Shown here piece by piece: positions 1-64,000 of a DNA stretch of 64,000 nt. The stretch spans positions 59,814-123,813 of the forward strand of contig BGKB01000009.1 of the NCBI GenBank assembly GCA_003116975.1. The letters run 5' to 3'. The notes beneath the pieces were generated by a model. It saw only the letters and a list, made by a program, of their open reading frames with translations. It was not told the DNA's origin and did not search any database. How positions within the stretch are numbered: position 1 is the stretch's first letter; each line of letters begins with the position of its first letter. The DNA comes from Aurantiochytrium sp. KH105 (taxonomy: Eukaryota > Sar > Bigyra > Thraustochytrida > Thraustochytriidae). A program made the translations under genes and the position numbers.

Positions 1-2402
1 CTTATAGTATTGCAAAGGCACTAGCCCAACTCCACGAGATTCAATACATTCACGGCGACGTTAAACCGCGGAATGTAGTGCGCATGGAGGCATCCTCATC
101 GCCAACTTTTAGAACCTCTGGTTCTGGCGGCCTCGTACTCATCAAGGAAGAGAAACACCCATCACGTCAAGGGAAAGCAGAATTGGTGTTGGGAGAGGGA
201 TCACCTGAAGAAAAAGCGGAATGGCTATTGATCGACCTGGACGCTTCGGTCTCAATGGATGGTAAAGTCAGTGAAAAGGCCAGCACTGGCTATGTGTCTC
301 CAGAGCTTGCCAAGTGGCATTTTCGTGAGAATAAGAAAAAAGAACTCGCCCCAGATGCCTCGCCTGCAATCGATGTGTGGGGCTTTGGAGTTCTGCTCTA
401 CCAGATGTTAACGGGGACGAAACTTTTCATGATAGACGAGTCAAATGATAATCTCGTGAGCAGCCGTGACAAGGTGGAGCTCATGAACTGGATAGGCTTG
501 GATGCTGAGCGGCTCTCGCGTATATACAAAAGAGGAGAATCTTCGGATGGTGAAGAAGGCGCCGATGCCAAAGGAGAGGGCCTCGATGGAGAAGATTATG
601 AGATCGAGGCGGCTAAAGACGCGGTGCGTATGTGTCTTCAGCGCGAGCCTGGCGCACGGATTTCTTTTGAGGGATTGTTAAATGATCATCCGTTTTTCCA
701 AGAGTTTCAGACAGATAAAAAAAGTGGTGACAGCGAGGCGGACTCCACAGTCGTATATGACAGCCAAGATTCCAGAAGTAGTCGAGCCCCTCGAAAAAGA
801 ATGTCCGCAATGTCTCGTGTGAAGATAAGCATCATGGAAGCACACGATAAAATTACTGGAAGAGGCGCAACTGAAGGGGAAACGAGATTGATCCAATCCG
901 ACTTCTTCAAACGAAGTTCGCAGAGACTCGTCGAGCATGGACGTTTGAGTCTTTACAGACGAACGGCCAAGTGGTTCAATTTCAAGAACAGAAATAGCTT
1001 GAAGAAGAAAGATCGTAAACTGCGAAAGGATCACCGTGAGGAGCTGATCGAGCTGCGATCATATCATTTTTTCCTCTCGCACGCCCAAGCTGAAGCTGCG
1101 GGAATTGTCAAGGATCTCGCATTTGGCCTGGAGCGACACCAGATGCGAGCGTGGATTGATATGAATGCGACTGAAATTACTCCTCTCGCGATGCGTCATG
1201 GAATTGCTGACTCGCAATATTTCATTATGGTGCTCACCGCCAGCGCGCTCTTTCGTCCATTCTGTCTTGCGGAACTGTACACGGCAATGCACCTCTTCGA
1301 GGAGCAAGGTCTCTATTACAAGGATCGCATCATGTTTGTCGCGGAATGTGATTCTCGGTTTCAGCCTTGGGACCCAAGCCATGTGCCGATCCTGGCCTCA
1401 TTTCACCATGGATCAGAAATTTCCGAAGACCCTTTTCCGAGTTTTTGCGATGAGTTGGAAAGTCTGCCCTCCGGGCACTCTTTTGTTGAGGTCTTGAAAA
1501 GAGCTGCGGAGAACGCCCGCAGCCTCGAGGACAAAGAAGACTCTTTCTTGGATCAAGTGCGCCAAATTATGGAAGAAGCCAAAGAAGCAGGCAGCGCTTC
1601 TGTCTCAGCGGACAACGGGATCAAAGAAAACCTCGACCTAATGGTTGGATTGGAAAATCTTGGGTTAGATTCCGTTCATGTTCTGACCACGGTGAGAAGT
1701 GCGCTGAGCGAATGCATGAAAATTCCTTATCGACGTCGAAAGTTCGAAGAGGATGCGATGCTTGGACGCATAGCAAAGTTCGGAGGTTACGAGCATCATC
1801 GCCAGGATGACGAAGTCGTTTGCAAGCATAATAAGCAAACCTTGCATGTTGCGGTTGTCGGGCGCAAGGAATCTCAAATCGAGAAAGAGTTGCGCAACAT
1901 GCTAACAAATGAAGGGGTGAGAACCTGTGATTCTTCTCAGGCCCACGTACTTATTGTGGTTTTGGAGTATGGCTGCCACCAAAGCGTAAAGGATGCATGG
2001 GGAGAGATGAGGAAGGTTCGTAAAAGCAAAGAAAATAGTAAAACAGAGGAGACAAGGATGCCGATTCTCACGGTCGCGGCTGATCATGATTGGGATTTTT
2101 CATCAGATTTCAAACCTTTTATTCAAGACGAAGAATTAGTATCGTCGCTAACATTTTCTGAGGCGGTGATATGGCGAGACGTAGATTTCATTCAGAAGAG
2201 CAAACGATATGACAGTCACGAGAGCGAACGGGGAGCTGAACAAGAAGTGGATATAGAAAAACAAGAAGAGCGTCTCAAGAATTTAAAGACGGAGAAAGCG
2301 CTCCGAAAATGTTCTGGGTACGATAGTGAACACGAAAAGGAGGCTCTTATCCGAGAAATTTGCCAGCGTGTCAGGGCGCTGTACAAACCTGAAAACGGTT
2401 GA
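1..2402 (+). CDS. Protein kinase-TIR domain fusion protein, 5'-truncated by the window edge
   Basis: The reading frame is open from the first bases (frame starting at base 3), so the gene begins upstream. The visible part starts in the kinase catalytic loop, HGDVKPRN (about bases 45-68). It continues with DLD in the place of DFG, an STGYVSPE activation-segment end and AIDVWGFGVLLYQ (subdomain IX). A basic linker leads to a TIR domain (about bases 1063-1390): YHFFLSHAQ, then RPFCLAEL, whose Glu sits where the catalytic Glu of NADase TIRs lies. The C-terminal third contains a further alpha/beta-looking region (VAVVG, HVLIVVLE, AVIWRD) also present in the paralogue at 43962-47114. HGD replaces HRD, but the catalytic Asp, Lys and Asn remain. 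Likely a cytosolic signalling protein; substrate unknown. The kinase and TIR assignments are secure; NADase activity is inference. Ends at TGA 2400-2402. Confidence 0.85.
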   Translation, partial: YSIAKALAQLHEIQYIHGDVKPRNVVRMEASSSPTFRTSGSGGLVLIKEEKHPSRQGKAELVLGEGSPEEKAEWLLIDLDASVSMDGKVSEKASTGYVSPELAKWHFRENKKKELAPDASPAIDVWGFGVLLYQMLTGTKLFMIDESNDNLVSSRDKVELMNWIGLDAERLSRIYKRGESSDGEEGADAKGEGLDGEDYEIEAAKDAVRMCLQREPGARISFEGLLNDHPFFQEFQTDKKSGDSEADSTVVYDSQDSRSSRAPRKRMSAMSRVKISIMEAHDKITGRGATEGETRLIQSDFFKRSSQRLVEHGRLSLYRRTAKWFNFKNRNSLKKKDRKLRKDHREELIELRSYHFFLSHAQAEAAGIVKDLAFGLERHQMRAWIDMNATEITPLAMRHGIADSQYFIMVLTASALFRPFCLAELYTAMHLFEEQGLYYKDRIMFVAECDSRFQPWDPSHVPILASFHHGSEISEDPFPSFCDELESLPSGHSFVEVLKRAAENARSLEDKEDSFLDQVRQIMEEAKEAGSASVSADNGIKENLDLMVGLENLGLDSVHVLTTVRSALSECMKIPYRRRKFEEDAMLGRIAKFGGYEHHRQDDEVVCKHNKQTLHVAVVGRKESQIEKELRNMLTNEGVRTCDSSQAHVLIVVLEYGCHQSVKDAWGEMRKVRKSKENSKTEETRMPILTVAADHDWDFSSDFKPFIQDEELVSSLTFSEAVIWRDVDFIQKSKRYDSHESERGAEQEVDIEKQEERLKNLKTEKALRKCSGYDSEHEKEALIREICQRVRALYKPENG

Positions 2403-3922
2403 GGTACTCATGGATTCTCCAATTGGTAATGTGAGCTCAATCTGTCATTTTCTTTTGTATTTTCGACGTCTCTACCTTTACAATGACCAAAATCTAACAC
2501 CAACTGTAAACCAGCTGTTTTTCTTTCGAAAATTGACGACCTCTGCTGGGTGAAGAAGGCCTCGAGGCCTTTCTTCATCCCAAACAAAGCAAAAGTGCAG
2601 TCATGGCGTTCTTTCATTCTTGTTTTTTTTTTTTCCTTGAAAAGGGGTTGCGAAAACGTCGCTGACACCGAAGTTGTGAAATCAAGCTCGCATCTTTGCA
2701 AACGGTCTTTGTTCATTGGCCCTACGAGTTCATGCAGTCGTGCGGTCTGCCACGAGCTACAACGAGAATCAGAGGGTGGATGCAAAGATGTCCTGTTACA
2801 AACAAAAAACAATAATAATGAAAAAGACGGGCGATGCGCTCAGGGCGTTTGCAGGAAAATAGCCGGATAAAATGTACTTTGCAAAAAAACCACCATTCTA
2901 TACCAATACTATACATGCCCTTTTGTGCGTCTACTGTGTGGCGGGGTATATACATGATTGCTACTCTCCGACGGGTGTGTGGTGCGCACATTCTCCTGCG
3001 CTCAGCTGCAGCATTGTCGGCGCTGCTGCTGGCAGGCCAAGCATACCCGGCGTCTCCCTCTCTCTCTCACTCTCTTTCTCTTCATAGTAGCGAGTGGTGG
3101 CGGCCGCGCCGCCACTTCCGTGGCAAAGGTGCGACTGCTCGCCGCCTTTGTGTGTACGTAAAGACGACCAAGGCTCGTGCCCGTGGCGTCCTTCCCGCGC
3201 CACAGCCGCTCGCGCGGCTCTGGTCGCGGCAACCGTCGTGGCCCTCGCAGCGCCTCGCGACGCAGCCTGCGAGCCGCAAACCTCCCCGAGTGCTCAAGAC
3301 ACGGACGGCCTCGGGCTTGGCCTCGGCCCCGACGAAAGGTGGTAGCGGAGCCCGAGCAGCCAGAAACAAGCAGAGCTCGCAAGAACAGGAACCCGAAGGT
3401 CGAAAAGAGCCCGAGCGGCGTCTCGTCTCCTCGCTTCCCCTCTCGGCGCGAAGCCTTTCGCCGCAAGCAAACGTCACCGTCGCCCTCAGCGTCTGCGCGA
3501 GCCTCGGCAGAAGCGGCGGCGGCAGCGTCGGGCGGCTGCGAGGCGGTCCGTCCTGCGCAGCTTTATCGTCACCATCATCATCCATCATCATCGTCGTCAT
3601 AATCGTCGGTCGCGCAGATCGGAAACGAGGGCACGCAACGCGAGCGCGCGTCGGTCGCGCGTGCGCGTGCGCGGAGCGGGCGGGCGGGCGCGGCGAGGGC
3701 GCGCGGCGGGCGCGGGCGGCGCGGAGGCGCGGGCGCGCGCACGCGCGGGGAGCCGCGGGCGCGAAGGCGAGCATGGCGCGCATGGCGGAGATGGCCGACA
3801 TCAGCAGGCCAGGACTCGCCGCCGCGCGGAGGAGACCCCGCGCGAGGACGCCGCCGCCGACGCCGCCGCGCGCGGGGAGGGCGCGCGCGGGCGGCGCGGC
3901 GCGGAGAAACCCCGAGCGGGAA
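2403..3922. other. Spacer and GC-rich leader upstream of receptor 1
   Basis: No supported gene. The left half is AT-richer and holds a T-run near 2623. From about 3090 the sequence becomes very GC-rich and low in complexity. The receptor frame stays open leftwards to 2834, but this extension is Arg/Ala/Pro-rich and has no match in the paralogous receptor, so I treat it as leader. Confidence 0.5.
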
Positions 3923-6900
3923 ATGCGGAGGAGGCCGGCGCCGGCCAGGAGAAGGAGGAAGGCGAGGGGCGGAGGCGACCGCCGCACGGGCCGCGCCTGG
4001 GCTGCCGCGGTGGCGGCGCTCGTCACGGCCCTCGCCGCACTCGCGCTCGTCGGGGAGGCGGGCTTGGCGCAGGCCTTGCAGCCTGCCCGACGAGCGGCGC
4101 AAGACTCGAACAGCAGTATCAAGGTGACGCTGCAACTCCTGAGCGGCCTGTCGACGTACGACGAGGGCGAACGCACGTGGCTCGGGAGACTGAGCACCAC
4201 CAAGGCAGCGGCGGCGATCATTGCCGCGCAACACTGCCAAGAGAGAAACGGGACGGTGGTGGAGGAACTGAGCCGCAGCACGGGCATGGAGGGCTGCGAC
4301 AATCTCGAATTCGCCGTCACCAGCTGGGACACGCGGAGTATTCAGTCCGTGGCCGTCAAGTCGTACCTTGCCGGCAACTCGCAGTCGTCGGACCCAACGA
4401 ACTTTGTGATTGGCACCTCGCGCTCGCTGACGTCGCTTCCGGTATCGATTCTCGCCAATGTAAACAAGATTCCCATCATTTCCTACTGGGCAACCTCTCC
4501 GGACTTTGACGATAATAGCATTCACGAGCAGTTTTTGCGCACTATTCCGTCTGATAGTGCAACGGCCGCGGCGCTGGCCGAGCTCTTCCAAGAATACAAC
4601 CTTGCCCATGCAGGCATGCTCTATGTAGACGACACGTACGGCGATGGTTTCCGCGAGTCGCTGCTCGTCGAGACCAACGACCGTGATATTACTCTCGAAG
4701 CCTTTTCATATCGAGAGGGCGACTCGCTGTCGATCAAAAATGCCATCAACGGTCTGGCAAGCACCCAACTCAACGTCATTTTTGTTGTTGCCTTCATGGC
4801 AGACTTTCCCGCCATTATGGACTACTTTGAGGCGCGAGGCATGACGGGTCGCGGGACGCTTTTTATATTCAGCGACGCCATTGGTGCCGATGAACTCACG
4901 CAGGTGGTGCAAGCTTACCCGCGTCTTGCTTCAATTCTCAATGCGACACAGGTGGTCCAGGCCGTGAGCGGCGACGACAGGAACCCGGTATTCGATCGAT
5001 TACGGGCCAACTGGCCTTCCTATGTTCGCTATGCGGATCTCATCAACGAGCTTTTGCCAGGGGGCGCCAACTTTTCCGATCCAACTCTCGAACTCGACGA
5101 TGATCTCACCGGCGACAATCTGACGCTTTCGATTGGGGAAGATCTCTTTACAGATTCGAGCGTTGTGGAAAGCTTCATCTACGACACGGCGTTTGCCTAC
5201 GATGCAGTGGTTTCAGCGTGCCGCGCTGCCTGCATGTCGTATGGGAACGCTGGCTTTCCGCCCATTGTCGATGAACCGGGCGAGATCACCTTTGATGGCG
5301 AGGACAAGCGACCGACGTGGCTGCAAGGCGATGCCCTTGTGGACACAATGCGCAACACGTCGAGTTTTCCCTTTGCTGGCGCATCGGGAACTGTAACTTT
5401 TGATTCGACGACGGGTTCGCGTGTCCCGGGCACGGCATATTTCAAGCTGCGAAGCGTCGTGATCGACCCAGAGAGTCTCGTGGTTGACGTAAAGAGTGTC
5501 GGCGACTGGGACAGTGGCTGGACGCTCGAGGATGGCATTTATTTCCCACCGGGCGACACGCAGACAGTGCCGCTGCAGACGGATTTGCCCCCGGAGGACC
5601 TGAATCTTATTAGCACGGGGCTTCGCAACATGGCATTTGCAATGGTGGGCCTCGTCTTTGCCCTTTGCTTGTTCCTGGGCATTTGGGTGTGGATAAAGCG
5701 GGACACGCGGGTGGTCCGCAAGGCGCAGCCCGAGTTTCTCTTGTATTTTCTTCTTGGCATTTGCATGGCCGTGAGTAGCCTCGCTGCCTTTGCGTATCCG
5801 GAGTCGAGCGTCATGGGCGATCGCCAAGCTTCTGCGGCCTGCAATGTCTTTCTGTGGCTTTTGAGTATTGGTACAACCGTCACGGCGTCGGCCATTATTC
5901 TCAAGCTCTACCGCATCATGCGTATATTTCACAATCCGAGCCTGCGCTCCTTACTAATCAGGGCAGCTTCCCTGCTCAAGATCATGGCCACCTTGCTGGC
6001 CATCAATGTGATTTTCCTACTCGTGCCCACGATCGTGGATCCGGTCTCTTGGCAACGCATTGTCGTTGCCGAAGACGAGTTTGGGAATCCGACAGCAAGT
6101 TATGGCACGTGTTACTTTTCCGGTTCTACCACGGTCAAAGTTTGTTTTGGTCTGTTGCTCGCGTTTCACGCCAGTCTTTATGTGGTTGGCGCCGCAATTG
6201 CGTACAAGGTGCGAGACATTGATAGCTCGTTCCAAGAGGGCAAGACCTTGGCTGTGGCTGTAGTGTGGCAGTTTCAATTGTATCTCATTACGGCACCGAT
6301 CGTGCTGGCTGTGAGCGCGACCGAGACCGAGATCAAGTTTCTCATCATCTGTCTTGCCATTTTTCTGGCCAACGTCTTTGCTGCGCTCTTTGTCATGGGA
6401 CCCAAGGTTCATGCTGTGCGCTATGGCCTGTCGGAGGATCCTACACAGTCGGATCGTCGTCAGGCCTTTCATCGGGGTCACAAGCCGCTCAATCGCGGAG
6501 ACAAAGAAAGTAGTGCGCCGTCCAACGCCAGTCCGCCGGGGCCTGGTTCAAGCTCGGCGCCCTCGCCCCGGCCTCCTCATTCCCCTCGTGCCGCTGCCTT
6601 TGACGATGATGAACTTGATTCTGTCGATGAAGAAGCCGCCAAGCTTGGGTTGAATCCTCTTTCCGAGGCCACTGTTCGACTGAGAGTGCGCTCTTCGGGG
6701 CTCTTTGATAGTATTGAGCAGGAGGATGCCCTGGCCTATCAGCCGCCTTCGCCTCGGCAGCAAGTCCCTGTCGCGAGCATGAACGCTCAGCCCCTTTCGA
6801 ATGGCAATCATGAGGTTTCTTTACCGCCACAACCAACGGCGACACCGTCCGCAACAGCAACCGCAGCACAGGCACAAGCTGTGGCATTGCCTCCGGTCGC

Positions 6901-7084
6901 GGCTTTGGCAGCAGCATCTTCCAATGGTACGGCAGCGACCACGAAAAACGATGCTGTAGCATGGGCTCCGCGCCCCGGCGCGGAGGGCGACGCGTCCTCG
7001 ACGCAAGAATCGCCATCCGCGAAGCACCACGACGAACGATGGCCTAGTTCTGGGTCCTCCGAGGCCCAGATCAATGTAGCATAG
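3923..7084 (+). CDS. GABA-B-like class C G-protein-coupled receptor (receptor 1)
   Basis: About 1053 residues from the ATG at 3923. The order is a basic N-terminus, a hydrophobic signal sequence (about residues 24-50), an ANF/periplasmic-binding-type ligand domain (about 67-540), seven membrane helices (about 569-835) and a disordered Ser/Pro/Ala-rich cytoplasmic tail. Landmarks include TKAAAAIIAAQHCQERNG, VIGTSRSLTSLP and IPIISYWA in the ectodomain, and KAQPEFLLYFLLG and LKLYRIMRIFHNPSLR in the 7TM part, where GABA-B receptors have their helix 2 start and helix 3 end. It is probably a plasma-membrane receptor for a small ligand. The start was chosen because it gives the same MR-plus-basic, signal-peptide layout as receptor 2. 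An in-frame ATG at 3773 is an alternative, and the frame is open back to 2834. The ligand cannot be told from sequence. Confidence 0.88.
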   Translation: MRRRPAPARRRRKARGGGDRRTGRAWAAAVAALVTALAALALVGEAGLAQALQPARRAAQDSNSSIKVTLQLLSGLSTYDEGERTWLGRLSTTKAAAAIIAAQHCQERNGTVVEELSRSTGMEGCDNLEFAVTSWDTRSIQSVAVKSYLAGNSQSSDPTNFVIGTSRSLTSLPVSILANVNKIPIISYWATSPDFDDNSIHEQFLRTIPSDSATAAALAELFQEYNLAHAGMLYVDDTYGDGFRESLLVETNDRDITLEAFSYREGDSLSIKNAINGLASTQLNVIFVVAFMADFPAIMDYFEARGMTGRGTLFIFSDAIGADELTQVVQAYPRLASILNATQVVQAVSGDDRNPVFDRLRANWPSYVRYADLINELLPGGANFSDPTLELDDDLTGDNLTLSIGEDLFTDSSVVESFIYDTAFAYDAVVSACRAACMSYGNAGFPPIVDEPGEITFDGEDKRPTWLQGDALVDTMRNTSSFPFAGASGTVTFDSTTGSRVPGTAYFKLRSVVIDPESLVVDVKSVGDWDSGWTLEDGIYFPPGDTQTVPLQTDLPPEDLNLISTGLRNMAFAMVGLVFALCLFLGIWVWIKRDTRVVRKAQPEFLLYFLLGICMAVSSLAAFAYPESSVMGDRQASAACNVFLWLLSIGTTVTASAIILKLYRIMRIFHNPSLRSLLIRAASLLKIMATLLAINVIFLLVPTIVDPVSWQRIVVAEDEFGNPTASYGTCYFSGSTTVKVCFGLLLAFHASLYVVGAAIAYKVRDIDSSFQEGKTLAVAVVWQFQLYLITAPIVLAVSATETEIKFLIICLAIFLANVFAALFVMGPKVHAVRYGLSEDPTQSDRRQAFHRGHKPLNRGDKESSAPSNASPPGPGSSSAPSPRPPHSPRAAAFDDDELDSVDEEAAKLGLNPLSEATVRLRVRSSGLFDSIEQEDALAYQPPSPRQQVPVASMNAQPLSNGNHEVSLPPQPTATPSATATAAQAQAVALPPVAALAAASSNGTAATTKNDAVAWAPRPGAEGDASSTQESPSAKHHDERWPSSGSSEAQINVA

Positions 7085-9429
7085 AATTTCCAAAATCAAT
7101 CAGTCAATCAACGAAATGCAACGTTTGCTTCCGTTCCACTTTCTTCCGTATTTCTGCTCCAGCTAGGAAAAGAGCTCGTCATGAGCGACGTGCAGCACGG
7201 AATGGGTTTTGTCGCGTGTCCTTGTAGGTTGTCCGCGCGACGTCCACAAGTGCTTCGAGCTTACTTCTGTCGTCGACAACCATGTTTCTGGCTGGGACTC
7301 AGCAACTAGCAGTTAGCCAGCTGCAACCAGTGCTTTTTCATGCCGCCATCCTTTCACCTCACGCTGCCGCACCTTTCAAGGTTGCTTGCGAATGGTGACA
7401 ATAAGTCCCACGTATCGACCGATGCATCTGCCTGCCGCTGACGACTTCGTCTTTAGCGGAGAATGCACCGAGCAGCTCTTTGAGAAGAAAAAGTGGCAGG
7501 GCGGACGGCCGCCGCGCTGGCCTGCCGTTCTGTTCATCAATCAATCGATCAATCAATCGATCGATCCATCCGTCCATCGCCGTTGTAGTCGCAGTAGCCA
7601 TGGTGGCTGTCGCAGTCGGTTGCGAAATGCGACCTTCGACAAGTTCCGCCTCCGTCCTCCGCCTCCGCGCCGCGCACCGCGTACGCACCTCGTGCACAGT
7701 GCGCGTCGTATGCCGACCGCTCGGCGCTGCCGCTGTCGAGCTGGCACGCCAACCCAGGCTCGGACCCTGCCGTCGAGCCGAGCCTAGCCTGGCCCCGTGC
7801 GGCGCTCTTGCTTTCTCCCGCGGCGAACGCGATGGCGTCAGCCACAGCCAGGGCCGCGGCTGCGGCCTCGGCGTGCGTGCGTGCATTCGTCGGAGTCCTG
7901 GACCGGCCGCGGCTGCGGCGCGTGCATACTCGCTATGCGCAACACTCCACTGCCACTGCCTGCCACTGGCATGTCAAGAAGTACGTCATACATTCCCCAA
8001 GACACGCAATGGCGACGCCTGCGGATGGATGGCCAGGTGACCTCCGACGGCAAGACACCACGGCATCTTGATTTCTTCCGTGCGGTTGGTTGCGGCAACC
8101 AGCCAGACACGACCGCGGGCAAGAGGTCTTGTTCGCTGTAGCTGTTGCTGTTGATCGATCTTGGGACCAAAGAAAAGGAAAGAAAATCTCTGCAGCCGCC
8201 GCCATGCATAAGCTCCGCTCCGCACCCGCACCCGCCCGGCCGGCCACGTGTCTGCGCTGGCCTGGCGGCACAGCTCTGCTTTGCTTCGCTTCCAAAGCTC
8301 GCGGGTCTCGTTCGGGCCAGGACCCTCGAGGCGGGCGCGCGTGGCACAGGTCCTACTTGTGGCCGGGGCGGCGGTCCCGCTCGAGCTTCCTCTTGCACAG
8401 AAACAGCCGCTGCCGCCGTGCTGCAGCCGCGGCTCTGCTCACACCCGCGGCAGCACTGGCAGGTCGCGAGCCATCGACGAGAGCAGTGGGATCGAGCCAT
8501 CGATCGAGCCATCGATCAATCAATCGGTCGATCGAGGACGTGCGTGCGTGCGTGCGTGCGGCCGTGCGGCCGTTCGATGGTCCCGCTAGTCTGCCCTGGC
8601 TGTGTCTTCTGCGGCGGACGACTTCGTCTCCGCGCCATTGAGGTTTGGTTGACGACGGGCAGGCGCGGCAGAAGCCCGACTCCGCCGCGCCTTGGCCCTC
8701 GAGCGGTACGGCTGCCGGCGGCCGCAGTGCAGGCGCGGGGCCTCTCCGGCCGCGCCTCCGCTGCCGCTGCGGGCGGCTCGGTTGCGGTGTTTGTTGCGGT
8801 GGTGATTGTCGTCGTTGTCAACGCGCCATGTCGTCCCTCCTGTCGTTCTGCCGCAAGGCCGAGAGGGGGCGAGCGGCGGCGGCTGCCTGCGCGCGTCCGT
8901 CCGTCAGGCCGGCCGGGGCCTCGCGTGGTTGCGGGGCGCGGCGCTCGCCGCCTCGCCGTCTGCCTCTGCGATTGGCATCAATCAGCCAGCAGCGCCGAGC
9001 TTTTTCAAAATTCAAAATCCTCCTCGCCTACGAAGAACTTTGCGAGCCGCCTTCGGAGTCCGCGCTGCGCCCGTGCTGCGGCCGCTGCTGCTGCTTGCAC
9101 TCGCCTCGCCAGCCCGTCCTCGCGGTCACCCCCGCTCATCTCGAGACGGAATTCGGCGTCGCGTGCATGTAATCTATCTTTCTGCTCCCTCCACGCGACC
9201 TCGCCTCGCTCGCGCAGAGGGAGAGAGAGGAGAGATGCACGTGCACTCAGACCGAGGTGCCCCGCGTCTCCGCGTCCGTCTGTCTGCTGCCAGGGGCCCG
9301 TCTGTCGGTCGCTGCCGCCCGCGGGACGCGTTCGCCTTCGCCTCGCCGTGCTGGGCCCGCGCGGCGAGCGTGACCGCGGCGAGCGCGATCACGTCCCGGA
9401 AATGCGCCGGCAGGAAGGCGGGGAAAGGA

Positions 9430-9464
<35 letters not shown>

Positions 9465-10022
9465 GAGAGGGAGAGGCGCAGAGAGGCGCAGAGGGCCAGA
9501 GAGGGGGACCGCGGCAGAGCACGAACACAGACTATTCGAATTGATCGACTTCCCCGCGCTTTTCTTCCCTGTGCGCCGCCGCGCATTCTGACTTCGACCT
9601 GGTTGACCTGCAAAGTGAGAGCGTGCAGCTGTTGGAGGGAGGGGGGCAGAGGGAGAGAGAGGGGGGGGGAGAGAGAGGGAGGAAAGAATGCAAACAAACT
9701 TTCAAAACCCAAACCACATTCAAACCCGGAGCCTCGCGCAGGACGCGCATACGCTCGCGCGTGCAGGCAGGGAGGGCTCCGTTCGCTTGCTCGCTCGCTT
9801 GCTTGCCTGCCTGCCTGCCTCCGCGGCCGCCGTCAGGCCGCTGCGCGCGTGCAAAACCAAAAGCGCGCCAAACGTGTGCGCGAACGCTCGCGGGGGAGGG
9901 AGACGGACCTGGACTGGACACGCGGCTGATGCGGGATGAGGGAGTCTGCTGCAGCTAATGCCTCGCGGTCAAGCCGCCCGCCACCGCTGCCGTCCTCCGT
10001 TTCCTCCTTCGCCGCACGGGAC
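7085..10022. other. 2.9 kb gene-free spacer between the two receptors
   Basis: I see no supported gene. Open frames here are Arg/Ala/Cys/Pro-rich, overlap in all frames and have no family motif. The spacer holds clustered ATCA/ATCG repeats (7536-7580, 8494-8536), a GACA microsatellite (9431-9464), purine-rich GA runs (9460-9500, 9640-9690) and a CTTG/CCTG run (9786-9826). It presumably includes the promoter of receptor 2. Confidence 0.5.
9431..9464. repeat. (GACA)n microsatellite
   Basis: About eight uninterrupted GACA units, followed by a GA-rich purine tract. The same tetranucleotide recurs at 15769-15800 and 28143-28166. Confidence 0.95.
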
Positions 10023-13000
10023 ATGCGCGCGCGCGCGAGGAAGAGGAGAAGGACCTCCGCCGCTGCTGCGGCCGCCGCCGCCGCCGACCCTGCCCACGCG
10101 ACCCGCGTCCTTAGCCTCGCGCTTCTGGCTGCGCACGCCGCAACGGCGACGGCGTCACGAGGGCTGGAGACAAGGCGGCGGCAGGTGCAGGAGCAGGAAG
10201 GCGAGGACAAGGAGGGGGGCTCCTCCTCGTCCTCGTCCGCAACGCACGTCACCGTGCAACTCCTGACAGGACTGACATCATACGAGGATGGCGAACGCGT
10301 CCAGCTGCTCGGCAACATTGTCACGACCAAGGCCGTGGCGGCTGTCATTGCCGTACAGCATTGCCAGGAGCGCAATGGCATGATCGTGGAAGCCCTCAGC
10401 GCAGAGTCCATGAAAGGGTGCGAGGACCTCACCTTTGACATTGCAAGCTATGACACGCGTAGTCTGCAGTCGGTTGCTGTCATGTCGTACCTCTCGGGGC
10501 TGTCAAGTACAGAAAACGCAACCAACGTGGTCATTGGAACCTCCCGCTCCGTGACCTCGCTCCCTATATCCGTCTTGGCCAACGTCAACCGCATCCCCGT
10601 CATCTCGTACTGGGCCAGCTCTTCGGATCTCAGTGACAGCAGCGTGCACGGCCAATTCTTTCGCACCATACCCTCGGACCAGGCCACCGCAAAAGCCACG
10701 GCCGACCTCCTTCAAAGGTACAAGATCGGTCACGCCGGCATGATTTACGTTGACGACCCCTACGGCGACAGCTATCGCGAGTCCCTTGTGCAGGAGAGCG
10801 CTGCGCTCGGCATCGAAGTCCTCGCCTACTCTTATCAAGCAAGTGACAAGGAGTCAGTTAATCTTGCCATCGACAGTCTCAACAACACCAACTTCAATGT
10901 TGTCGTTGTCGTTGCCTTTGGCAACGATATCGACGCAATTGTATCCCAATTTCACAAGAATGGCATGCTGGGTGCAGGCCGTCTTGTGATTTTCGGCGAT
11001 GTCGCCGGCGCGGAAGAGGTGACACAGATTGTGCAGCGGAGTCCACAACTCGCAGAACCCTTGAATGCCTCGCAAGTCATTCTCGCAATGGGTGGACGCG
11101 ACGACAACGCGGCCTACACAAGACTCAAAGAAAGTTGGCCCTCCTTCATCAAGTACAAGGACCTCATCAATTCGCATCTTCCCGGAGGCTCGCGCTTCAT
11201 GGACCCCACCATTGGTGTGGAGGACAATTTGTCGGGGGACAATTTCACATTGCAAATTGATGATGACGTCTTTACAAGTCCCGATGTCGTCGCGGGATTC
11301 ATCGACGGAACCGCCTTCACATACGATGCTGTAGCCGCCTCCTGTCGCGCCGCTTGCATGTCGTATTTGGCCGCGGGCGGCGCGAGCGCTTCTAATCAGG
11401 ATGTTTCTACTCCAGTTTTTAACGGGGAGGACCGCAGACCTCTCTGGCTCCGCGGCGATGCGCTCGGCGCCCAGCTCAAGGACATGGTCGACTTTCCTTT
11501 CAGCGGAACCTCGGGCAAGGTCCAATTCGACGCCGAGACCGGCTCGAGAGTTCCCGAGACAGCCTCCTTCGTCTTGCAAAGTATTCACATCAATCCTGAC
11601 ACCCTCGTCGCCAGAATGAAAATGGCTGGAGACTGGAAGTACAACTGGACACTCGCAGACGACCTCATCTTCCCTGGCGGCACGCAAAATGCCCCGCTGC
11701 AAATCGATCTGCCTTCCGAGGACCAAAATATTGTTTCTCAGGGCCTTGTCGCATTTGCATACGCTCTTGTAAGTGTTGTTTTGCTGCTCTGCATCGCTTT
11801 GAGCGGATGGGTGCGTCTCAAACGTCGAACCCCCGTTGTGCGAAGAGCTCAGCCCGAATTTCTTTACCTTTTCCTCCTGGGCATTGCCATTGCCGCGCTC
11901 AGTCTCGTATCTCTGGCCTATTCGGTCGATAAGACATCAGGGGACCCCTCTGCGGATCTTGCGTGCAACGCATTCACCTGGTTTCTCAGTCTCGGCTCGA
12001 CAATCACCGCCACATCGATCGTGCTGAAATTGTATCGAATCATGCGCATCTTCCACAATCCGAGTCTCCGTTTGCTTCTCATCACGGCAAGCTCCCTTTT
12101 CAAGGTCATGGCCTCGGTTCTCTTGCTCAACACCATTTTATTGGCGATCCCGACGGCTGTTGAGCCTTCAAGGTGGGAGCGTATTGTCGTCAAGACTGAC
12201 GCCTTTGAGAATCCGCTCGAGAGTTACGCAACCTGTGTTTATGCTGGAGGCCTCGTCGGACGCACATGTCTTTGGCTGCTGCTCGTTTTCCACCTGTCTC
12301 TCTATATTGTGGGCGCGTCTATTGCGTACCGAGTGCGCGACGTGGACAGTTCCTTTCAGGAAGGAAAAACCTTGGCGATCGCAGTCATTTGGCAATTTCA
12401 GCTCTACCTCCTTGCAGCTCCCATTCTCTTGGCCGTGAGCGCAACCGAGATGCGAATCAAGTTTCTCATTCTGTGTTTCGCCATTGGCCTCGCCAACATC
12501 TTTGCGCTTCTCTTTGTCATGGGACCCAAGGTCCATGCCGTTGCGTACCACATGGAGGACTTACAAGAGCGACGTCTTCTGCGCCAGCCTCGCAAACATC
12601 AGAAACTTCGCAAGTATGCTTCCCCAAAGCGAGGCAAGTCCGATCGAAGCTCGCTCGAGGACGCCTCGCACGAGTGGAACTCGCCAGCTTCTAAAGCCGC
12701 CGCATTGCAGCCTGCCGACGAGTCTTCCACGGAGAGTCCGCCGGGTTTCGAGGCATCCAAAATGGCGCTCCTTGCGCAGCGGCCAAGTGATGTCGACTGC
12801 ACCCCTTGTCCAGAATCATCCCAGCACCTGCAAAATGGCGAATACGACACGTCTCCACTGAACGCTACCGTTCCTTTGCCGCCGTCTGAAGTTTCTCCGC
12901 TCAGCAGAGTGCATCGGCCCAATTCAATTCAAGAGGACTTTGAGTTGACAATGGACGATGATGACGACGACGATAACGATGACGACGACGACGACGGTGA

Positions 13001-13106
13001 TGCCCAGCTTCGGCTCATTGCTATTGCGCGCGACCACGGGGCCAGCGAGCTGGAGTCATCCATTTCTATTACCAAAAACGACGAGGGGCGCCTCGAGCTC
13101 GCATAG
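10023..13106 (+). CDS. GABA-B-like class C G-protein-coupled receptor (receptor 2, tandem paralogue)
   Basis: About 1027 residues from the ATG at 10023; an in-frame ATG at 9936 would add 29 residues. The layout matches receptor 1: basic N-terminus with an Ala run, a signal-type hydrophobic stretch (about residues 28-45), an ANF-type ligand domain (about 75-560), seven helices (about 580-850) and a long cytoplasmic tail. The paralogues share TKAVAAVIAVQHCQERNG, VIGTSRSVTSLPISVLANVN, RRAQPEFL, LKLYRIMRIFHNPSLR, DVDSSFQEGKTLAIAV and FVMGPKVHAV. The tails do not align by eye. This one carries an acidic run of mostly Asp (bases 12954-13008) close to the C-terminus. It probably arose by tandem duplication followed by tail divergence. 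A cell-surface signalling role is inferred from the family; the ligand is unknown. Confidence 0.9.
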   Translation: MRARARKRRRTSAAAAAAAAADPAHATRVLSLALLAAHAATATASRGLETRRRQVQEQEGEDKEGGSSSSSSATHVTVQLLTGLTSYEDGERVQLLGNIVTTKAVAAVIAVQHCQERNGMIVEALSAESMKGCEDLTFDIASYDTRSLQSVAVMSYLSGLSSTENATNVVIGTSRSVTSLPISVLANVNRIPVISYWASSSDLSDSSVHGQFFRTIPSDQATAKATADLLQRYKIGHAGMIYVDDPYGDSYRESLVQESAALGIEVLAYSYQASDKESVNLAIDSLNNTNFNVVVVVAFGNDIDAIVSQFHKNGMLGAGRLVIFGDVAGAEEVTQIVQRSPQLAEPLNASQVILAMGGRDDNAAYTRLKESWPSFIKYKDLINSHLPGGSRFMDPTIGVEDNLSGDNFTLQIDDDVFTSPDVVAGFIDGTAFTYDAVAASCRAACMSYLAAGGASASNQDVSTPVFNGEDRRPLWLRGDALGAQLKDMVDFPFSGTSGKVQFDAETGSRVPETASFVLQSIHINPDTLVARMKMAGDWKYNWTLADDLIFPGGTQNAPLQIDLPSEDQNIVSQGLVAFAYALVSVVLLLCIALSGWVRLKRRTPVVRRAQPEFLYLFLLGIAIAALSLVSLAYSVDKTSGDPSADLACNAFTWFLSLGSTITATSIVLKLYRIMRIFHNPSLRLLLITASSLFKVMASVLLLNTILLAIPTAVEPSRWERIVVKTDAFENPLESYATCVYAGGLVGRTCLWLLLVFHLSLYIVGASIAYRVRDVDSSFQEGKTLAIAVIWQFQLYLLAAPILLAVSATEMRIKFLILCFAIGLANIFALLFVMGPKVHAVAYHMEDLQERRLLRQPRKHQKLRKYASPKRGKSDRSSLEDASHEWNSPASKAAALQPADESSTESPPGFEASKMALLAQRPSDVDCTPCPESSQHLQNGEYDTSPLNATVPLPPSEVSPLSRVHRPNSIQEDFELTMDDDDDDDNDDDDDDGDAQLRLIAIARDHGASELESSISITKNDEGRLELA

Positions 13107-13304
13107 CGCAGCACGATTTTTGGAGCATCGCACAATGATTGTATTCTATAAAAAAACTGTTTTATATGAATGTACAACGTACACCAATATGCGGTCGGAG
13201 GCTTGGCCCAGCCGATCTCGTATGGTTTCCATTTGCAAGCTTGCAGACAAAACGCGGAAGTCAATCGAGGTCAGCTTTCCCTTAAAAAGGACAAAATGTT
13301 CACG

Positions 13305-13578
13305 AGTCTCGACGTTTGCCAAGTCCTGACTGCCTCATGGCTCGCCAGCAAAACTAATAAAATGTAATCAGTTCGTTGCTGGTACCATCAAAGTTATCTC
13401 TGTAAGCTCGATACGCTTGCTCGCCGTCATGTGGTTTCCTCAAAAGGCACAAAGTCTCGACGTTTGCCAAGTCCTGACTTCCTCATGGCTCGCCAGCAAA
13501 ACTAATAAAATGCAATCAGTTCGTTGCTGGTACCATCAAAGTTATTTCTGTAAGCTCGATACGCTTGCTCGTCGTCAT
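13305..13578. repeat. Direct duplication of a 126-bp segment carrying AATAAA
   Basis: Copy 1 is 13305-13430 and copy 2 is 13453-13578, a period of 148 bp with only a few mismatches. Both start AGTCTCGACGTTTGCC, both contain AATAAA (13356-13361 and 13504-13509), and both end near GTCAT. The segment sits between two convergent genes. Confidence 0.9.
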
Positions 13579-13579
13579 A

Positions 13580-13619
13580 TGGTTGGTTGGTTGGTTGGTG
13601 GGTTGGTTGGTTGGTTGGT
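13580..13619. repeat. (GGTT)n microsatellite
   Basis: A run of GGTT units with one GGTG interruption, directly before the stop codon of the convergent - strand gene. Confidence 0.9.
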
Positions 13620-13622
13620 CAC

Positions 13623-15440
13623 CTAGGCACCATCATCATCATCATCATCATCGTCGTCGTCTTCGTCTTCGTCTTCGTCGGCATCGATGCCTTCCGTTGT
13701 AGGTGATGTCGCGCCGCCCCAAAGATACGCTGCAATGTCCACATCGCTGCTATTGTAGCTGCTATCGCTTGCGAGCAAATCTTCAAACGAAGGCTTGCTT
13801 AATTCGAGGCATCGAGTTTGCCTGTTCCTGATCTTGAAGCAGCATGCGTATCCATCAAGTTCAGTGTTCGAGCAGCATGTGCGTCCTTCATCGGAAAATC
13901 TGACACCATAGCAGCAACGCTCTCCGCCCTCTATATTTCTACAGCAAGAACTTTTTCTACAATTGAGTATACAGCCATTTGTCTTGCACTTCTTCGGTGT
14001 CGGGCTCGGCGTTGGGGCCTCTGTCTCCGCTTTTCCAACAACCGTGTTATTCAAGAGGTTTGCAAGATTCAAGCCAGTACCGTTGGGCTCGCTCACCACG
14101 TCACGAAAGCCTGCGTGCACATAGAGATTGAACCAGTCGCTTGCTTCCTTTTCAACATCGCGATCGACCACATAACAGCGAAACGAGTCCGAGGTACCCT
14201 CGACCACCTCTGTAGGTACCTCGTCAAAAATGAGAAAACAGATGCCCTCGTCCACATCAAGGTTAATGTCGTATGCTCGGCACAATGGGTCCTGTGTGCA
14301 CAGAGAGGAGCAGGCAGCAGCTCCACAAAGGCCCACATTGTTGAACCCAGAAGGTCCACAACGCTGAACGCGATTCGATGAGTCCGAAACTGCACACATG
14401 CCGCCTTCTCCAGAGGTGGACTTGACTTCGACAGCTCTGGAGTTAAGTGCAGCACTTTCCGAACGCCCATAGCAGGTGGTCGACCCGTCAGCAGAACCGT
14501 CCTCGACGGGGGGAGGCGCCTCCAACGAGAGACCAACGGAAAAGCTGGGATAGGATTCGTTGTTGGTTCCTCCCAAGCGTCTCAGATCAGGAATAGACGA
14601 GAACTCGGGACGGAGCATTAGCTTGCAGGCCTTGGACTTGTTGTGATATTCTATACCTGCGCATGTTGCAATGCTGTTACAAATCGCCGCACATTCTTGA
14701 TGCGAGCAACCCCTGCAGCGGTGGAAGCGCTCGAGCTCGAGACAATAGCTTGGGCAGTCTGAATTCTCGTCTCGGGACGAGCAAGGGCAAATATCTGCGT
14801 TTGGGTAGAGTGAGCACGAGCCAGAAGACGGCTGAGAGAGGTCCACCACGTCGATTGAGGGCTTGACAATGAACGCGCCGTCTGGGGAGTTGTACTTGAG
14901 GTACGCAAGGATAAAGTTGCAGGCTGAGGGCGGATTGATGTCTGGGACGAGTGGGAGAAAAGGAATCGAGTAGTTGCCTTCTGGCAAGGGGATGCGCGCT
15001 GCAATATCACCAGCGACATAGAATTGGATATCTGTCCAGGTCTCATTCTCGAGCTGGACGGGATTGACGCAGGCAAATTCGACGGGTTCTTCCTCGTCAA
15101 GGTCCTGAAGACTCCTTCGAGATGCCACTTGCCTTGTATATGAGTCGCCAACTTGCTTCCAGCAGCAGCGCACCTTTTCAAAGTCTTGCCTGGCACATCG
15201 CTCGTACTTGCGCACCATGTATAGCTGCTCCACGCTAGTGAATGGAGCAATGCTCCTGATGAGATTCTTGCTGGCCCAGTTCACGCAATCTTCCCGCCTG
15301 TCGCTCGGCTTGTTGTCGCACGTGTCCACAATGTGGCCAACTCGCTTGGACCCGCACGAAGCCGCCGCCTCGATCTGGCTCACCTGAAGGAGCCCCAGGG
15401 TGAGCACCACGAGGGCAAAGACGCTGCCCTTCATCATCAT
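13623..15440 (-). CDS. Secreted cysteine-rich protein with PAN/Apple-like segments
   Basis: 605 residues, starting at the first of three tandem ATGs. Residues 1-27 form a clear signal peptide (basic MMMKG, then a hydrophobic core). The mature protein is rich in Cys. One segment, with CAAICNSIATCAGIEY followed by CKL, looks like a PAN/Apple module, and a second PAN-like segment follows (LCGAAACSSLC ... CRAYDI ... CFLI). After a Thr/Pro spacer (TEAPTPSPTP) comes a compact region with many CC pairs. The protein ends in a run of Asp/Glu. There is no membrane helix after the signal peptide, so it is probably secreted or bound to wall or matrix. PAN modules usually bind protein or carbohydrate. The overall family is not recognised; no enzyme motif is seen. 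It converges on receptor 2. Confidence 0.75.
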   Translation of the reverse strand: MMMKGSVFALVVLTLGLLQVSQIEAAASCGSKRVGHIVDTCDNKPSDRREDCVNWASKNLIRSIAPFTSVEQLYMVRKYERCARQDFEKVRCCWKQVGDSYTRQVASRRSLQDLDEEEPVEFACVNPVQLENETWTDIQFYVAGDIAARIPLPEGNYSIPFLPLVPDINPPSACNFILAYLKYNSPDGAFIVKPSIDVVDLSQPSSGSCSLYPNADICPCSSRDENSDCPSYCLELERFHRCRGCSHQECAAICNSIATCAGIEYHNKSKACKLMLRPEFSSIPDLRRLGGTNNESYPSFSVGLSLEAPPPVEDGSADGSTTCYGRSESAALNSRAVEVKSTSGEGGMCAVSDSSNRVQRCGPSGFNNVGLCGAAACSSLCTQDPLCRAYDINLDVDEGICFLIFDEVPTEVVEGTSDSFRCYVVDRDVEKEASDWFNLYVHAGFRDVVSEPNGTGLNLANLLNNTVVGKAETEAPTPSPTPKKCKTNGCILNCRKSSCCRNIEGGERCCYGVRFSDEGRTCCSNTELDGYACCFKIRNRQTRCLELSKPSFEDLLASDSSYNSSDVDIAAYLWGGATSPTTEGIDADEDEDEDDDDDDDDDDGA

Positions 15441-15768
15441 CTTGGCGGTCGCCTGGTCAAATACTGGAGATGCGGATTTGCTGTGTCAACAATCAATCCA
15501 TCAATCATTCGTCGCTCGCGGGCCAGTGTCTGCTGGCTGGTTTCCTCGTTCCCTCCATCTTGTCCTTGCGCGTCGGATCTTGGCTCAGCCTGAAGCTGCG
15601 CCTGCCGCCACCCACTGCCACGCACGTCGTGAGCGCGCTCTTTCTTTACATGCTCGAAAACAAACAAGGCAGTGGGTGTGCGAAAGAGTGCGTGCTGTCC
15701 CACGCAAAGACTTTCTTTGTGAGGAGATGCCACGGCACGTGACGGTGGCGCCCCGTGACCAGGCCGCC

Positions 15769-15800
<32 letters not shown>

Positions 15801-16828
15801 CTCTTGACGGCATGACGTGAGGCGAGGTAGGCCGGTCGACCTGCACAGCACAGGCTTGCGCCGCTTCCGGCCTCGCCTGAGCCGGTGGCGCGGACGTGTC
15901 AAGGGCGGAGGGCGAACGGAGATGTGATGCGAAGCGGCAACAAGTACCACGCCGAGCGAGCGCTCTCACGAGGGTGGGGACCCGGAGACGCGAGCTCGAG
16001 CTTGAGCGACGGACAACGCGAGAACCAGAATCGATGGCCAAAATGGAGCCCAGTCAGCCAGCCAGCCAGCCAGCCAGTCTGACAAGCAACCAGCACGCGC
16101 CAGACGACAGAGAGCCTCCGGCTCCGAGTAAGCCAAGTAAGTCTTCCTCGCACTCCTTCCACATCCCCTCAGGTCCGTCGAGCTTGGATGGGCCCGCCGC
16201 GGTATAGGCGCAACACGACTGCCACAACATGAGCTTCGGCCAGCGGCCAGCTTGCTACGCTTTCTGGATGTCGGCGAGCAAGCATGCGAGCTCGGACGAG
16301 ACGGAGTTTTCTGTGGCCCGAAGACTTCATCGCGCCTGCCGTCCTTTTTATGTGCGTGCGTGAGGCAGGCAACTTTTAAGAGCGGCGCTATAGCCGTGTG
16401 AATGCCAGCAGCGAGAACGCGACGAAGACGATCGGACGACGTCAGAATCGATTACACCGGCCGGCCAGCTCTAAAGATACAAGAATGATGCGAGTTGCCA
16501 GCTGTTTCACGAGCCGCTAAAGATCATTTGCAAAGAACATCTTCAATTGCATGATGGACGAGAGGATGTCATGGATGAGCAGAGTCTGCCGGTCAGATTC
16601 AAGGATAAAGAAAGACTCGAAGCCAAAGAGTAAAGAAAGCGGCAAAATGAAAACTTGCAAACTTTTTTTTCCTTTGCAAACTTATGGCCTTTGCGTCACG
16701 CACGTACGCAGATACATCTCAAGTGCCAACCCGCATTTTCGTTCAATCGAAGAAAAACCATCGTAATGGGCGCAAACCTTCGGATTGTGTCACAATACAA
16801 AACAAACACAAGGTGAAAACGCAAGCAA
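15441..16828. other. 1.4 kb spacer
   Basis: No supported gene. It contains a (CAGA)n run at 15769-15800 and a (CAGC)n run at 16055-16078. It must include the promoter of the secreted protein (right side of 15440) and the 3' region of the WD40 gene. Confidence 0.5.
15769..15800. repeat. (CAGA)n microsatellite
   Basis: About eight tandem CAGA units upstream of the secreted cysteine-rich gene. Confidence 0.95.
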
Positions 16829-17942
16829 TCATGCATCGGTGTCGTCCTCCTCTGTAAAAACCTTTTGCTGCTCTGTAGCGGATTGCTTAGACTTCAAGGA
16901 AAGCCTACTTCCAAGCAAGCTCGAGGCGCGTCGACTTAATTGTTTTCGTAAAGATTCACGTTTTTCTGCGACGTGTATCGGTTCAGCAACTTGAGCAAAC
17001 GTGGAATCCGAGACCGCCGCGGAGACATTCACCCCGGGCTCAAGCACCTCGGTGCCATCAAGAAAAAGCTTTAAAGCGCCTGTTTCCAAATCCCAAAGCC
17101 GTACGCTTCTGTCTCTCGATCCACTGACAATCTCCGTGCCCACAACAGAGACCGAGCTCACAACATCCAAATGGCCTTCCAGTAAGCGCAGCCTCTCTCC
17201 ACTGCTGGCGTTCCAGACGCTGACGGTCTTGTACTCTGAGGCAAGAACGATGCGGTCTCCCGTGAGCGCGATTGCCCTGACCCAGCCTCCGTGTGCATGA
17301 ACGACGCGCACGCGATCAAAGGATGGCACGTTGTAGACTCTAACTCTTGCGTCCATAGACCCGCTTACCATGCGATGGCCGTCAATGGCGACAGCCCATA
17401 CCGAGTCAGTCGCGTCTTGTAGAATGTGACGTTCAAATACCGGTCTCCCGCTCGAAAACGCAAACGGCGCCGCTGCTCAGCCCCGCTACGAGCAAGTTGT
17501 CGTGCGTGGCAAGCCCGTACGCCAGCGCCCTCGTGGGGATCGTTCTCGTGCACGTGCCGTTGGCCATGTCCCAACGTCGAATAGTCCAATCACAAGATCC
17601 CGATAGCAAAGCATCGTCATCGAGGACAAGGCTGCAGACAGTACCGGTGTGGCCCTCGAGCGTGCATGTGATGGTTCCGGAGGACGAATCGACGAGGAAG
17701 AGGCCGCCGTCGTAGGCCCCAACGGCGACCAACGTGCCGTGCGCGGCCACTGCAAAGGGTTCTAAGTCGTTGGGCATGATCAACTCCAGGTCAAGGGTAC
17801 CGTCCTCTTTGTTCCACGCGCGCAAGAACTTGTCGCCGCAGACAGCAAAGACGTGATCCGCGGTCTGGGCCACGCACCACACGTAGCTCCGGATGCGGCC
17901 CATGGCGGCCGGATCCGATTGGTAGGCTGACGTTCTGTCCAC
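16829..17942 (-). pseudogene. Seven-blade WD40 repeat protein interrupted by a one-base frameshift
   Basis: Two adjacent - strand frames (17942-17433 and the frame ending at 16829) together encode exactly seven WD40 repeats. Blades 1-4 are in the first frame (ending LRAW, LFLV, IRRWD and VCVFE) and blades 5-7 are in the second (VRVY, VSVWN, VRLWD). The first frame stops at TGA 17435-17433, just after TGI. Skipping one base of the ATTTGA run joins the frames without loss and gives about 370 residues with an intact blade 4-5 linker. A basic Ser-rich tail follows blade 7. Such propellers are protein-interaction scaffolds, and the specific role is unknown. The break could be a sequencing or assembly error, a recent inactivating indel, or +1 frameshifting at a slow UGA codon. 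I favour error or a recent indel because everything else is intact. Confidence 0.8.
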
Positions 17943-18182
17943 GTCAACCTTGCGACAGCGACAAAATCCACGCCGCTTGCCTTAGGGTTCTGCCACGTTC
18001 GAAGCCACGAAGCCGCCGCAAGCAAAAACGTCCAAGCCACTCTCCTACCTCTTCAAGAGAAGAGGTCGATGAAAGGAAGAGCAAACAAAAACAAGAGCTC
18101 GCCTTTTTGTTGCAGTGTGATTTGCCCAATCCTATGATGAAAGGAGACTGGAAATTCTTAGCATTCTTTCCTTCCGTGAAAG

Positions 18183-19697
18183 CTATGGGGATCCTGCTGT
18201 ATCCAAAAGGTCTTCCTGACTCGCTTGGTTCCCTGCAGGCTTGACTGGATCAAGAAGCCCGCTCGTTGGGGCCGAGCCGGTAGAGACGTCTAAAGAAGCG
18301 GCCATCTCCACAAAGGTTCCAGGTGCTACAGCCGACTTTGGAAAGGTCTTCTTGTATAACAAACTGACGACGCGCTCTTGCGATAGCAAAATCTCGAGCA
18401 GTTTCTCGCGGTCTTGCTCGCTAAAGTCTTCCATATCAATCGCATCCTCGGCACCAAGAGACGACACGCTATCTTGCATTTTGACAGATCCATGAGTGCT
18501 ACTGAGCTTGCTTCCGTTTGAGGTGACCCGTTGTCGGTGGCGAATAATGTTGGTGCGAACGTCCTCGACACACCTCCGCAAGAGAACTTCGAGCTGCGTT
18601 CTTGACTTGAGGTCCGCCGAGTACGCGTTTCGAACCTTTTGCAGATTTTTGCGTTCTGTGTCCAAAAGCTTCTTCAAGCGCTTAATGATCTCCTTGTAGC
18701 GGACCTCTTTGTCCGCTGCGTGCCCGGCCGAAAGACTCGTCACTGCGTCCGTCAAGGACGACATGTTGTCAATGATTGGGGATCCCGGCTGCATCATGAC
18801 GGATCCGCGACCCGCAGGTGGGAGCAAAGAAGAATTACTTGCTTTTCGCCCTCCTACGCCAGAGACGTTGCCTGCTGCGGATCCCGCCCCAGCCGAAGGA
18901 CCATGGCCTGGCAACGTGGTGATTTTCTGTGTCATGGCTTGCTTCTTGTACGCCTGAAGAGCCTCGAGCTCTTCATCACGCTTGACGAGAGCATCCTCTT
19001 TGTTTTGAATTTCTTGACGCAACTGTACATTATCCTTCTTCACAGTGACCAGTTGGCGGATGAGGAACTCGCGATCATCCTCTTGGGTTTTGAACTGCGA
19101 TTTAAGCCGCGTGTTTTCCTTTTGCAAGCTCTGGTTCACGCGCTCGAGTCGATCGGCCATCTCTTTGGCCCAGTCCAACCCGCGTTCGAGCTGACGGTTC
19201 TTTTCAATCCACGAAGAAGCGCCCACATCTGCTTTGCTCTTTTCGACTTCGAGTTCACTTTGAATATCAAAGAGACGCGCGCGGAAGGCTCGCAAGAGGT
19301 CGCGTTCTTGGTCCTGCAAGACTTTTGCTGTGCTGTCCTGTACGTGCTCGATATTTTTCATGAGCTGTTTGTGCAAATCACGAATGTTGCCAATGCGCTC
19401 GTCGCCTTCCATCCAGTTAGTCCTGCCAGCGTTGACGGCTTCGAGCTCAGCTTCGAGAGACTCGATTCGCGCTTCATACTGGCGTTGTCGTCGAATGTAG
19501 GACTCTTGTCTTCGTTTGAGATCAGCCTGGAGGGCCTCGATTGAAGCATTTCCCGCTGCGCTCCCTGATGATGTCGCTGTACCCGAGGCTGTCGCCGATG
19601 CACTCGGCAACTCTGCGCCCGCATCTGCGGCGGCATTGAGCTCGTTTCGGAGCGCTGCGATGCGCGCGTTCACTTGCTGGTCTCGCGCGCTTGCCAT
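18183..19697 (-). CDS. Coiled-coil protein of unknown function
   Basis: 504 residues, ATG at 19697. A short N-terminal helix is followed by a low-complexity Ala/Ser/Gly/Thr linker. Then come long heptad-rich coiled coils (about residues 52-245, for example SLEAELEAV, QSLQKENTRLKSQFK and REFLIRQLVTVKKDNVQL), a Gly/Ser linker and another helical block (about 328-450, with YKEIIKRLKKLLDTERKNLQKV and LLSQERVVSLLYKKTFP). The uninterrupted charged helices look like a structural or basal-body type protein, but I do not recognise the family with certainty. No enzymatic motif, signal peptide or membrane helix is visible. It is divergently arranged with the HMMR-like gene across 819 bp, which may mean a shared promoter and co-expression. 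Confidence 0.75.
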   Translation of the reverse strand: MASARDQQVNARIAALRNELNAAADAGAELPSASATASGTATSSGSAAGNASIEALQADLKRRQESYIRRQRQYEARIESLEAELEAVNAGRTNWMEGDERIGNIRDLHKQLMKNIEHVQDSTAKVLQDQERDLLRAFRARLFDIQSELEVEKSKADVGASSWIEKNRQLERGLDWAKEMADRLERVNQSLQKENTRLKSQFKTQEDDREFLIRQLVTVKKDNVQLRQEIQNKEDALVKRDEELEALQAYKKQAMTQKITTLPGHGPSAGAGSAAGNVSGVGGRKASNSSLLPPAGRGSVMMQPGSPIIDNMSSLTDAVTSLSAGHAADKEVRYKEIIKRLKKLLDTERKNLQKVRNAYSADLKSRTQLEVLLRRCVEDVRTNIIRHRQRVTSNGSKLSSTHGSVKMQDSVSSLGAEDAIDMEDFSEQDREKLLEILLSQERVVSLLYKKTFPKSAVAPGTFVEMAASLDVSTGSAPTSGLLDPVKPAGNQASQEDLLDTAGSP

Positions 19698-20516
19698 CGT
19701 GCTCTTGCTGTATTTTACGCCTTTGCTCTTCGCGCCTTTCGCTTTGCCTGCGCGAGCGCGCTAGCGTGTGAGGACAATCAGCCCCGCTACGCTGCAAGCT
19801 CAGTCGATCGACGTTTCTGTAGCTGACTGTCGTGCTCGTTATGTTCCCTCGCGGCACGATTGATAATCCAAACTTGTACACATACAATCAACACAGGGAA
19901 ACAAGCCATCAGAAATAGAGACAACTCTCACAATCAGTGATGCTGGGAAAGAAAATATAGGGGCGCGCGCTCGGCAAGTCGCTTGGGTCGAAAGCGTACG
20001 CGCACGTGTGTGTGTATGTATCTCCTTCCTTTTGTGCTCTTTCCGCAATTTTTTTCCCCTTTCATAGATGTGCGCATCTAAAACGGTGTGTACCAACGGA
20101 TCTATCAATCTGATGGGAACACGGGGAATTGGCCCTCGTGTGCAACCGCCGCGACCCAAGAAATCGATCCCAGTCCGCAGATACCAGAAAAAGTTAGGGC
20201 CCTGGGCAGCGCGCAGCGACCTCGCGGCAACCGCCGCCGGCGCGGACCTCAATCGATCATTTGCTGGAGGGAGACGTCGAGCAAGCAGGAGATCTTGGCC
20301 ACCAGCAGACTGAGAAAAGAAGGAAGCGACGGCCAACGGCGACCGCGAGACCGAGCGAGAGCAACGCGAGACGAGCGTGAGTGGCAAAGCGACGAGCGAG
20401 TAGGGACAAGCGTCGCGTGAGCAAGCGAGCAACCTCGTCGCTGCTCCCAATCTTTGGCGGGGCTTGCAACGACAGTCAGGTGCTTTTTTGTCGTTGGCAA
20501 GCTTGACCCCAACACA
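19698..20516. promoter_or_regulatory. Shared divergent promoter region
   Basis: 819 bp lie between two divergently transcribed coiled-coil genes. No open frame of substance is present. It holds a T-run near 20049-20059 and mixed-composition sequence. The promoter role is inferred only from gene orientation. Confidence 0.45.
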
Positions 20517-23500
20517 ATGTTTAGCAAGTCCAAGGTGCAGCGGTTCTGGGAGGAAAAGGGCAAGAACCCGAGCTTGGGCCCCGGAGCATACGATGTTGAC
20601 AAAGCAGACACGGCGCTGCGGTCCAAAGCATACCAGAACGTACCTCTGAGCGCCACCGCCCGGTGGCACGAGGACGATGACGATGAGAACCGTGGACCTG
20701 GTTATTACAATGCCTTCAAACCGGGCGAAGACCCAATGGCAGACGCTAAAGCTGTACGTAAGCCAAGGCCACCAAGCTTTCGTCGTCTAAGCGGAGCCAA
20801 CCTTGCGAACACGCATGCCAGCGTGCACGGGCCCGCCGGGGAGCGTCCCTTCGACTTTGACGTCCCACAGGCTGCCGAGTCCGAGACGGATCGTCTACGA
20901 AAGAGGCTCCGGAACGCCCTTTTGGAAAAGGATAATCTCGCACGACAAATGAAAGCGAGCATGTCGCGAGCTCGCGTGCTTGAAACGCAGCTTGCCGACG
21001 CTGCAAAGACGGTGGAGAAGGTCCCAGCGCTTGAGCGCCAGGCCCGCAGGGCTTCACGCGCAGCCCTCGCCGCCGCTGCTGCAGGAGCTGCCGTCCGCAA
21101 ACACTGCGCACGAGCCGAGGAGGAAAAGCACAGCGCACAAGAGCGCGCATCTGCGCTTGAGCTCGCCCGCATCCGTGCGTCCGTGGAGCTTTGCCGTTTG
21201 CAAAAGCAGCACTTTCTCCTTCAAAATGCTGCACTTGCGCAGCGCGACGCGGCTGTGGATCGTGAATGGGAGTTCTCATGGGACATTCACGATACGATCG
21301 AGCGCAGCAACGAGGTGATTGAAAGACAGGAGGAGAAAATCCTTCAACAATCGGCACTTTTGCAGGACACGGCCGGAACCGAGGCGTACATTGCGTCGCT
21401 CAAAGAGGAGATCGATCTTTTATCACAAGAAAACCTCGGCTTGGTTGCGGAGGCGCGCACGGCCAACGACGAAGCGAGCCGATTAAGCGCGCAGCTAATT
21501 GATTCGCAAGCCGCCTGCGAAAAGGAAAAGAAGCGCGTTCGCGAGCTGAAAGGCAGGCTGCAGACCGCGGAAGCAACCATCAAGGAAAAGGTATCATCGA
21601 CGCAGGATCTGTTGAAACAGCTTTGCCTCATTACAGACGCGTGCCAGCGCAAAATTAAGGAAAAAGGCGAGCTCGCAGACCGGTCTCGCGAAGCCGACGA
21701 ACAGCTCGCTCAAATCGAGGCTACGTCAGCCTCGCTGCAGTCCCGCTTCCAGGCTCGCGAGGAGGAACTCTTGAACAAGTTGCAAGAATCCGAAGCGATC
21801 ATGGCCGAAGCGCTCTCCGACGCTGCTGCACAGATTGCCTGCCTCGAACGCGATCTGTCCGAGTCGCGCGAATCCATGGAAATCGTGTGCACCGAGCACG
21901 CGGAGAAGAACCAGGCCGTGGCCCACCTCGAGGAACAGCTGAAATCCGCAAAAGACGACATCGAATCCCACCGAGCTCGGGAGCAGGGCCTTCGTGCTGA
22001 GGTAGAAGCGTCTTTTCAGGCGCAAGCCACGCTCCGTGAAACGGAAGCAGACGCCAAACGCCAGCTCGCCGCGCTTCAAGAAATTGTACACGCTGAACGC
22101 TGCAAGAGCGAGGCCGCCGCCGAAGAACATGCGCAGAGCGCGCAAGAGCTCACGCAGGACCTTGCCGAGGCGGAGCGCATGGGATGCGAGTACCGAGAAA
22201 AGCTCGAGCTGGCCGAGGCCGCACTGTGCAAACTAAAGGAGGATTCGACCGAGGTTCAAACAGACCTCGAGGGCCGCATTGCATGTCTCGAGAAGGCAAT
22301 TTCCGAGCATGAGAGCACGAGCCGCGAAGCCGAGCATGCTTGGGAAGAAGAAACCCGTGCAAAGGATGAGCACGTTGCCGAACTCAATCGGGCGCTTGCA
22401 TCGACGCGATCCACGCTTTTGCAGCTCGAGTCGAATCAAAAGAACCTCGAGCTTGAAATCACTCAACGCCAAGAAGTCGTGGTCAGGCTACAAAACGAGG
22501 TGGACGAGCTGACGGCCAAGGCACAAGAACAGATGGAAATGGCCAATCAGGCGCGCACAGAGGCCGGTGCCTGGGAAGCCCGAGCACAAGAGGGTGTCGA
22601 ACGTGTCTCATCCTTGGAAGCTTCCCTCACCACTTCAAAGCAGGACTTGACGTGCGCTCTGGAAAAGGTTGCCTCGCTGGAGGAAGACGTTAAGACCTTT
22701 GAAGCCCGTGCTCGCGAGCTCGACGAGGCTTTTCAAGAGGTGGACACGGAGCAAGCTAATACCGTCGCTGCAATGGGTGCGATGGCTGAACGCTTTGAGC
22801 TTTGCTTCGATCGGACCCGTCCAAGTGATCTTGTGCGTGACGTTGTAGAGGTTCGTGACGGTCTTGCGCAACAGCTGGATTGTCTTCATGAAAATGTTGC
22901 TGTAAGCAAAGAGACAATCAAGAGCCTGGAAGGTGAGCGGGATGGCTTGCGACAGGAAAAGGTGGACCTCGAGGCGCGGCATCTTGCGGCGACGGCGCAC
23001 CAGGACTCGCTCTCGCAGCATCACGCAGAGCTCCTCGAGCGCGCACGCGCTCTGGAGCGATCAAATGAAGAGGCACACGATCAATTGAGTGCACTTGCGT
23101 CCGAGCTGGATGAGAGGCGCCGCCGCGAAGATGCGCTCGGACTGCAGATCGAAACTCTTTGCAGTGAGGCAGACGGCAAAGAGGCGACGCGACAAAAGCT
23201 TGCAGACGAAAAATCGAAGCTTGAGGGCGAGAAAGAGACGCTAGCGACCAAGGTGGTTGCTCTCGAGAAAGCCTTGAGCGTTGCGAGCGGCAAGTACGAG
23301 ACTGCCCAAGCGGAAAAGACAGCGGTGGAGCAGCGCGCAGAAACGCTCGAGTCGGCGCGTGCAGAGGCCACGCAGCGGGCAAGCGAATTGGAGGATCAAC
23401 TGCAAAGCATTTACGAGGAGCTCGAGGCTTCCCATGAGGCCCGGCAAGGCCTCGAAGCAAGGAATAAAGAAGCCATGGGACACATCAAGACGCTCGAAAT

Positions 23501-24632
23501 GGAACGAGACGAGGAGCAGGGGGTGCAGGACGAACTACGCCAAGAACTCAAGGCGCAATGCGAGGCGCTAGAGGCACGTTGCCAGGCGCTGTCGGCTCTG
23601 GAAAAGGAACGCGCTGAAGAGCACGAGGCCCAAACTGAATTGCGTGCGCAATTGACCGCACAATGCGAGACGCTCGAGACGCGATGCGAGGAATTCTCGG
23701 CGCACATGGCATCTTTGGAGGCCACCCGGGCACAGGAGCAAGCAGCTAGTGAGGCTGCATGTGATGCGTTGCGTCAAAGGTGCAGCGAGCTGGAGGGTCG
23801 CACGGGGGCGCTCGACGAGCTGTCGGCAGCCCACGAAGCATTACGTCGAGAATATGAGGAGGGCCAGCGTGCGCTAGAGTCTGCCCGTGAGGCATGCAAA
23901 CATTCCGAGAGCGCATTAGCGGCCAAGCAGCGCGTGGTGGAGCACCTGTCGGAACGCGTTGATGACCTTGAGAAGAAGTCGAGCGGCGTGGACCCTGAGC
24001 ACGTGGATCGACTGAAAGCAATGGTGCAGACCCTGCACGAGCAACTGGACGCGGCAACTGGCAAGGAGAGCGCGTTGGAGGCGCAAGTCCACGTGTATCG
24101 TGTGAAGCTCGCAGAGAGCAATTTGTTGGCCTCTGACATGGACTCGCGAGACAGCGAGCTGGCGTTGACCAAGGCTGAGCAAGAGAAGGCGCGCGCGGAG
24201 CTTGCACGTCTGGCGTCGGAGAACGCTGCATTGACGGGTCATCAGAATTTGCGGCAGAAGATCCAGCACTTGAAGCAGGTGAAGCTGGAGCTCGCGGATT
24301 TGCGCATGCAGAACGCCAAGTTGCAAACCTTGGTGAAGCGCAAGGACAAGCGGATCGAGTCGCTTTCGCAGACGGTGCAGCAAGCGCTTGGGGGTCTGGC
24401 CACAGGCACGTCGTCGGTGCTGGGACGTCGTGGGCCGGCGGAGGAGACCTTTACGCGCCTGTCGCGCCCGACACGTCGCAAGAGCGTTTCTGTGGCAAGT
24501 TCATCGTTTTCCTCGCGTTCTTCCACGGCGTCCGCGTCGAGGTCCCCAGCAGCACAGAGCACCAAGAGCCTTTCGTCGCTGTCGAGATCGCCCGTCGCTT
24601 CACGCCTTGGAGACTTTTCATCATCAGAGTAA
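20517..24632 (+). CDS. HMMR: HMMR/RHAMM-like microtubule- and spindle-associated coiled-coil protein
   Basis: About 1371 residues from the ATG at 20517. The frame is open a little further left, but only with non-ATG starts. The N-terminus (MFSKSKVQRFWEEKG, then LGPGAYDV) resembles the start of vertebrate HMMR, which has a short basic segment and SPGAYDV. A second PG-rich motif, GPGYYNAF, follows, so the N-terminus has two SHIPPO/STPGR-like motifs. Residues of about 130-1310 are one very long coiled coil. Near the C-terminus, GHQNLRQKIQHLKQVK and the following charged helix match the HMMR C-terminal signature (GHQNLKQKIKH). The tail is Ser/Arg-rich, as in microtubule-binding regions. HMMR proteins act at centrosomes and spindles; the hyaluronan-binding name need not apply here. 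The family call rests on the two ends, since the middle is generic coiled coil. Confidence 0.75.
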   Translation: MFSKSKVQRFWEEKGKNPSLGPGAYDVDKADTALRSKAYQNVPLSATARWHEDDDDENRGPGYYNAFKPGEDPMADAKAVRKPRPPSFRRLSGANLANTHASVHGPAGERPFDFDVPQAAESETDRLRKRLRNALLEKDNLARQMKASMSRARVLETQLADAAKTVEKVPALERQARRASRAALAAAAAGAAVRKHCARAEEEKHSAQERASALELARIRASVELCRLQKQHFLLQNAALAQRDAAVDREWEFSWDIHDTIERSNEVIERQEEKILQQSALLQDTAGTEAYIASLKEEIDLLSQENLGLVAEARTANDEASRLSAQLIDSQAACEKEKKRVRELKGRLQTAEATIKEKVSSTQDLLKQLCLITDACQRKIKEKGELADRSREADEQLAQIEATSASLQSRFQAREEELLNKLQESEAIMAEALSDAAAQIACLERDLSESRESMEIVCTEHAEKNQAVAHLEEQLKSAKDDIESHRAREQGLRAEVEASFQAQATLRETEADAKRQLAALQEIVHAERCKSEAAAEEHAQSAQELTQDLAEAERMGCEYREKLELAEAALCKLKEDSTEVQTDLEGRIACLEKAISEHESTSREAEHAWEEETRAKDEHVAELNRALASTRSTLLQLESNQKNLELEITQRQEVVVRLQNEVDELTAKAQEQMEMANQARTEAGAWEARAQEGVERVSSLEASLTTSKQDLTCALEKVASLEEDVKTFEARARELDEAFQEVDTEQANTVAAMGAMAERFELCFDRTRPSDLVRDVVEVRDGLAQQLDCLHENVAVSKETIKSLEGERDGLRQEKVDLEARHLAATAHQDSLSQHHAELLERARALERSNEEAHDQLSALASELDERRRREDALGLQIETLCSEADGKEATRQKLADEKSKLEGEKETLATKVVALEKALSVASGKYETAQAEKTAVEQRAETLESARAEATQRASELEDQLQSIYEELEASHEARQGLEARNKEAMGHIKTLEMERDEEQGVQDELRQELKAQCEALEARCQALSALEKERAEEHEAQTELRAQLTAQCETLETRCEEFSAHMASLEATRAQEQAASEAACDALRQRCSELEGRTGALDELSAAHEALRREYEEGQRALESAREACKHSESALAAKQRVVEHLSERVDDLEKKSSGVDPEHVDRLKAMVQTLHEQLDAATGKESALEAQVHVYRVKLAESNLLASDMDSRDSELALTKAEQEKARAELARLASENAALTGHQNLRQKIQHLKQVKLELADLRMQNAKLQTLVKRKDKRIESLSQTVQQALGGLATGTSSVLGRRGPAEETFTRLSRPTRRKSVSVASSSFSSRSSTASASRSPAAQSTKSLSSLSRSPVASRLGDFSSSE

Positions 24633-24644
24633 ACTTATCAAGCA

Positions 24645-24865
24645 ATGTCTTGTCTTGGCTTGTCTTGGCTTGGCTTGGCTTATTTTGTCTCACCAGCAAC
24701 CAGTGCAAACAAACAAACAAACATCAAAACAAATATCAAGACAAACATCAAGACAAACATCAAAACAAACATCATAAAACCGATCAAGCTGCCCCATGCC
24801 ATGCCATGCCATGCCATGCCATACGATGCCATGGCTGGCTGGCTGCAACTGGCTGGCTGGCTGGC
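24645..24865. repeat. Cluster of short tandem repeats after the HMMR-like gene
   Basis: Consecutive blocks of CTTGG/CTTGT, ACAAAC, a roughly 12-base CAAGACAAACAT-type repeat, CATGC and GGCT. Read on the - strand it gives a spurious hydrophobic frame. Confidence 0.85.
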
Positions 24866-25270
24866 CGGCCCGAGCGAAGCGAAGCGCAATAAATGCGCAA
24901 CGACGAAAGAGCGTGTCGATCCACACCGCCCTATCCCACCGCTCGGAACGAGTACGATGGCGTGTGCAGGAAGGCGTTTGCGTGCGCACAGCTCCAGGCT
25001 CTCTCGCCCTCAGGCTGCGCCTCTCCAGCCCCTCCTCCCGCCCTGGTCTGCCCCGCCCAGCCGCGCCAGCGCCCGAGCCTGCGACGGCCTTCTCCGTCTC
25101 CTTCCTGCACACGCCGGCGGCTGCCAGCTGCTGCTGCAGCTGCTGCAGCCGCCAATCGATCGACGCGACAGCGAGCCGAGCGCACGTGCAGCGAGGGCTC
25201 GAAGAGCTCGAGGTCCCTGTCTTTCACACACCCCGCCAGAGCCGGCACGGAGGAGGTCTCTACTTTGCTC

Positions 25271-25518
25271 TTAGAAGCGCATGCGGCGCGAGAAGAGGGC
25301 CGCGAGCAGGGCGAAGGAGGCGGCGCTGGAGAAGACGGTGAGCGAGACGGAGACGGCCGCGGAGGAGGACGCGGAGAAGAAGTCGCTGGCGGGGTCGGAG
25401 CCGGCGGGGAAGGAGTAGGTCACGGAGAAGAGCGGGACGGGGACCAAGGCGGCGAAGACGAGCGCAGCGAAGAAGTACTTGCGCCAGTGTGGGCAGCACG
25501 TGCCGCGCCACGGACGGG
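25271..25518 (-). CDS. Candidate 3' exon of a small two-helix membrane protein
   Basis: This frame stands out from the low-complexity surroundings. From about 25480 leftwards to TAA 25273-25271 nearly every codon ends in C or G, mostly C (TTC, TAC, GTC, TCC, GCC), a typical coding bias. It encodes WRKYFFAALVFAALVPVPLF, a polar linker and SVSLTVFSSAASFALLAALF, then RRMRF at the C-terminus: two membrane helices and a basic end. There is no ATG directly in frame; the nearest in-frame Met codons give Cys/Arg-rich junk. A 3' splice site at 25520-25519 (AAG before CCCGTCC) would make this the last exon of a gene whose earlier exon I cannot place. Family unknown. It could still be chance. Confidence 0.3.
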
Positions 25519-27672
25519 CTTGCTGCTGCGGCTTGCCGCGGCGCCATGCCGTGCCGAGCCACGCTCGGCCGCGCCGGAAAGCTCGGAGAGGAGGACAAGG
25601 AGGAGGACTCGGCGCCGGGGCGGGCCTCGACAGCCAGGTGCAGCAGCGCCGTCGACGCGTGCGCGCCCCGGCAGCGGCAGCCTGCACCTGCTTGCGGCCG
25701 CGCGCCCGCCTGCACCTGCACCTGCAGGCCATCGCTCGCTGGCCGGGGTGCAGCAGCTGCAGCACGTGCAGCTAGGCTACTACTTAGAATAAGCCTTTGT
25801 TTCTTCATCAATCGTGCGTGCCGTGCCAGGGCCGGGCAACTTGCAGCTGCAGCTGAGCTGCTTGCTGCCGCTGCTGCTGCTGCTGCTGCTGCCCTCCCGC
25901 CAACAAGAGGCCTTGGCCTTGGGAGGTGGCCACGGTGGGATTTGAGGAGAGACGGCGTGTGCACATGATTTACTAATGGCTGCAGCGCGATCGACACGAC
26001 AGCGTCCATCTGCACCGCGTCCTCGCGGCGGCCAGCAGCCAGCAGCCAGCAGTTGGGCCGCCGCGGGACGCGCGATTCCCCGCGCCGCAGCTGCAGTGGC
26101 CGGCTCTGGCTATGCCTTTCCCTTGTTTCTCGTTCCTCGCCTGCACGTGCTCAGCCATGCCATGCCAGCTGCAGCTGCTGAGCGGAGGACTTGGACACCA
26201 CAAGACTTGCGCGTGTCTTATCTGCCGCATTGCATCGCATCACATCGCATCGCATCGAGCGGCGCAGCGGCCACAGAAAGTCCGACGAGGACAAGACGAG
26301 AGAGACCGCCTTGGGCGGAGGACCGCATTATTTATCGTGCGCGCTCCAGGCCCGCGCTCGCTCCGACGGTCGGTCCAGGTCGGTCGATGCGCCATGCAGG
26401 CGATCGGATTAATCGATCGATCGATCGGACATTCGGCCGCCAGGGACAGTCGCATCGCGCTTGCGCTTGCAGTTCGTTGTGCTGGGTTGCTTCACTCGCC
26501 AGGCCAGCTTCATGTCCGTGCAAGTCGATTTTCGTTGGTGCTGCGAAGGCTCGTCCCGGTCGAGGTGCTCGAAGGGTCGATCGAGCGCGACGCGCTGGGG
26601 ACCCGGAGCGGGACACGCTGGTATGATTGATTGGTGGCGGCGGCGGCGGCGGAGGGTGGTGTCGTGTGCCGTGTCGTATGGCAGCTGCGCAGATTGGACG
26701 TTCGGGCCATCAGCAGCGGGGTCTGTCAAGCGATCTTGGCCGCAGATCGTGCTTGACAGACGAGTGGGTGCGGCCAACCAAGTCAACCAGGCCTAACATA
26801 CATATACATAAAACTGAAAAAAATGCCGGCGTCTGTTCGTTTGTCGTCACGACAAGGAGGGGCGGAGTTGCAGCAACCGAATGCAGGGAGGCGGTGCGCG
26901 AGAATCTCCTCGCCTCGCGGAACTTGTGGTTTGTCCGCAGACACGGGCCTGGATTGATACGGTTCTTGTCGCGCGAAAGATTCGTCGAGCGACCAGCCAG
27001 CAGCAAGCGCTCGATCGACCACTCGGCGATCGGTCGGTCGCTGTCGGTCCACAGGCACCTAGCCACATGCATGCATGCATGCATCCATGCGTGGGTGGAG
27101 TGCAGACGCGTACATGCACCATGCACCCTTCGTCGCTGTCAGGCCTCGCGACGCTGCGTCGTGCGTCTTGACCCCAACATCGCTTGTCGTCATGTCGTCC
27201 CGGTAGATCTTCGGCTGCCGGTGGACAAACGGCGGAGACCACGACGCCGAGCGGGACGGCGATGGACACGAACTCCCAAGGCCGGTGGCAAGATCGAGAT
27301 CGGGAGCGCGAGCGACCAACTGCAAAGGGCTTGGCAGTGGAGCGCAGAGGACACCGCGACCGGGACGGGGAGGATGGAGAGGAAGGAAGGAAGGAAAAAA
27401 AAAAAAGGAAGGAGTAGAAGGAAGGAGTGCAATGAAGGAAGGAACTCGAAGGGAAGAAGGAAGCATGAAAGGGAGGAGATCAGATCAAGAAGGGAGAAAG
27501 GAGGAAGCAAGGTTTGGTGGGTAAAGCTGTGTTTGATTGATTGACGGTTGGGTGATTGACGCGACTCGACTTGGTTGGTTGGTTGCAGGGTTGAAGGCCG
27601 CGCGAAGCGAGTCCTGCCCGCACGTACGCAGAGGCGAACGCAGAGACCTCGCTCGAGATGCGGCGCAGCGAC

Positions 27673-27674
<2 letters not shown>

Positions 27675-27705
<31 letters not shown>
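27675..27705. repeat. (CTG)n trinucleotide run
   Basis: About ten CTG units (CAG on the - strand) in a non-coding context. Confidence 0.95.
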
Positions 27706-27707
<2 letters not shown>

Positions 27708-28142
27708 GCGTAGGTTTGGGTCGAGGGCTGAGGACGCGAGGACGAGCACGCATGCACGCATTCTTTCCGCAGCCCTGCACTGCGCGAGCGTGACGGTCAC
27801 TTGCGCGTGAATGTGAGTGAATGTGAACGCGAGTGACAGTGAGCACCGGTGCACGCGCTGGCGGCGGGGCAACGGAGGGAGCGACCAGTCCCTGTCCCTC
27901 GGGCTGTGGCCACTCCAGGCTGCCGCGCCGCGCCGTGCGGTGCCGTGCCACACCGTGCCAGCGGTGGGCGGGGTGAGACAAGCCAGAAAGGCTATCTAAC
28001 AAACTAACTAACTGTAACGCGAGCGCGCAAGAAAGAAAAGGGGGAAAAGAAGGGAAGAAAGAAGGGGAGCGCAAGCAAGACGAAAAAAGCGAGCAACAGC
28101 AAGCAAAGAAAGCGAGCGTGGCAGCAGCGCCAGCGCCGGCAC

Positions 28143-28166
28143 ACAGACAGACAGACAGACAGACAA
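28143..28166. repeat. (GACA)n microsatellite
   Basis: Six GACA units, the third occurrence of this tetranucleotide in spacer DNA of the window. Confidence 0.95.
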
Positions 28167-28907
28167 ACTCCGCGCGAGCGGAGCGCCAGCAGCGCCGCCT
28201 GGACGTGCCGGCTTGCTTTCGCGCGGCCCCGCCCGCCGGCAGCTCGGCCGCTCAAGTGCGCGCGGGGGGACACGTTTGGCCTGCTCAGGTCGGCCGGTTG
28301 ACCGTCCGTCCAATCGGGCGATTCTTCGAGCCCGAGAGAGCCTGCGCGCCGCGGAGGACTCAGGAGCCACGCGACCCGGCGGCAGCTGCGACGCGAGGCG
28401 GGCGCAGCGAGGCCTGCAGAGGCGCGGGTCGGCATCGCTGGACCCGCGCGGCGCGTGGACCGGCTCGCGGCGCGGGGCGTCTGTGCATCCATCGCATCGA
28501 GCATCGTCGATCGGGGCCGCGCAAGAAGAAGCAGCAGCAGCTGCGAAGGCGAACGTGAGGACCGAGACGACGCAAGACAAGCGAGACACGCAAGATCTGA
28601 GGACCCAGGACCGGCGGGACGAGGAAAGGCCAAGGCGAAGCCAGACAGACAGAAAAGACGCCCACGTCCCGGTTGCCGGGCTTCTGCGGAGCCGGCGTTG
28701 CTTGCATTTTGAACTTGAACCTTTTGCCTGCACTTGGTTTCTCCCCTTCAGCCCTTCGCTCGGCCGGCGCCGCGGCGCAAGGGCCCGGCCCTCTCCCTCT
28801 CCCTCTCCCTCCCGCTCGCACGCAGCGCGCGCAGCGCAGGCGAGGCCGCCCGCGCTCCGCTGCGCGCGACCGCGACTCGAGTCTGCGCCGCTGCGCTCTT
28901 CATTCAT

Positions 28908-28957
28908 TCTTTCTTTCTTTCTTTCTTTCCTTCTTTCTTTCTTTCTTTCTTCTTTTT
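28908..28957. repeat. (CTTT)n pyrimidine microsatellite
   Basis: Near-perfect CTTT run with one CCTT interruption, giving a 50-bp polypyrimidine strand. Confidence 0.95.
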
Positions 28958-30944
28958 CCTGTTTTCCACTACCGAGTCAAGAGTCGAGCCGCGCCAGCTC
29001 GCACAGAAAGAGGAAAGCAAGCAAGCAAGCAAGAAAGCAGAGCCAAGCCCGACGTTGCCCCATCCACCCCGCCCCGCTCGCGCGCCTCGCTGCCGCCCCC
29101 GCGCGCCGCTCCTCTCCTCTCCGCTCCTCTCCGCTCCGCTGCGCTATCCCGCTGCGCTATCCCGCTGCGCAGACCGGGGCCGCGAGCGTCCATTTCGTCG
29201 CAGAAAGAGAGAGGGCGGAGACTCGGCCGCGCGCTTGGAGCGGCTTCGCTCGGTCAGATTGCAAACGAGCAAAGCGAGGCGCGAGGCCACGGGGCGACGC
29301 GACGCGACGCGACGCGACGCGAAGCCACGGCGAGCGCGAGGCAGCGCGCCGCGCGCGGGACGTAGATACGTACACTCGCACGCACGCACGGACGGACATT
29401 CGTCGATTGGCCTGGACGCTGGCAGGGACCAGGGAGCGAGGGCTGCCTGCCTGCCTGTGCTCGTCTGCGCGTGCGCCGCGCGGCCGCCCGCTCTCGCTCT
29501 CGCGCTCGCGCGGAGGAGACCGCGCGGGGCGGGCCGAGGCAGCGCAGCGCCGCCGCCCGCCCCCGCGCGCGAGCGGCGAGCGGCGAGCGCGCGGCCCCGC
29601 GACGCCGGCCGGCCGGCGTCCGTCGGGCTTCGCGCGCGTTCAAACCGCCGCCTGAGGCGACCACGCCGAGGCGAGTGCATCCCATCCATCCATCCCTCCC
29701 ATCCCATCCGGCGCGCCCCAGCGCCCGTCTCCAGCCCGGCCCGGCCGCGCAGCCCGGCCCCGCCCGCTCGGCGCGGAGTCCCTGCGCGCGGCGCGAGGTC
29801 TCCGGAGCGAGGCAGCCGCGGGCGCTCGGCCCGCCGGGCGGTGCACGCGTGCGACACCAGGCAGGCAGGCAGGCAGGCAAGCAGGGCGCGTACTCGCACG
29901 AGGCAGGAGCAGCAGGAGAGGACCAGCACGGCGACGTGCGCACGCGCGGCCGCCCGCCCGCCTGCCTGCCCGCGAGCGAGCGGGAGGCGCGCAGAGACAG
30001 ACGGAGGGCGCCGCGGCACGCTCCGAGCGAGCCAGCGAGCCTGCCTGCCCGCTTGCGTCGCGCCTGCGTCCATTCATCCATCCCTCGGGCGCCCCGCTCG
30101 AACGAACGATCGATCGATCGAAGTCCCTCTCCGAGTCCACTTCGAAAAGAAGGAAAGGAGGGGTTTTCAAAAGGGGGAAAAGAAGGGAAGAAGGAAGGAG
30201 GAAAGGAGCAAGCACGAGTGCGAGCGCGAGCCTCGAAAGTACCGCAACCCCGCGCGGCGCGAGCCTCGAGCGCGCGGAGCTCGAGCTGCAGCGCGCGCGC
30301 GCGGGCAGGGCAGGCCAGCGCAGCGCAGGCCAGCGCGAGGGCGCGCGGCGAGCGCGAGCGGCCGTGCCTCGGCTGCGGCGAGGCCAGCGAGGACGCGGTC
30401 ACCCGCACGAACGCGCGGGAGGCGTGCCTGCTTGCGAGCTTGTCTGTGCGAGCTGAGGCTGCTCTTGTTGTAGTGGACTGAGCCGGAGCGCAAGGAGACA
30501 GCGCGCGAGGGGGACAAGGGAAGGGCGCGAGAGAGCGAGCGCGAGAGGCGCGATAGCGACCGGACGGGCGGCAGCGGCACGAGCGGCGGCGGCCAGTGGA
30601 GGCCGGGCAGGATCGAGAGGAAAAGAACGCGCTGAGCAAGCGGCTGCGACTGCGCGCGAGCCTCGGGGGGTCAAGACACAGAAGGACAGGACACAAGGAC
30701 AAGAAGAAGAGCAAACGCCCAAAAGAGACGTGAGAAAGGAAAGGAAGAAAGTGAAGGAAGCAAGCAAGTAGTACTGAGCAAGCTAGGAAAAAGAGACGCT
30801 TGCTTACGCACTCGCGAAGCGACTGTCGTGTCTGCCCTGCCTGCCGGCGTACTTGCTTGCTTGCTTGCTTGCTTGCCTGCCGTGCCCGCTTGGATTCACA
30901 TAGTAGAACAGGACGCAAAAGCAAAGCCAAAGCCAAAGCGAGCG

Positions 30945-32783
30945 ATGGAGTTCCCCGGGCCGTGGCCGCTCAGCACCAACGCGTGCGAAAAGGCCGCCGA
31001 CTGCCAATGGTTCGAAGACTCGCGCTTCATGCGCGGCGTCTGCGCAGAACTATCGGCAGCCTCGCTGTCCACCTTTACAGAAGCTAGCAGCAACTTCTCG
31101 AGCAAATACGGCGCGCGCATGTGCACGTGCGACCCAAGGTTATCCCTCACCGGAAACATGTGCGACATCGAGTCCACGCAAACGCTCGCATATAGGTATA
31201 CGCGCGTCGCCATCATCGCCGTGCAAGCCTACCTTCTCTGGGTCGGCCTGGACGTCGTCTTCCAAGCTCGAAAACGAAGAGCACTCCGCGTCAACCCCAT
31301 GTGGGTCTCGCACATCCTCACACTCATCGGATGTGGCACCGAAATGGTCTGGAATGCATCCTTTGCCGTGAGCTCCATCGGCGCCCTGGGCCCGCTGGCC
31401 CAGCTCATCGCTCAAGTTGGCGGCAAAATATTTTTCATTATCGCCACATGCTGCACCAGCGCAGCCATATTGCTGCTCAGCATCGTCTGGATCGTCGTCC
31501 TGCAGGCGCGCAAGTCGGGCCTCGTCATGAACGGACGACTCAGCAAGCCTACCTACGCCATTGCCTGTTTCACCTCAGTCCTGTTAGTTCTAGTCGTGGC
31601 CGTCCTCAACTCGGTCAAGACCTTCAAGGTCTCCAGCTTCTCTGGCGTCCCCTTTGTCTGTATTATTGCCTTCATGTACGGACTCGTGCTGTACAGAATC
31701 CGCCAAGTGAAAAAGAAACTGGCACAACTTGACAAAACAATGTCGCTTAGTCCCTCGCGAGACATCGAGCATGGCGGCGGCATTAACAAACCCACAAACT
31801 TCAAACGCCCCGCCTCCGCCATCTCCCCCTCCCGAAAGTACAATGGCGCACCTGCCGCAGGCATCGTCAAGGCCTTCCAGCAGTCCTCACGCGATGACAA
31901 CCGAACGCTGTCCGACGCAGACGAGGACGAAGAGGACGACGACGATGCCGCCGCCTCTGCTGATCCGTACGCGTCAAATAAACGGAGCGCCAACTACCTT
32001 CTCAGCACCCTTAGCGAGGTTCTCTTGCCCTTTGTGCGCACTTCTTCCGCGGCAAGCACGGGAAGGTCCTCCGGCACGCCATCGCGCGCCTCGAGTACCC
32101 TCGACCAGAGCTCCGCGCGGAGCACGGGGGCGAGTACAAACATTCCTGATCGACCCAGCGCCGCCATGGTTTCGGCCGCCGATCTTGAGGCCCTTCGTGC
32201 GCGGAGCGCTGCCGGCCTCCTTCGTACCCACGGATCTTCAAGCACCAGCTCGACACGCGTGCGCGTCAAGCGGGCCAGTATCCTCATGCAGAGCCTCGAT
32301 CACATGAGCCTTGCAAGCGCGGCCATGCTCGCGTCCATGCTCGTTGTGGCAGTTGGAGCCGTCGGGGTGGCCCTCACCGTCGAAAATTACGAGCTGCGAG
32401 GCTTGGCGCCTCTCTTCTCGTTAATTTTCAGCATCAGTCTGGTCATGATCCACCTGACAATTATCTACTTTGTGCGCTCCGCGCATACCAACGCCGTTCG
32501 GTACCGCCGTTGGCGACGATGGTTGCGCAACAACCCGGATCCAATTACGGACGAAACAAAACCGTCGTATGTTGACCAAGACCAAGCAACGGAAAACGAC
32601 GCTGGAAATGAAGAGCACCACGACGACGAACACCACCATGAAGACGAAGACGACGACGACGACGAAGATGTCGAAGATGATGATCAAGACGAGCAAGAAG
32701 AATGTCGCGAGGATCGAGGAAAAGAGCGATCTCGAAGAGATCGTCACTCGCGCAAGTCCTCGCGACGTGGCGCTCAAGCATGA
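30945..32783 (+). CDS. Seven-helix membrane protein with a short Cys-rich N-terminus and acidic tail
   Basis: 612 residues from the ATG at 30945. The first ~75 residues contain eight Cys (CEKAADC, C at GVCAEL, MCTCDP and MC), like a small EGF-type ectodomain, but no cleavable signal peptide is seen. Five hydrophobic helices follow (starting near VAIIAVQAYLLW, SHILTLIGCG, FFIIATCCTSAAILLL, IACFTSVLLVLVV and VPFVCIIAFMYGLVLY). A long Ser/Thr/Asp-rich loop comes next, then two more helices (AAMLASMLVVAVGAVGVAL and LFSLIFSISLVMIHLTIIYF). The C-terminal ~80 residues are acidic, His-rich and finally basic. The seven helices with a huge loop between 5 and 6 suggest a receptor-like protein, but no GPCR family motif is recognised. 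An AATAAA at 32851-32856 may be its polyadenylation signal. Confidence 0.75.
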   Translation: MEFPGPWPLSTNACEKAADCQWFEDSRFMRGVCAELSAASLSTFTEASSNFSSKYGARMCTCDPRLSLTGNMCDIESTQTLAYRYTRVAIIAVQAYLLWVGLDVVFQARKRRALRVNPMWVSHILTLIGCGTEMVWNASFAVSSIGALGPLAQLIAQVGGKIFFIIATCCTSAAILLLSIVWIVVLQARKSGLVMNGRLSKPTYAIACFTSVLLVLVVAVLNSVKTFKVSSFSGVPFVCIIAFMYGLVLYRIRQVKKKLAQLDKTMSLSPSRDIEHGGGINKPTNFKRPASAISPSRKYNGAPAAGIVKAFQQSSRDDNRTLSDADEDEEDDDDAAASADPYASNKRSANYLLSTLSEVLLPFVRTSSAASTGRSSGTPSRASSTLDQSSARSTGASTNIPDRPSAAMVSAADLEALRARSAAGLLRTHGSSSTSSTRVRVKRASILMQSLDHMSLASAAMLASMLVVAVGAVGVALTVENYELRGLAPLFSLIFSISLVMIHLTIIYFVRSAHTNAVRYRRWRRWLRNNPDPITDETKPSYVDQDQATENDAGNEEHHDDEHHHEDEDDDDDEDVEDDDQDEQEECREDRGKERSRRDRHSRKSSRRGAQA

Positions 32784-32960
32784 CGATACGCGGCCCCCAA
32801 CCCGTACAAATCCGTTCAAATCCTCCTGTCTGAATATGATACGTAACAAGAATAAAAGAGAAAGTCTTTTTGCATTCTTCTTTTCTTTTTCTTTTTCTCT
32901 TGACATTTTTCAACAATACCTTTTGCTATTCATGCAGAATTGTGGCGATGCCGCTCGCGA

Positions 32961-35900
32961 TCAAGGATGAAAGCCAACAACCTCTTGCTCCATCTCCATT
33001 TGTCGAATGTGCACCATGCGAATTTGCGCAAGTACCGCCTCCGCAGACTCCACCTCGGGACCCGAGATATAGCCGCGCTCATAGGCAGTGCGCAGCGTTT
33101 GAGTCAGTGCTGCCACATTGCGCCGCTCTGCAGCGTCTTCAAGTTTGCGCATAAGCGCACCGTACTCCGGGTCAGACGAAGGCGGAGGCGATTTGCCCGA
33201 TGACACGGGAGAATTTCCGGACACTGGCGACGTCACCGTCAAATATTGGTAGCGAGGATCCCGTTCTGCAACGCCGCTGTAATGCTCCACATCCGTCATG
33301 CCATTGCGACTTGCAAAGGACCGCGGCCCACGGAAGGCCGAGCTGAACCTACGAAATTGCGTGGAAAGTCGTCTCGAACGCCCCGAAGAACTGACAACAC
33401 TCTGCTGGTCGTCATCAATCTCAGCGTTGTAACGATCGGGGGGGTCAACAAGCGACATATGCGAACCCCGAGTATTCCCGAGATTGCCGCTTCCGCGATG
33501 ACTTGCAAAGATACCCGAGTTATTCGATGCCTTGCGCGATCGAATTCGACCTTTGAACATGCCCAGCGCCGCCGACTTTGGGCGAGTCTTGCGCTTCGGC
33601 GCATCTGCAGTATCAATGGGGACGTGGCCTAGAACCCGCACGCGGTACGAACGGAAAACGCATTGTATCTTTGTCGCACTGCGATCCAATCTTTGTGCGG
33701 CATCAATCTCGGCCGAAGTCTCTCTGAGCATGCGGACCTTTTCGCGTACCTTCCACTTGTGACTCTTTGCTCGGAAAGTGCGCTGCACGAGGATCGCCGC
33801 AAGCACGTGGATAAGATGATCCACATCAAGGCCGTCCGCAGGCATGGCTTTCGTGGTCCGCACGGCGGCGGTGCTCTTCGCCGCACCTCGCGACGCACCC
33901 GCCGCCGCACCGGAAGTCGTAGATCCATTCCTTTGTTCCCGCATCATTTCCACAGGAGGAGGTTTGTCTGCCTTGGGAGAGGAAACAGGAGGCGGTGCGC
34001 TCACGGGAGGCGTCGCCGTTGTCAGCTCCGAAGATTCCGTCGCCGCACCCTTTACCGTGGTAAGCAGAGGCAATGGTGGTGGTGGAGGAGTTGATGTTGA
34101 TCCCGGGGTTTCGGATGAGCTGCCGCCAGCATTCATGCCTGCAGCGCCGACTGCAGTGGCGGCAGTGGTCTTGGACGACTTGGCCACCGAAGGCTTGCGC
34201 CGGCCTCGAGGAATCGTGGCGCGCCCCAACAGCGCAGCGTTGACACGGTCTTCGTCCTCCTCCGCATTACCGGTCAAACCTCTTGGCCTTGCCGCAGCGC
34301 TCGAGCCCGAGGGCTCGCGCGATTCACGGCCCGAACGAGACGTGGTGCTAACACCGACATCCTCGGCCTTCACCTCGTCAGGTTGTCTCACAGCCGTTTG
34401 CAACTTTTTCTCTTCGGCCAAGCGTGCGGCCGCCAGCGAGGCCTCAGCTGCCTTCTTCATTTCCAGACGTTTCTGAGCACGCTTGGCGCGCTGTGCGCGC
34501 AGCCAGCGCCGAACAAGGGCCTGAATTGCAATGGCCGAAGTCTCCTTTTGCCGGCGCCATCGCGCGAGACGCAGAGCACGCTTGAAGCGTCGCACTGCCA
34601 ACGCCATACGGGCAAAGGCCTGCACACGAATTGCCGCAGCCCGATGCTTGATCTCGCGCAGCTCGTCGGCCTCGGCGCGAGCCACAATCATGCGAAAGAG
34701 GGACTGGACCTTGACGGCCGCAGCATGCATCGTCACACGACGTGCCGCCACACCTTGCCTCGCGAGCTTGCCGCGCACCATGGTCTGAAAGCGGATTGCG
34801 GCCTGCTGCATGCGCAAATACTTGCGCCGCGCCACAAAGGAGCGTGCAAACGCCTGCATCTTGGCAGCGGCCTGCGCGCGCTCCTCGCAGCAGGCATCGA
34901 GCATTTCACGACCACGTGAACGAAGAAGAATGCGCGTCTTTCCTACGAAAACGTCCTCGGCGTTGAGATGCTCACTTTCAATCAGCGCGCCGGTCAGCGA
35001 GCCAGCATCCGCTGCGCTGTCGGCGTCGGCGAGAAAGCCATAGCGCTCAACAAACTTGTCCTTGGGAACATGCTCAGCAAAGGCACTCTGCCGGACTTTG
35101 CAGATGGTGAGCGTACCGTTGGCCTCGAGCTGGTCACGCACCAGCTCCTCAAGGAAAACTTTGGGTACCGCTTCGCGGTTCGGCTTGATGCACATGACAA
35201 ACTGTTGTTGTGACTTGGCCAGTTCCGTGGCAAGTGCTGTAAACTCATCCCGGAACTTGACACCCAGGGTCTTTCGCTTGGCCTGCGCCCGGGGCTTCGC
35301 ACCCGCCTTTTTGCTCGCGGCGTCCTCGCTGGACTCCTCGGACGCAAAAAGAGCGCGAAGAAATTCGTTCGACGAGCTGCTGCCAATCACATCGTCCACG
35401 TCGCGCGGTCCTTCGTCACGATTCTTGTCTAGAAACCCATTCGCATTGTACACGACGAGACCCGCGTAGTGGTTGACGGTAAAATGCACCGGGTTCCCAA
35501 CGCGCGAGAGCTTGACGTGCTCCCCAAGCTTGAGTTGAAGAATCTTCTTGGTCAGCGAGCTATCTGTAGCTTTCGGAAGGCGCGTCTCGTCCTGGATCAT
35601 GTGAAAGGCAGAGCTGATGCCGCTCAACGTCGCCTCCTTGGCTGCCTGCTCGGCCTCGTACGCGTCCTCGACGCCAATGGAACCTTCTGGAACGCCCTCT
35701 TCGCGACAGACGGCAATCTCTGCACGAACGAGAACCTCGTGAAACTGCTGGACCAGTTTCTCATTGCCATAGTTAATGCAGAGCTGCTCGAAGGAATTGT
35801 TCTCGAATCGCTCAAAGCCGAAAATGTCCAAAATGCTCACCGTCACCTTGTCGTCATTGTTGCTGGCGCCAAGATTTCCAACCTTGGCGTCAATACTCTC

Positions 35901-36938
35901 GTTGATGACACTGATAATGTAGCGAAAGATACGGCTATACAAGTCTTTGGCCAGCGCGTCGCGGGCCTCGCGGGCCTGCGAAGCCGTTCGAGGCTGCAAG
36001 ATCGATTCTCGGCCGGTCTGCAACTTGCGCTTGATGAACAGCGTTTCTACAGCTTCCGTGTCTTTTCCCATGCCCAGGAGGTCCGTGACCACTTCAAGGG
36101 CCTCGTGCGAATCCGGATCGAGCTTGCAGCTATCGGCGCCGGCACCAACGTCTTCATCAACGAACTCGAGGTTGCCCAAGTGAAGGACGCACCAGAGCGC
36201 GTTCGTGACAGCCGCAACATTCGATGTAGAAAGGCCCATGTGCCCGAGCTGTTCGATCATGCGCTCCCAGCGTTGCGCACTACCTGAGGTGGTGGAGCGG
36301 CCGCGCAAATACGCAAAGTGCTCCTCGCGTTGGAGAGCCTTGTTGTCTGCCTGAGCGGGGCCTTCGAAACTTTGACAAATATCGTACAGCACATGAAAAT
36401 TGGATGACTTGGCCGACCCGTTCACGACGCGTGCCTTCTCCAAGAGGTACTGGTGAACGCGGCCGCTCACGACGCGGCCTTGAGAGGGACTGAGACGGAG
36501 TTCGAACCAGCGCGCGAAGCGGCTCGAGTTGTGGTTGTGCTCCGTGGCGCAGTTTCCGTAGCTTTCCAAGAGCGTGCAGCTGTCAATCAGCTGCACTTGG
36601 AGTCCCTGGTTCGCGCATCGGGACCCCCCGGCAAGCTCATTCAAGTACACTTTGGTGGCCTCGGTCTTTCCGGAGCCGCTTTCTCCGGTCATGACGCACG
36701 AAAAGGAGGCCTTGGTGCGGAGTGCGCTGACGAAGGCCTTGTCTGCGAGGTCCTCGATGCGGGGTCCGTCCACCTCGGGTTCCACGGTAGTTTTCACGTC
36801 CTCGAAGGGGTTCACCTTCATGAGCACTTCATCGCCGAGCTTGGTGAAGATGCGCGCCCGCTCGAAGCGCTCGCGCAGCAGGCCCACCACCGTCTCCTCC
36901 GTCACCGACGGCAGCGCCGTCAGGTCCGTCTCCACCAT
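32961..36938 (-). CDS. Unconventional myosin heavy chain with IQ motifs
   Basis: 1325 residues. The motor domain spans about residues 5-680 with the P-loop GESGSGKT (85-92), switch I NHNSSRFA (135-142, Ala replacing the usual Gly), switch II DIFGFE (371-376), relay FEQLCINYGNEKLVQQF and the actin-side motif FVMCIKPN (580-587). Glu311, 16 residues before DALAK, occupies the TEDS position, so heavy-chain phosphorylation there is not needed. About five IQ-like motifs follow (690-870), then a short helix, a long disordered Pro/Ser/Thr region, two more IQ-like segments (about 1060-1130) and a disordered C-terminus. There is no long coiled coil, MyTH4, FERM or SH3 domain that I can see, so it is probably monomeric. 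The class is uncertain. It is an actin-based motor; cargo unknown. The ATG at 36938 fits the usual motor start; the frame stays open upstream. Confidence 0.92.
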   Translation of the reverse strand: MVETDLTALPSVTEETVVGLLRERFERARIFTKLGDEVLMKVNPFEDVKTTVEPEVDGPRIEDLADKAFVSALRTKASFSCVMTGESGSGKTEATKVYLNELAGGSRCANQGLQVQLIDSCTLLESYGNCATEHNHNSSRFARWFELRLSPSQGRVVSGRVHQYLLEKARVVNGSAKSSNFHVLYDICQSFEGPAQADNKALQREEHFAYLRGRSTTSGSAQRWERMIEQLGHMGLSTSNVAAVTNALWCVLHLGNLEFVDEDVGAGADSCKLDPDSHEALEVVTDLLGMGKDTEAVETLFIKRKLQTGRESILQPRTASQAREARDALAKDLYSRIFRYIISVINESIDAKVGNLGASNNDDKVTVSILDIFGFERFENNSFEQLCINYGNEKLVQQFHEVLVRAEIAVCREEGVPEGSIGVEDAYEAEQAAKEATLSGISSAFHMIQDETRLPKATDSSLTKKILQLKLGEHVKLSRVGNPVHFTVNHYAGLVVYNANGFLDKNRDEGPRDVDDVIGSSSSNEFLRALFASEESSEDAASKKAGAKPRAQAKRKTLGVKFRDEFTALATELAKSQQQFVMCIKPNREAVPKVFLEELVRDQLEANGTLTICKVRQSAFAEHVPKDKFVERYGFLADADSAADAGSLTGALIESEHLNAEDVFVGKTRILLRSRGREMLDACCEERAQAAAKMQAFARSFVARRKYLRMQQAAIRFQTMVRGKLARQGVAARRVTMHAAAVKVQSLFRMIVARAEADELREIKHRAAAIRVQAFARMALAVRRFKRALRLARWRRQKETSAIAIQALVRRWLRAQRAKRAQKRLEMKKAAEASLAAARLAEEKKLQTAVRQPDEVKAEDVGVSTTSRSGRESREPSGSSAAARPRGLTGNAEEDEDRVNAALLGRATIPRGRRKPSVAKSSKTTAATAVGAAGMNAGGSSSETPGSTSTPPPPPLPLLTTVKGAATESSELTTATPPVSAPPPVSSPKADKPPPVEMMREQRNGSTTSGAAAGASRGAAKSTAAVRTTKAMPADGLDVDHLIHVLAAILVQRTFRAKSHKWKVREKVRMLRETSAEIDAAQRLDRSATKIQCVFRSYRVRVLGHVPIDTADAPKRKTRPKSAALGMFKGRIRSRKASNNSGIFASHRGSGNLGNTRGSHMSLVDPPDRYNAEIDDDQQSVVSSSGRSRRLSTQFRRFSSAFRGPRSFASRNGMTDVEHYSGVAERDPRYQYLTVTSPVSGNSPVSSGKSPPPSSDPEYGALMRKLEDAAERRNVAALTQTLRTAYERGYISGPEVESAEAVLAQIRMVHIRQMEMEQEVVGFHP

Positions 36939-38428
36939 CGTCCCGGCTCTATCCCCGCCCTCGACCTCGTCCGCGTGCTGCTCGTCCTCGCTCTCGTCCT
37001 GCTGGCCGGCGAAGAGAGCGCGCGAGCTGCCACGTCTCCAAGGACGGCGGCACAGCGCGGCGCGGGCGCGCGTCCGGCGGCGCGCGCGGGGGAGAGAGGG
37101 CGCGGGGCGAGGGCGCGCGCGAGGTAAGGTCGCGCGAGCGGCGCCGGAGAGGGGTCTGGCGGCGCGAGCGCGCGAGAGGCCGGGCGGCGGAGGCGCGCGA
37201 GAGGCCGGCTCTCGTCCCGGCTGGCCGCGACGCGACTCCTCGCTCGCGCGCTTGCTCGCGACTCCTCACGCGCTTGCGTGCTTGCTCGCGACGCGACGCG
37301 AGGCGACTGCGCGCGGCACGGCGACGCTCGCTGCGCGCGGCTCGCAGACGGCGGCGGGCGCGGCGGTGATCGGGGTCTGCGAGACGCTCGAGGTGCAAAT
37401 GCAGGATAGGCAGAGGGAGGAAGGAAGGAAGGAAGGCAAGCGGAACGTGGCGCACTACTCTGCTCGACTCTGCTTCTGCTTCTGCTTCTGCTTCTCGCTC
37501 GTGCCGCTCTGGTCTGCTCGGGTCTGGTCTGCTCGGGTCTGCTCTGACCTGCGCTGGCGGCCGGCGCGCTGCAGGAGGAGAGCTCTCGGCCCGAAGGCGA
37601 CGCCTCGCTTGAGTGATATCGTGGCTCTCTTGGTTAGGCTGGGTTGTATATGTATCTCGTTGGGATGAAGAGATTTTGCAGCAGCAGACCCGGACACGAC
37701 GCGACAGCGACGCGCCAGGTGAAAGAAAGCGAGAGCGAGCCCAGCGACGGATGACGGGTCGTCAGGGGCTGCCCGAGAGCCAGAACCCCAGTTCGTCAAG
37801 GACGAGGCAAGAGGAAAGAAACCTCGAAGCCCGTCACGGGTCTCGCTTTGTACTCGCTTTTCGAGGGTCGTCATCTCCTTCTTGTTGTTGGAAATGAAAA
37901 CGAAAATGAAAATGAAAAGGGAATGCGAAAAAGGTTCTAGACGTTCTAAACGATCTTTTCGTTCTGTAACCGATAGCTTTGCTTTTTCTTGCGTTTTCTT
38001 GTGCTTGCCCCGACTTGGGGTTCATGACAGTGACTGGTCGAAGACGCGAAACACGACATGACACGAGCGACCAAGCCCATTTCAAAGTGGCTGGCGGTTT
38101 ACAATTTACTACCCAAAGCAGCGACCTGGCGAACTAGTTCGTCCGGTGCTGCGCGCGCGAGACGATCGCCAAACTCTTTCAAGCGCCTCGAAGGCGAACC
38201 TGCTCCGGCACCCTCGCGGGGCGACCTGCGTGCCCGTTGACTGGCTTGCTGGCTGCCTGGTGAGCGAGAGCGACGTCGTGCAAGCAACAACAGCAGCAGG
38301 AGGGTTGAGAGCTAGCTAGCTCACTGTACGATTTGTCTCGCGTTGCTTTGCTTTACTTTGCGTTGCCCGCCCGACCTTGTCCTGGCTTTCCCATCAGAGT
38401 TGACGGCGGCCTGCGAAGGGACGTGGGA
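36939..38428. promoter_or_regulatory. Divergent intergenic region between myosin and the acyltransferase gene
   Basis: 1.5 kb between divergent start codons. The myosin side is very GC-rich with repeated CTCGCGACGCGA-like words; the other side is mixed. No gene is supported. It presumably carries both promoters. Confidence 0.4.
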
Positions 38429-40118
38429 ATGCCCACCAAAGTCGCGCCCGACTCGCACGGGGAGGAGGGGGCAGCGCAAGCCGTCGAGACCACACCCGCT
38501 GCGACAAACTCTGGAGCAAAGGCAGCCTCAAGTCACTCGGGTAGCGGCACCATCGACACCAAAGCGCATGATGGGAAAAAGCCCGAGACTATATGGCGGA
38601 GCAATAGTCTTGCATTGCAAGAGGCCGAAGGTATGAGAGCTGAAGCAAACGAGAAGGGTACAAACGATGACGCCAGAACCGACACGATCACCAGCGCTCC
38701 AACGCCAACCAAAGGCTCAAAACAATTAACCGAAAACGGACGCCTCGAGAGTACCAACACCATTTCGGGTCGATTCCATGAAGAGGATGTACAGGACATG
38801 GCATCCCACTATTTTTTTTCAAACCAAAAGGCTCGTGATCGTTTCCTGGACAAGGTCACATTGTAAGTATAAACTCATACCTCAAGGATGCGAGAGAAAG
38901 TGTGTGTGGATACAGAGAAAAAAACTGACCGCTCCACTGCGCTTTGCTCATTACTTGCGATTCGTTATTTTGAATTGCTCAATCGACGCACCAAACCCAA
39001 CAACATTCAAATGCGTTCATGTGCGCGCGGCGGGGGTTCAAACAATTAAACAGTGTGCTTGCGGTATCCGGAACGCTGGCTTTTACATTTTGCTTGTCAA
39101 ATGAAAAGGGACGTGCAGGTGTTCCTTACGTTTTTTGCATTTGCATGCCGATTCTCATGATTATTCGATACTTTCAGTACTCCAAACGCAAATGGCAATA
39201 CTTTCTTCTCGACTTTTGCTATTTTGCCAACGTCGCCTTGATGGTGTACCTCATATTCTTTCCCACCTCTTCACGTAAGTGCGCCGAAGATGTGCTCAAC
39301 GAATCGTGCATTTACTCACAAACTCGTGCTTTTATTGGATTTTTCGTCTCGGGCCACCTTCTCACACCGTATCATGCACAGATTTTCTGGCGCTACTCTT
39401 CATCATCGCACGAGGACCTTTGGCCTGGTCTGTACTGACCTTTCGAAACTCACTTGTGTTTCATTCGATTGACAAGTTCACAAGTTGCGCTATCCATATG
39501 GTGCCTCTTGCCGTCACATTCTGCATTCGCTGGCACCCTGGTGACACGGTCGCGCTCTGGCCGCGCGGCGAAGCGATTGAGTTCATTGAAGGGGACCTTT
39601 TCGAAGGGCTCATTGGATTACCGGATGCGGTCGCTCTACCATTGCTCGCTCTTGGTGTCTTCGTCTCGCATCAGCTTTTGCAGTACTTTATCATCTACGT
39701 TCTCGCGCGAGCGAGGTTTGCTCAGAATTACCTGCGCATCCATCAGGACAAAGAGTATCTCACGCTCTTTCGCTACACGGTTGCCTCTGGAGGCTTCATG
39801 GCATGCAAAGTTTTGGGTGAAAAGTACCAGGTGCTCTCTTGGTACCTGATGAACGCTATTTTCGCGTTTATGTCCTTTTTCCCTGCCTACGCCATGTACA
39901 GGTGGGAACCTGTGGACGTGGCCTTTGCGCTCATCGTGACCCTTCGCGCTATTCAGAATGCAGCCAACTTTTACCTCGAGGTCTTTGCCTGCAGCTATTC
40001 CAACGCACGCTCCGTCGTGATCCGGCCTCCAGTCGGCAAGATTGCCATCCCCGAGTCCGAGTACCACCGCCTCGTCGAGTTGGCCGCCAAGTTCGAGGCC
40101 TCACAGAAACCTGCCTAG
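38429..40118 (+). CDS. GPC1: Glycerophosphocholine acyltransferase 1 (GPC1/DUF2838 family), three exons
   Basis: Spliced as 38429-38862, 39054-39274 and 39382-40118, this gives 463 residues. The N-terminal ~140 residues are disordered. The family core begins at RFLDKVTFVLAVSG (across intron 1), followed by RYFQYSKRKWQYFLLDFCYFAN, then, across intron 2, GPLAWSVLTFRNSLVFHSIDK, and a series of helices to ALIVTLRAIQNAANFY. These are the conserved blocks of Gpc1 proteins of yeast and plants, polytopic ER membrane enzymes that acylate glycerophosphocholine to lysophosphatidylcholine with acyl-CoA. Both introns restore the frame exactly and join conserved blocks, so the model is well supported. The ATG at 38429 is the first in frame. 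The catalytic residues are not established well enough to point to. Confidence 0.87.
38863..39053 (+). other. Intron 1 of the GPC1-like gene
   Basis: 191 bp, from GTAAGT (38863) to CAG (39051-39053). Joining ACATT to TGTGCTTGCG restores the family block DKVTFVLAVSG. Confidence 0.85.
39275..39381 (+). other. Intron 2 of the GPC1-like gene
   Basis: 107 bp, from GTAAGT (39275) to CAG (39379-39381). Without removal, each flanking frame leaves the family alignment. Confidence 0.85.
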
Positions 40119-40908
40119 CTCTTGTTGTACCAGGGTAGTAGTAGAATTGCTAGAAATGCGCTAGTCCTGCCTATGCTTGTGCGAAAACCCCCATCGCTCT
40201 TTCACCCGGCCCTCAGACCTGCTTTCGGCCTTGGCCGCGCAACAGCCGCAGGCGTTCCTGCACCTGCCGCGTCGCGCCGCTCCGACGCGTCTCTCCAGGC
40301 CCGCTGCTCTCTGAGGAGCTGCGCTCGCTCTCGACGCCGCGGATTGTCGAGCTGCGTAGCGCGTGCGATCCGCGGCCCAGCAGTCTCATCTCACCTCATC
40401 TCATTTCATCTCATTTCATCTCATTTCATCTCATCTCATCCGGCTCATCCAAGTCTCTCACGAGTCCGGGCGAGCGCGCGTCGACCCTCGTCACGCTCAG
40501 ACAGACCGTGCGTCCAACGGGGCGAGCGCGCGTCGCGGCCGCGCGGGCTCCCTCCTTCTCCCTCGCTCCCTCTCTCTCTCCGGGCAAGGACAGTCGTCGG
40601 AGACGAAGAAGAAGGGCGGGCCTGCAGAACCCGATCCTCGGCGCCACGCGCTCGCCGCGGCCGCGCTCGCTCCACGCGCCCTGCGCCGGCGACCCGGCCT
40701 CGCAGCGGGACGCGCGCGGAGTCCCGGTCCCGCGCGCGCAGCCTCGTCGCCGCACGCGCGAGGCGCGCCCGAGGGAGAGAGACCCTGCGCGCGGAGGATT
40801 CGCGGCGGCGGGGCAAGGAGAACGACCAAGGCAAGTAGCCGCAGCAACAGCAGCAGCAGCAGCAACTGCAGCAGCAGCAGCAGCAGCTGCAGCGAATAGA
40901 GCGGGACG
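40119..40908. other. Spacer with TCATCTCATT and CAG repeats
   Basis: About 790 bp before the TIR gene. It contains TCATCTCATT-type tandem repeats (40384-40441) and a CAG-rich run (40841-40892) in the putative 5' leader. No gene is supported. Confidence 0.5.
40384..40441. repeat. (TCATCTCATT)n minisatellite
   Basis: About six variants of a 10-bp TCATCTCATT/TCATTTCATC unit. Confidence 0.9.
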
Positions 40909-43320
40909 ATGGAGGAGGAGAACGAGGGCTCCGAGGTAGAGTCTTGCAGTAGCCCAGGAGAGATCGTCGACCCTTCGCAGGCGACGAATTTCTGGAACTC
41001 ACAAGCTTTCAGCCAGACACACGATCTTGACGAGGACGACGATCTTGATGATAACGCGAGCCACGGAGGGAAAGCTGCCCCACGAAGCCCGCTAAGAGCA
41101 GCCGCCCGTTTCTATCGAAAGATGCAACTTCGGACGGACCAAGCCACAAAATCATCCGAGCAAGAAGTCGAGCAAGCCCAACAAGCCACCGGAACTGCCG
41201 TTGCACAAGAGACTCAGGTCCCTTCGAACGAGGCAGACGCGCAAAAGGGTGATAGCGAAGACACGAACAACGCACCTGAACGCTCCGACGTCACGAATGC
41301 CCGGCTTTTGGCGGAGTGGATGCGCGAGATGGATGGCTCCGGACGCTGGTTCTACAACGTTCGTGTCAAACTTGAGGTCGATTTGAAGACAACTGCAAAG
41401 GGTGTTGGCGAGATTCAAGACAAGAAAGCTTCTGGAAAGGATTCTGAAGGCCAAGTAGAAAGCAAAAAAATCTCGGAAGCGGCACTTGAGCCACTCTACA
41501 TCGACATTCCATTTGGCGCGAACCTGCGCGCACAACTTCGACAACAGCGCAAGCCCGTAGAGGGCTCTCTGGGCGCTGACGAAATGAAATTTGCAGCCTG
41601 CAGCGCAGACTTGGACGTCTGCGTTGAGAGTGACCTGTCAAATCCACGACTTGAGGTTTTCTTTTTTGTCAATGATGAACATCGAGGAGTCATTCTCGTC
41701 GCCCCCGGTGACGGCGATGGCGATGGCGACGACGATGGAACAAGGGAGATTGCCATGATGCAAGAAAAGGACTCCGTGCGACGGGGTGACGGACCTACGA
41801 AGCGAAAGCGAGAGAGCGTCGATGAGAAAGATGAACCGTCCTTGGAAACGACTGCTACTTCTCTCGAAGACGTTGTCGATGCTGAAGGGAAAGAAGATGA
41901 TGACAAGGACGAAGCTCCAAGAACGCCCCCTGCATCGCCTTCGTCACGACCTTTGCGTCGATCACCTCGCATCAACCGGTCGCGACGCGCCGCCGACGCT
42001 CGATCTGGACGCGACAGTGTCAAGGCCAGCAAGGTGGAGGAGGACGAGGAGGAGCTTGTGGATGCTCCAAGCAAAAAAAGCAAGCTCCGCAAGGTCGCCT
42101 CTGCCCCAGAGTTGGCCAGCGTGGAAGCAAGCACACCAGTGCGCAAGAGTTTTACGGGGCTGGAACACGCTGATGCAGATTCGCAGAACCCTGTGAAGTT
42201 TCCAAACCCGGCGTTGCCTCAACCCAAAGTGCCAGCAGTCGTCTCCGACGAAAACCAACACGAAAAGGCCAAGCACATGCCGGAAGCGGACAATGACTCG
42301 ACAATCGTGGTCATTACTGCATTCTTTCCAGAGCTGTTGCAAGCAAATAGTGAGACCTCGAATCAGTCACGGAGTCGACAGTCTTATGGGAGCGCGAATA
42401 GCGACAGCGAGCAGTTTGTGATCAATGTCTGGGTGCATCGTCCCGAGGAGGAGAGCGAAATCATCGATGAGGAAAAATCATATGGGCGCGTCCACAAATT
42501 TGCTAAGCGTGGCATTCGCGTCAACAAGGGCGACGACATTTCTGGTCACGTGATCCACATCCAAGGTGGTCTGCAAGCCATGGTTGACGAAGATGACGTG
42601 GCCGAGTGGACAGGTGAGCGCGCAAACATGTCCTTTGTCATAGCCTACGAGCCAGGCGAAATGCAGGGTGCCGGGAGACCTCCTTTGGCTCGAATTCAGC
42701 TTCGGGTTGCGTCCAAGGTCAAGGGTAATGTGTCCGTGCCCTTTAATTTTCGCAAGCTCCCATCGCTAACTCCGTGTGACCAATGGGTCATTCCCTCGGG
42801 AACACCACACATTTTCATCAGTTACCGACGGACGCACGTTAACTTGGCTGCCCGTATTCTTGGCATCTTGCAGTACGAGTATTACTACAAGGTTTTCCTG
42901 GACACGGACCCAGACTCTGGGCTCAAGGCTGGGGACTTTCAGAAACAGCTCGAGAATCAGCTCGCACGCGCTCCAATAGTTGTGCCTCTCTTTACAGCCG
43001 CGCCATCGGGGGAGGACGAGCGTCGCAAGGCTCTCTCGTACCTTGCCTGCATCAAGGACTCGTTTGGCCGCGGCGTGGTTGACTGGTGCCATCGCGAGCT
43101 GGAGCTTGCTATCAAAGATTACTCGTGCGGTAGGAAGCTGATTGCTCCGCTTCATCAGGGCATAGATATCGGCAAGGAGCTCGCCGGGCTTCCGGCCGAC
43201 ATTAAACTTCTGAGTTCTTTCCAGAGTCGCCCCCTCGTCGAAGAGTATTTCCAGGATTGTATTCGACATTTGCACAATAGCATTCAGGGCTTTGTTCGAG
43301 GTCAAGCGAACGCCCAATAA
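40909..43320 (+). CDS. TIR-domain protein with long acidic N-terminus
   Basis: 803 residues. Residues 1-460 are largely disordered, acidic and Ser-rich, with basic clusters such as KRKRES and RRSPRINRSRR that could be nuclear localisation signals. Residues ~460-625 form a folded-looking region with beta-strand-like segments (TIVVITAFF, FVINVWVHRP, VIHIQGG, SFVIAYEPG, ARIQLRVASK), family unknown. The TIR domain runs from about residue 632 to 795: HIFISYRRT (strand A), KVFLDTDPDSG, APIVVPLFT and VVDWCHRELELA. In the last, WCxxEL puts Glu730 at the catalytic position of NAD-cleaving TIRs. Whether it is an NADase or only a signalling adaptor is inference. It converges on the kinase-TIR gene 640 bp away, so this end of the window groups TIR genes. 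No membrane helix or signal peptide is present. Confidence 0.82.
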   Translation: MEEENEGSEVESCSSPGEIVDPSQATNFWNSQAFSQTHDLDEDDDLDDNASHGGKAAPRSPLRAAARFYRKMQLRTDQATKSSEQEVEQAQQATGTAVAQETQVPSNEADAQKGDSEDTNNAPERSDVTNARLLAEWMREMDGSGRWFYNVRVKLEVDLKTTAKGVGEIQDKKASGKDSEGQVESKKISEAALEPLYIDIPFGANLRAQLRQQRKPVEGSLGADEMKFAACSADLDVCVESDLSNPRLEVFFFVNDEHRGVILVAPGDGDGDGDDDGTREIAMMQEKDSVRRGDGPTKRKRESVDEKDEPSLETTATSLEDVVDAEGKEDDDKDEAPRTPPASPSSRPLRRSPRINRSRRAADARSGRDSVKASKVEEDEEELVDAPSKKSKLRKVASAPELASVEASTPVRKSFTGLEHADADSQNPVKFPNPALPQPKVPAVVSDENQHEKAKHMPEADNDSTIVVITAFFPELLQANSETSNQSRSRQSYGSANSDSEQFVINVWVHRPEEESEIIDEEKSYGRVHKFAKRGIRVNKGDDISGHVIHIQGGLQAMVDEDDVAEWTGERANMSFVIAYEPGEMQGAGRPPLARIQLRVASKVKGNVSVPFNFRKLPSLTPCDQWVIPSGTPHIFISYRRTHVNLAARILGILQYEYYYKVFLDTDPDSGLKAGDFQKQLENQLARAPIVVPLFTAAPSGEDERRKALSYLACIKDSFGRGVVDWCHRELELAIKDYSCGRKLIAPLHQGIDIGKELAGLPADIKLLSSFQSRPLVEEYFQDCIRHLHNSIQGFVRGQANAQ

Positions 43321-43467
43321 CTTTCATCCACCGTTCTTTGTTTATCAAGGAACGGTAGAGGGCTCGTGCTCCGGGCAAATAGTTTCCTCCTGTCTTGGTG
43401 TCCGAGTGCAAGATGTTCAATGATCCCTGGGCCTTTGCGTGGCAAAAATTATCCTCTTTGAAAAGAA

Positions 43468-43920
43468 ATGCATCATGTCCTATCCTTTGCAATTGTTCAG
43501 GTGTCGAGAAAGCGCGACATTGCCCTTTTCTTCTTGCTTTTGCTCACTCTGACCGTTGATGCTTGGCAAATTCCGGAAGAATGTTTAACTATGGGAGAAT
43601 GCATCGGCATGAAAACCTTTTGTGCAAGTGCGTCGCAATGGTTTGTCGCTTGCAAAATTTCAAATTTCCACAAATCTCTTGGTCGCACGCTGTCACATGA
43701 AGCTCATCGCATGTTGATCTCTATGTATGATGGTAAAGGACGCGCCAGTCGAAAGGGGCAGAGTGGAAAAATGCGAGTCAAGAATAGACAATGTGCCTTT
43801 ACCACAGTTTATCCAAAAAGTCAACGACGCGATCGTGACGCTGCGAGACCACGAGAGGTCAGAGTGAGCCCTGCCTTCGAAGAATCAATCAGCGCCAAGC
43901 TCAATTCTTCTCAAGGCTAG
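43468..43920 (+). CDS. Possible small secreted or membrane protein, uncertain
   Basis: A 150-codon frame between the two convergent TIR genes. A short basic segment (RKRD) precedes a hydrophobic stretch (IALFFLLLLTLTVDAW) that resembles a signal peptide or anchor. Several Cys follow (PEEC, GEC, TFC, ACK), then a basic tail. No family is recognised. It lies in what should be the 3' regions of both neighbours, so it may be chance. Confidence 0.25.
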   Translation: MHHVLSFAIVQVSRKRDIALFFLLLLTLTVDAWQIPEECLTMGECIGMKTFCASASQWFVACKISNFHKSLGRTLSHEAHRMLISMYDGKGRASRKGQSGKMRVKNRQCAFTTVYPKSQRRDRDAARPREVRVSPAFEESISAKLNSSQG

Positions 43921-43961
43921 CAAGCATCGATGCTGCAAAAGAAAATATCTTTTATGTGGGC

Positions 43962-46900
43962 TCAAGTGCTAGGAGACGACCGGTGCAGTCTTCGCGCACG
44001 TGAGCAAAGCTCCTTAATGAGCGCTGGTTCCTCGTGCTTCGAATCGTAGTTCGGACTTCGATCTTTGACTCCCGGAGCATCTCGCCATGTGAGCACCTCG
44101 AGACGATCAAAGAGTCTTGCACGGAGCGCAGAGTTTTCAAACTTCTTTACGTCCTCGAAGTCCCATTCCTCATTCGTACCGTGGACCGCAACTGCTAGCA
44201 AGGAAGGTCCTTCTTCTCCTTCTTCTTCAACTCCTTCTTCTTCTACTCCTTCTCTATCTCCTCCTTTCTTGGTTTGACCTTGCAGCTTCTCCCATGACCC
44301 TTGCAGCTTCTTCCATGACCTTTGCACATCGTCCCAGCACTCGTTTTCGAGTACAACCACGATGACGTGAGGTTCATCCTTTTCCACAGAGAACCCGGTC
44401 TGTTTACCGAGCTTGAGTCCAAGATCTTTGACTGCCTTGGACTTCTCTTTGCCCACCACTGTTAGTCGAAGATCTTCCCCCTGCTTTAAGGCAAATGCTT
44501 GCATGGAAGGACGAATGGCTTCAAATCCTGCATGTTCTGCAAGGGCTACTAGCATTGCATCTTCTTCAAAGCGGCGTCGGCGATATGGGATACGCCTGCA
44601 TTTTGACAGTGCTTCCTTGGCGGAGTTGAAGACTGTATCGATATCTAATTTTAAGACCTTGAGTGAGACGCGGAGTTGGCGAGTGTTGCGATCGCGTCGA
44701 GGTGTTCCCAGCTTAAGCTCGGTATCATCGAGCTCTTGGTGATCAAAAAAAGCTTGCTCTTCGTCGAGCTCCTTCTCGAGTATTTTGTCGTCGAGCTCCT
44801 GATCCCCCCAGCCCAATGCTTCCCATGGCTCATCTATGCCTTCGTTCCAGGGGCTAAATCGACTGTCTTCTTCAACGACGAAGAAAATGCGGTCTTTCAG
44901 CTCCAGGCCCAAATCTCTGAAGTTCTGCACGGCAAAGTTGAGTTCCGCGAGACAGTAGGGCCGGAAAAGTACATCCTTGGTGAGCACCATGATGAAACAC
45001 TGAGACGAAAGAACCCCGCGATGTATGCTTTGAAGGTGGATCTCAGTGGCATTCATATCCACCCAAGATGACATTCGGTGGCGCTCGAGACCAGCTGCGA
45101 GGTCCTTGACAATTCCTGCGGCCTGCGACTGCATGTGTGACAGGAAAAAATGGTATGTCGGGAGCTCGATGAGTTCGTTGTGGGCACGTTGATTGTAAAA
45201 CAAACTCGAACTGTCATTTCTGTGCAGTTGGGGCTTTGTCGTGCGACCGAAGAGACTGAATCGTTTGGGAATCACGCGCTTGTGAAGGTTCATCACACGG
45301 CGAGAGAAGCGAGAGGATTTGCGCCTGCTTGTGCATGCGGCCCTGATGATCTTGTCTCCCTCTTCTTTCTCATGGCTTGGGTTGCGAAGGGTCTCAAAAA
45401 ACGGATGCTCATTGAGAATTTGCTCTATCGTTATGCGCTCCTTCGCATTGCCGCGAAGGCAGAGTCGTACCAGGTCGTGCGCGGCCTCGATCTCATAAGC
45501 ATCCGCGTCGAGACCATCTGTTTTCGAGTCATCCTCACGCCCACTCATCTCATCGTCGTTTTCTCCCTCCTTCTCCTCCTCTTCGTCCTTCTCGTGACGA
45601 CTTTTAATGCGATGAAGACGCTCGTCGTCCAGCGCAAGCCAATTCATGAGCTCCACCTTGTCGTGTCTTGTCACGAGATTGTCGTCAGACTCGTCGACCA
45701 TAAAAAGTTTTGTGCCGGAGAGCATCTGGAAAAGCACCACGCCAAAGCCCCAAACATCAATCGCTGGATCAGCCTGGGGCGGCTTGTCCTTTTTTGCTTT
45801 GGGCAGGAATTGCCATTTGGCTAATTCGGGGGCTGCGTAACCTGTGCTCACTTTTTCCGTGATGAAGCTCTTTTCTCCCGACGTCGAAATCGTTGCCGAT
45901 GCGTCCAAATCAATGAGTTGCCAATCTTCGTCGCCTATGGCGTCAGAACGCTCTCCAGTCACATTTTTTCGCCATTCGTCTGGCACCGTGAGACGCCCTC
46001 CTTTGTCGCTATCCGAGAATGTGTACTGCTTTGAAGCAGCGACGCGCACAACGTTGCGCGGCTTGATATCACCATGAATTCGACCGCTGTCGTGCAGACT
46101 TTTAACTGCAGAGAGAATCTTGTACGCAATCGTGCGGATCTTTCGCAGATCGCGGCCAGCAAAGCGCTCCGTGTTGATGGCTTCGAAAAGCGAGCGCGAG
46201 CCTCGTTTCATCACCAGGCACAGCTCATCGTCTAAGCGTTTAGCGAACTCCGAATTCTCGCGATGAAGAAGTGGTAAACAGCCTTCAAGATCCGCATCTC
46301 TGCTGGCTGCAGACTTGCGAGCCTCAGTCTCGCGATCGTATTGCTTCTTCTCCCGCATAATCTTAAGCGCCACAGCTTCGTTTGTTTGGATGTCCGTCGC
46401 GTAGTGAACCGCACATGTTTTGGATTCGTGAACTGGAGGGCCTTCCATGACACTGTAACGATCGAGATATGTGCCATACGTTTTGGCCCACGCCTTCGTG
46501 TTTTTGTTAGTGAGCGCAAGTGAACGAACCGTTCTTCCACCGTCGTCTTCAGCTTTCATCAACAGGAGACCATCCTTGAGAGACAAGCACGTCATGAGAA
46601 CTTCGTCGCAAAATCGTCGCGGAAGAGAGTATTGCTTTCTTGTTGCGTGGCAGTCAAACAGTGCATGAATTAGTGGAAGATTGGCGTCTTCAGCCTGTCC
46701 CTCTTTATCCTTTTCCTTCGCACTTTCGTGCTTCAGAAGCCAAAAATTAGGGTTCTCAAGACGCATCTGCGTCTCCTGCATCTCCGCGTTATCTTGAGTG
46801 AGAATGATAAGAAAGAGCGCGAATATGTGCGCCGATTCCCCTGCCAGCTCGTGCGCGGCCGACGTCCATTTTTCTTCATCCTTGTCGAAAAGATACCCCC

Positions 46901-47114
46901 GAATTCGTTTCAACTGAGCGTTGCCTTCCGAAGCTTGAAGCAGTTTGGTCCATGAGCTTGAAGGTAGCTCAGGCAGGCCACTGATTGAATAGCACGGGGA
47001 AATTAGTGTGCAGAAGTTCGAGTCTTTCTCCAGGCAAAAGTCATGACCAAACACAACTTACAAGATTCGACGCAAGCCACCATTCATCGTCAAGAGCACC
47101 TCGACAATCGCCAT
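43962..47114 (-). CDS. Protein kinase-TIR domain fusion protein, two exons
   Basis: Model: exon 1 47114-47062, intron 46981-47061, exon 2 46980-43962, giving 1023 residues. The large exon's frame is closed by a TAA just upstream and has no ATG there. The upstream sequence ATGGCGATTGTCGAGG ... ATCTT/GTAAGTT joins in frame to TGGCCTGCCTGAG. The N-terminal ~190 residues are helical with no known family. The kinase domain (about 190-550) has VALKIM (Lys224), HGDIKPRN (Asp322, Asn327), DLD (375-377) in place of DFG, and STGYAAPE; the Gly-rich loop is poor. A basic linker leads to the TIR domain (about 627-735: YHFFLSHMQ, RPYCLAEL with Glu697). The C-terminus has the same extra alpha/beta region as the paralogue at 1-2402. 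Probable cytosolic signalling protein. The exon 1 model is plausible but untested. Confidence 0.82.
46981..47061 (-). other. Predicted intron in the kinase-TIR gene
   Basis: 81 bp on the - strand: GTAAGTTGTG at the 5' end, CACTAAT as a possible branch site and TTCAATCAG at the 3' end. It removes an in-frame TAA and keeps frame. Confidence 0.65.
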
Positions 47115-47696
47115 CTGACCACCAACGCCGATGTTGTTGTGCTCAAGACTGTGCATGATGATTGTGGTGGGGCGTGGCATGGCATTAATTGATGAGCGCG
47201 AAATGGCTGTCAGTGTCCACCATCATGTCGCCGTCCCGTCGTCTTGGCGCAGTCTCGCCTTTCTGCTCTCCGCCACGAACGCCTGCCTGCCTTCCTTCAC
47301 GCAGAAATTCACGCGTGCCGCCTTCTTGCCTCCAATCTAAAGTCTTGACTCCAATCAAACGCAGGGCAACACAACCGAACCGACTTACTTCAATTCTCTG
47401 AGCGAGCTGTTCTTGGCCAAGCCTTTCCCGAGCCCCACGGCGCCATCTGGGCCGATGTTGTTCGACTCAAGGCTACGCATGATGATTGTGGTGTGGCATG
47501 GCATTAATTACATTTATTGCATTCATTGATGAGCGCGAAATGACTGTCAGTGTCCACCCTCATGTCGCCGTCGCCGTCGTCTTGGCGCAGTCCCGCCTTT
47601 CTGCTCTCCGCCACGAACGCCCACCTGCCTTCCTTCACGCAAGAAGCCATGGATGCCGCCTTCTTGCCTCCAATCCAAAGTCTTGCCTCCAATCAA

Positions 47697-47697
47697 N
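47697..47697. other. Ambiguous base marking a likely assembly join in the array
   Basis: A single N. To its left a unit stops at CTCCAATCAA, and to its right the sequence resumes at AATGGCTGTCAG, so about 200 bp of a unit are missing at this point. Confidence 0.85.
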
Positions 47698-50600
47698 AAT
47701 GGCTGTCAGTGTCCACCCTCATGTCGCCGTCGCCGTCGTCTTGGCGCAGTCCCGCCTTTCTGCTCTCCGGCAAGAACGCCCGCCTGCCTTTCTTCACACA
47801 GAAATCCACGAATGCCGCCTTCTTGCCTCCAACCCAAAGTCTTGCCTCCAATCAAACGCAGGACAACACAACCGAACCAACTTACTTCAGTTCTCTAAGC
47901 GAGCTGTTCTTGCCCAAGCCTTCCCCGAGCCCAACGGCGCCATCGTCGCCAATGTTGTTGTATCGAAGACTGTGCATGAAGAATGTAGTGTGGCGTGGCA
48001 TTCATTATATTCATTGCATTCATTGCATTCATTGCATTCATTGATGAGGGCGACATGGCTGTCAGTGTTCACCCTCATGTCGCCATCGACGTCGTCTTGG
48101 CGCAGTCCCGCCTTTCTGCTCTCCGTCACGAACGCCCACCTGCCTTCCTTCACGCAAAAATTCACGCATGCCAACGTCTTGCCTCCAATCCAAAGTCTTG
48201 CTCCAATTAAACAAAGGACAACACGACCGAACCGACTCACTTCAAATACCTAAGCGAGCTGTTCTTGCACAAGACTTCCTCGAGCCCAACGGCCCCATCT
48301 GGGCCGATGTTGTTCGACTCAAGGCTGTGCATGATGATTGCGGTGTGGCATGGCATTCATTGCGTTCATTGCATTCATTGAATTCATTGATGGGCGCGAA
48401 ATGGCTGTCAGTGTCCACCCTCATGTCGCCATCGACGCCGTCTTGGCACAGTCCCGCCTTTCTGCTCTCCGCCACAAACGCCCACCTGCCTTCCTTAACG
48501 CAGATATCCATGAATGCCGCCTTCTTGCCTCCAATACAAAATCTTGCCTCCAAACAAACGCAGGACAACACAACCGAACCGACTTACTTCAAAAGCTTCA
48601 GCGAGCTGTTCTTCCCCAAGCCTTTCCCGAGGCCAATGACGCCATCTGGGCCGATCTCGTTCGACTCAAGGCTGTGCACGATGATTGAGATGTGGCATGG
48701 CATTCATTGCATTTATTGCATTCATTGATGAGCGCGAAATGCCTGTCAGTGTCCACCTGCACGAACGCTCACCTGCCTTCCTTCACACAGAAATCCGCGC
48801 ATGCTGCCTTCTTGCCTCCATTCCAAAGTCTCGTCTCCAATCAAACGCAGGATAACGCAACTGAACCAACTTACGTCAGTTCTCTAAGCGAGCTGTTCTT
48901 GCCCAAGACTTCCCCGAGCACAACGGCGCCATCTGAGCCGATGTTGTTCGACTCAAGACTGCGCATGATGATTGTGGCGTGGCATGGCATTCATTGCATT
49001 CATTGCATTCATTGATGAGCGCGAAATGGCTGTCAGTGTCCACCCTCATGTCGCCGTCGCCTTCGTCTTGGCGCAGACCCACCTTTCTGCTCTCCGCCAC
49101 GAACGCCCACCTGCCTTCCTTCACACAGAAATCCACGCATGCCGCCTTCTTGCCTCCAATCGAAAGTCTTGCCTCCAATCAAACGCAGGACAACACAACC
49201 GAACCAACTTACTCCAAAGACCAAAGCGAGCTGTTCTTGCCCAAGACTTCCCCGAGCACAACGGCGCCATCTGAGCCGATGTTGTTCGAATTAAGACTGT
49301 GCATGATGATTGTGGTGTGGCATGACATTAATTACAATTATTGCGTTCATTGATGAGCGCGAAATGGCTGTCAGCGTCCACCCTCACGAACGCCCACCTG
49401 CCTTCCTTCACGCATAAATCCACGAATGCCGCCTTCTTGCTTCCAATCCAGAGTCGTGCCTCCAATTAGAAGCAGGACAACGCAACCGAATCAACTTACT
49501 TCAGTTCTCTAAGCGAGATGTTCTTGCCAAAGCCTTCCCCGAGCGCAACGGCGCCATCTGGGCCGATGTTGTTCGAACCAAGGCTGCGCATGATGATTGT
49601 GGTGTGGCATGGCATTAATTACATTTATTGCATTCATTGATGAGCGCGGAATGGTTGTCAGTGTCCATCCTCATGTCGCCGTCGCCGTCGTCTTGGCGCA
49701 GTCCCGCCTTTCTGCTCTCCGCCACGAACGCCCACCTGCCTTCCTGAACGCAGAAATCCACGCATGCCGCCTTGTTGCCTCCAATCCAAAGTCTTGCCTC
49801 CAATCAAACGCAGGACAACACAACCGAATCAACTTACTTCAGTTCTCTTAGCGAGCTGTTCTTGCCCAAGCCTTCCCCGAGCCCAACGGCGCCATCTGGG
49901 CCGATGTTGTTCGACTCAAGGCTGCGCATGATGATTGTGGTGTGGCATGGCATTAATTATATTTATTGCGTTCATTGATGAGCGCGAAATGGCTGTCAGT
50001 GTCCACCCTCATGTCGCCGTCGCCGTCGTCTTCGCGCAGTTCCGCCTTTCTGCTCTCCGCCACGAACGCCCACCTGCCTTCCTTCACGCAGAAATCTACG
50101 CATACCGCCTTCTTGCCTCCAATCCAAAGTCTTGCCTCCAATCAAACAAAGGACAACAAAACCGAACCAACTTACTTCAATTCTCTGAGCGAGCTGCATT
50201 TGCTCAAGCCTTCCCCGAGCCCAACGGCGCCATCGTCGCCGATGTCGTTGTATCGAAGACTGTGCATGATGATTGAGGTGTGGCATGGTATTCATTGCAT
50301 CCGTTGCATTCATTGATGAGCGCGAAATGGCTGTCAGTGTCCACCCTCATGTCGCCATCGAAGTCGTCTTGGCGCAGTCCCGCCTTTCTGCTGTCCGCGA
50401 CAAACGCCCACCTGTCTTCAGAAAGAAATCCACGCATGTGGCCTTCTTGCCTCCAATCCAGAGTATTGCCTACAATCAAATGCAGGACAACACAACCAAA
50501 CCAACTTACTTCAAAGACGTAAGCGAGCTGTTCTTGCCCAAGCCTTCCCCGAGCCCAACGGCACCATCGTCGCCGATCTTGTTCGAACCAAGACTGCGCA

Positions 50601-53484
50601 TGATGATTGTGGTGTGGCGTGCCATTCATTGCATTCATTGCATTCATTGATGAGCGCGAAATGGCTGTCAGTGTCCACCCCAATGTCGCCGTCGTCGCCG
50701 TCTTGGTGCAGTCCCGCCTCTCTGCTCTCCGCCACGAACGCTCACCTGCCTCCTTCACGCAGGAATCCACGCATGCCGCCTTCTTGCCTCCAATCCAAAG
50801 TCTTGCCTCCTATCAAACAAAGGACAACACGACCGAACAACTTACTTCAACGACTTAAGCGAGCGGCTCTTGGCCAAGCCTACCCCGAGCCCAACGGCGC
50901 CATCTGGGCCAATCTTGTTCCACACAAGGCTGTGCATGATGATTGAGGTGTGGCATGGCATTCATTGCAATCATTGCATTCATTAATGCGCGCGAAATGA
51001 CCGTCAGTGTCCACCCTCATGTCGCCATCGAAGTCGCATTGGCGCAGTCCCGCCTTTCTGCCCTCCGCCACGAACGCCCACCTGCCTTCCTTCACGCAGA
51101 AATCCACGCATGCCGCTTTCTCGCCTCCAATTCAACGTCACGCGTGTCGCCTTCTTGCATCCAATCCAAAGTCTCGCCTCCAATCAAACGCAGGATAACG
51201 CAACTGAACCAACTTACGTCAGTTCTCTAAGCGAGCTGTTCTTGCCCAAGCCTTCCCCGAGGCCAACGGCGCCATTTGGGCCGATGTTGTTCGACTTAAG
51301 ACTGTGCATGATGATTGTGATGTGGCATGGCATTCATTGCATTTATTGCATCCATTGATGAGCGCAAATTTGCTGTCAGTGTCCACCCTCATGTCGCCGT
51401 CCCGCCATCTTGGCGCAGTCCCGCCTTTCTGCTCTCCGCCACGGACGACCACCTGCCTTCACACGGAAATCCACGCGTGGTGCCTTCTTGCATCCAATCC
51501 AAAGTCACGCATGCCGTCTTCTTGCCTCCAATACAAGTCCTATCTCCAATCAAACGCAGGACAACAACATGGAACCAACTTACTTCAAAGACGTAAGCGA
51601 GCTGTTCTTGCCCAAGCCTTCCCCGAGCCCAACGGCGCCCGAGTCGCCGATATTGTTCGACTCAAGACTGCGCATGATGATTGTGGTGTGGCATGACATT
51701 AATTACAATTATTGCGTTCATTGATGAGCGCGAAATGGCTGTCAGTGTCCACCCTCACCATTGACGTCGTCTTGGCGCAGTCCCACCTTTCTGCGCTCCG
51801 CCACGAACGCCCACCTGCCTTCCTTCACGCAGAAATTCACGCATGCCAAAGTCTTGCCTCCAATCCAAAGTCTTGCCTCCTATCAAACAAAGGACAACAC
51901 GACCGAACAACTTACTTCAAAGACTTAAGCGAGCGGCTCTTGGCCAAGCCTACCCCGAGCCCAACGGCGCCATCTGGGCCAATCTTGTTCGAACCAAGAC
52001 TGTGCATGATGATTGTGGTGTGGCATGGCATTCATTACATTTATTGCATTCATTGATGAGCGCGAAATGGCTGTCAGTGTCAACCCTCATGTCGCCATCG
52101 ACGTGGTCTTGGCGCAGTCCCACCTTTCTGCTCTCTGCCACGAACGCCCACCTGCCTTCCTTCACGCAGAAATCCACAAATGCCGCCTTCTTGCCTCCAA
52201 TCCATAGTCTTGCCTCCAATCCGAAGTCTTGCCTCCAATCAAACGCAGGACAACACAACCAAACAAACTTACTTCAAAGTCATCAGCGAGCGGTTCTTGC
52301 CCAAGCCTTCCCCGAGCCCAACGGCGCCATCTGGGCCGATGTTGTTCGAACCAAGACTGTACATGATGATTGTGGTGTGGCATTGCAGTGATTACATCGA
52401 TTGCATTCATTGATGAGCGCGAAATGGCTGTCAGTGTCCACCCCCATGTCGTGGTCGCCGTCATCTTGGCGCAGTCCCGCCTTTCTGCTCTCCGCTACGA
52501 ACGCCCACCTGCCTTCATTGACGCAGAAATCCACGCGTGACGCCTTCTTGCCTCCAACCCAAAGTTTTGCCTCCTTGCCTCCAATCCAAAGTCTTGCCTT
52601 CAATCAAATGCAGGACAACACAACCGAACCAACTTACTTCAGGTCTCTAAGCGAGCTGTTCTTGCCTAAAACTTCCCCGAGCCCAACGGCGCCATCTGGG
52701 CCGATCTTGTTCGCAACAAGACTGTGCATGATGATTGTGGTGTGGCATGGCATCGATTACATTCATTGCATTCATTGATGAGCGTGAAATGGCTGTCAGT
52801 GTCCATCCCCATGTTGCTGTCGCCGTCGTCTTGGCGCAGTCCCGGCTTTCTGTTCTCTGTCACGAACGCCCACCTGCCTTCCTTCAAGCAGAAATTCACG
52901 CATGCCGCGTTCTTGCCTCCAATCCAAAGTCACGCATGCCGCCGTCTTGCCTCCAATCCAAAGTCTTGCCTTTAATCATACAAAGGGACAACACATCGTA
53001 CCAACTTACTTCAAAGACGTAAGCGAGCTGTTCTTGCCCAAGCCATCCCCGAGCACAACGGCGCCATCGTCGCCGATGTCGTTGTATCGAAGACTGTGCA
53101 TGATAATTTTGGTGAGGCATGACATTCATTGTATTCAATGCAGTCATCAATGAGCGCTCAATGGCTGTTAGTGGCCACCCCCATGTTGCCGTCGCCGTCA
53201 TCTTGGCGCGCTCCCGCCTTTCTGCTCTCCGTCACGAACGCCCACCTGCCTTCCTTCACGCAGAAATCCACGAATGCCGTCTTCTTGCCTCCAATCGAGA
53301 GTCTTGACTCCAATCAAACGCAGGACAACACAATCGAACCGACTTACTTCAAAGAACTAAGCGAGCTGTTCTTGCCCAAGTCTTCCCCGAGCACAACGGC
53401 GCCATTTGGACCAATCTTGTTCGAACCAAGACTGTGCATGATGATTGAGGTGTGGCACGGCATTCATTGATGAGCGCGAAATGA

Positions 53485-54884
53485 CTGTCAGTGTCCACCC
53501 TCATGTCGCCGTCGCCGTCGTCTTGGCGCAGTCCCGCCTTTCTGCTCTCCGTCAAAAAAGCCCACCTGGCTTCCTTCACGCAGAATTCCACGCATGCCGC
53601 CTTCTTGCCTCCATTTCAAAGTCTTGCCTCCAATCAAACAAAGAACAACAAAACCGAACCAACTTACTTCAGTTCCTTAAGCGAGCTGTTCTTGTCCAAG
53701 CCTTCCCCGAGCCCAACGGCGCCGGAGTCGCCGATGCCATTACCAGCAAGACTGTGCATGATGATTGTGGTGTGGCATGGCATTCATTGCATTCAATGCA
53801 TTCATTGGTGAGCGCGAAATGGCTGTCAGTGTGGACCCTCGTGTTCCTGTCGCCGTTGTTTTGGCCCAGTCCCGCCTTTTTGCTGTCCGCAACGAACGCC
53901 CACCTGTCTTCAGAAAGAAATCCACGCATGTGGCCTTTTTGCCTCCAATCCAAAGTATTGCCTACAATTAAACGCAGGACAACACAACCAAACCAACTTA
54001 CTTCAAAGACGTAAGCGAGCTGTTCTTGCCCAAGCCTTCCCCGAGCGCAACGGCGCCATCTGGGCCGATGCCGTTGCCAGCAAGACTGTGCATGATGATT
54101 GTGGTGTGGCATGGCATTCATTGCATCCATTGCATTCATTGATGAGCGCGAAATGGCTGTCAGTGTCCACCCTCATGTCGCCGTCGCCGTCGTCTTGGCG
54201 CAGTCCCGCCTTTCTGCTCTCCGTCAAAAAAGCCCACCTGGCTTCCTTCACGCAGAATTCCACGCATGCCGCCTTCTTGCCTCCATTTCAAAGTCTTGCC
54301 TCCAATCAAACAAAGAACAACAAAACCGAACCAACTTACTTCAGTTCCTTAAGCGAGCTGTTCTTGTCCAAGCCTTCCCCGAGCCCAACGGCGCCGGAGT
54401 CGCCGATGCCATTACCAGCAAGACTGTGCATGATGATTGTGGTGTGGCATGGCATTCATTGCATTCAATGCATTCATTGGTGAGCGCGAAATGGCTGTCA
54501 GTGTGGACCCTCGTGTTCCTGTCGCCGTTGTTTTGGCCCAGTCCCGCCTTTTTGCTGTCCGCAACGAACGCCCACCTGTCTTCAGAAAGAAATCCACGCA
54601 TGTGGCCTTTTTGCCTCCAATCCAAAGTATTGCCTACAATTAAACGCAGGACAACACAACCAAACCAACTTACTTCAAAGACGTAAGCGAGCTGTTCTTG
54701 CCCAAGCCTTCCCCGAGCGCAACGGCGCCATCTGGGCCGATGCCGTTGCCAGCAAGACTGTGCATGATGATTGTGGTGTGGCATGGCATTCATTGCATCC
54801 ATTGCATTCATTGATGAGCGCGAAATGGCTGTCAGTGTCCACCCTCATGTCGCCGTCGCCGTCGTCTTGGCGCAGTCCCGCCTT
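53485..54884. repeat. Two-unit (672-bp) near-perfect tandem duplication within the array
   Basis: 53485-54212 and 54157-54884 read identically by eye at an offset of 672 bp, against clear divergence between ordinary neighbouring units. This is a recent duplication of a two-unit block. Confidence 0.85.
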
Positions 54885-57035
54885 TCGGCTCTCCGCCACG
54901 AACGCCTACCTGCCTTCCTTCACGCAGAAATCCACGCATACCGCCTTCTTGCGTTGTCCAATCCAGAGTCTTGCCTCCAATCAAACGCAGCAAAACACAA
55001 CCGAACCAACTTACTTCAAAACCTTAAGCGAGCTGTTCTTGCCCAAGCCTTCCCCGAGCCCAACGGCGCCCGAGTCGCTGATGTCGTTGTATTCAAGACT
55101 GTGCATGATGATTGTGGTGTGGCATGGCATTCATTGCATTCATTAATGAGCGCGAAATGGCTGTCAGTGTCCTCCATGTCGCCGTCGCCGTCGTCTTAGC
55201 GCAGTTCCCCCTTTCTGCTCTCCGCCATGAACGCGCACCGGCTTATCTTCACGCAGAATACGCAAGCCACCTTCTTGATTCCCATTCAAAGTCTTGCTTC
55301 CAATCAAACGCAGGACCACACAACCGAACCAACTTACTTCAGTTCTCTAAGCGAGCTGTTCTTGCACAAGCCTTCCCCCAGCACAACGGCGCCATTGTCG
55401 CCGATAATGTTGTATCGAAGGCTGTGCATGAAGAATGTGGTGTGGCATGGCATTAATTACATTCGTTGCGTTTATTGTAGAGCGCGAAATGGCCGTCAGT
55501 GTCCACCCTCATGTTGCCGCCGCCATCGTCTTGACGCAACCCAGCCTTTCTGCTCTCCGCCACAAACTTCCAACTGCCTTCCTTCACACGCAGAAATCAA
55601 CGTATGCCGCCTTCTTGCCTCCAATCCAAAGTCACGCATGCCGACTTTTTTCCTCCAATCCCAAATCTTGCCTCCAATCCAAAGTCTTGCCTCGAATCAT
55701 ACAAAGGGACAACACAACCGAACAAACTTACTTCAAAGCTCTAAGCGAGCTGTTCTTGGCCAAGCCTTTCCCGAGCCCCACGGCGCCATCTGGGCCGATG
55801 TTGTTCGACTCAAGGCTGTGCATGATGAGTGTGCCGTGCATTCATTGCATTCATTGATGAGCGCGAAATGGCTGTCAGTGTCCACCATCATGTCGCTGTC
55901 GCCGTCGTCTTGGCGCAGTCCCGCCTTTCTGCTCTCCGCTACGAACGCCCACCTGCCTTCATTGACGCAGAAATCCACGCGTGACGCCTTCTTGCCTCCA
56001 ACCCAAAGTTTTGCCTCCTTGCCTCCAATCCAAAGTCTTGCCTTCAATCAAATGCAGGACAACACAACCGAACCAACTTACTTCAGTTCTCTAAGCGAGC
56101 TGTTCTTGCCCAAGCCTTCCCCGAGTACAACGGCACCATATGGGCCGATGTTGTTGTATCGAAGACTGTGCATTGAGAATGTGGTGTGGCATCGCATTAA
56201 TTACATTCATTGTATTCATTGATGAGCGCGAACTGGCTGTCAGTGTCCACCCTCATGTCGCCGTTGCTGTTGTATTGGCGCAGTCCCGCCTTTCTGCTCT
56301 CCGCCACGAACGCCCACCTGCCATCCTTCACGCAGAAATCCACGCATGCCGCCTTCTTGCCTCCAATGTAAAGTCTTGCCTCCAATCAAACGCAGGACAA
56401 CACAACCGAATCAACTTACTTCAGTTCTCTAAGCGAGCTGTTCTTGCCCAAGCCTTCTCCGAGCCCAATGGCGCCATCGTCCTCGATGTCGTTGTTTCGA
56501 AGACTGTGCATGATGATTGTGGTGTGGCATGACATTCATTGCATTCATTGCAATCAGTGATGAGTGCGAAATGGCTGTCAGTGTCCACCCTCATGTCGCC
56601 GTACCGTCGTCTTCGCGCAGTCCCGCCTTTCTGCTATCCGCCACGAACACCAACCTGCCTTCCTTCAGGGAGATATCCACGCATGCCGCCTTCTCTCCTC
56701 TTATGGAAACTCTTGCCTCCAATCAAATGCAGGACAACACAACCGCACCAACTTACTTCAGAACCGTAAGCGAGCTGTTCTTGCCCAAGCCTTTCCCGAG
56801 CCCAACGGCGCCCGAGTCGCCGATGTCGTTGTATTCAAGACTGTGCATGATGATTGTGGTGTGGCATAGCATTCATTGAATTCATTGATGAGCGCAAAAT
56901 GGCTGTCAGTGTCCACCATCATGTCGCCGTCGCCGTCGTCTTAGCGCAGTCCCGCCTTTCTGCTCTCCACCACGAACGCCCACCTGCCATCCTTCACGCA
57001 GAAATCCACGAATGCCGCCTTCTTGACTGCCATCC

Positions 57036-58340
57036 AAAGTCTTGATTCCAAATTAAACGCAGGACAACACACCCGAACCAACTCACTTCAGTTCTCTAAG
57101 CGAGCTGTTCTTGCCCAAGCCTTCCCCGAGCACAACGGCGCCCGAGTCGCCGACGTTGTTCGACTCAAGACTGTGCATGATGATTGTGGTGTGGCATGGC
57201 ATTCATTACAATCATTGCATTCATTGATGAGCGCAAATTTGCTGTCAGTGTCCACTCTCATGTCGCCGTTGCCGTCGTCTTGGCGCGGTCCCGCCTTTCT
57301 GCTCTCCGTCACGAACGCCCACCTGCCTTCGTTAACGCAGAAGTCCATGCATGCCGCCTTCTTGCCTCCAATGTAAAGTCTTGCCTCAAATCAAACGCAG
57401 GACAACACAACAGAACCAACTTACTTCAAAGACATAAGCAAGATGTTCTTGCCCAAGCCTTCCCCGAGCCCAACGGCGCCATCTGGGCCGATGTTGTTCG
57501 ATCGAAGACTGTTCATGATGATTGAGGTGTGGCATGGCATTCATTGCATTCATTGATGAGCGCAAAATGGCTGTCAGTGTCCACCCTCATGTCGCCGTCC
57601 TGTCGTCTTGGCGAAGTCCCGCATTTCTTCTATCCGCCACGAACGCCCACCTCTCTTCAAACAGAAATCCACGCATGCCGCCTTCTTGCCTCCAATCCAA
57701 AGTCTTGATTCCAAATTAAACGCAGGACAACACACCCGAACCAACTCACTTCAGTTCTCTAAGCGAGCTGTTCTTGCTCAAGCCTTCCCCGAGCCCAACG
57801 GCGCCTGAGTCGCCGACGTTGTTCGATTCAAGACTGTGCATGATGATTGTGGTGTGGCATGGCATTCATTACAATCATTGCATTCATTGATGAGCGCAAA
57901 TTTGCTGTCAGTGTCCACTCTCATGTCGCCGTTGCCGTCGTCTTGGCGCGGTCCCGCCTTTCTGCTCTCCGACACGAACGCCCACCTGCCTTCGTTAACG
58001 CAGAAATCCATGCATGCCGCCTTCTTGCCTCCAATGTAAAGTCTTGCCTCAAATCAAACGCAGGACAACACAACCGAACCAACTTACTTCAAAGACATAA
58101 GCAAGATGTTCTTGCCCAAGCCTTCCCCGAGCCCAACGGCGCCATCTGGGCCGATGTTGTTCGATCGAAGACTGTGCTTGTTGATTGAGGTGTGGCATGG
58201 CATTCATTACATTCATTGATGAGCGCAAAATGGCTGTCAGTGTCCACCCTCGCCGTCCTGTCGTCTTGGCGCAGTCCCGCCTTTCTTCTATCCGCCACGA
58301 ACGCCCACCTCTCTTCAAACAGAAAACCACGCGTGCCGCC
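57036..58340. repeat. Two-unit (663-bp) tandem duplication within the array
   Basis: Two successive two-unit blocks match at a 663-bp offset with scattered differences. They share rare variants such as GATTCCAAATTAAACGCAGG, CACACCCGAACCAACTCACT and TCTCTTCAAACAGAAA. Confidence 0.8.
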
Positions 58341-61300
58341 TTCTTGCCTCCAATCCAAAGCCTTGCCTCCAATCAAACGCAGGGCAGCACAAACGAATCA
58401 ACTTACTTCAAATCTCTGAGCGAGCTGTTTTTGCACAAGCCTTTCCCGAGCCCAACGGCGCCCGAGTCGCCGACGTTGTTCGACTCAAGGCTGTGCATGA
58501 TGATTGTGGTGTGGCATGGCATTCATTGCATTCATTGCAATCATTGATGAGCGCGAAATGGCTGTCAGCGTGGATCCTTATGTTCCCGTCGATGTTGTCT
58601 TGCCCCAGTCCCGCCTTTTTGCTGTTCGCAACGAACGCCCACCTGTCTTCAGACAGAAATCCACGCATGTGGCCTTCTTGCCTCCAGTCCAAAGTATTGC
58701 CTTCAATCAAACGCAGGGCAACACCACCGAATCAACTTACTTCAAAGACCATAGCGAGCTATTCTTACCCAAGCCTTCCCCGAGCCCAACGGCGCCATCG
58801 TTGCCGATGTTGTTCGACTCAAGACTGTGCATGATGAGTATGGTGTGACATGGCATTCATTGCGTTCGTTGATGAGCGCGAAATGGCTGTCAGTGTCCAC
58901 CCTCATGTCGCCGTCACCATCCTCGTGGCGCAGGCCCGCATTTTTGCTCTCTGCCACTAACGCCAATCTGCATTCCTTCACGCAGAAATCCACGCATGCC
59001 GCCTTCTTGCCTCCGATCCAGAGTCTTGCCTCGAACAAACGCAGGTCAACACAACCGAACCAACTTACTTCAAAGACATAAGGGAGCTGTTCTTGCCCAA
59101 GCCTTCCCCGAGCCCAACGGCGCCATCTGGGCCGATGTTGTTGTATCGAAGACTGTGCATGATGATTGAGGCATTCATTGCATTCATTGCATTCATTGAT
59201 GAGCGCGAAACGGCTGTCAGTGTCCACCCTCATGTCGCCGTCGCCGTCCTCATGGCGCAGTTCCGACTTTTTGCACTCTGCCACTAACGTTAACCGGCGT
59301 TCCTTCACACAGAAATCCGCGCATGCTGCCTTCTTGCCTCCATTCCAAAGTCTTGCCTCCAATCAAACGCAGGGCAACACAAACGAACCAACTTACTTCA
59401 GTTCTCTGAGCGAGCTGTTCTTGCCCAAGCCTTTCCCGAGCCCAACGGCGCCATCGGTGCCGATGTTATTTGACTCAAGACTGTGCATGATGATTGTGGT
59501 GTGGCATGGCATGAATTGCATTCATTGATGAGTGCGAAATGTCTGTCAGTGTCCACCCTCATGTCGCCATCGCCGTCCTCGTGGCGCAGTCCCGCCTTTT
59601 TGCTTTCTGTCACTAACGCCAACCGGCTGCGTTCACGCAGAAATCCACGAATGCCGTCTTCTTGCCTCCAATCATACAAAGGGACAACACAACCGAACCA
59701 ACTTACTTCAAAGACATAAGCGAGCTGTTCGTGCCCAAGCCTTCCCCAAGCCCAACGGCGCCATCGTTGCCGATCTTGTTCGCACGAAGACTGCGCATGA
59801 TGATTGTGGTGTGGCATGGCATGAATTGCATTCATTGATGAGCACGAAATGACTGTTAGTATCCATCATCATGTCGCCGTCGCCGTCGTCTTGGCGAAGT
59901 TCCGCCTTTCTGCTCTCCGCCACGAACGCCCACCTGCCTTCCTTCACGCAGAAATTCACGCATGCCTCCTTCTTGCCTCCAATCCAAAGTCTTGCCTCCA
60001 ATCAAACGCAGGACAACACCATCGAACCAACTTACTTCAAAGACCAAAGCGAGCTGTTCTTGCCCAAGCCTTCCCCGAGCCCAACGGCGCCCGAGTCGCC
60101 GATGTTATTCGACTCAAGACTGTGCATCATGATTATGGTGTGACATGGCATTCATTGCATTCGTTGATGAGCGAGAAATGGCTGTCAGTGTCCACCCTCA
60201 TGTCGCCGTCGCCGTGGTCTTGGCGCAGTCCCGCCTTTTTGTTCTCTCTCACGAACGCCCACCTGCCTTCCTTCACGCACAAATCCACGCGTGCCGCCTT
60301 CTTGCCTCCAATCCAAAGTCTTGCCTCCAATCAAACGCAAGACAACACAACCGAACCAACTTACTTAAAAGACGTAAGCGAGCTGTTCTTGCCCAAGCCT
60401 TCCCCGAGCCCAACGGTGCCATCGTCGCCGATCTTGTTCGAACCAAGACTGTGCATGATGATTGTGGTGCGGCGTGCCATTCATTACATGCATTGCATTC
60501 ATTGATGAGCGGGAAATGGCTGTCAGTGTCTACTCTCATGTCGCCGTCGCTATCGCCGTCGGCTTGGCACAGTCCCACTTCTCTGCTCTCCGTCACGAAC
60601 GCCCACCTGCCTTTCTTCACGTAAAGTCTTGATTCCAATCAAACGCAGCACATCACAACCGAATCAGCTTACTTCAAAGTCATCAGCGAGATGTTCTTGC
60701 CCAAGCCTTCCCCAAGCCCAATGGCGCCATCGTTGCCGATCTTGTTCGCATCAAGACTGTGCATGATGATTGTGGGTGGCATCGCATTAATTACAATCAT
60801 CGATGAGCGCGAAATGGCTGTCAGTGTCCACCATCATGCCGCCGTCGCAGTCATCTTGACGCAGACCCGCCTCTCTGCTCTCCGCCAAGAACGCCCACCT
60901 GCCTTCCTTTACGCAGAAACACACGCATGCCAACGTCTTGCCTGCAATCCAAAGTCACGCATGCCACCTTCTTGCCTCCAGTCTAAAGTCTTGGCTCCAA
61001 TCAAAAAAAGGACAACACGACCGAACCAACTTACTTTAAAGACTTAAGCAAGCGATTCTTGGCCAAGCCTTTCCCGAGCCCCACGGCGCCATCTGGGCCG
61101 ATGTTGTTCGACTCAAGGCTGTGCATGATGATTTTGGTGTGGCATGGCATTCATTACATATATTGCATTCATTGATGAGCGCGAAATGGCTGTTAGTGTC
61201 AACCCTCGTGTCGCCATCGACGTGGTCTTGGCGCAGTCCCGCCTTTCTGCGCTCCGCCACGAACGCCCACCTGCCTTCCTTCATGCAGAAATCCACACGT

Positions 61301-64000
61301 GACGCCTTCTTGCCTCCAATACAAAGTCTTGCCTCCAATTAGAAGCAGGACAACACAACCGAACCGACTCACTTCAAATACCTAAGCGAGCTGTTCTTGC
61401 CCAAGACTTCCCCGAGCACAACGGAGCCATCTGAGCCGATGTTGTTCGACTCAAGGCTGTGCACGATGATTGTGGCGTGGCATGGCATTCATTGCATTCA
61501 TTGCATTCATTGATGAGCGCGGAATGGTTGTCAGTGTCCACCCTCATGTCGCCGTTGCCGTCGTCTTGGCGCAGACCCGCCTTTCTGCTCTCCGCCACGA
61601 ACGCCCACCTGCCTTCCTTCACACAGAAATCCACGCATGTCGCCTTCTTGCCTCCAATCCAAAGTCTTGCCTCCAATAAAACGCAGGACAACACAACCGA
61701 ACCGACTTACTTCAAAGACCTAAGCGAGCTGTTCTTGCCCAAGCCTTCCCCGAGCCCAACGGTGCCATCGTCGCCGATCTTGTTCGAACCAAGACTGAGC
61801 ATGATGATTATGGTGTGGTATTGCATTGATTTCATCGATTGCATTCATTGATGAGCGCGAAATTGCTGTCAGTATCCACCCTCTTGTCGCCGTCGCCTTC
61901 GTCTTGGCGCAGCCTCGCCTTTCTACTCTCCGCCACGAACGCCTGCCTACGCAGAAATCTACGCATGCCGCCTTCTTGCCTCCAAAATCCTAAGTCTTGC
62001 CTCCAATCAAACGCAGGGCAACACAACCGAACCAACTTACTTCAGTTTTTTAAGCGAGCTGTTCTCGCCCAAGCCTTCCCCGAGCCCAACGGCGCCCGAG
62101 TCCCCGATGTTGTTCGACTCAAGACTGCGCATGATGATTGTGGTGTGGCGTGCCATTCATTGCATTGATTGCATTCATTGATGAGCGCGAAATGGCTGTC
62201 AGTGTCCACCCTCACGTCGCCGAAGCCGTTGGATTGGCGCAGTCCCGCCTTTCTGCTCTCCGTCACGAACGCCCACCTGCCTCCATTCACGCAGAAATCC
62301 ACGCATGCCGCCTTCTTGCGTTGTCCAATCCTACAATCAAACACAGGATAGCACAACCAAACCAACTTACTTCAAAGACATAAGCGAGCTGTTCTTGCCC
62401 AAGCCTTCCCCGAGCCCAACGGCGCCATCGTCGCCGATCTTGTTCGCACCAAGACTGTGCATCATGATTGTGGTGTGGCGTTGCATTAATTACATTCATT
62501 GCATTCATTGATAAGCGCGAAATGGCTGTCAGTGTCCACCCCCATGTCGCCGTCGCCTTCGTCTTGACGCAGCCCCGCCTTTCTGCTCTCCGCCACGAAC
62601 ACCTGCCTGCCTTCCTTCACGCAGAAATCTACGCATGCCGCCTTCTTGCCTCCAATCCAAAGTCTTGCCTCCAATAAAACGCAGGACAACACAACCGAAC
62701 CAACTTACTTCAAAGACCTAAGCGAGCTGTTCTCGCCCAAGCCTTCCCCAAGCCCAACCGCGCCATCTGGGCTGATCTTGTTCGCAACAAGACTGTGCAT
62801 GGCATCAATTACATTGATTGCATTCATTGATGAGGGCGACATGGCTGTCAGTGTCCACCCTCATGTCGCAGTCACCTTCGTCTTGGCACATTTCCGCCTT
62901 TCTGATCTCCGCCAAGAACGCCCACCTGCCTTCCTTTACGCTAGAATCCACGCATGCAGACTTCTTGCGTTGTCCAGTCCAAAGTCTTGCCTCCAATCAA
63001 ACACAGGACAGCACAACCGCACCAACTTACTTCAAAGACATAAGCGAGCTGTTCTTGCCCAAACCTTCCCTGAGCCCAACGGCGCCCGAGTCGCCGATGC
63101 CGTTGTATCCAAGACTGTGCATGATGATTGTGGTGTGGCATGGCATTAAATACATTCATTGAATTCATTGATAAGCGCGAAATGGCTGTCAGTGTCCACC
63201 CCCATGTCGCCGTCGCCTCCATCTTGGCGCAGCCTCGCCTTTCTGCTCTCCGCCACGAACGCCTGCCTGCCTTCCTTCACGCAGAAATCTACGCATGCCG
63301 CCTTTTTGCCTCCAATCCAAAGTCTTTCCTCCAATCAAACAAAGGACAACACAACCGAACCAACATACTTCAAAGACCTAAGCGAGCTGTTCTTGCCCAA
63401 GCCTTCCCCGAGCCCAACGGCGCCATCTGGGCCGATGTTGTTCGAACCAAGACTGTACATGATGATTGTGGTGTGGCATTGCATTGATTACATTTATTGC
63501 ATTCATTGATGAGCGCGAAATGGCTGTCAGTATCTGCCCTTATGTCACCGTCACCGTCATCTTGGCGCAGACCCGACTTTCTGCTCTCCGCCACGAACGC
63601 CCACCTGCCTTCCTCCACGCAGAAATCCACGAATACCGTCTTCTTGCCTCCAATCCAAAGTCACGCTCGCCTCCCCTCCAATCCAAAGTCTTGCCTCCAA
63701 TCAAACGCAGGACAACACAGCCGAACCAACTTACTTCAAAGACCTAAGCGAGCTGTTCTTGCCCAAGCCTTCCCCAAGCCCAAGGGCGCCATCGTTGCCG
63801 ATGTTGTTCGCACGAAGACTGTGTATGATGATTGTGGTGTGGCATGACATTCATTGCATTTATTGACGAGCGCGAAATGGCTGTCAGTGTCCACCCTCAT
63901 GTCCACCCTCATGTCGAAGTCGACGTCGTCTTGGCGCAGTCCAGCCTTTCTGCTCTCACCACGAACGCCCACCTGCCTTCCTTCACGCAGAAATCCACGC

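Follow-up and report, generated by a model that had tools for sequence, protein, structure and literature searches.

The stretch of DNA analysed here (the window, 64,000 nucleotides) corresponds to positions C9:59814-123813 of contig C9 in a genome assembly of 76 Mb and 367 contigs. It contains, on the minus strand, part of a predicted 24-kb gene (C9:103775-128047) that extends outside the window. The gene model comprises 61 exons, 59 LRRs, and 8,496 nt encoding 2,831 amino acids, with one terminal stop and no internal stops. Codons are split 2+1 (phase 2) at all 60 exon junctions, two of which cross assembly gaps. Since two N gaps lie in the array of LRR exons, 59 LRRs is a minimum. The domain order of the predicted protein is an acidic N-terminus, at least 59 LRRs, a protein kinase, a TIR domain, and a TIR-like domain, with the splicing and joint use of all exons likewise being predictions (Table 1). 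Elsewhere in the window are a second open frame with kinase and TIR domains at the left end (78-2399, plus strand; Pkinase E 1.3e-9, TIR_2 E 2.5e-9), two class C GPCR-like genes (2834-7081 and 9936-13103, both plus strand; 7tm_3 with ANF_receptor), and a myosin head gene with IQ motifs (32964-36938, minus strand; Myosin_head E 1.7e-126). A further TIR match lies just outside the window (C9:55203-55607, minus strand).

Table 1. Features of the predicted LRR-kinase-TIR gene (window positions, unless prefixed with C9)
Feature	Position	Strand	Basis
Last exon, 3,019 nt (linker, protein kinase, TIR, second TIR-like domain, stop codon)	43962..46980	-	Open frame P0001; Pfam; acceptor TTCAATCAG before 46980
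Cryptic domain resembling a second TIR, P0001 residues 836-996	43992..44474	-	
TIR domain, P0001 residues 611-688; the Glu of ...YCLAELN... occupies the position of the Glu conserved in TIR domains	44916..45149	-	Pfam TIR_2
Protein kinase domain, P0001 residues 190-528; Lys-206 (VALK), HGDIKPRN, DLD, APE	45396..46412	-	
Intron, 81 nt, between last LRR exon and kinase-TIR exon, GTAAGT...CAG	46981..47061	-	
Last LRR exon, 87 nt, coding for LEHNNIGVGGQMAIVEVLLTMNGGLRRI(F)	47062..47148	-	61-exon model
Array of 49 LRR exons, 84 nt each, flanked by phase-2 introns that are homologous to one another, most of them 203-310 nt long	47389..63818	-	
One N, located in an interval of 413 nt between exons, the flanks of which do not fit one unit	47697..47697	.	
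Array running on past the window edge	63819..64000	-	Contig C9 followed beyond the window
Predicted first exon, MNTVKKLTARMKRAP..., Asp/Glu-rich, donor GTACGT	C9:128047-127548	-	

The array consists of tandem units of ~338 bp that lie between about 47.5 and 63.7 kb (Tandem Repeats Finder), and 49 units are recovered in the window by nhmmer (E 3e-28 to 2e-16), a diverged last unit at 47148-47062 standing outside the 49. Each of the 49 contains an 84-nt exon between AG and GT in the same open frame of the minus strand, which reads CAG/T CTT GAG TCG AAC AAC ATC GGC ... AGA GAA CTG AA/GTAAGTTGG, with slashes at the exon boundaries. Translation of the exon gives LESNNIGPDGAVGLGEGLGKNSSLREL-(N) and variants of it, or one 28-residue LRR of the ribonuclease-inhibitor type (RI-type), and the introns on both sides are in phase 2, cutting behind the second codon base. 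At the single N within the array, the assembly probably lacks one unit or more. Beyond the window, a run of 1,312 N (C9:123814-125125), equal to ~3.9 units, is followed by four further array exons, five diverged N-terminal LRR exons of 84, 84, 84, 102, and 84 nt (LRR4 being the 102-nt exon), and then the first exon. The region upstream of the array is similar in four paralogs (C42, C66, C69, and C225), and ~255 nt of it is found in three others (C90, C101, and C303).

All 53 array exons (49 in the window and four beyond) are 84 nt long, open, and bounded by AG and GT, with the donors GTAAGT (47 exons), GTGAGT (four), GTATGT (one), and GTAAGC (one). The 51 gap-free introns fall into 30 different lengths, and indels affect 24, 19, and 45 of them in three successive 84-column windows, as against none of the 53 exons. 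Under intron-like mutation, stops would be expected in 7.2 of the 53 exons. None is seen, an outcome reached in two of 2000 simulations; because the units are related by descent, these simulations and the rank counts given below serve as guides, not probabilities. LRRs of the RI-type are repeats of 28-29 residues that follow the pattern LxxLxLxxNxIxxxGAxxLxxxL. The assignment of the array to this type (LRR_6) draws on a Pfam LRR_6 match to one 365-aa LRR segment (E 3.2e-55), together with the consensus and the fixed residues over the 53 repeats. Satellite DNA is defined by being non-coding and lacking a conserved frame, and the array has neither property. Duplication through an assembly artefact was rejected, as 50 of the 53 exons are distinct and only one identical pair occurs among the 51 gap-free units. 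Other pairs are 99% and 94% identical, and the members of each pair are two units apart, which points to a recent two-unit duplication.

A preliminary description of this DNA had read the array as a satellite, possibly an amplified promoter and first-exon module, running into the first exon of the kinase-TIR gene. The strings on which it relied are present: CAGTCTTGAGCACAACAACATCGGCG...GGTCAGATGGCG spans 47151-47109 on the minus strand, in the sequence located at 47151-47062; the units carry the similar CAGTCTTGAGTCGAACAACATCGG...CAGATGGCG on the same strand; and the splice-donor-like GTAAGTTG lies downstream of both. The array and the kinase-TIR gene do belong together, with an exon module and a likely splice donor in common. 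However, the ATGGCG that they share is incidental. In the units, it falls out of frame across the codons GAT-GGC (Asp-Gly), and in the exon at 47148-47062 it encodes an in-frame internal Met instead of the proposed gene start. That exon, taken earlier for the first, comes last among the 59 LRR exons of the model, which places the start at about C9:128047, outside the window, and each unit of the array is a coding exon internal to the gene, constant in length and open in frame. What survives of the earlier account is therefore the position of the strings and donor and the idea of a shared exon module, whereas the meaning given to ATGGCG, the first-exon status, and the satellite or promoter origin do not. 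In alignment with the units, the intron in front of the exon agrees with the unit consensus at 94% identity. Likeness within the exon fades ~10 nt ahead of the ATG: mean nucleotide identity is 71% over its initial 24 nt and 32% over the other 60 compared.

The 87-nt last LRR exon recurs in the paralogs C42, C57, C69, C300, and C116, and from it the frame continues directly into the last exon. The translation of the open frame in the last exon, P0001, matches Pfam Pkinase (E 1.7e-23) and TIR_2 (E 7.4e-8). The Glu of its ...YCLAELN... motif may be the catalytic Glu of an NAD-cleaving TIR. When the P0001 TIR is aligned with the TIR protein 7uxr, Glu faces Glu, the alignment being weak (E 0.053). 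For the last domain, Foldseek returned no match at E <= 0.001; the best was a thioesterase (E 0.018), and a SARM1 TIR ranked sixth (E 0.052). A structure search with the whole model (pLDDT 66.9) yielded match lists filled by kinases. Neither P0001 nor the 365-aa LRR segment, the parts scanned, contains an NB-ARC or NACHT domain of the kind that defines NLRs. A simple Kyte-Doolittle scan gave a hydropathy maximum of 1.55 per 19 residues, located in LRR3, and no clear membrane segment such as a cell-surface Toll-like receptor or LRR receptor kinase would have in addition to a signal peptide; the N-terminus is acidic. This suggests that the protein is probably cytosolic.

Within the array exons, L1, N4, G10, L14, and L24 are fixed in all 53 repeats, with synonymous changes occurring at N4, G10, L14, and L24. 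Mean pairwise diversity at codon positions 1 and 2 in C9 is 0.475 for residues 2, 3, 5, 8, 9, 25, and 26, compared with 0.043 for the ten core residues and 0.133 for the introns, so that the variable codons exceed the introns ~3.6 times. These seven codons were chosen from the C9 data, and other loci provide a separate check: across 49 exons taken from 11 further loci, one N-cut C69 unit having been dropped beforehand, the same codons give 0.442, the core 0.026, and the introns 0.096. The concave-face set formed by residues 2, 3, 25, and 26 is equalled or exceeded in C9 by 14 of 20,475 four-codon sets, itself included, although its positions were set from LRR structure after the variability table was known and the choice was not blind. 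When residue 28 (mostly Asn) is added, 372 of 98,280 sets score as high or higher. At the other loci, Thr occupies residue 25 in 44 of 49 exons, so that this position hardly varies, and the set 2, 3, 25, 26 ranks only within the top 165 of 20,475.

The differences at the variable codons tend to come in blocks. Two or three nucleotide changes separate 68% of differing codon pairs there, as against 7.5% elsewhere, and recurrent codon blocks include GAG TCG, GGT TCG, and CGA TAC, as well as AGA GAA and ATG TCT. The pN/pS ratio is 0.73 overall, 0.94 at the variable codons, and 0.41 elsewhere, while diversity at third positions of the variable codons (0.497) is as high as at positions 1 and 2. The pattern is therefore regional and block-wise and does not reveal a dN/dS above 1; given the value of 0.94, no positive selection at the codon level was claimed on this basis. 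Such a pattern would also be compatible with ancient block alleles that selection has maintained or with a local hotspot of mutation. Linkage among codon blocks gave p below 0.05 in four of 15 pairs, uncorrected for the 15 tests, and not in the remaining 11, which indicates that the blocks are mostly, though not fully, independent.

The same exon-intron cassette was read in 11 other loci. There are 87 occurrences of the exon core on 14 contigs, with up to 3 mismatches allowed, and 60 of the intron core on 17 contigs, with none in the control in either case; one or the other core is also present on C29, C133, C143, C215, and C217, which lie outside the 11 loci compared. According to Pfam matches, six of the loci (C42, C57, C69, C116, C225, and C300) have a kinase-TIR end and four (C90, C101, C303, and C342) a Roc-COR-TIR end, while C66 runs off its contig. 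Two units are cut, one in L014 by the contig end and one in C116 by N. In C116, a frame break in the kinase region (L028, about 7,900) marks either a pseudogene or a sequence error. Mean intron identity is 92% when kinase-TIR loci are compared with ROCO-TIR loci and 89% when the loci are distinct but belong to the same type, as computed from 37 units of nine loci, with C66 counted as kinase-TIR, C9 kept outside the means between kinds, and C225 and C342 yielding no complete unit. The corresponding values are 87% for C9 against the others and 86% within C9. The nearest relative of a C9 intron lies within C9 in 38 of 51 cases and in other loci in 13, and none of the 49 exons of other loci is an exact copy of a C9 array exon. 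For C9, recent exchange with other genes is thus not shown. C303 (L025/L026), in contrast to C90 and C101, in which only an LRR1-like N-terminal exon was found at E <= 0.001, combines all five kinase-type N-terminal LRR exons with a Roc-COR-TIR end and is likely a chimeric receptor. Genome-wide, there are at least 150 TIR matches (150 scored of 258 candidates) and at least 124 COR-A matches, 116 of them over the cut-off; 91 of the 124 have a TIR among the matches listed within 3 kb downstream. Two weak NB-ARC matches were obtained, both over the cut-off. All such counts for the whole genome are to be taken as minima.

Taken together, the array is probably the LRR part of one giant cytosolic kinase-TIR receptor gene of immune type, the binding surface of which has been diversified by recombination between tandem exons. 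At the sequence level, the exon and frame structure, the in-frame continuity with the kinase-TIR exon, the shared cassette, and the fixed scaffold with hypervariable surface codons are established. Ligand binding and the switching of kinase and TIR would be expected of such a protein, and an immune role is suggested by domain resemblance. In the proposed mechanism, the LRR solenoid would bind a ligand, from a pathogen or another non-self source, through its concave face, and binding would switch on the kinase and TIR outputs. Near-identical introns may guide unequal crossing-over and gene conversion, which would change how many repeats a gene has and mix its exons and codon blocks, both internally and with those of other genes, with the frame intact. 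Since every unit is in phase 2, any number or order of repeats preserves the frame. Selection would then keep the LRR scaffold and favour variety at the concave face. A bolder extension, which we offer as speculation and do not expect to hold in full, is that this single-celled stramenopile possesses a recombination-driven recognition repertoire in which one LRR cassette is traded between kinase-TIR and ROCO-TIR receptors with conserved introns as guides. New surfaces would arise from exchange of whole exons and of blocks within exons, possibly within the lifetime of a clone, and would be multiplied by splicing.

The head-to-tail units, homogenised introns, and similarity reaching the kinase-TIR gene could also be produced by a non-coding satellite that supplied or amplified the promoter or first exon of that gene. 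This is highly improbable and is refuted at sequence level by frame, exon length, and splice sites, to which are added the LRR_6 match, the fixed LRR residues, the ATG lying out of frame in the units, the position of the first exon ~21 kb upstream of 47148, and paralogs with the same architecture. How the exons are used is a separate matter. If they served as alternative or skippable cassettes, any one transcript would include just a subset of the 53, and splicing would yield numerous isoforms in place of a single giant solenoid. Phase-2 introns throughout would allow any exon to be skipped in frame, brown-algal LRR exons are described as alternatively spliced in the part of PMC11378527 drawn on here, and a model from the thraustochytrid Hondaea fermentalgiana, P0027, joins exon 1 straight to LRR4. 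The Hondaea models may, however, be prediction artefacts, and exon skipping on this scale is a possibility that we rate below even.

Two other alternatives concern the role of the array and the cause of its diversity. Long tandem arrays can expand neutrally, and the array might be a relic, enlarged by replication slippage and unequal exchange, in a structural LRR protein with no recognition role. This is unlikely, as the scaffold is fixed and the surface variable in two separate sets of exons, the kinase and TIR domains remain open and recognisable, and the genome holds the many TIR (at least 150) and COR-A (at least 116) matches described above. It is also quite improbable that the variable codons reflect a mutation hotspot or targeted diversification, through hypermutation or templated conversion, rather than selection on old variants. 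A pN/pS of 0.94, equally variable third positions, and the excess of codon differences of two or three nucleotides (68% against 7.5%) would be expected from such a process, but the recurrent blocks (GAG TCG, GGT TCG, CGA TAC) resemble old alleles more than random mutation. Blocks are common to more than one gene for nine of 20 kinds at codons 2-3 and five of 11 at codons 8-9, but for only two of 19 at codons 25-26.

The reading as a recombining receptor gene moves an apparent satellite into the coding fraction, as more than 50 small, nearly interchangeable exons of one LRR each, and assigns to a marine protist related to thraustochytrids a receptor gene of 59 or more LRRs. It also provides a test case, as clones can be monitored for the length of the array and for its codon blocks.

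The named relatives are proteins of Hondaea fermentalgiana (P0002-P0008 and P0011). Their kinase-TIR ends are related, the best being 62% identical over 98% of P0001, and P0005 and P0027 have a matching N-terminal exon 1 and LRRs. P0005, a predicted protein, joins exon 1, the exon 1/LRR1 junction (KTIDLTDRKIGDEE), the start of LRR1, and the kinase-TIR end. Single predicted proteins (P0009, P0010, and P0011) also exist in the order LRR-kinase-TIR (LRR_6-Pkinase-TIR_2). The Hondaea models examined differ in having few LRRs and no long array, and carry names such as 'Protein kinase, putative' or 'Protein NLRC3'. In the chytrid fungus Zopfochytrium, P0137 and P0139 have kinase, LRR, and TIR domains, in the order TIR-kinase-LRR in P0137, perhaps as a parallel invention. 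NLRs, including plant TIR-NB-LRR proteins, are intracellular and some carry TIR. The LRR part resembles NLRs such as NLRC3 and NOD in its RI-type repeats, and its best protein match is a coral NLRC3-like protein. However, a kinase or Roc-COR takes the place of NB-ARC/NACHT in the parts scanned. Searches found no literature on 84-bp LRR exons in NOD2 and, among open-access full texts, no paper on LRR/TIR receptors of labyrinthulids or thraustochytrids. Further listings, viewed for 15 of 1,499, 12 of 26, and 10 of 11 entries, likewise contained nothing on thraustochytrids.

Tandem LRR exons of uniform size have been described in Tetrahymena, where exons of 90 bp with over 96% phase-2 introns form a young expansion for which ectopic recombination was proposed (PMC6564038, as excerpted here). 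The exactly uniform tandem exons and phase 2 are shared, whereas the exons here measure 84 nt instead of 90 bp. Tetrahymena is moreover a ciliate, most of its genes of this kind are under purifying selection, and TIR is not mentioned in the main text of that paper. A second precedent is the LRR-ROCO family of brown algae (Zambounis et al., 2012, as cited in Teng et al., 2024, PMC11378527). In the part of the latter paper considered here, these genes have 72-bp phase-2 LRR exons encoding 23-aa LRRs, 4-49 LRRs, splice variants, positively selected concave-face sites by PAML, and exon shuffling, with 31, 9, 22, and 47 genes per species, whereas other SAR species, Schizochytrium aggregatum among them, have four or fewer ROCO copies. 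The COR-A and TIR counts reported above may point to a very large ROCO-TIR family by comparison with the brown algae, for which the published maximum is 47 ROCO genes in a species, domain matches being set here against gene counts.

Judged by that portion of the paper, the similarities to the brown-algal family are one LRR per uniform exon, phase 2 throughout, exon shuffling (as proposed for the C9 gene), a variable concave face, candidate immune receptors, and a stramenopile host. The C9 gene shows both the uniform exon per LRR and the consistent phase 2. It has a kinase-TIR end rather than Roc-COR after the LRRs, while four paralogs here with the same array also carry Roc-COR. The LRRs differ in type and number, with 84-bp exons encoding 28-aa RI-type repeats, at least 59 of them, as opposed to 72 bp, 23 aa, and 4-49. 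Only LRR-ROC-COR is described for brown algae in the text considered, whereas TIR is present in all 11 loci with a scanned effector end, and in place of sites positively selected by PAML there is diversity concentrated at the concave face with a pN/pS of about 0.9. The C9 gene would work like the brown-algal and Tetrahymena genes, but as its LRR type, exon length, and effector differ, it is a member of neither group. It parallels their exon arrays, so far as these are covered in the portions of the two papers used, with another LRR type and other effectors, and thus bears on whether phase-2 LRR exon arrays have originated repeatedly as a means of evolving recognition.
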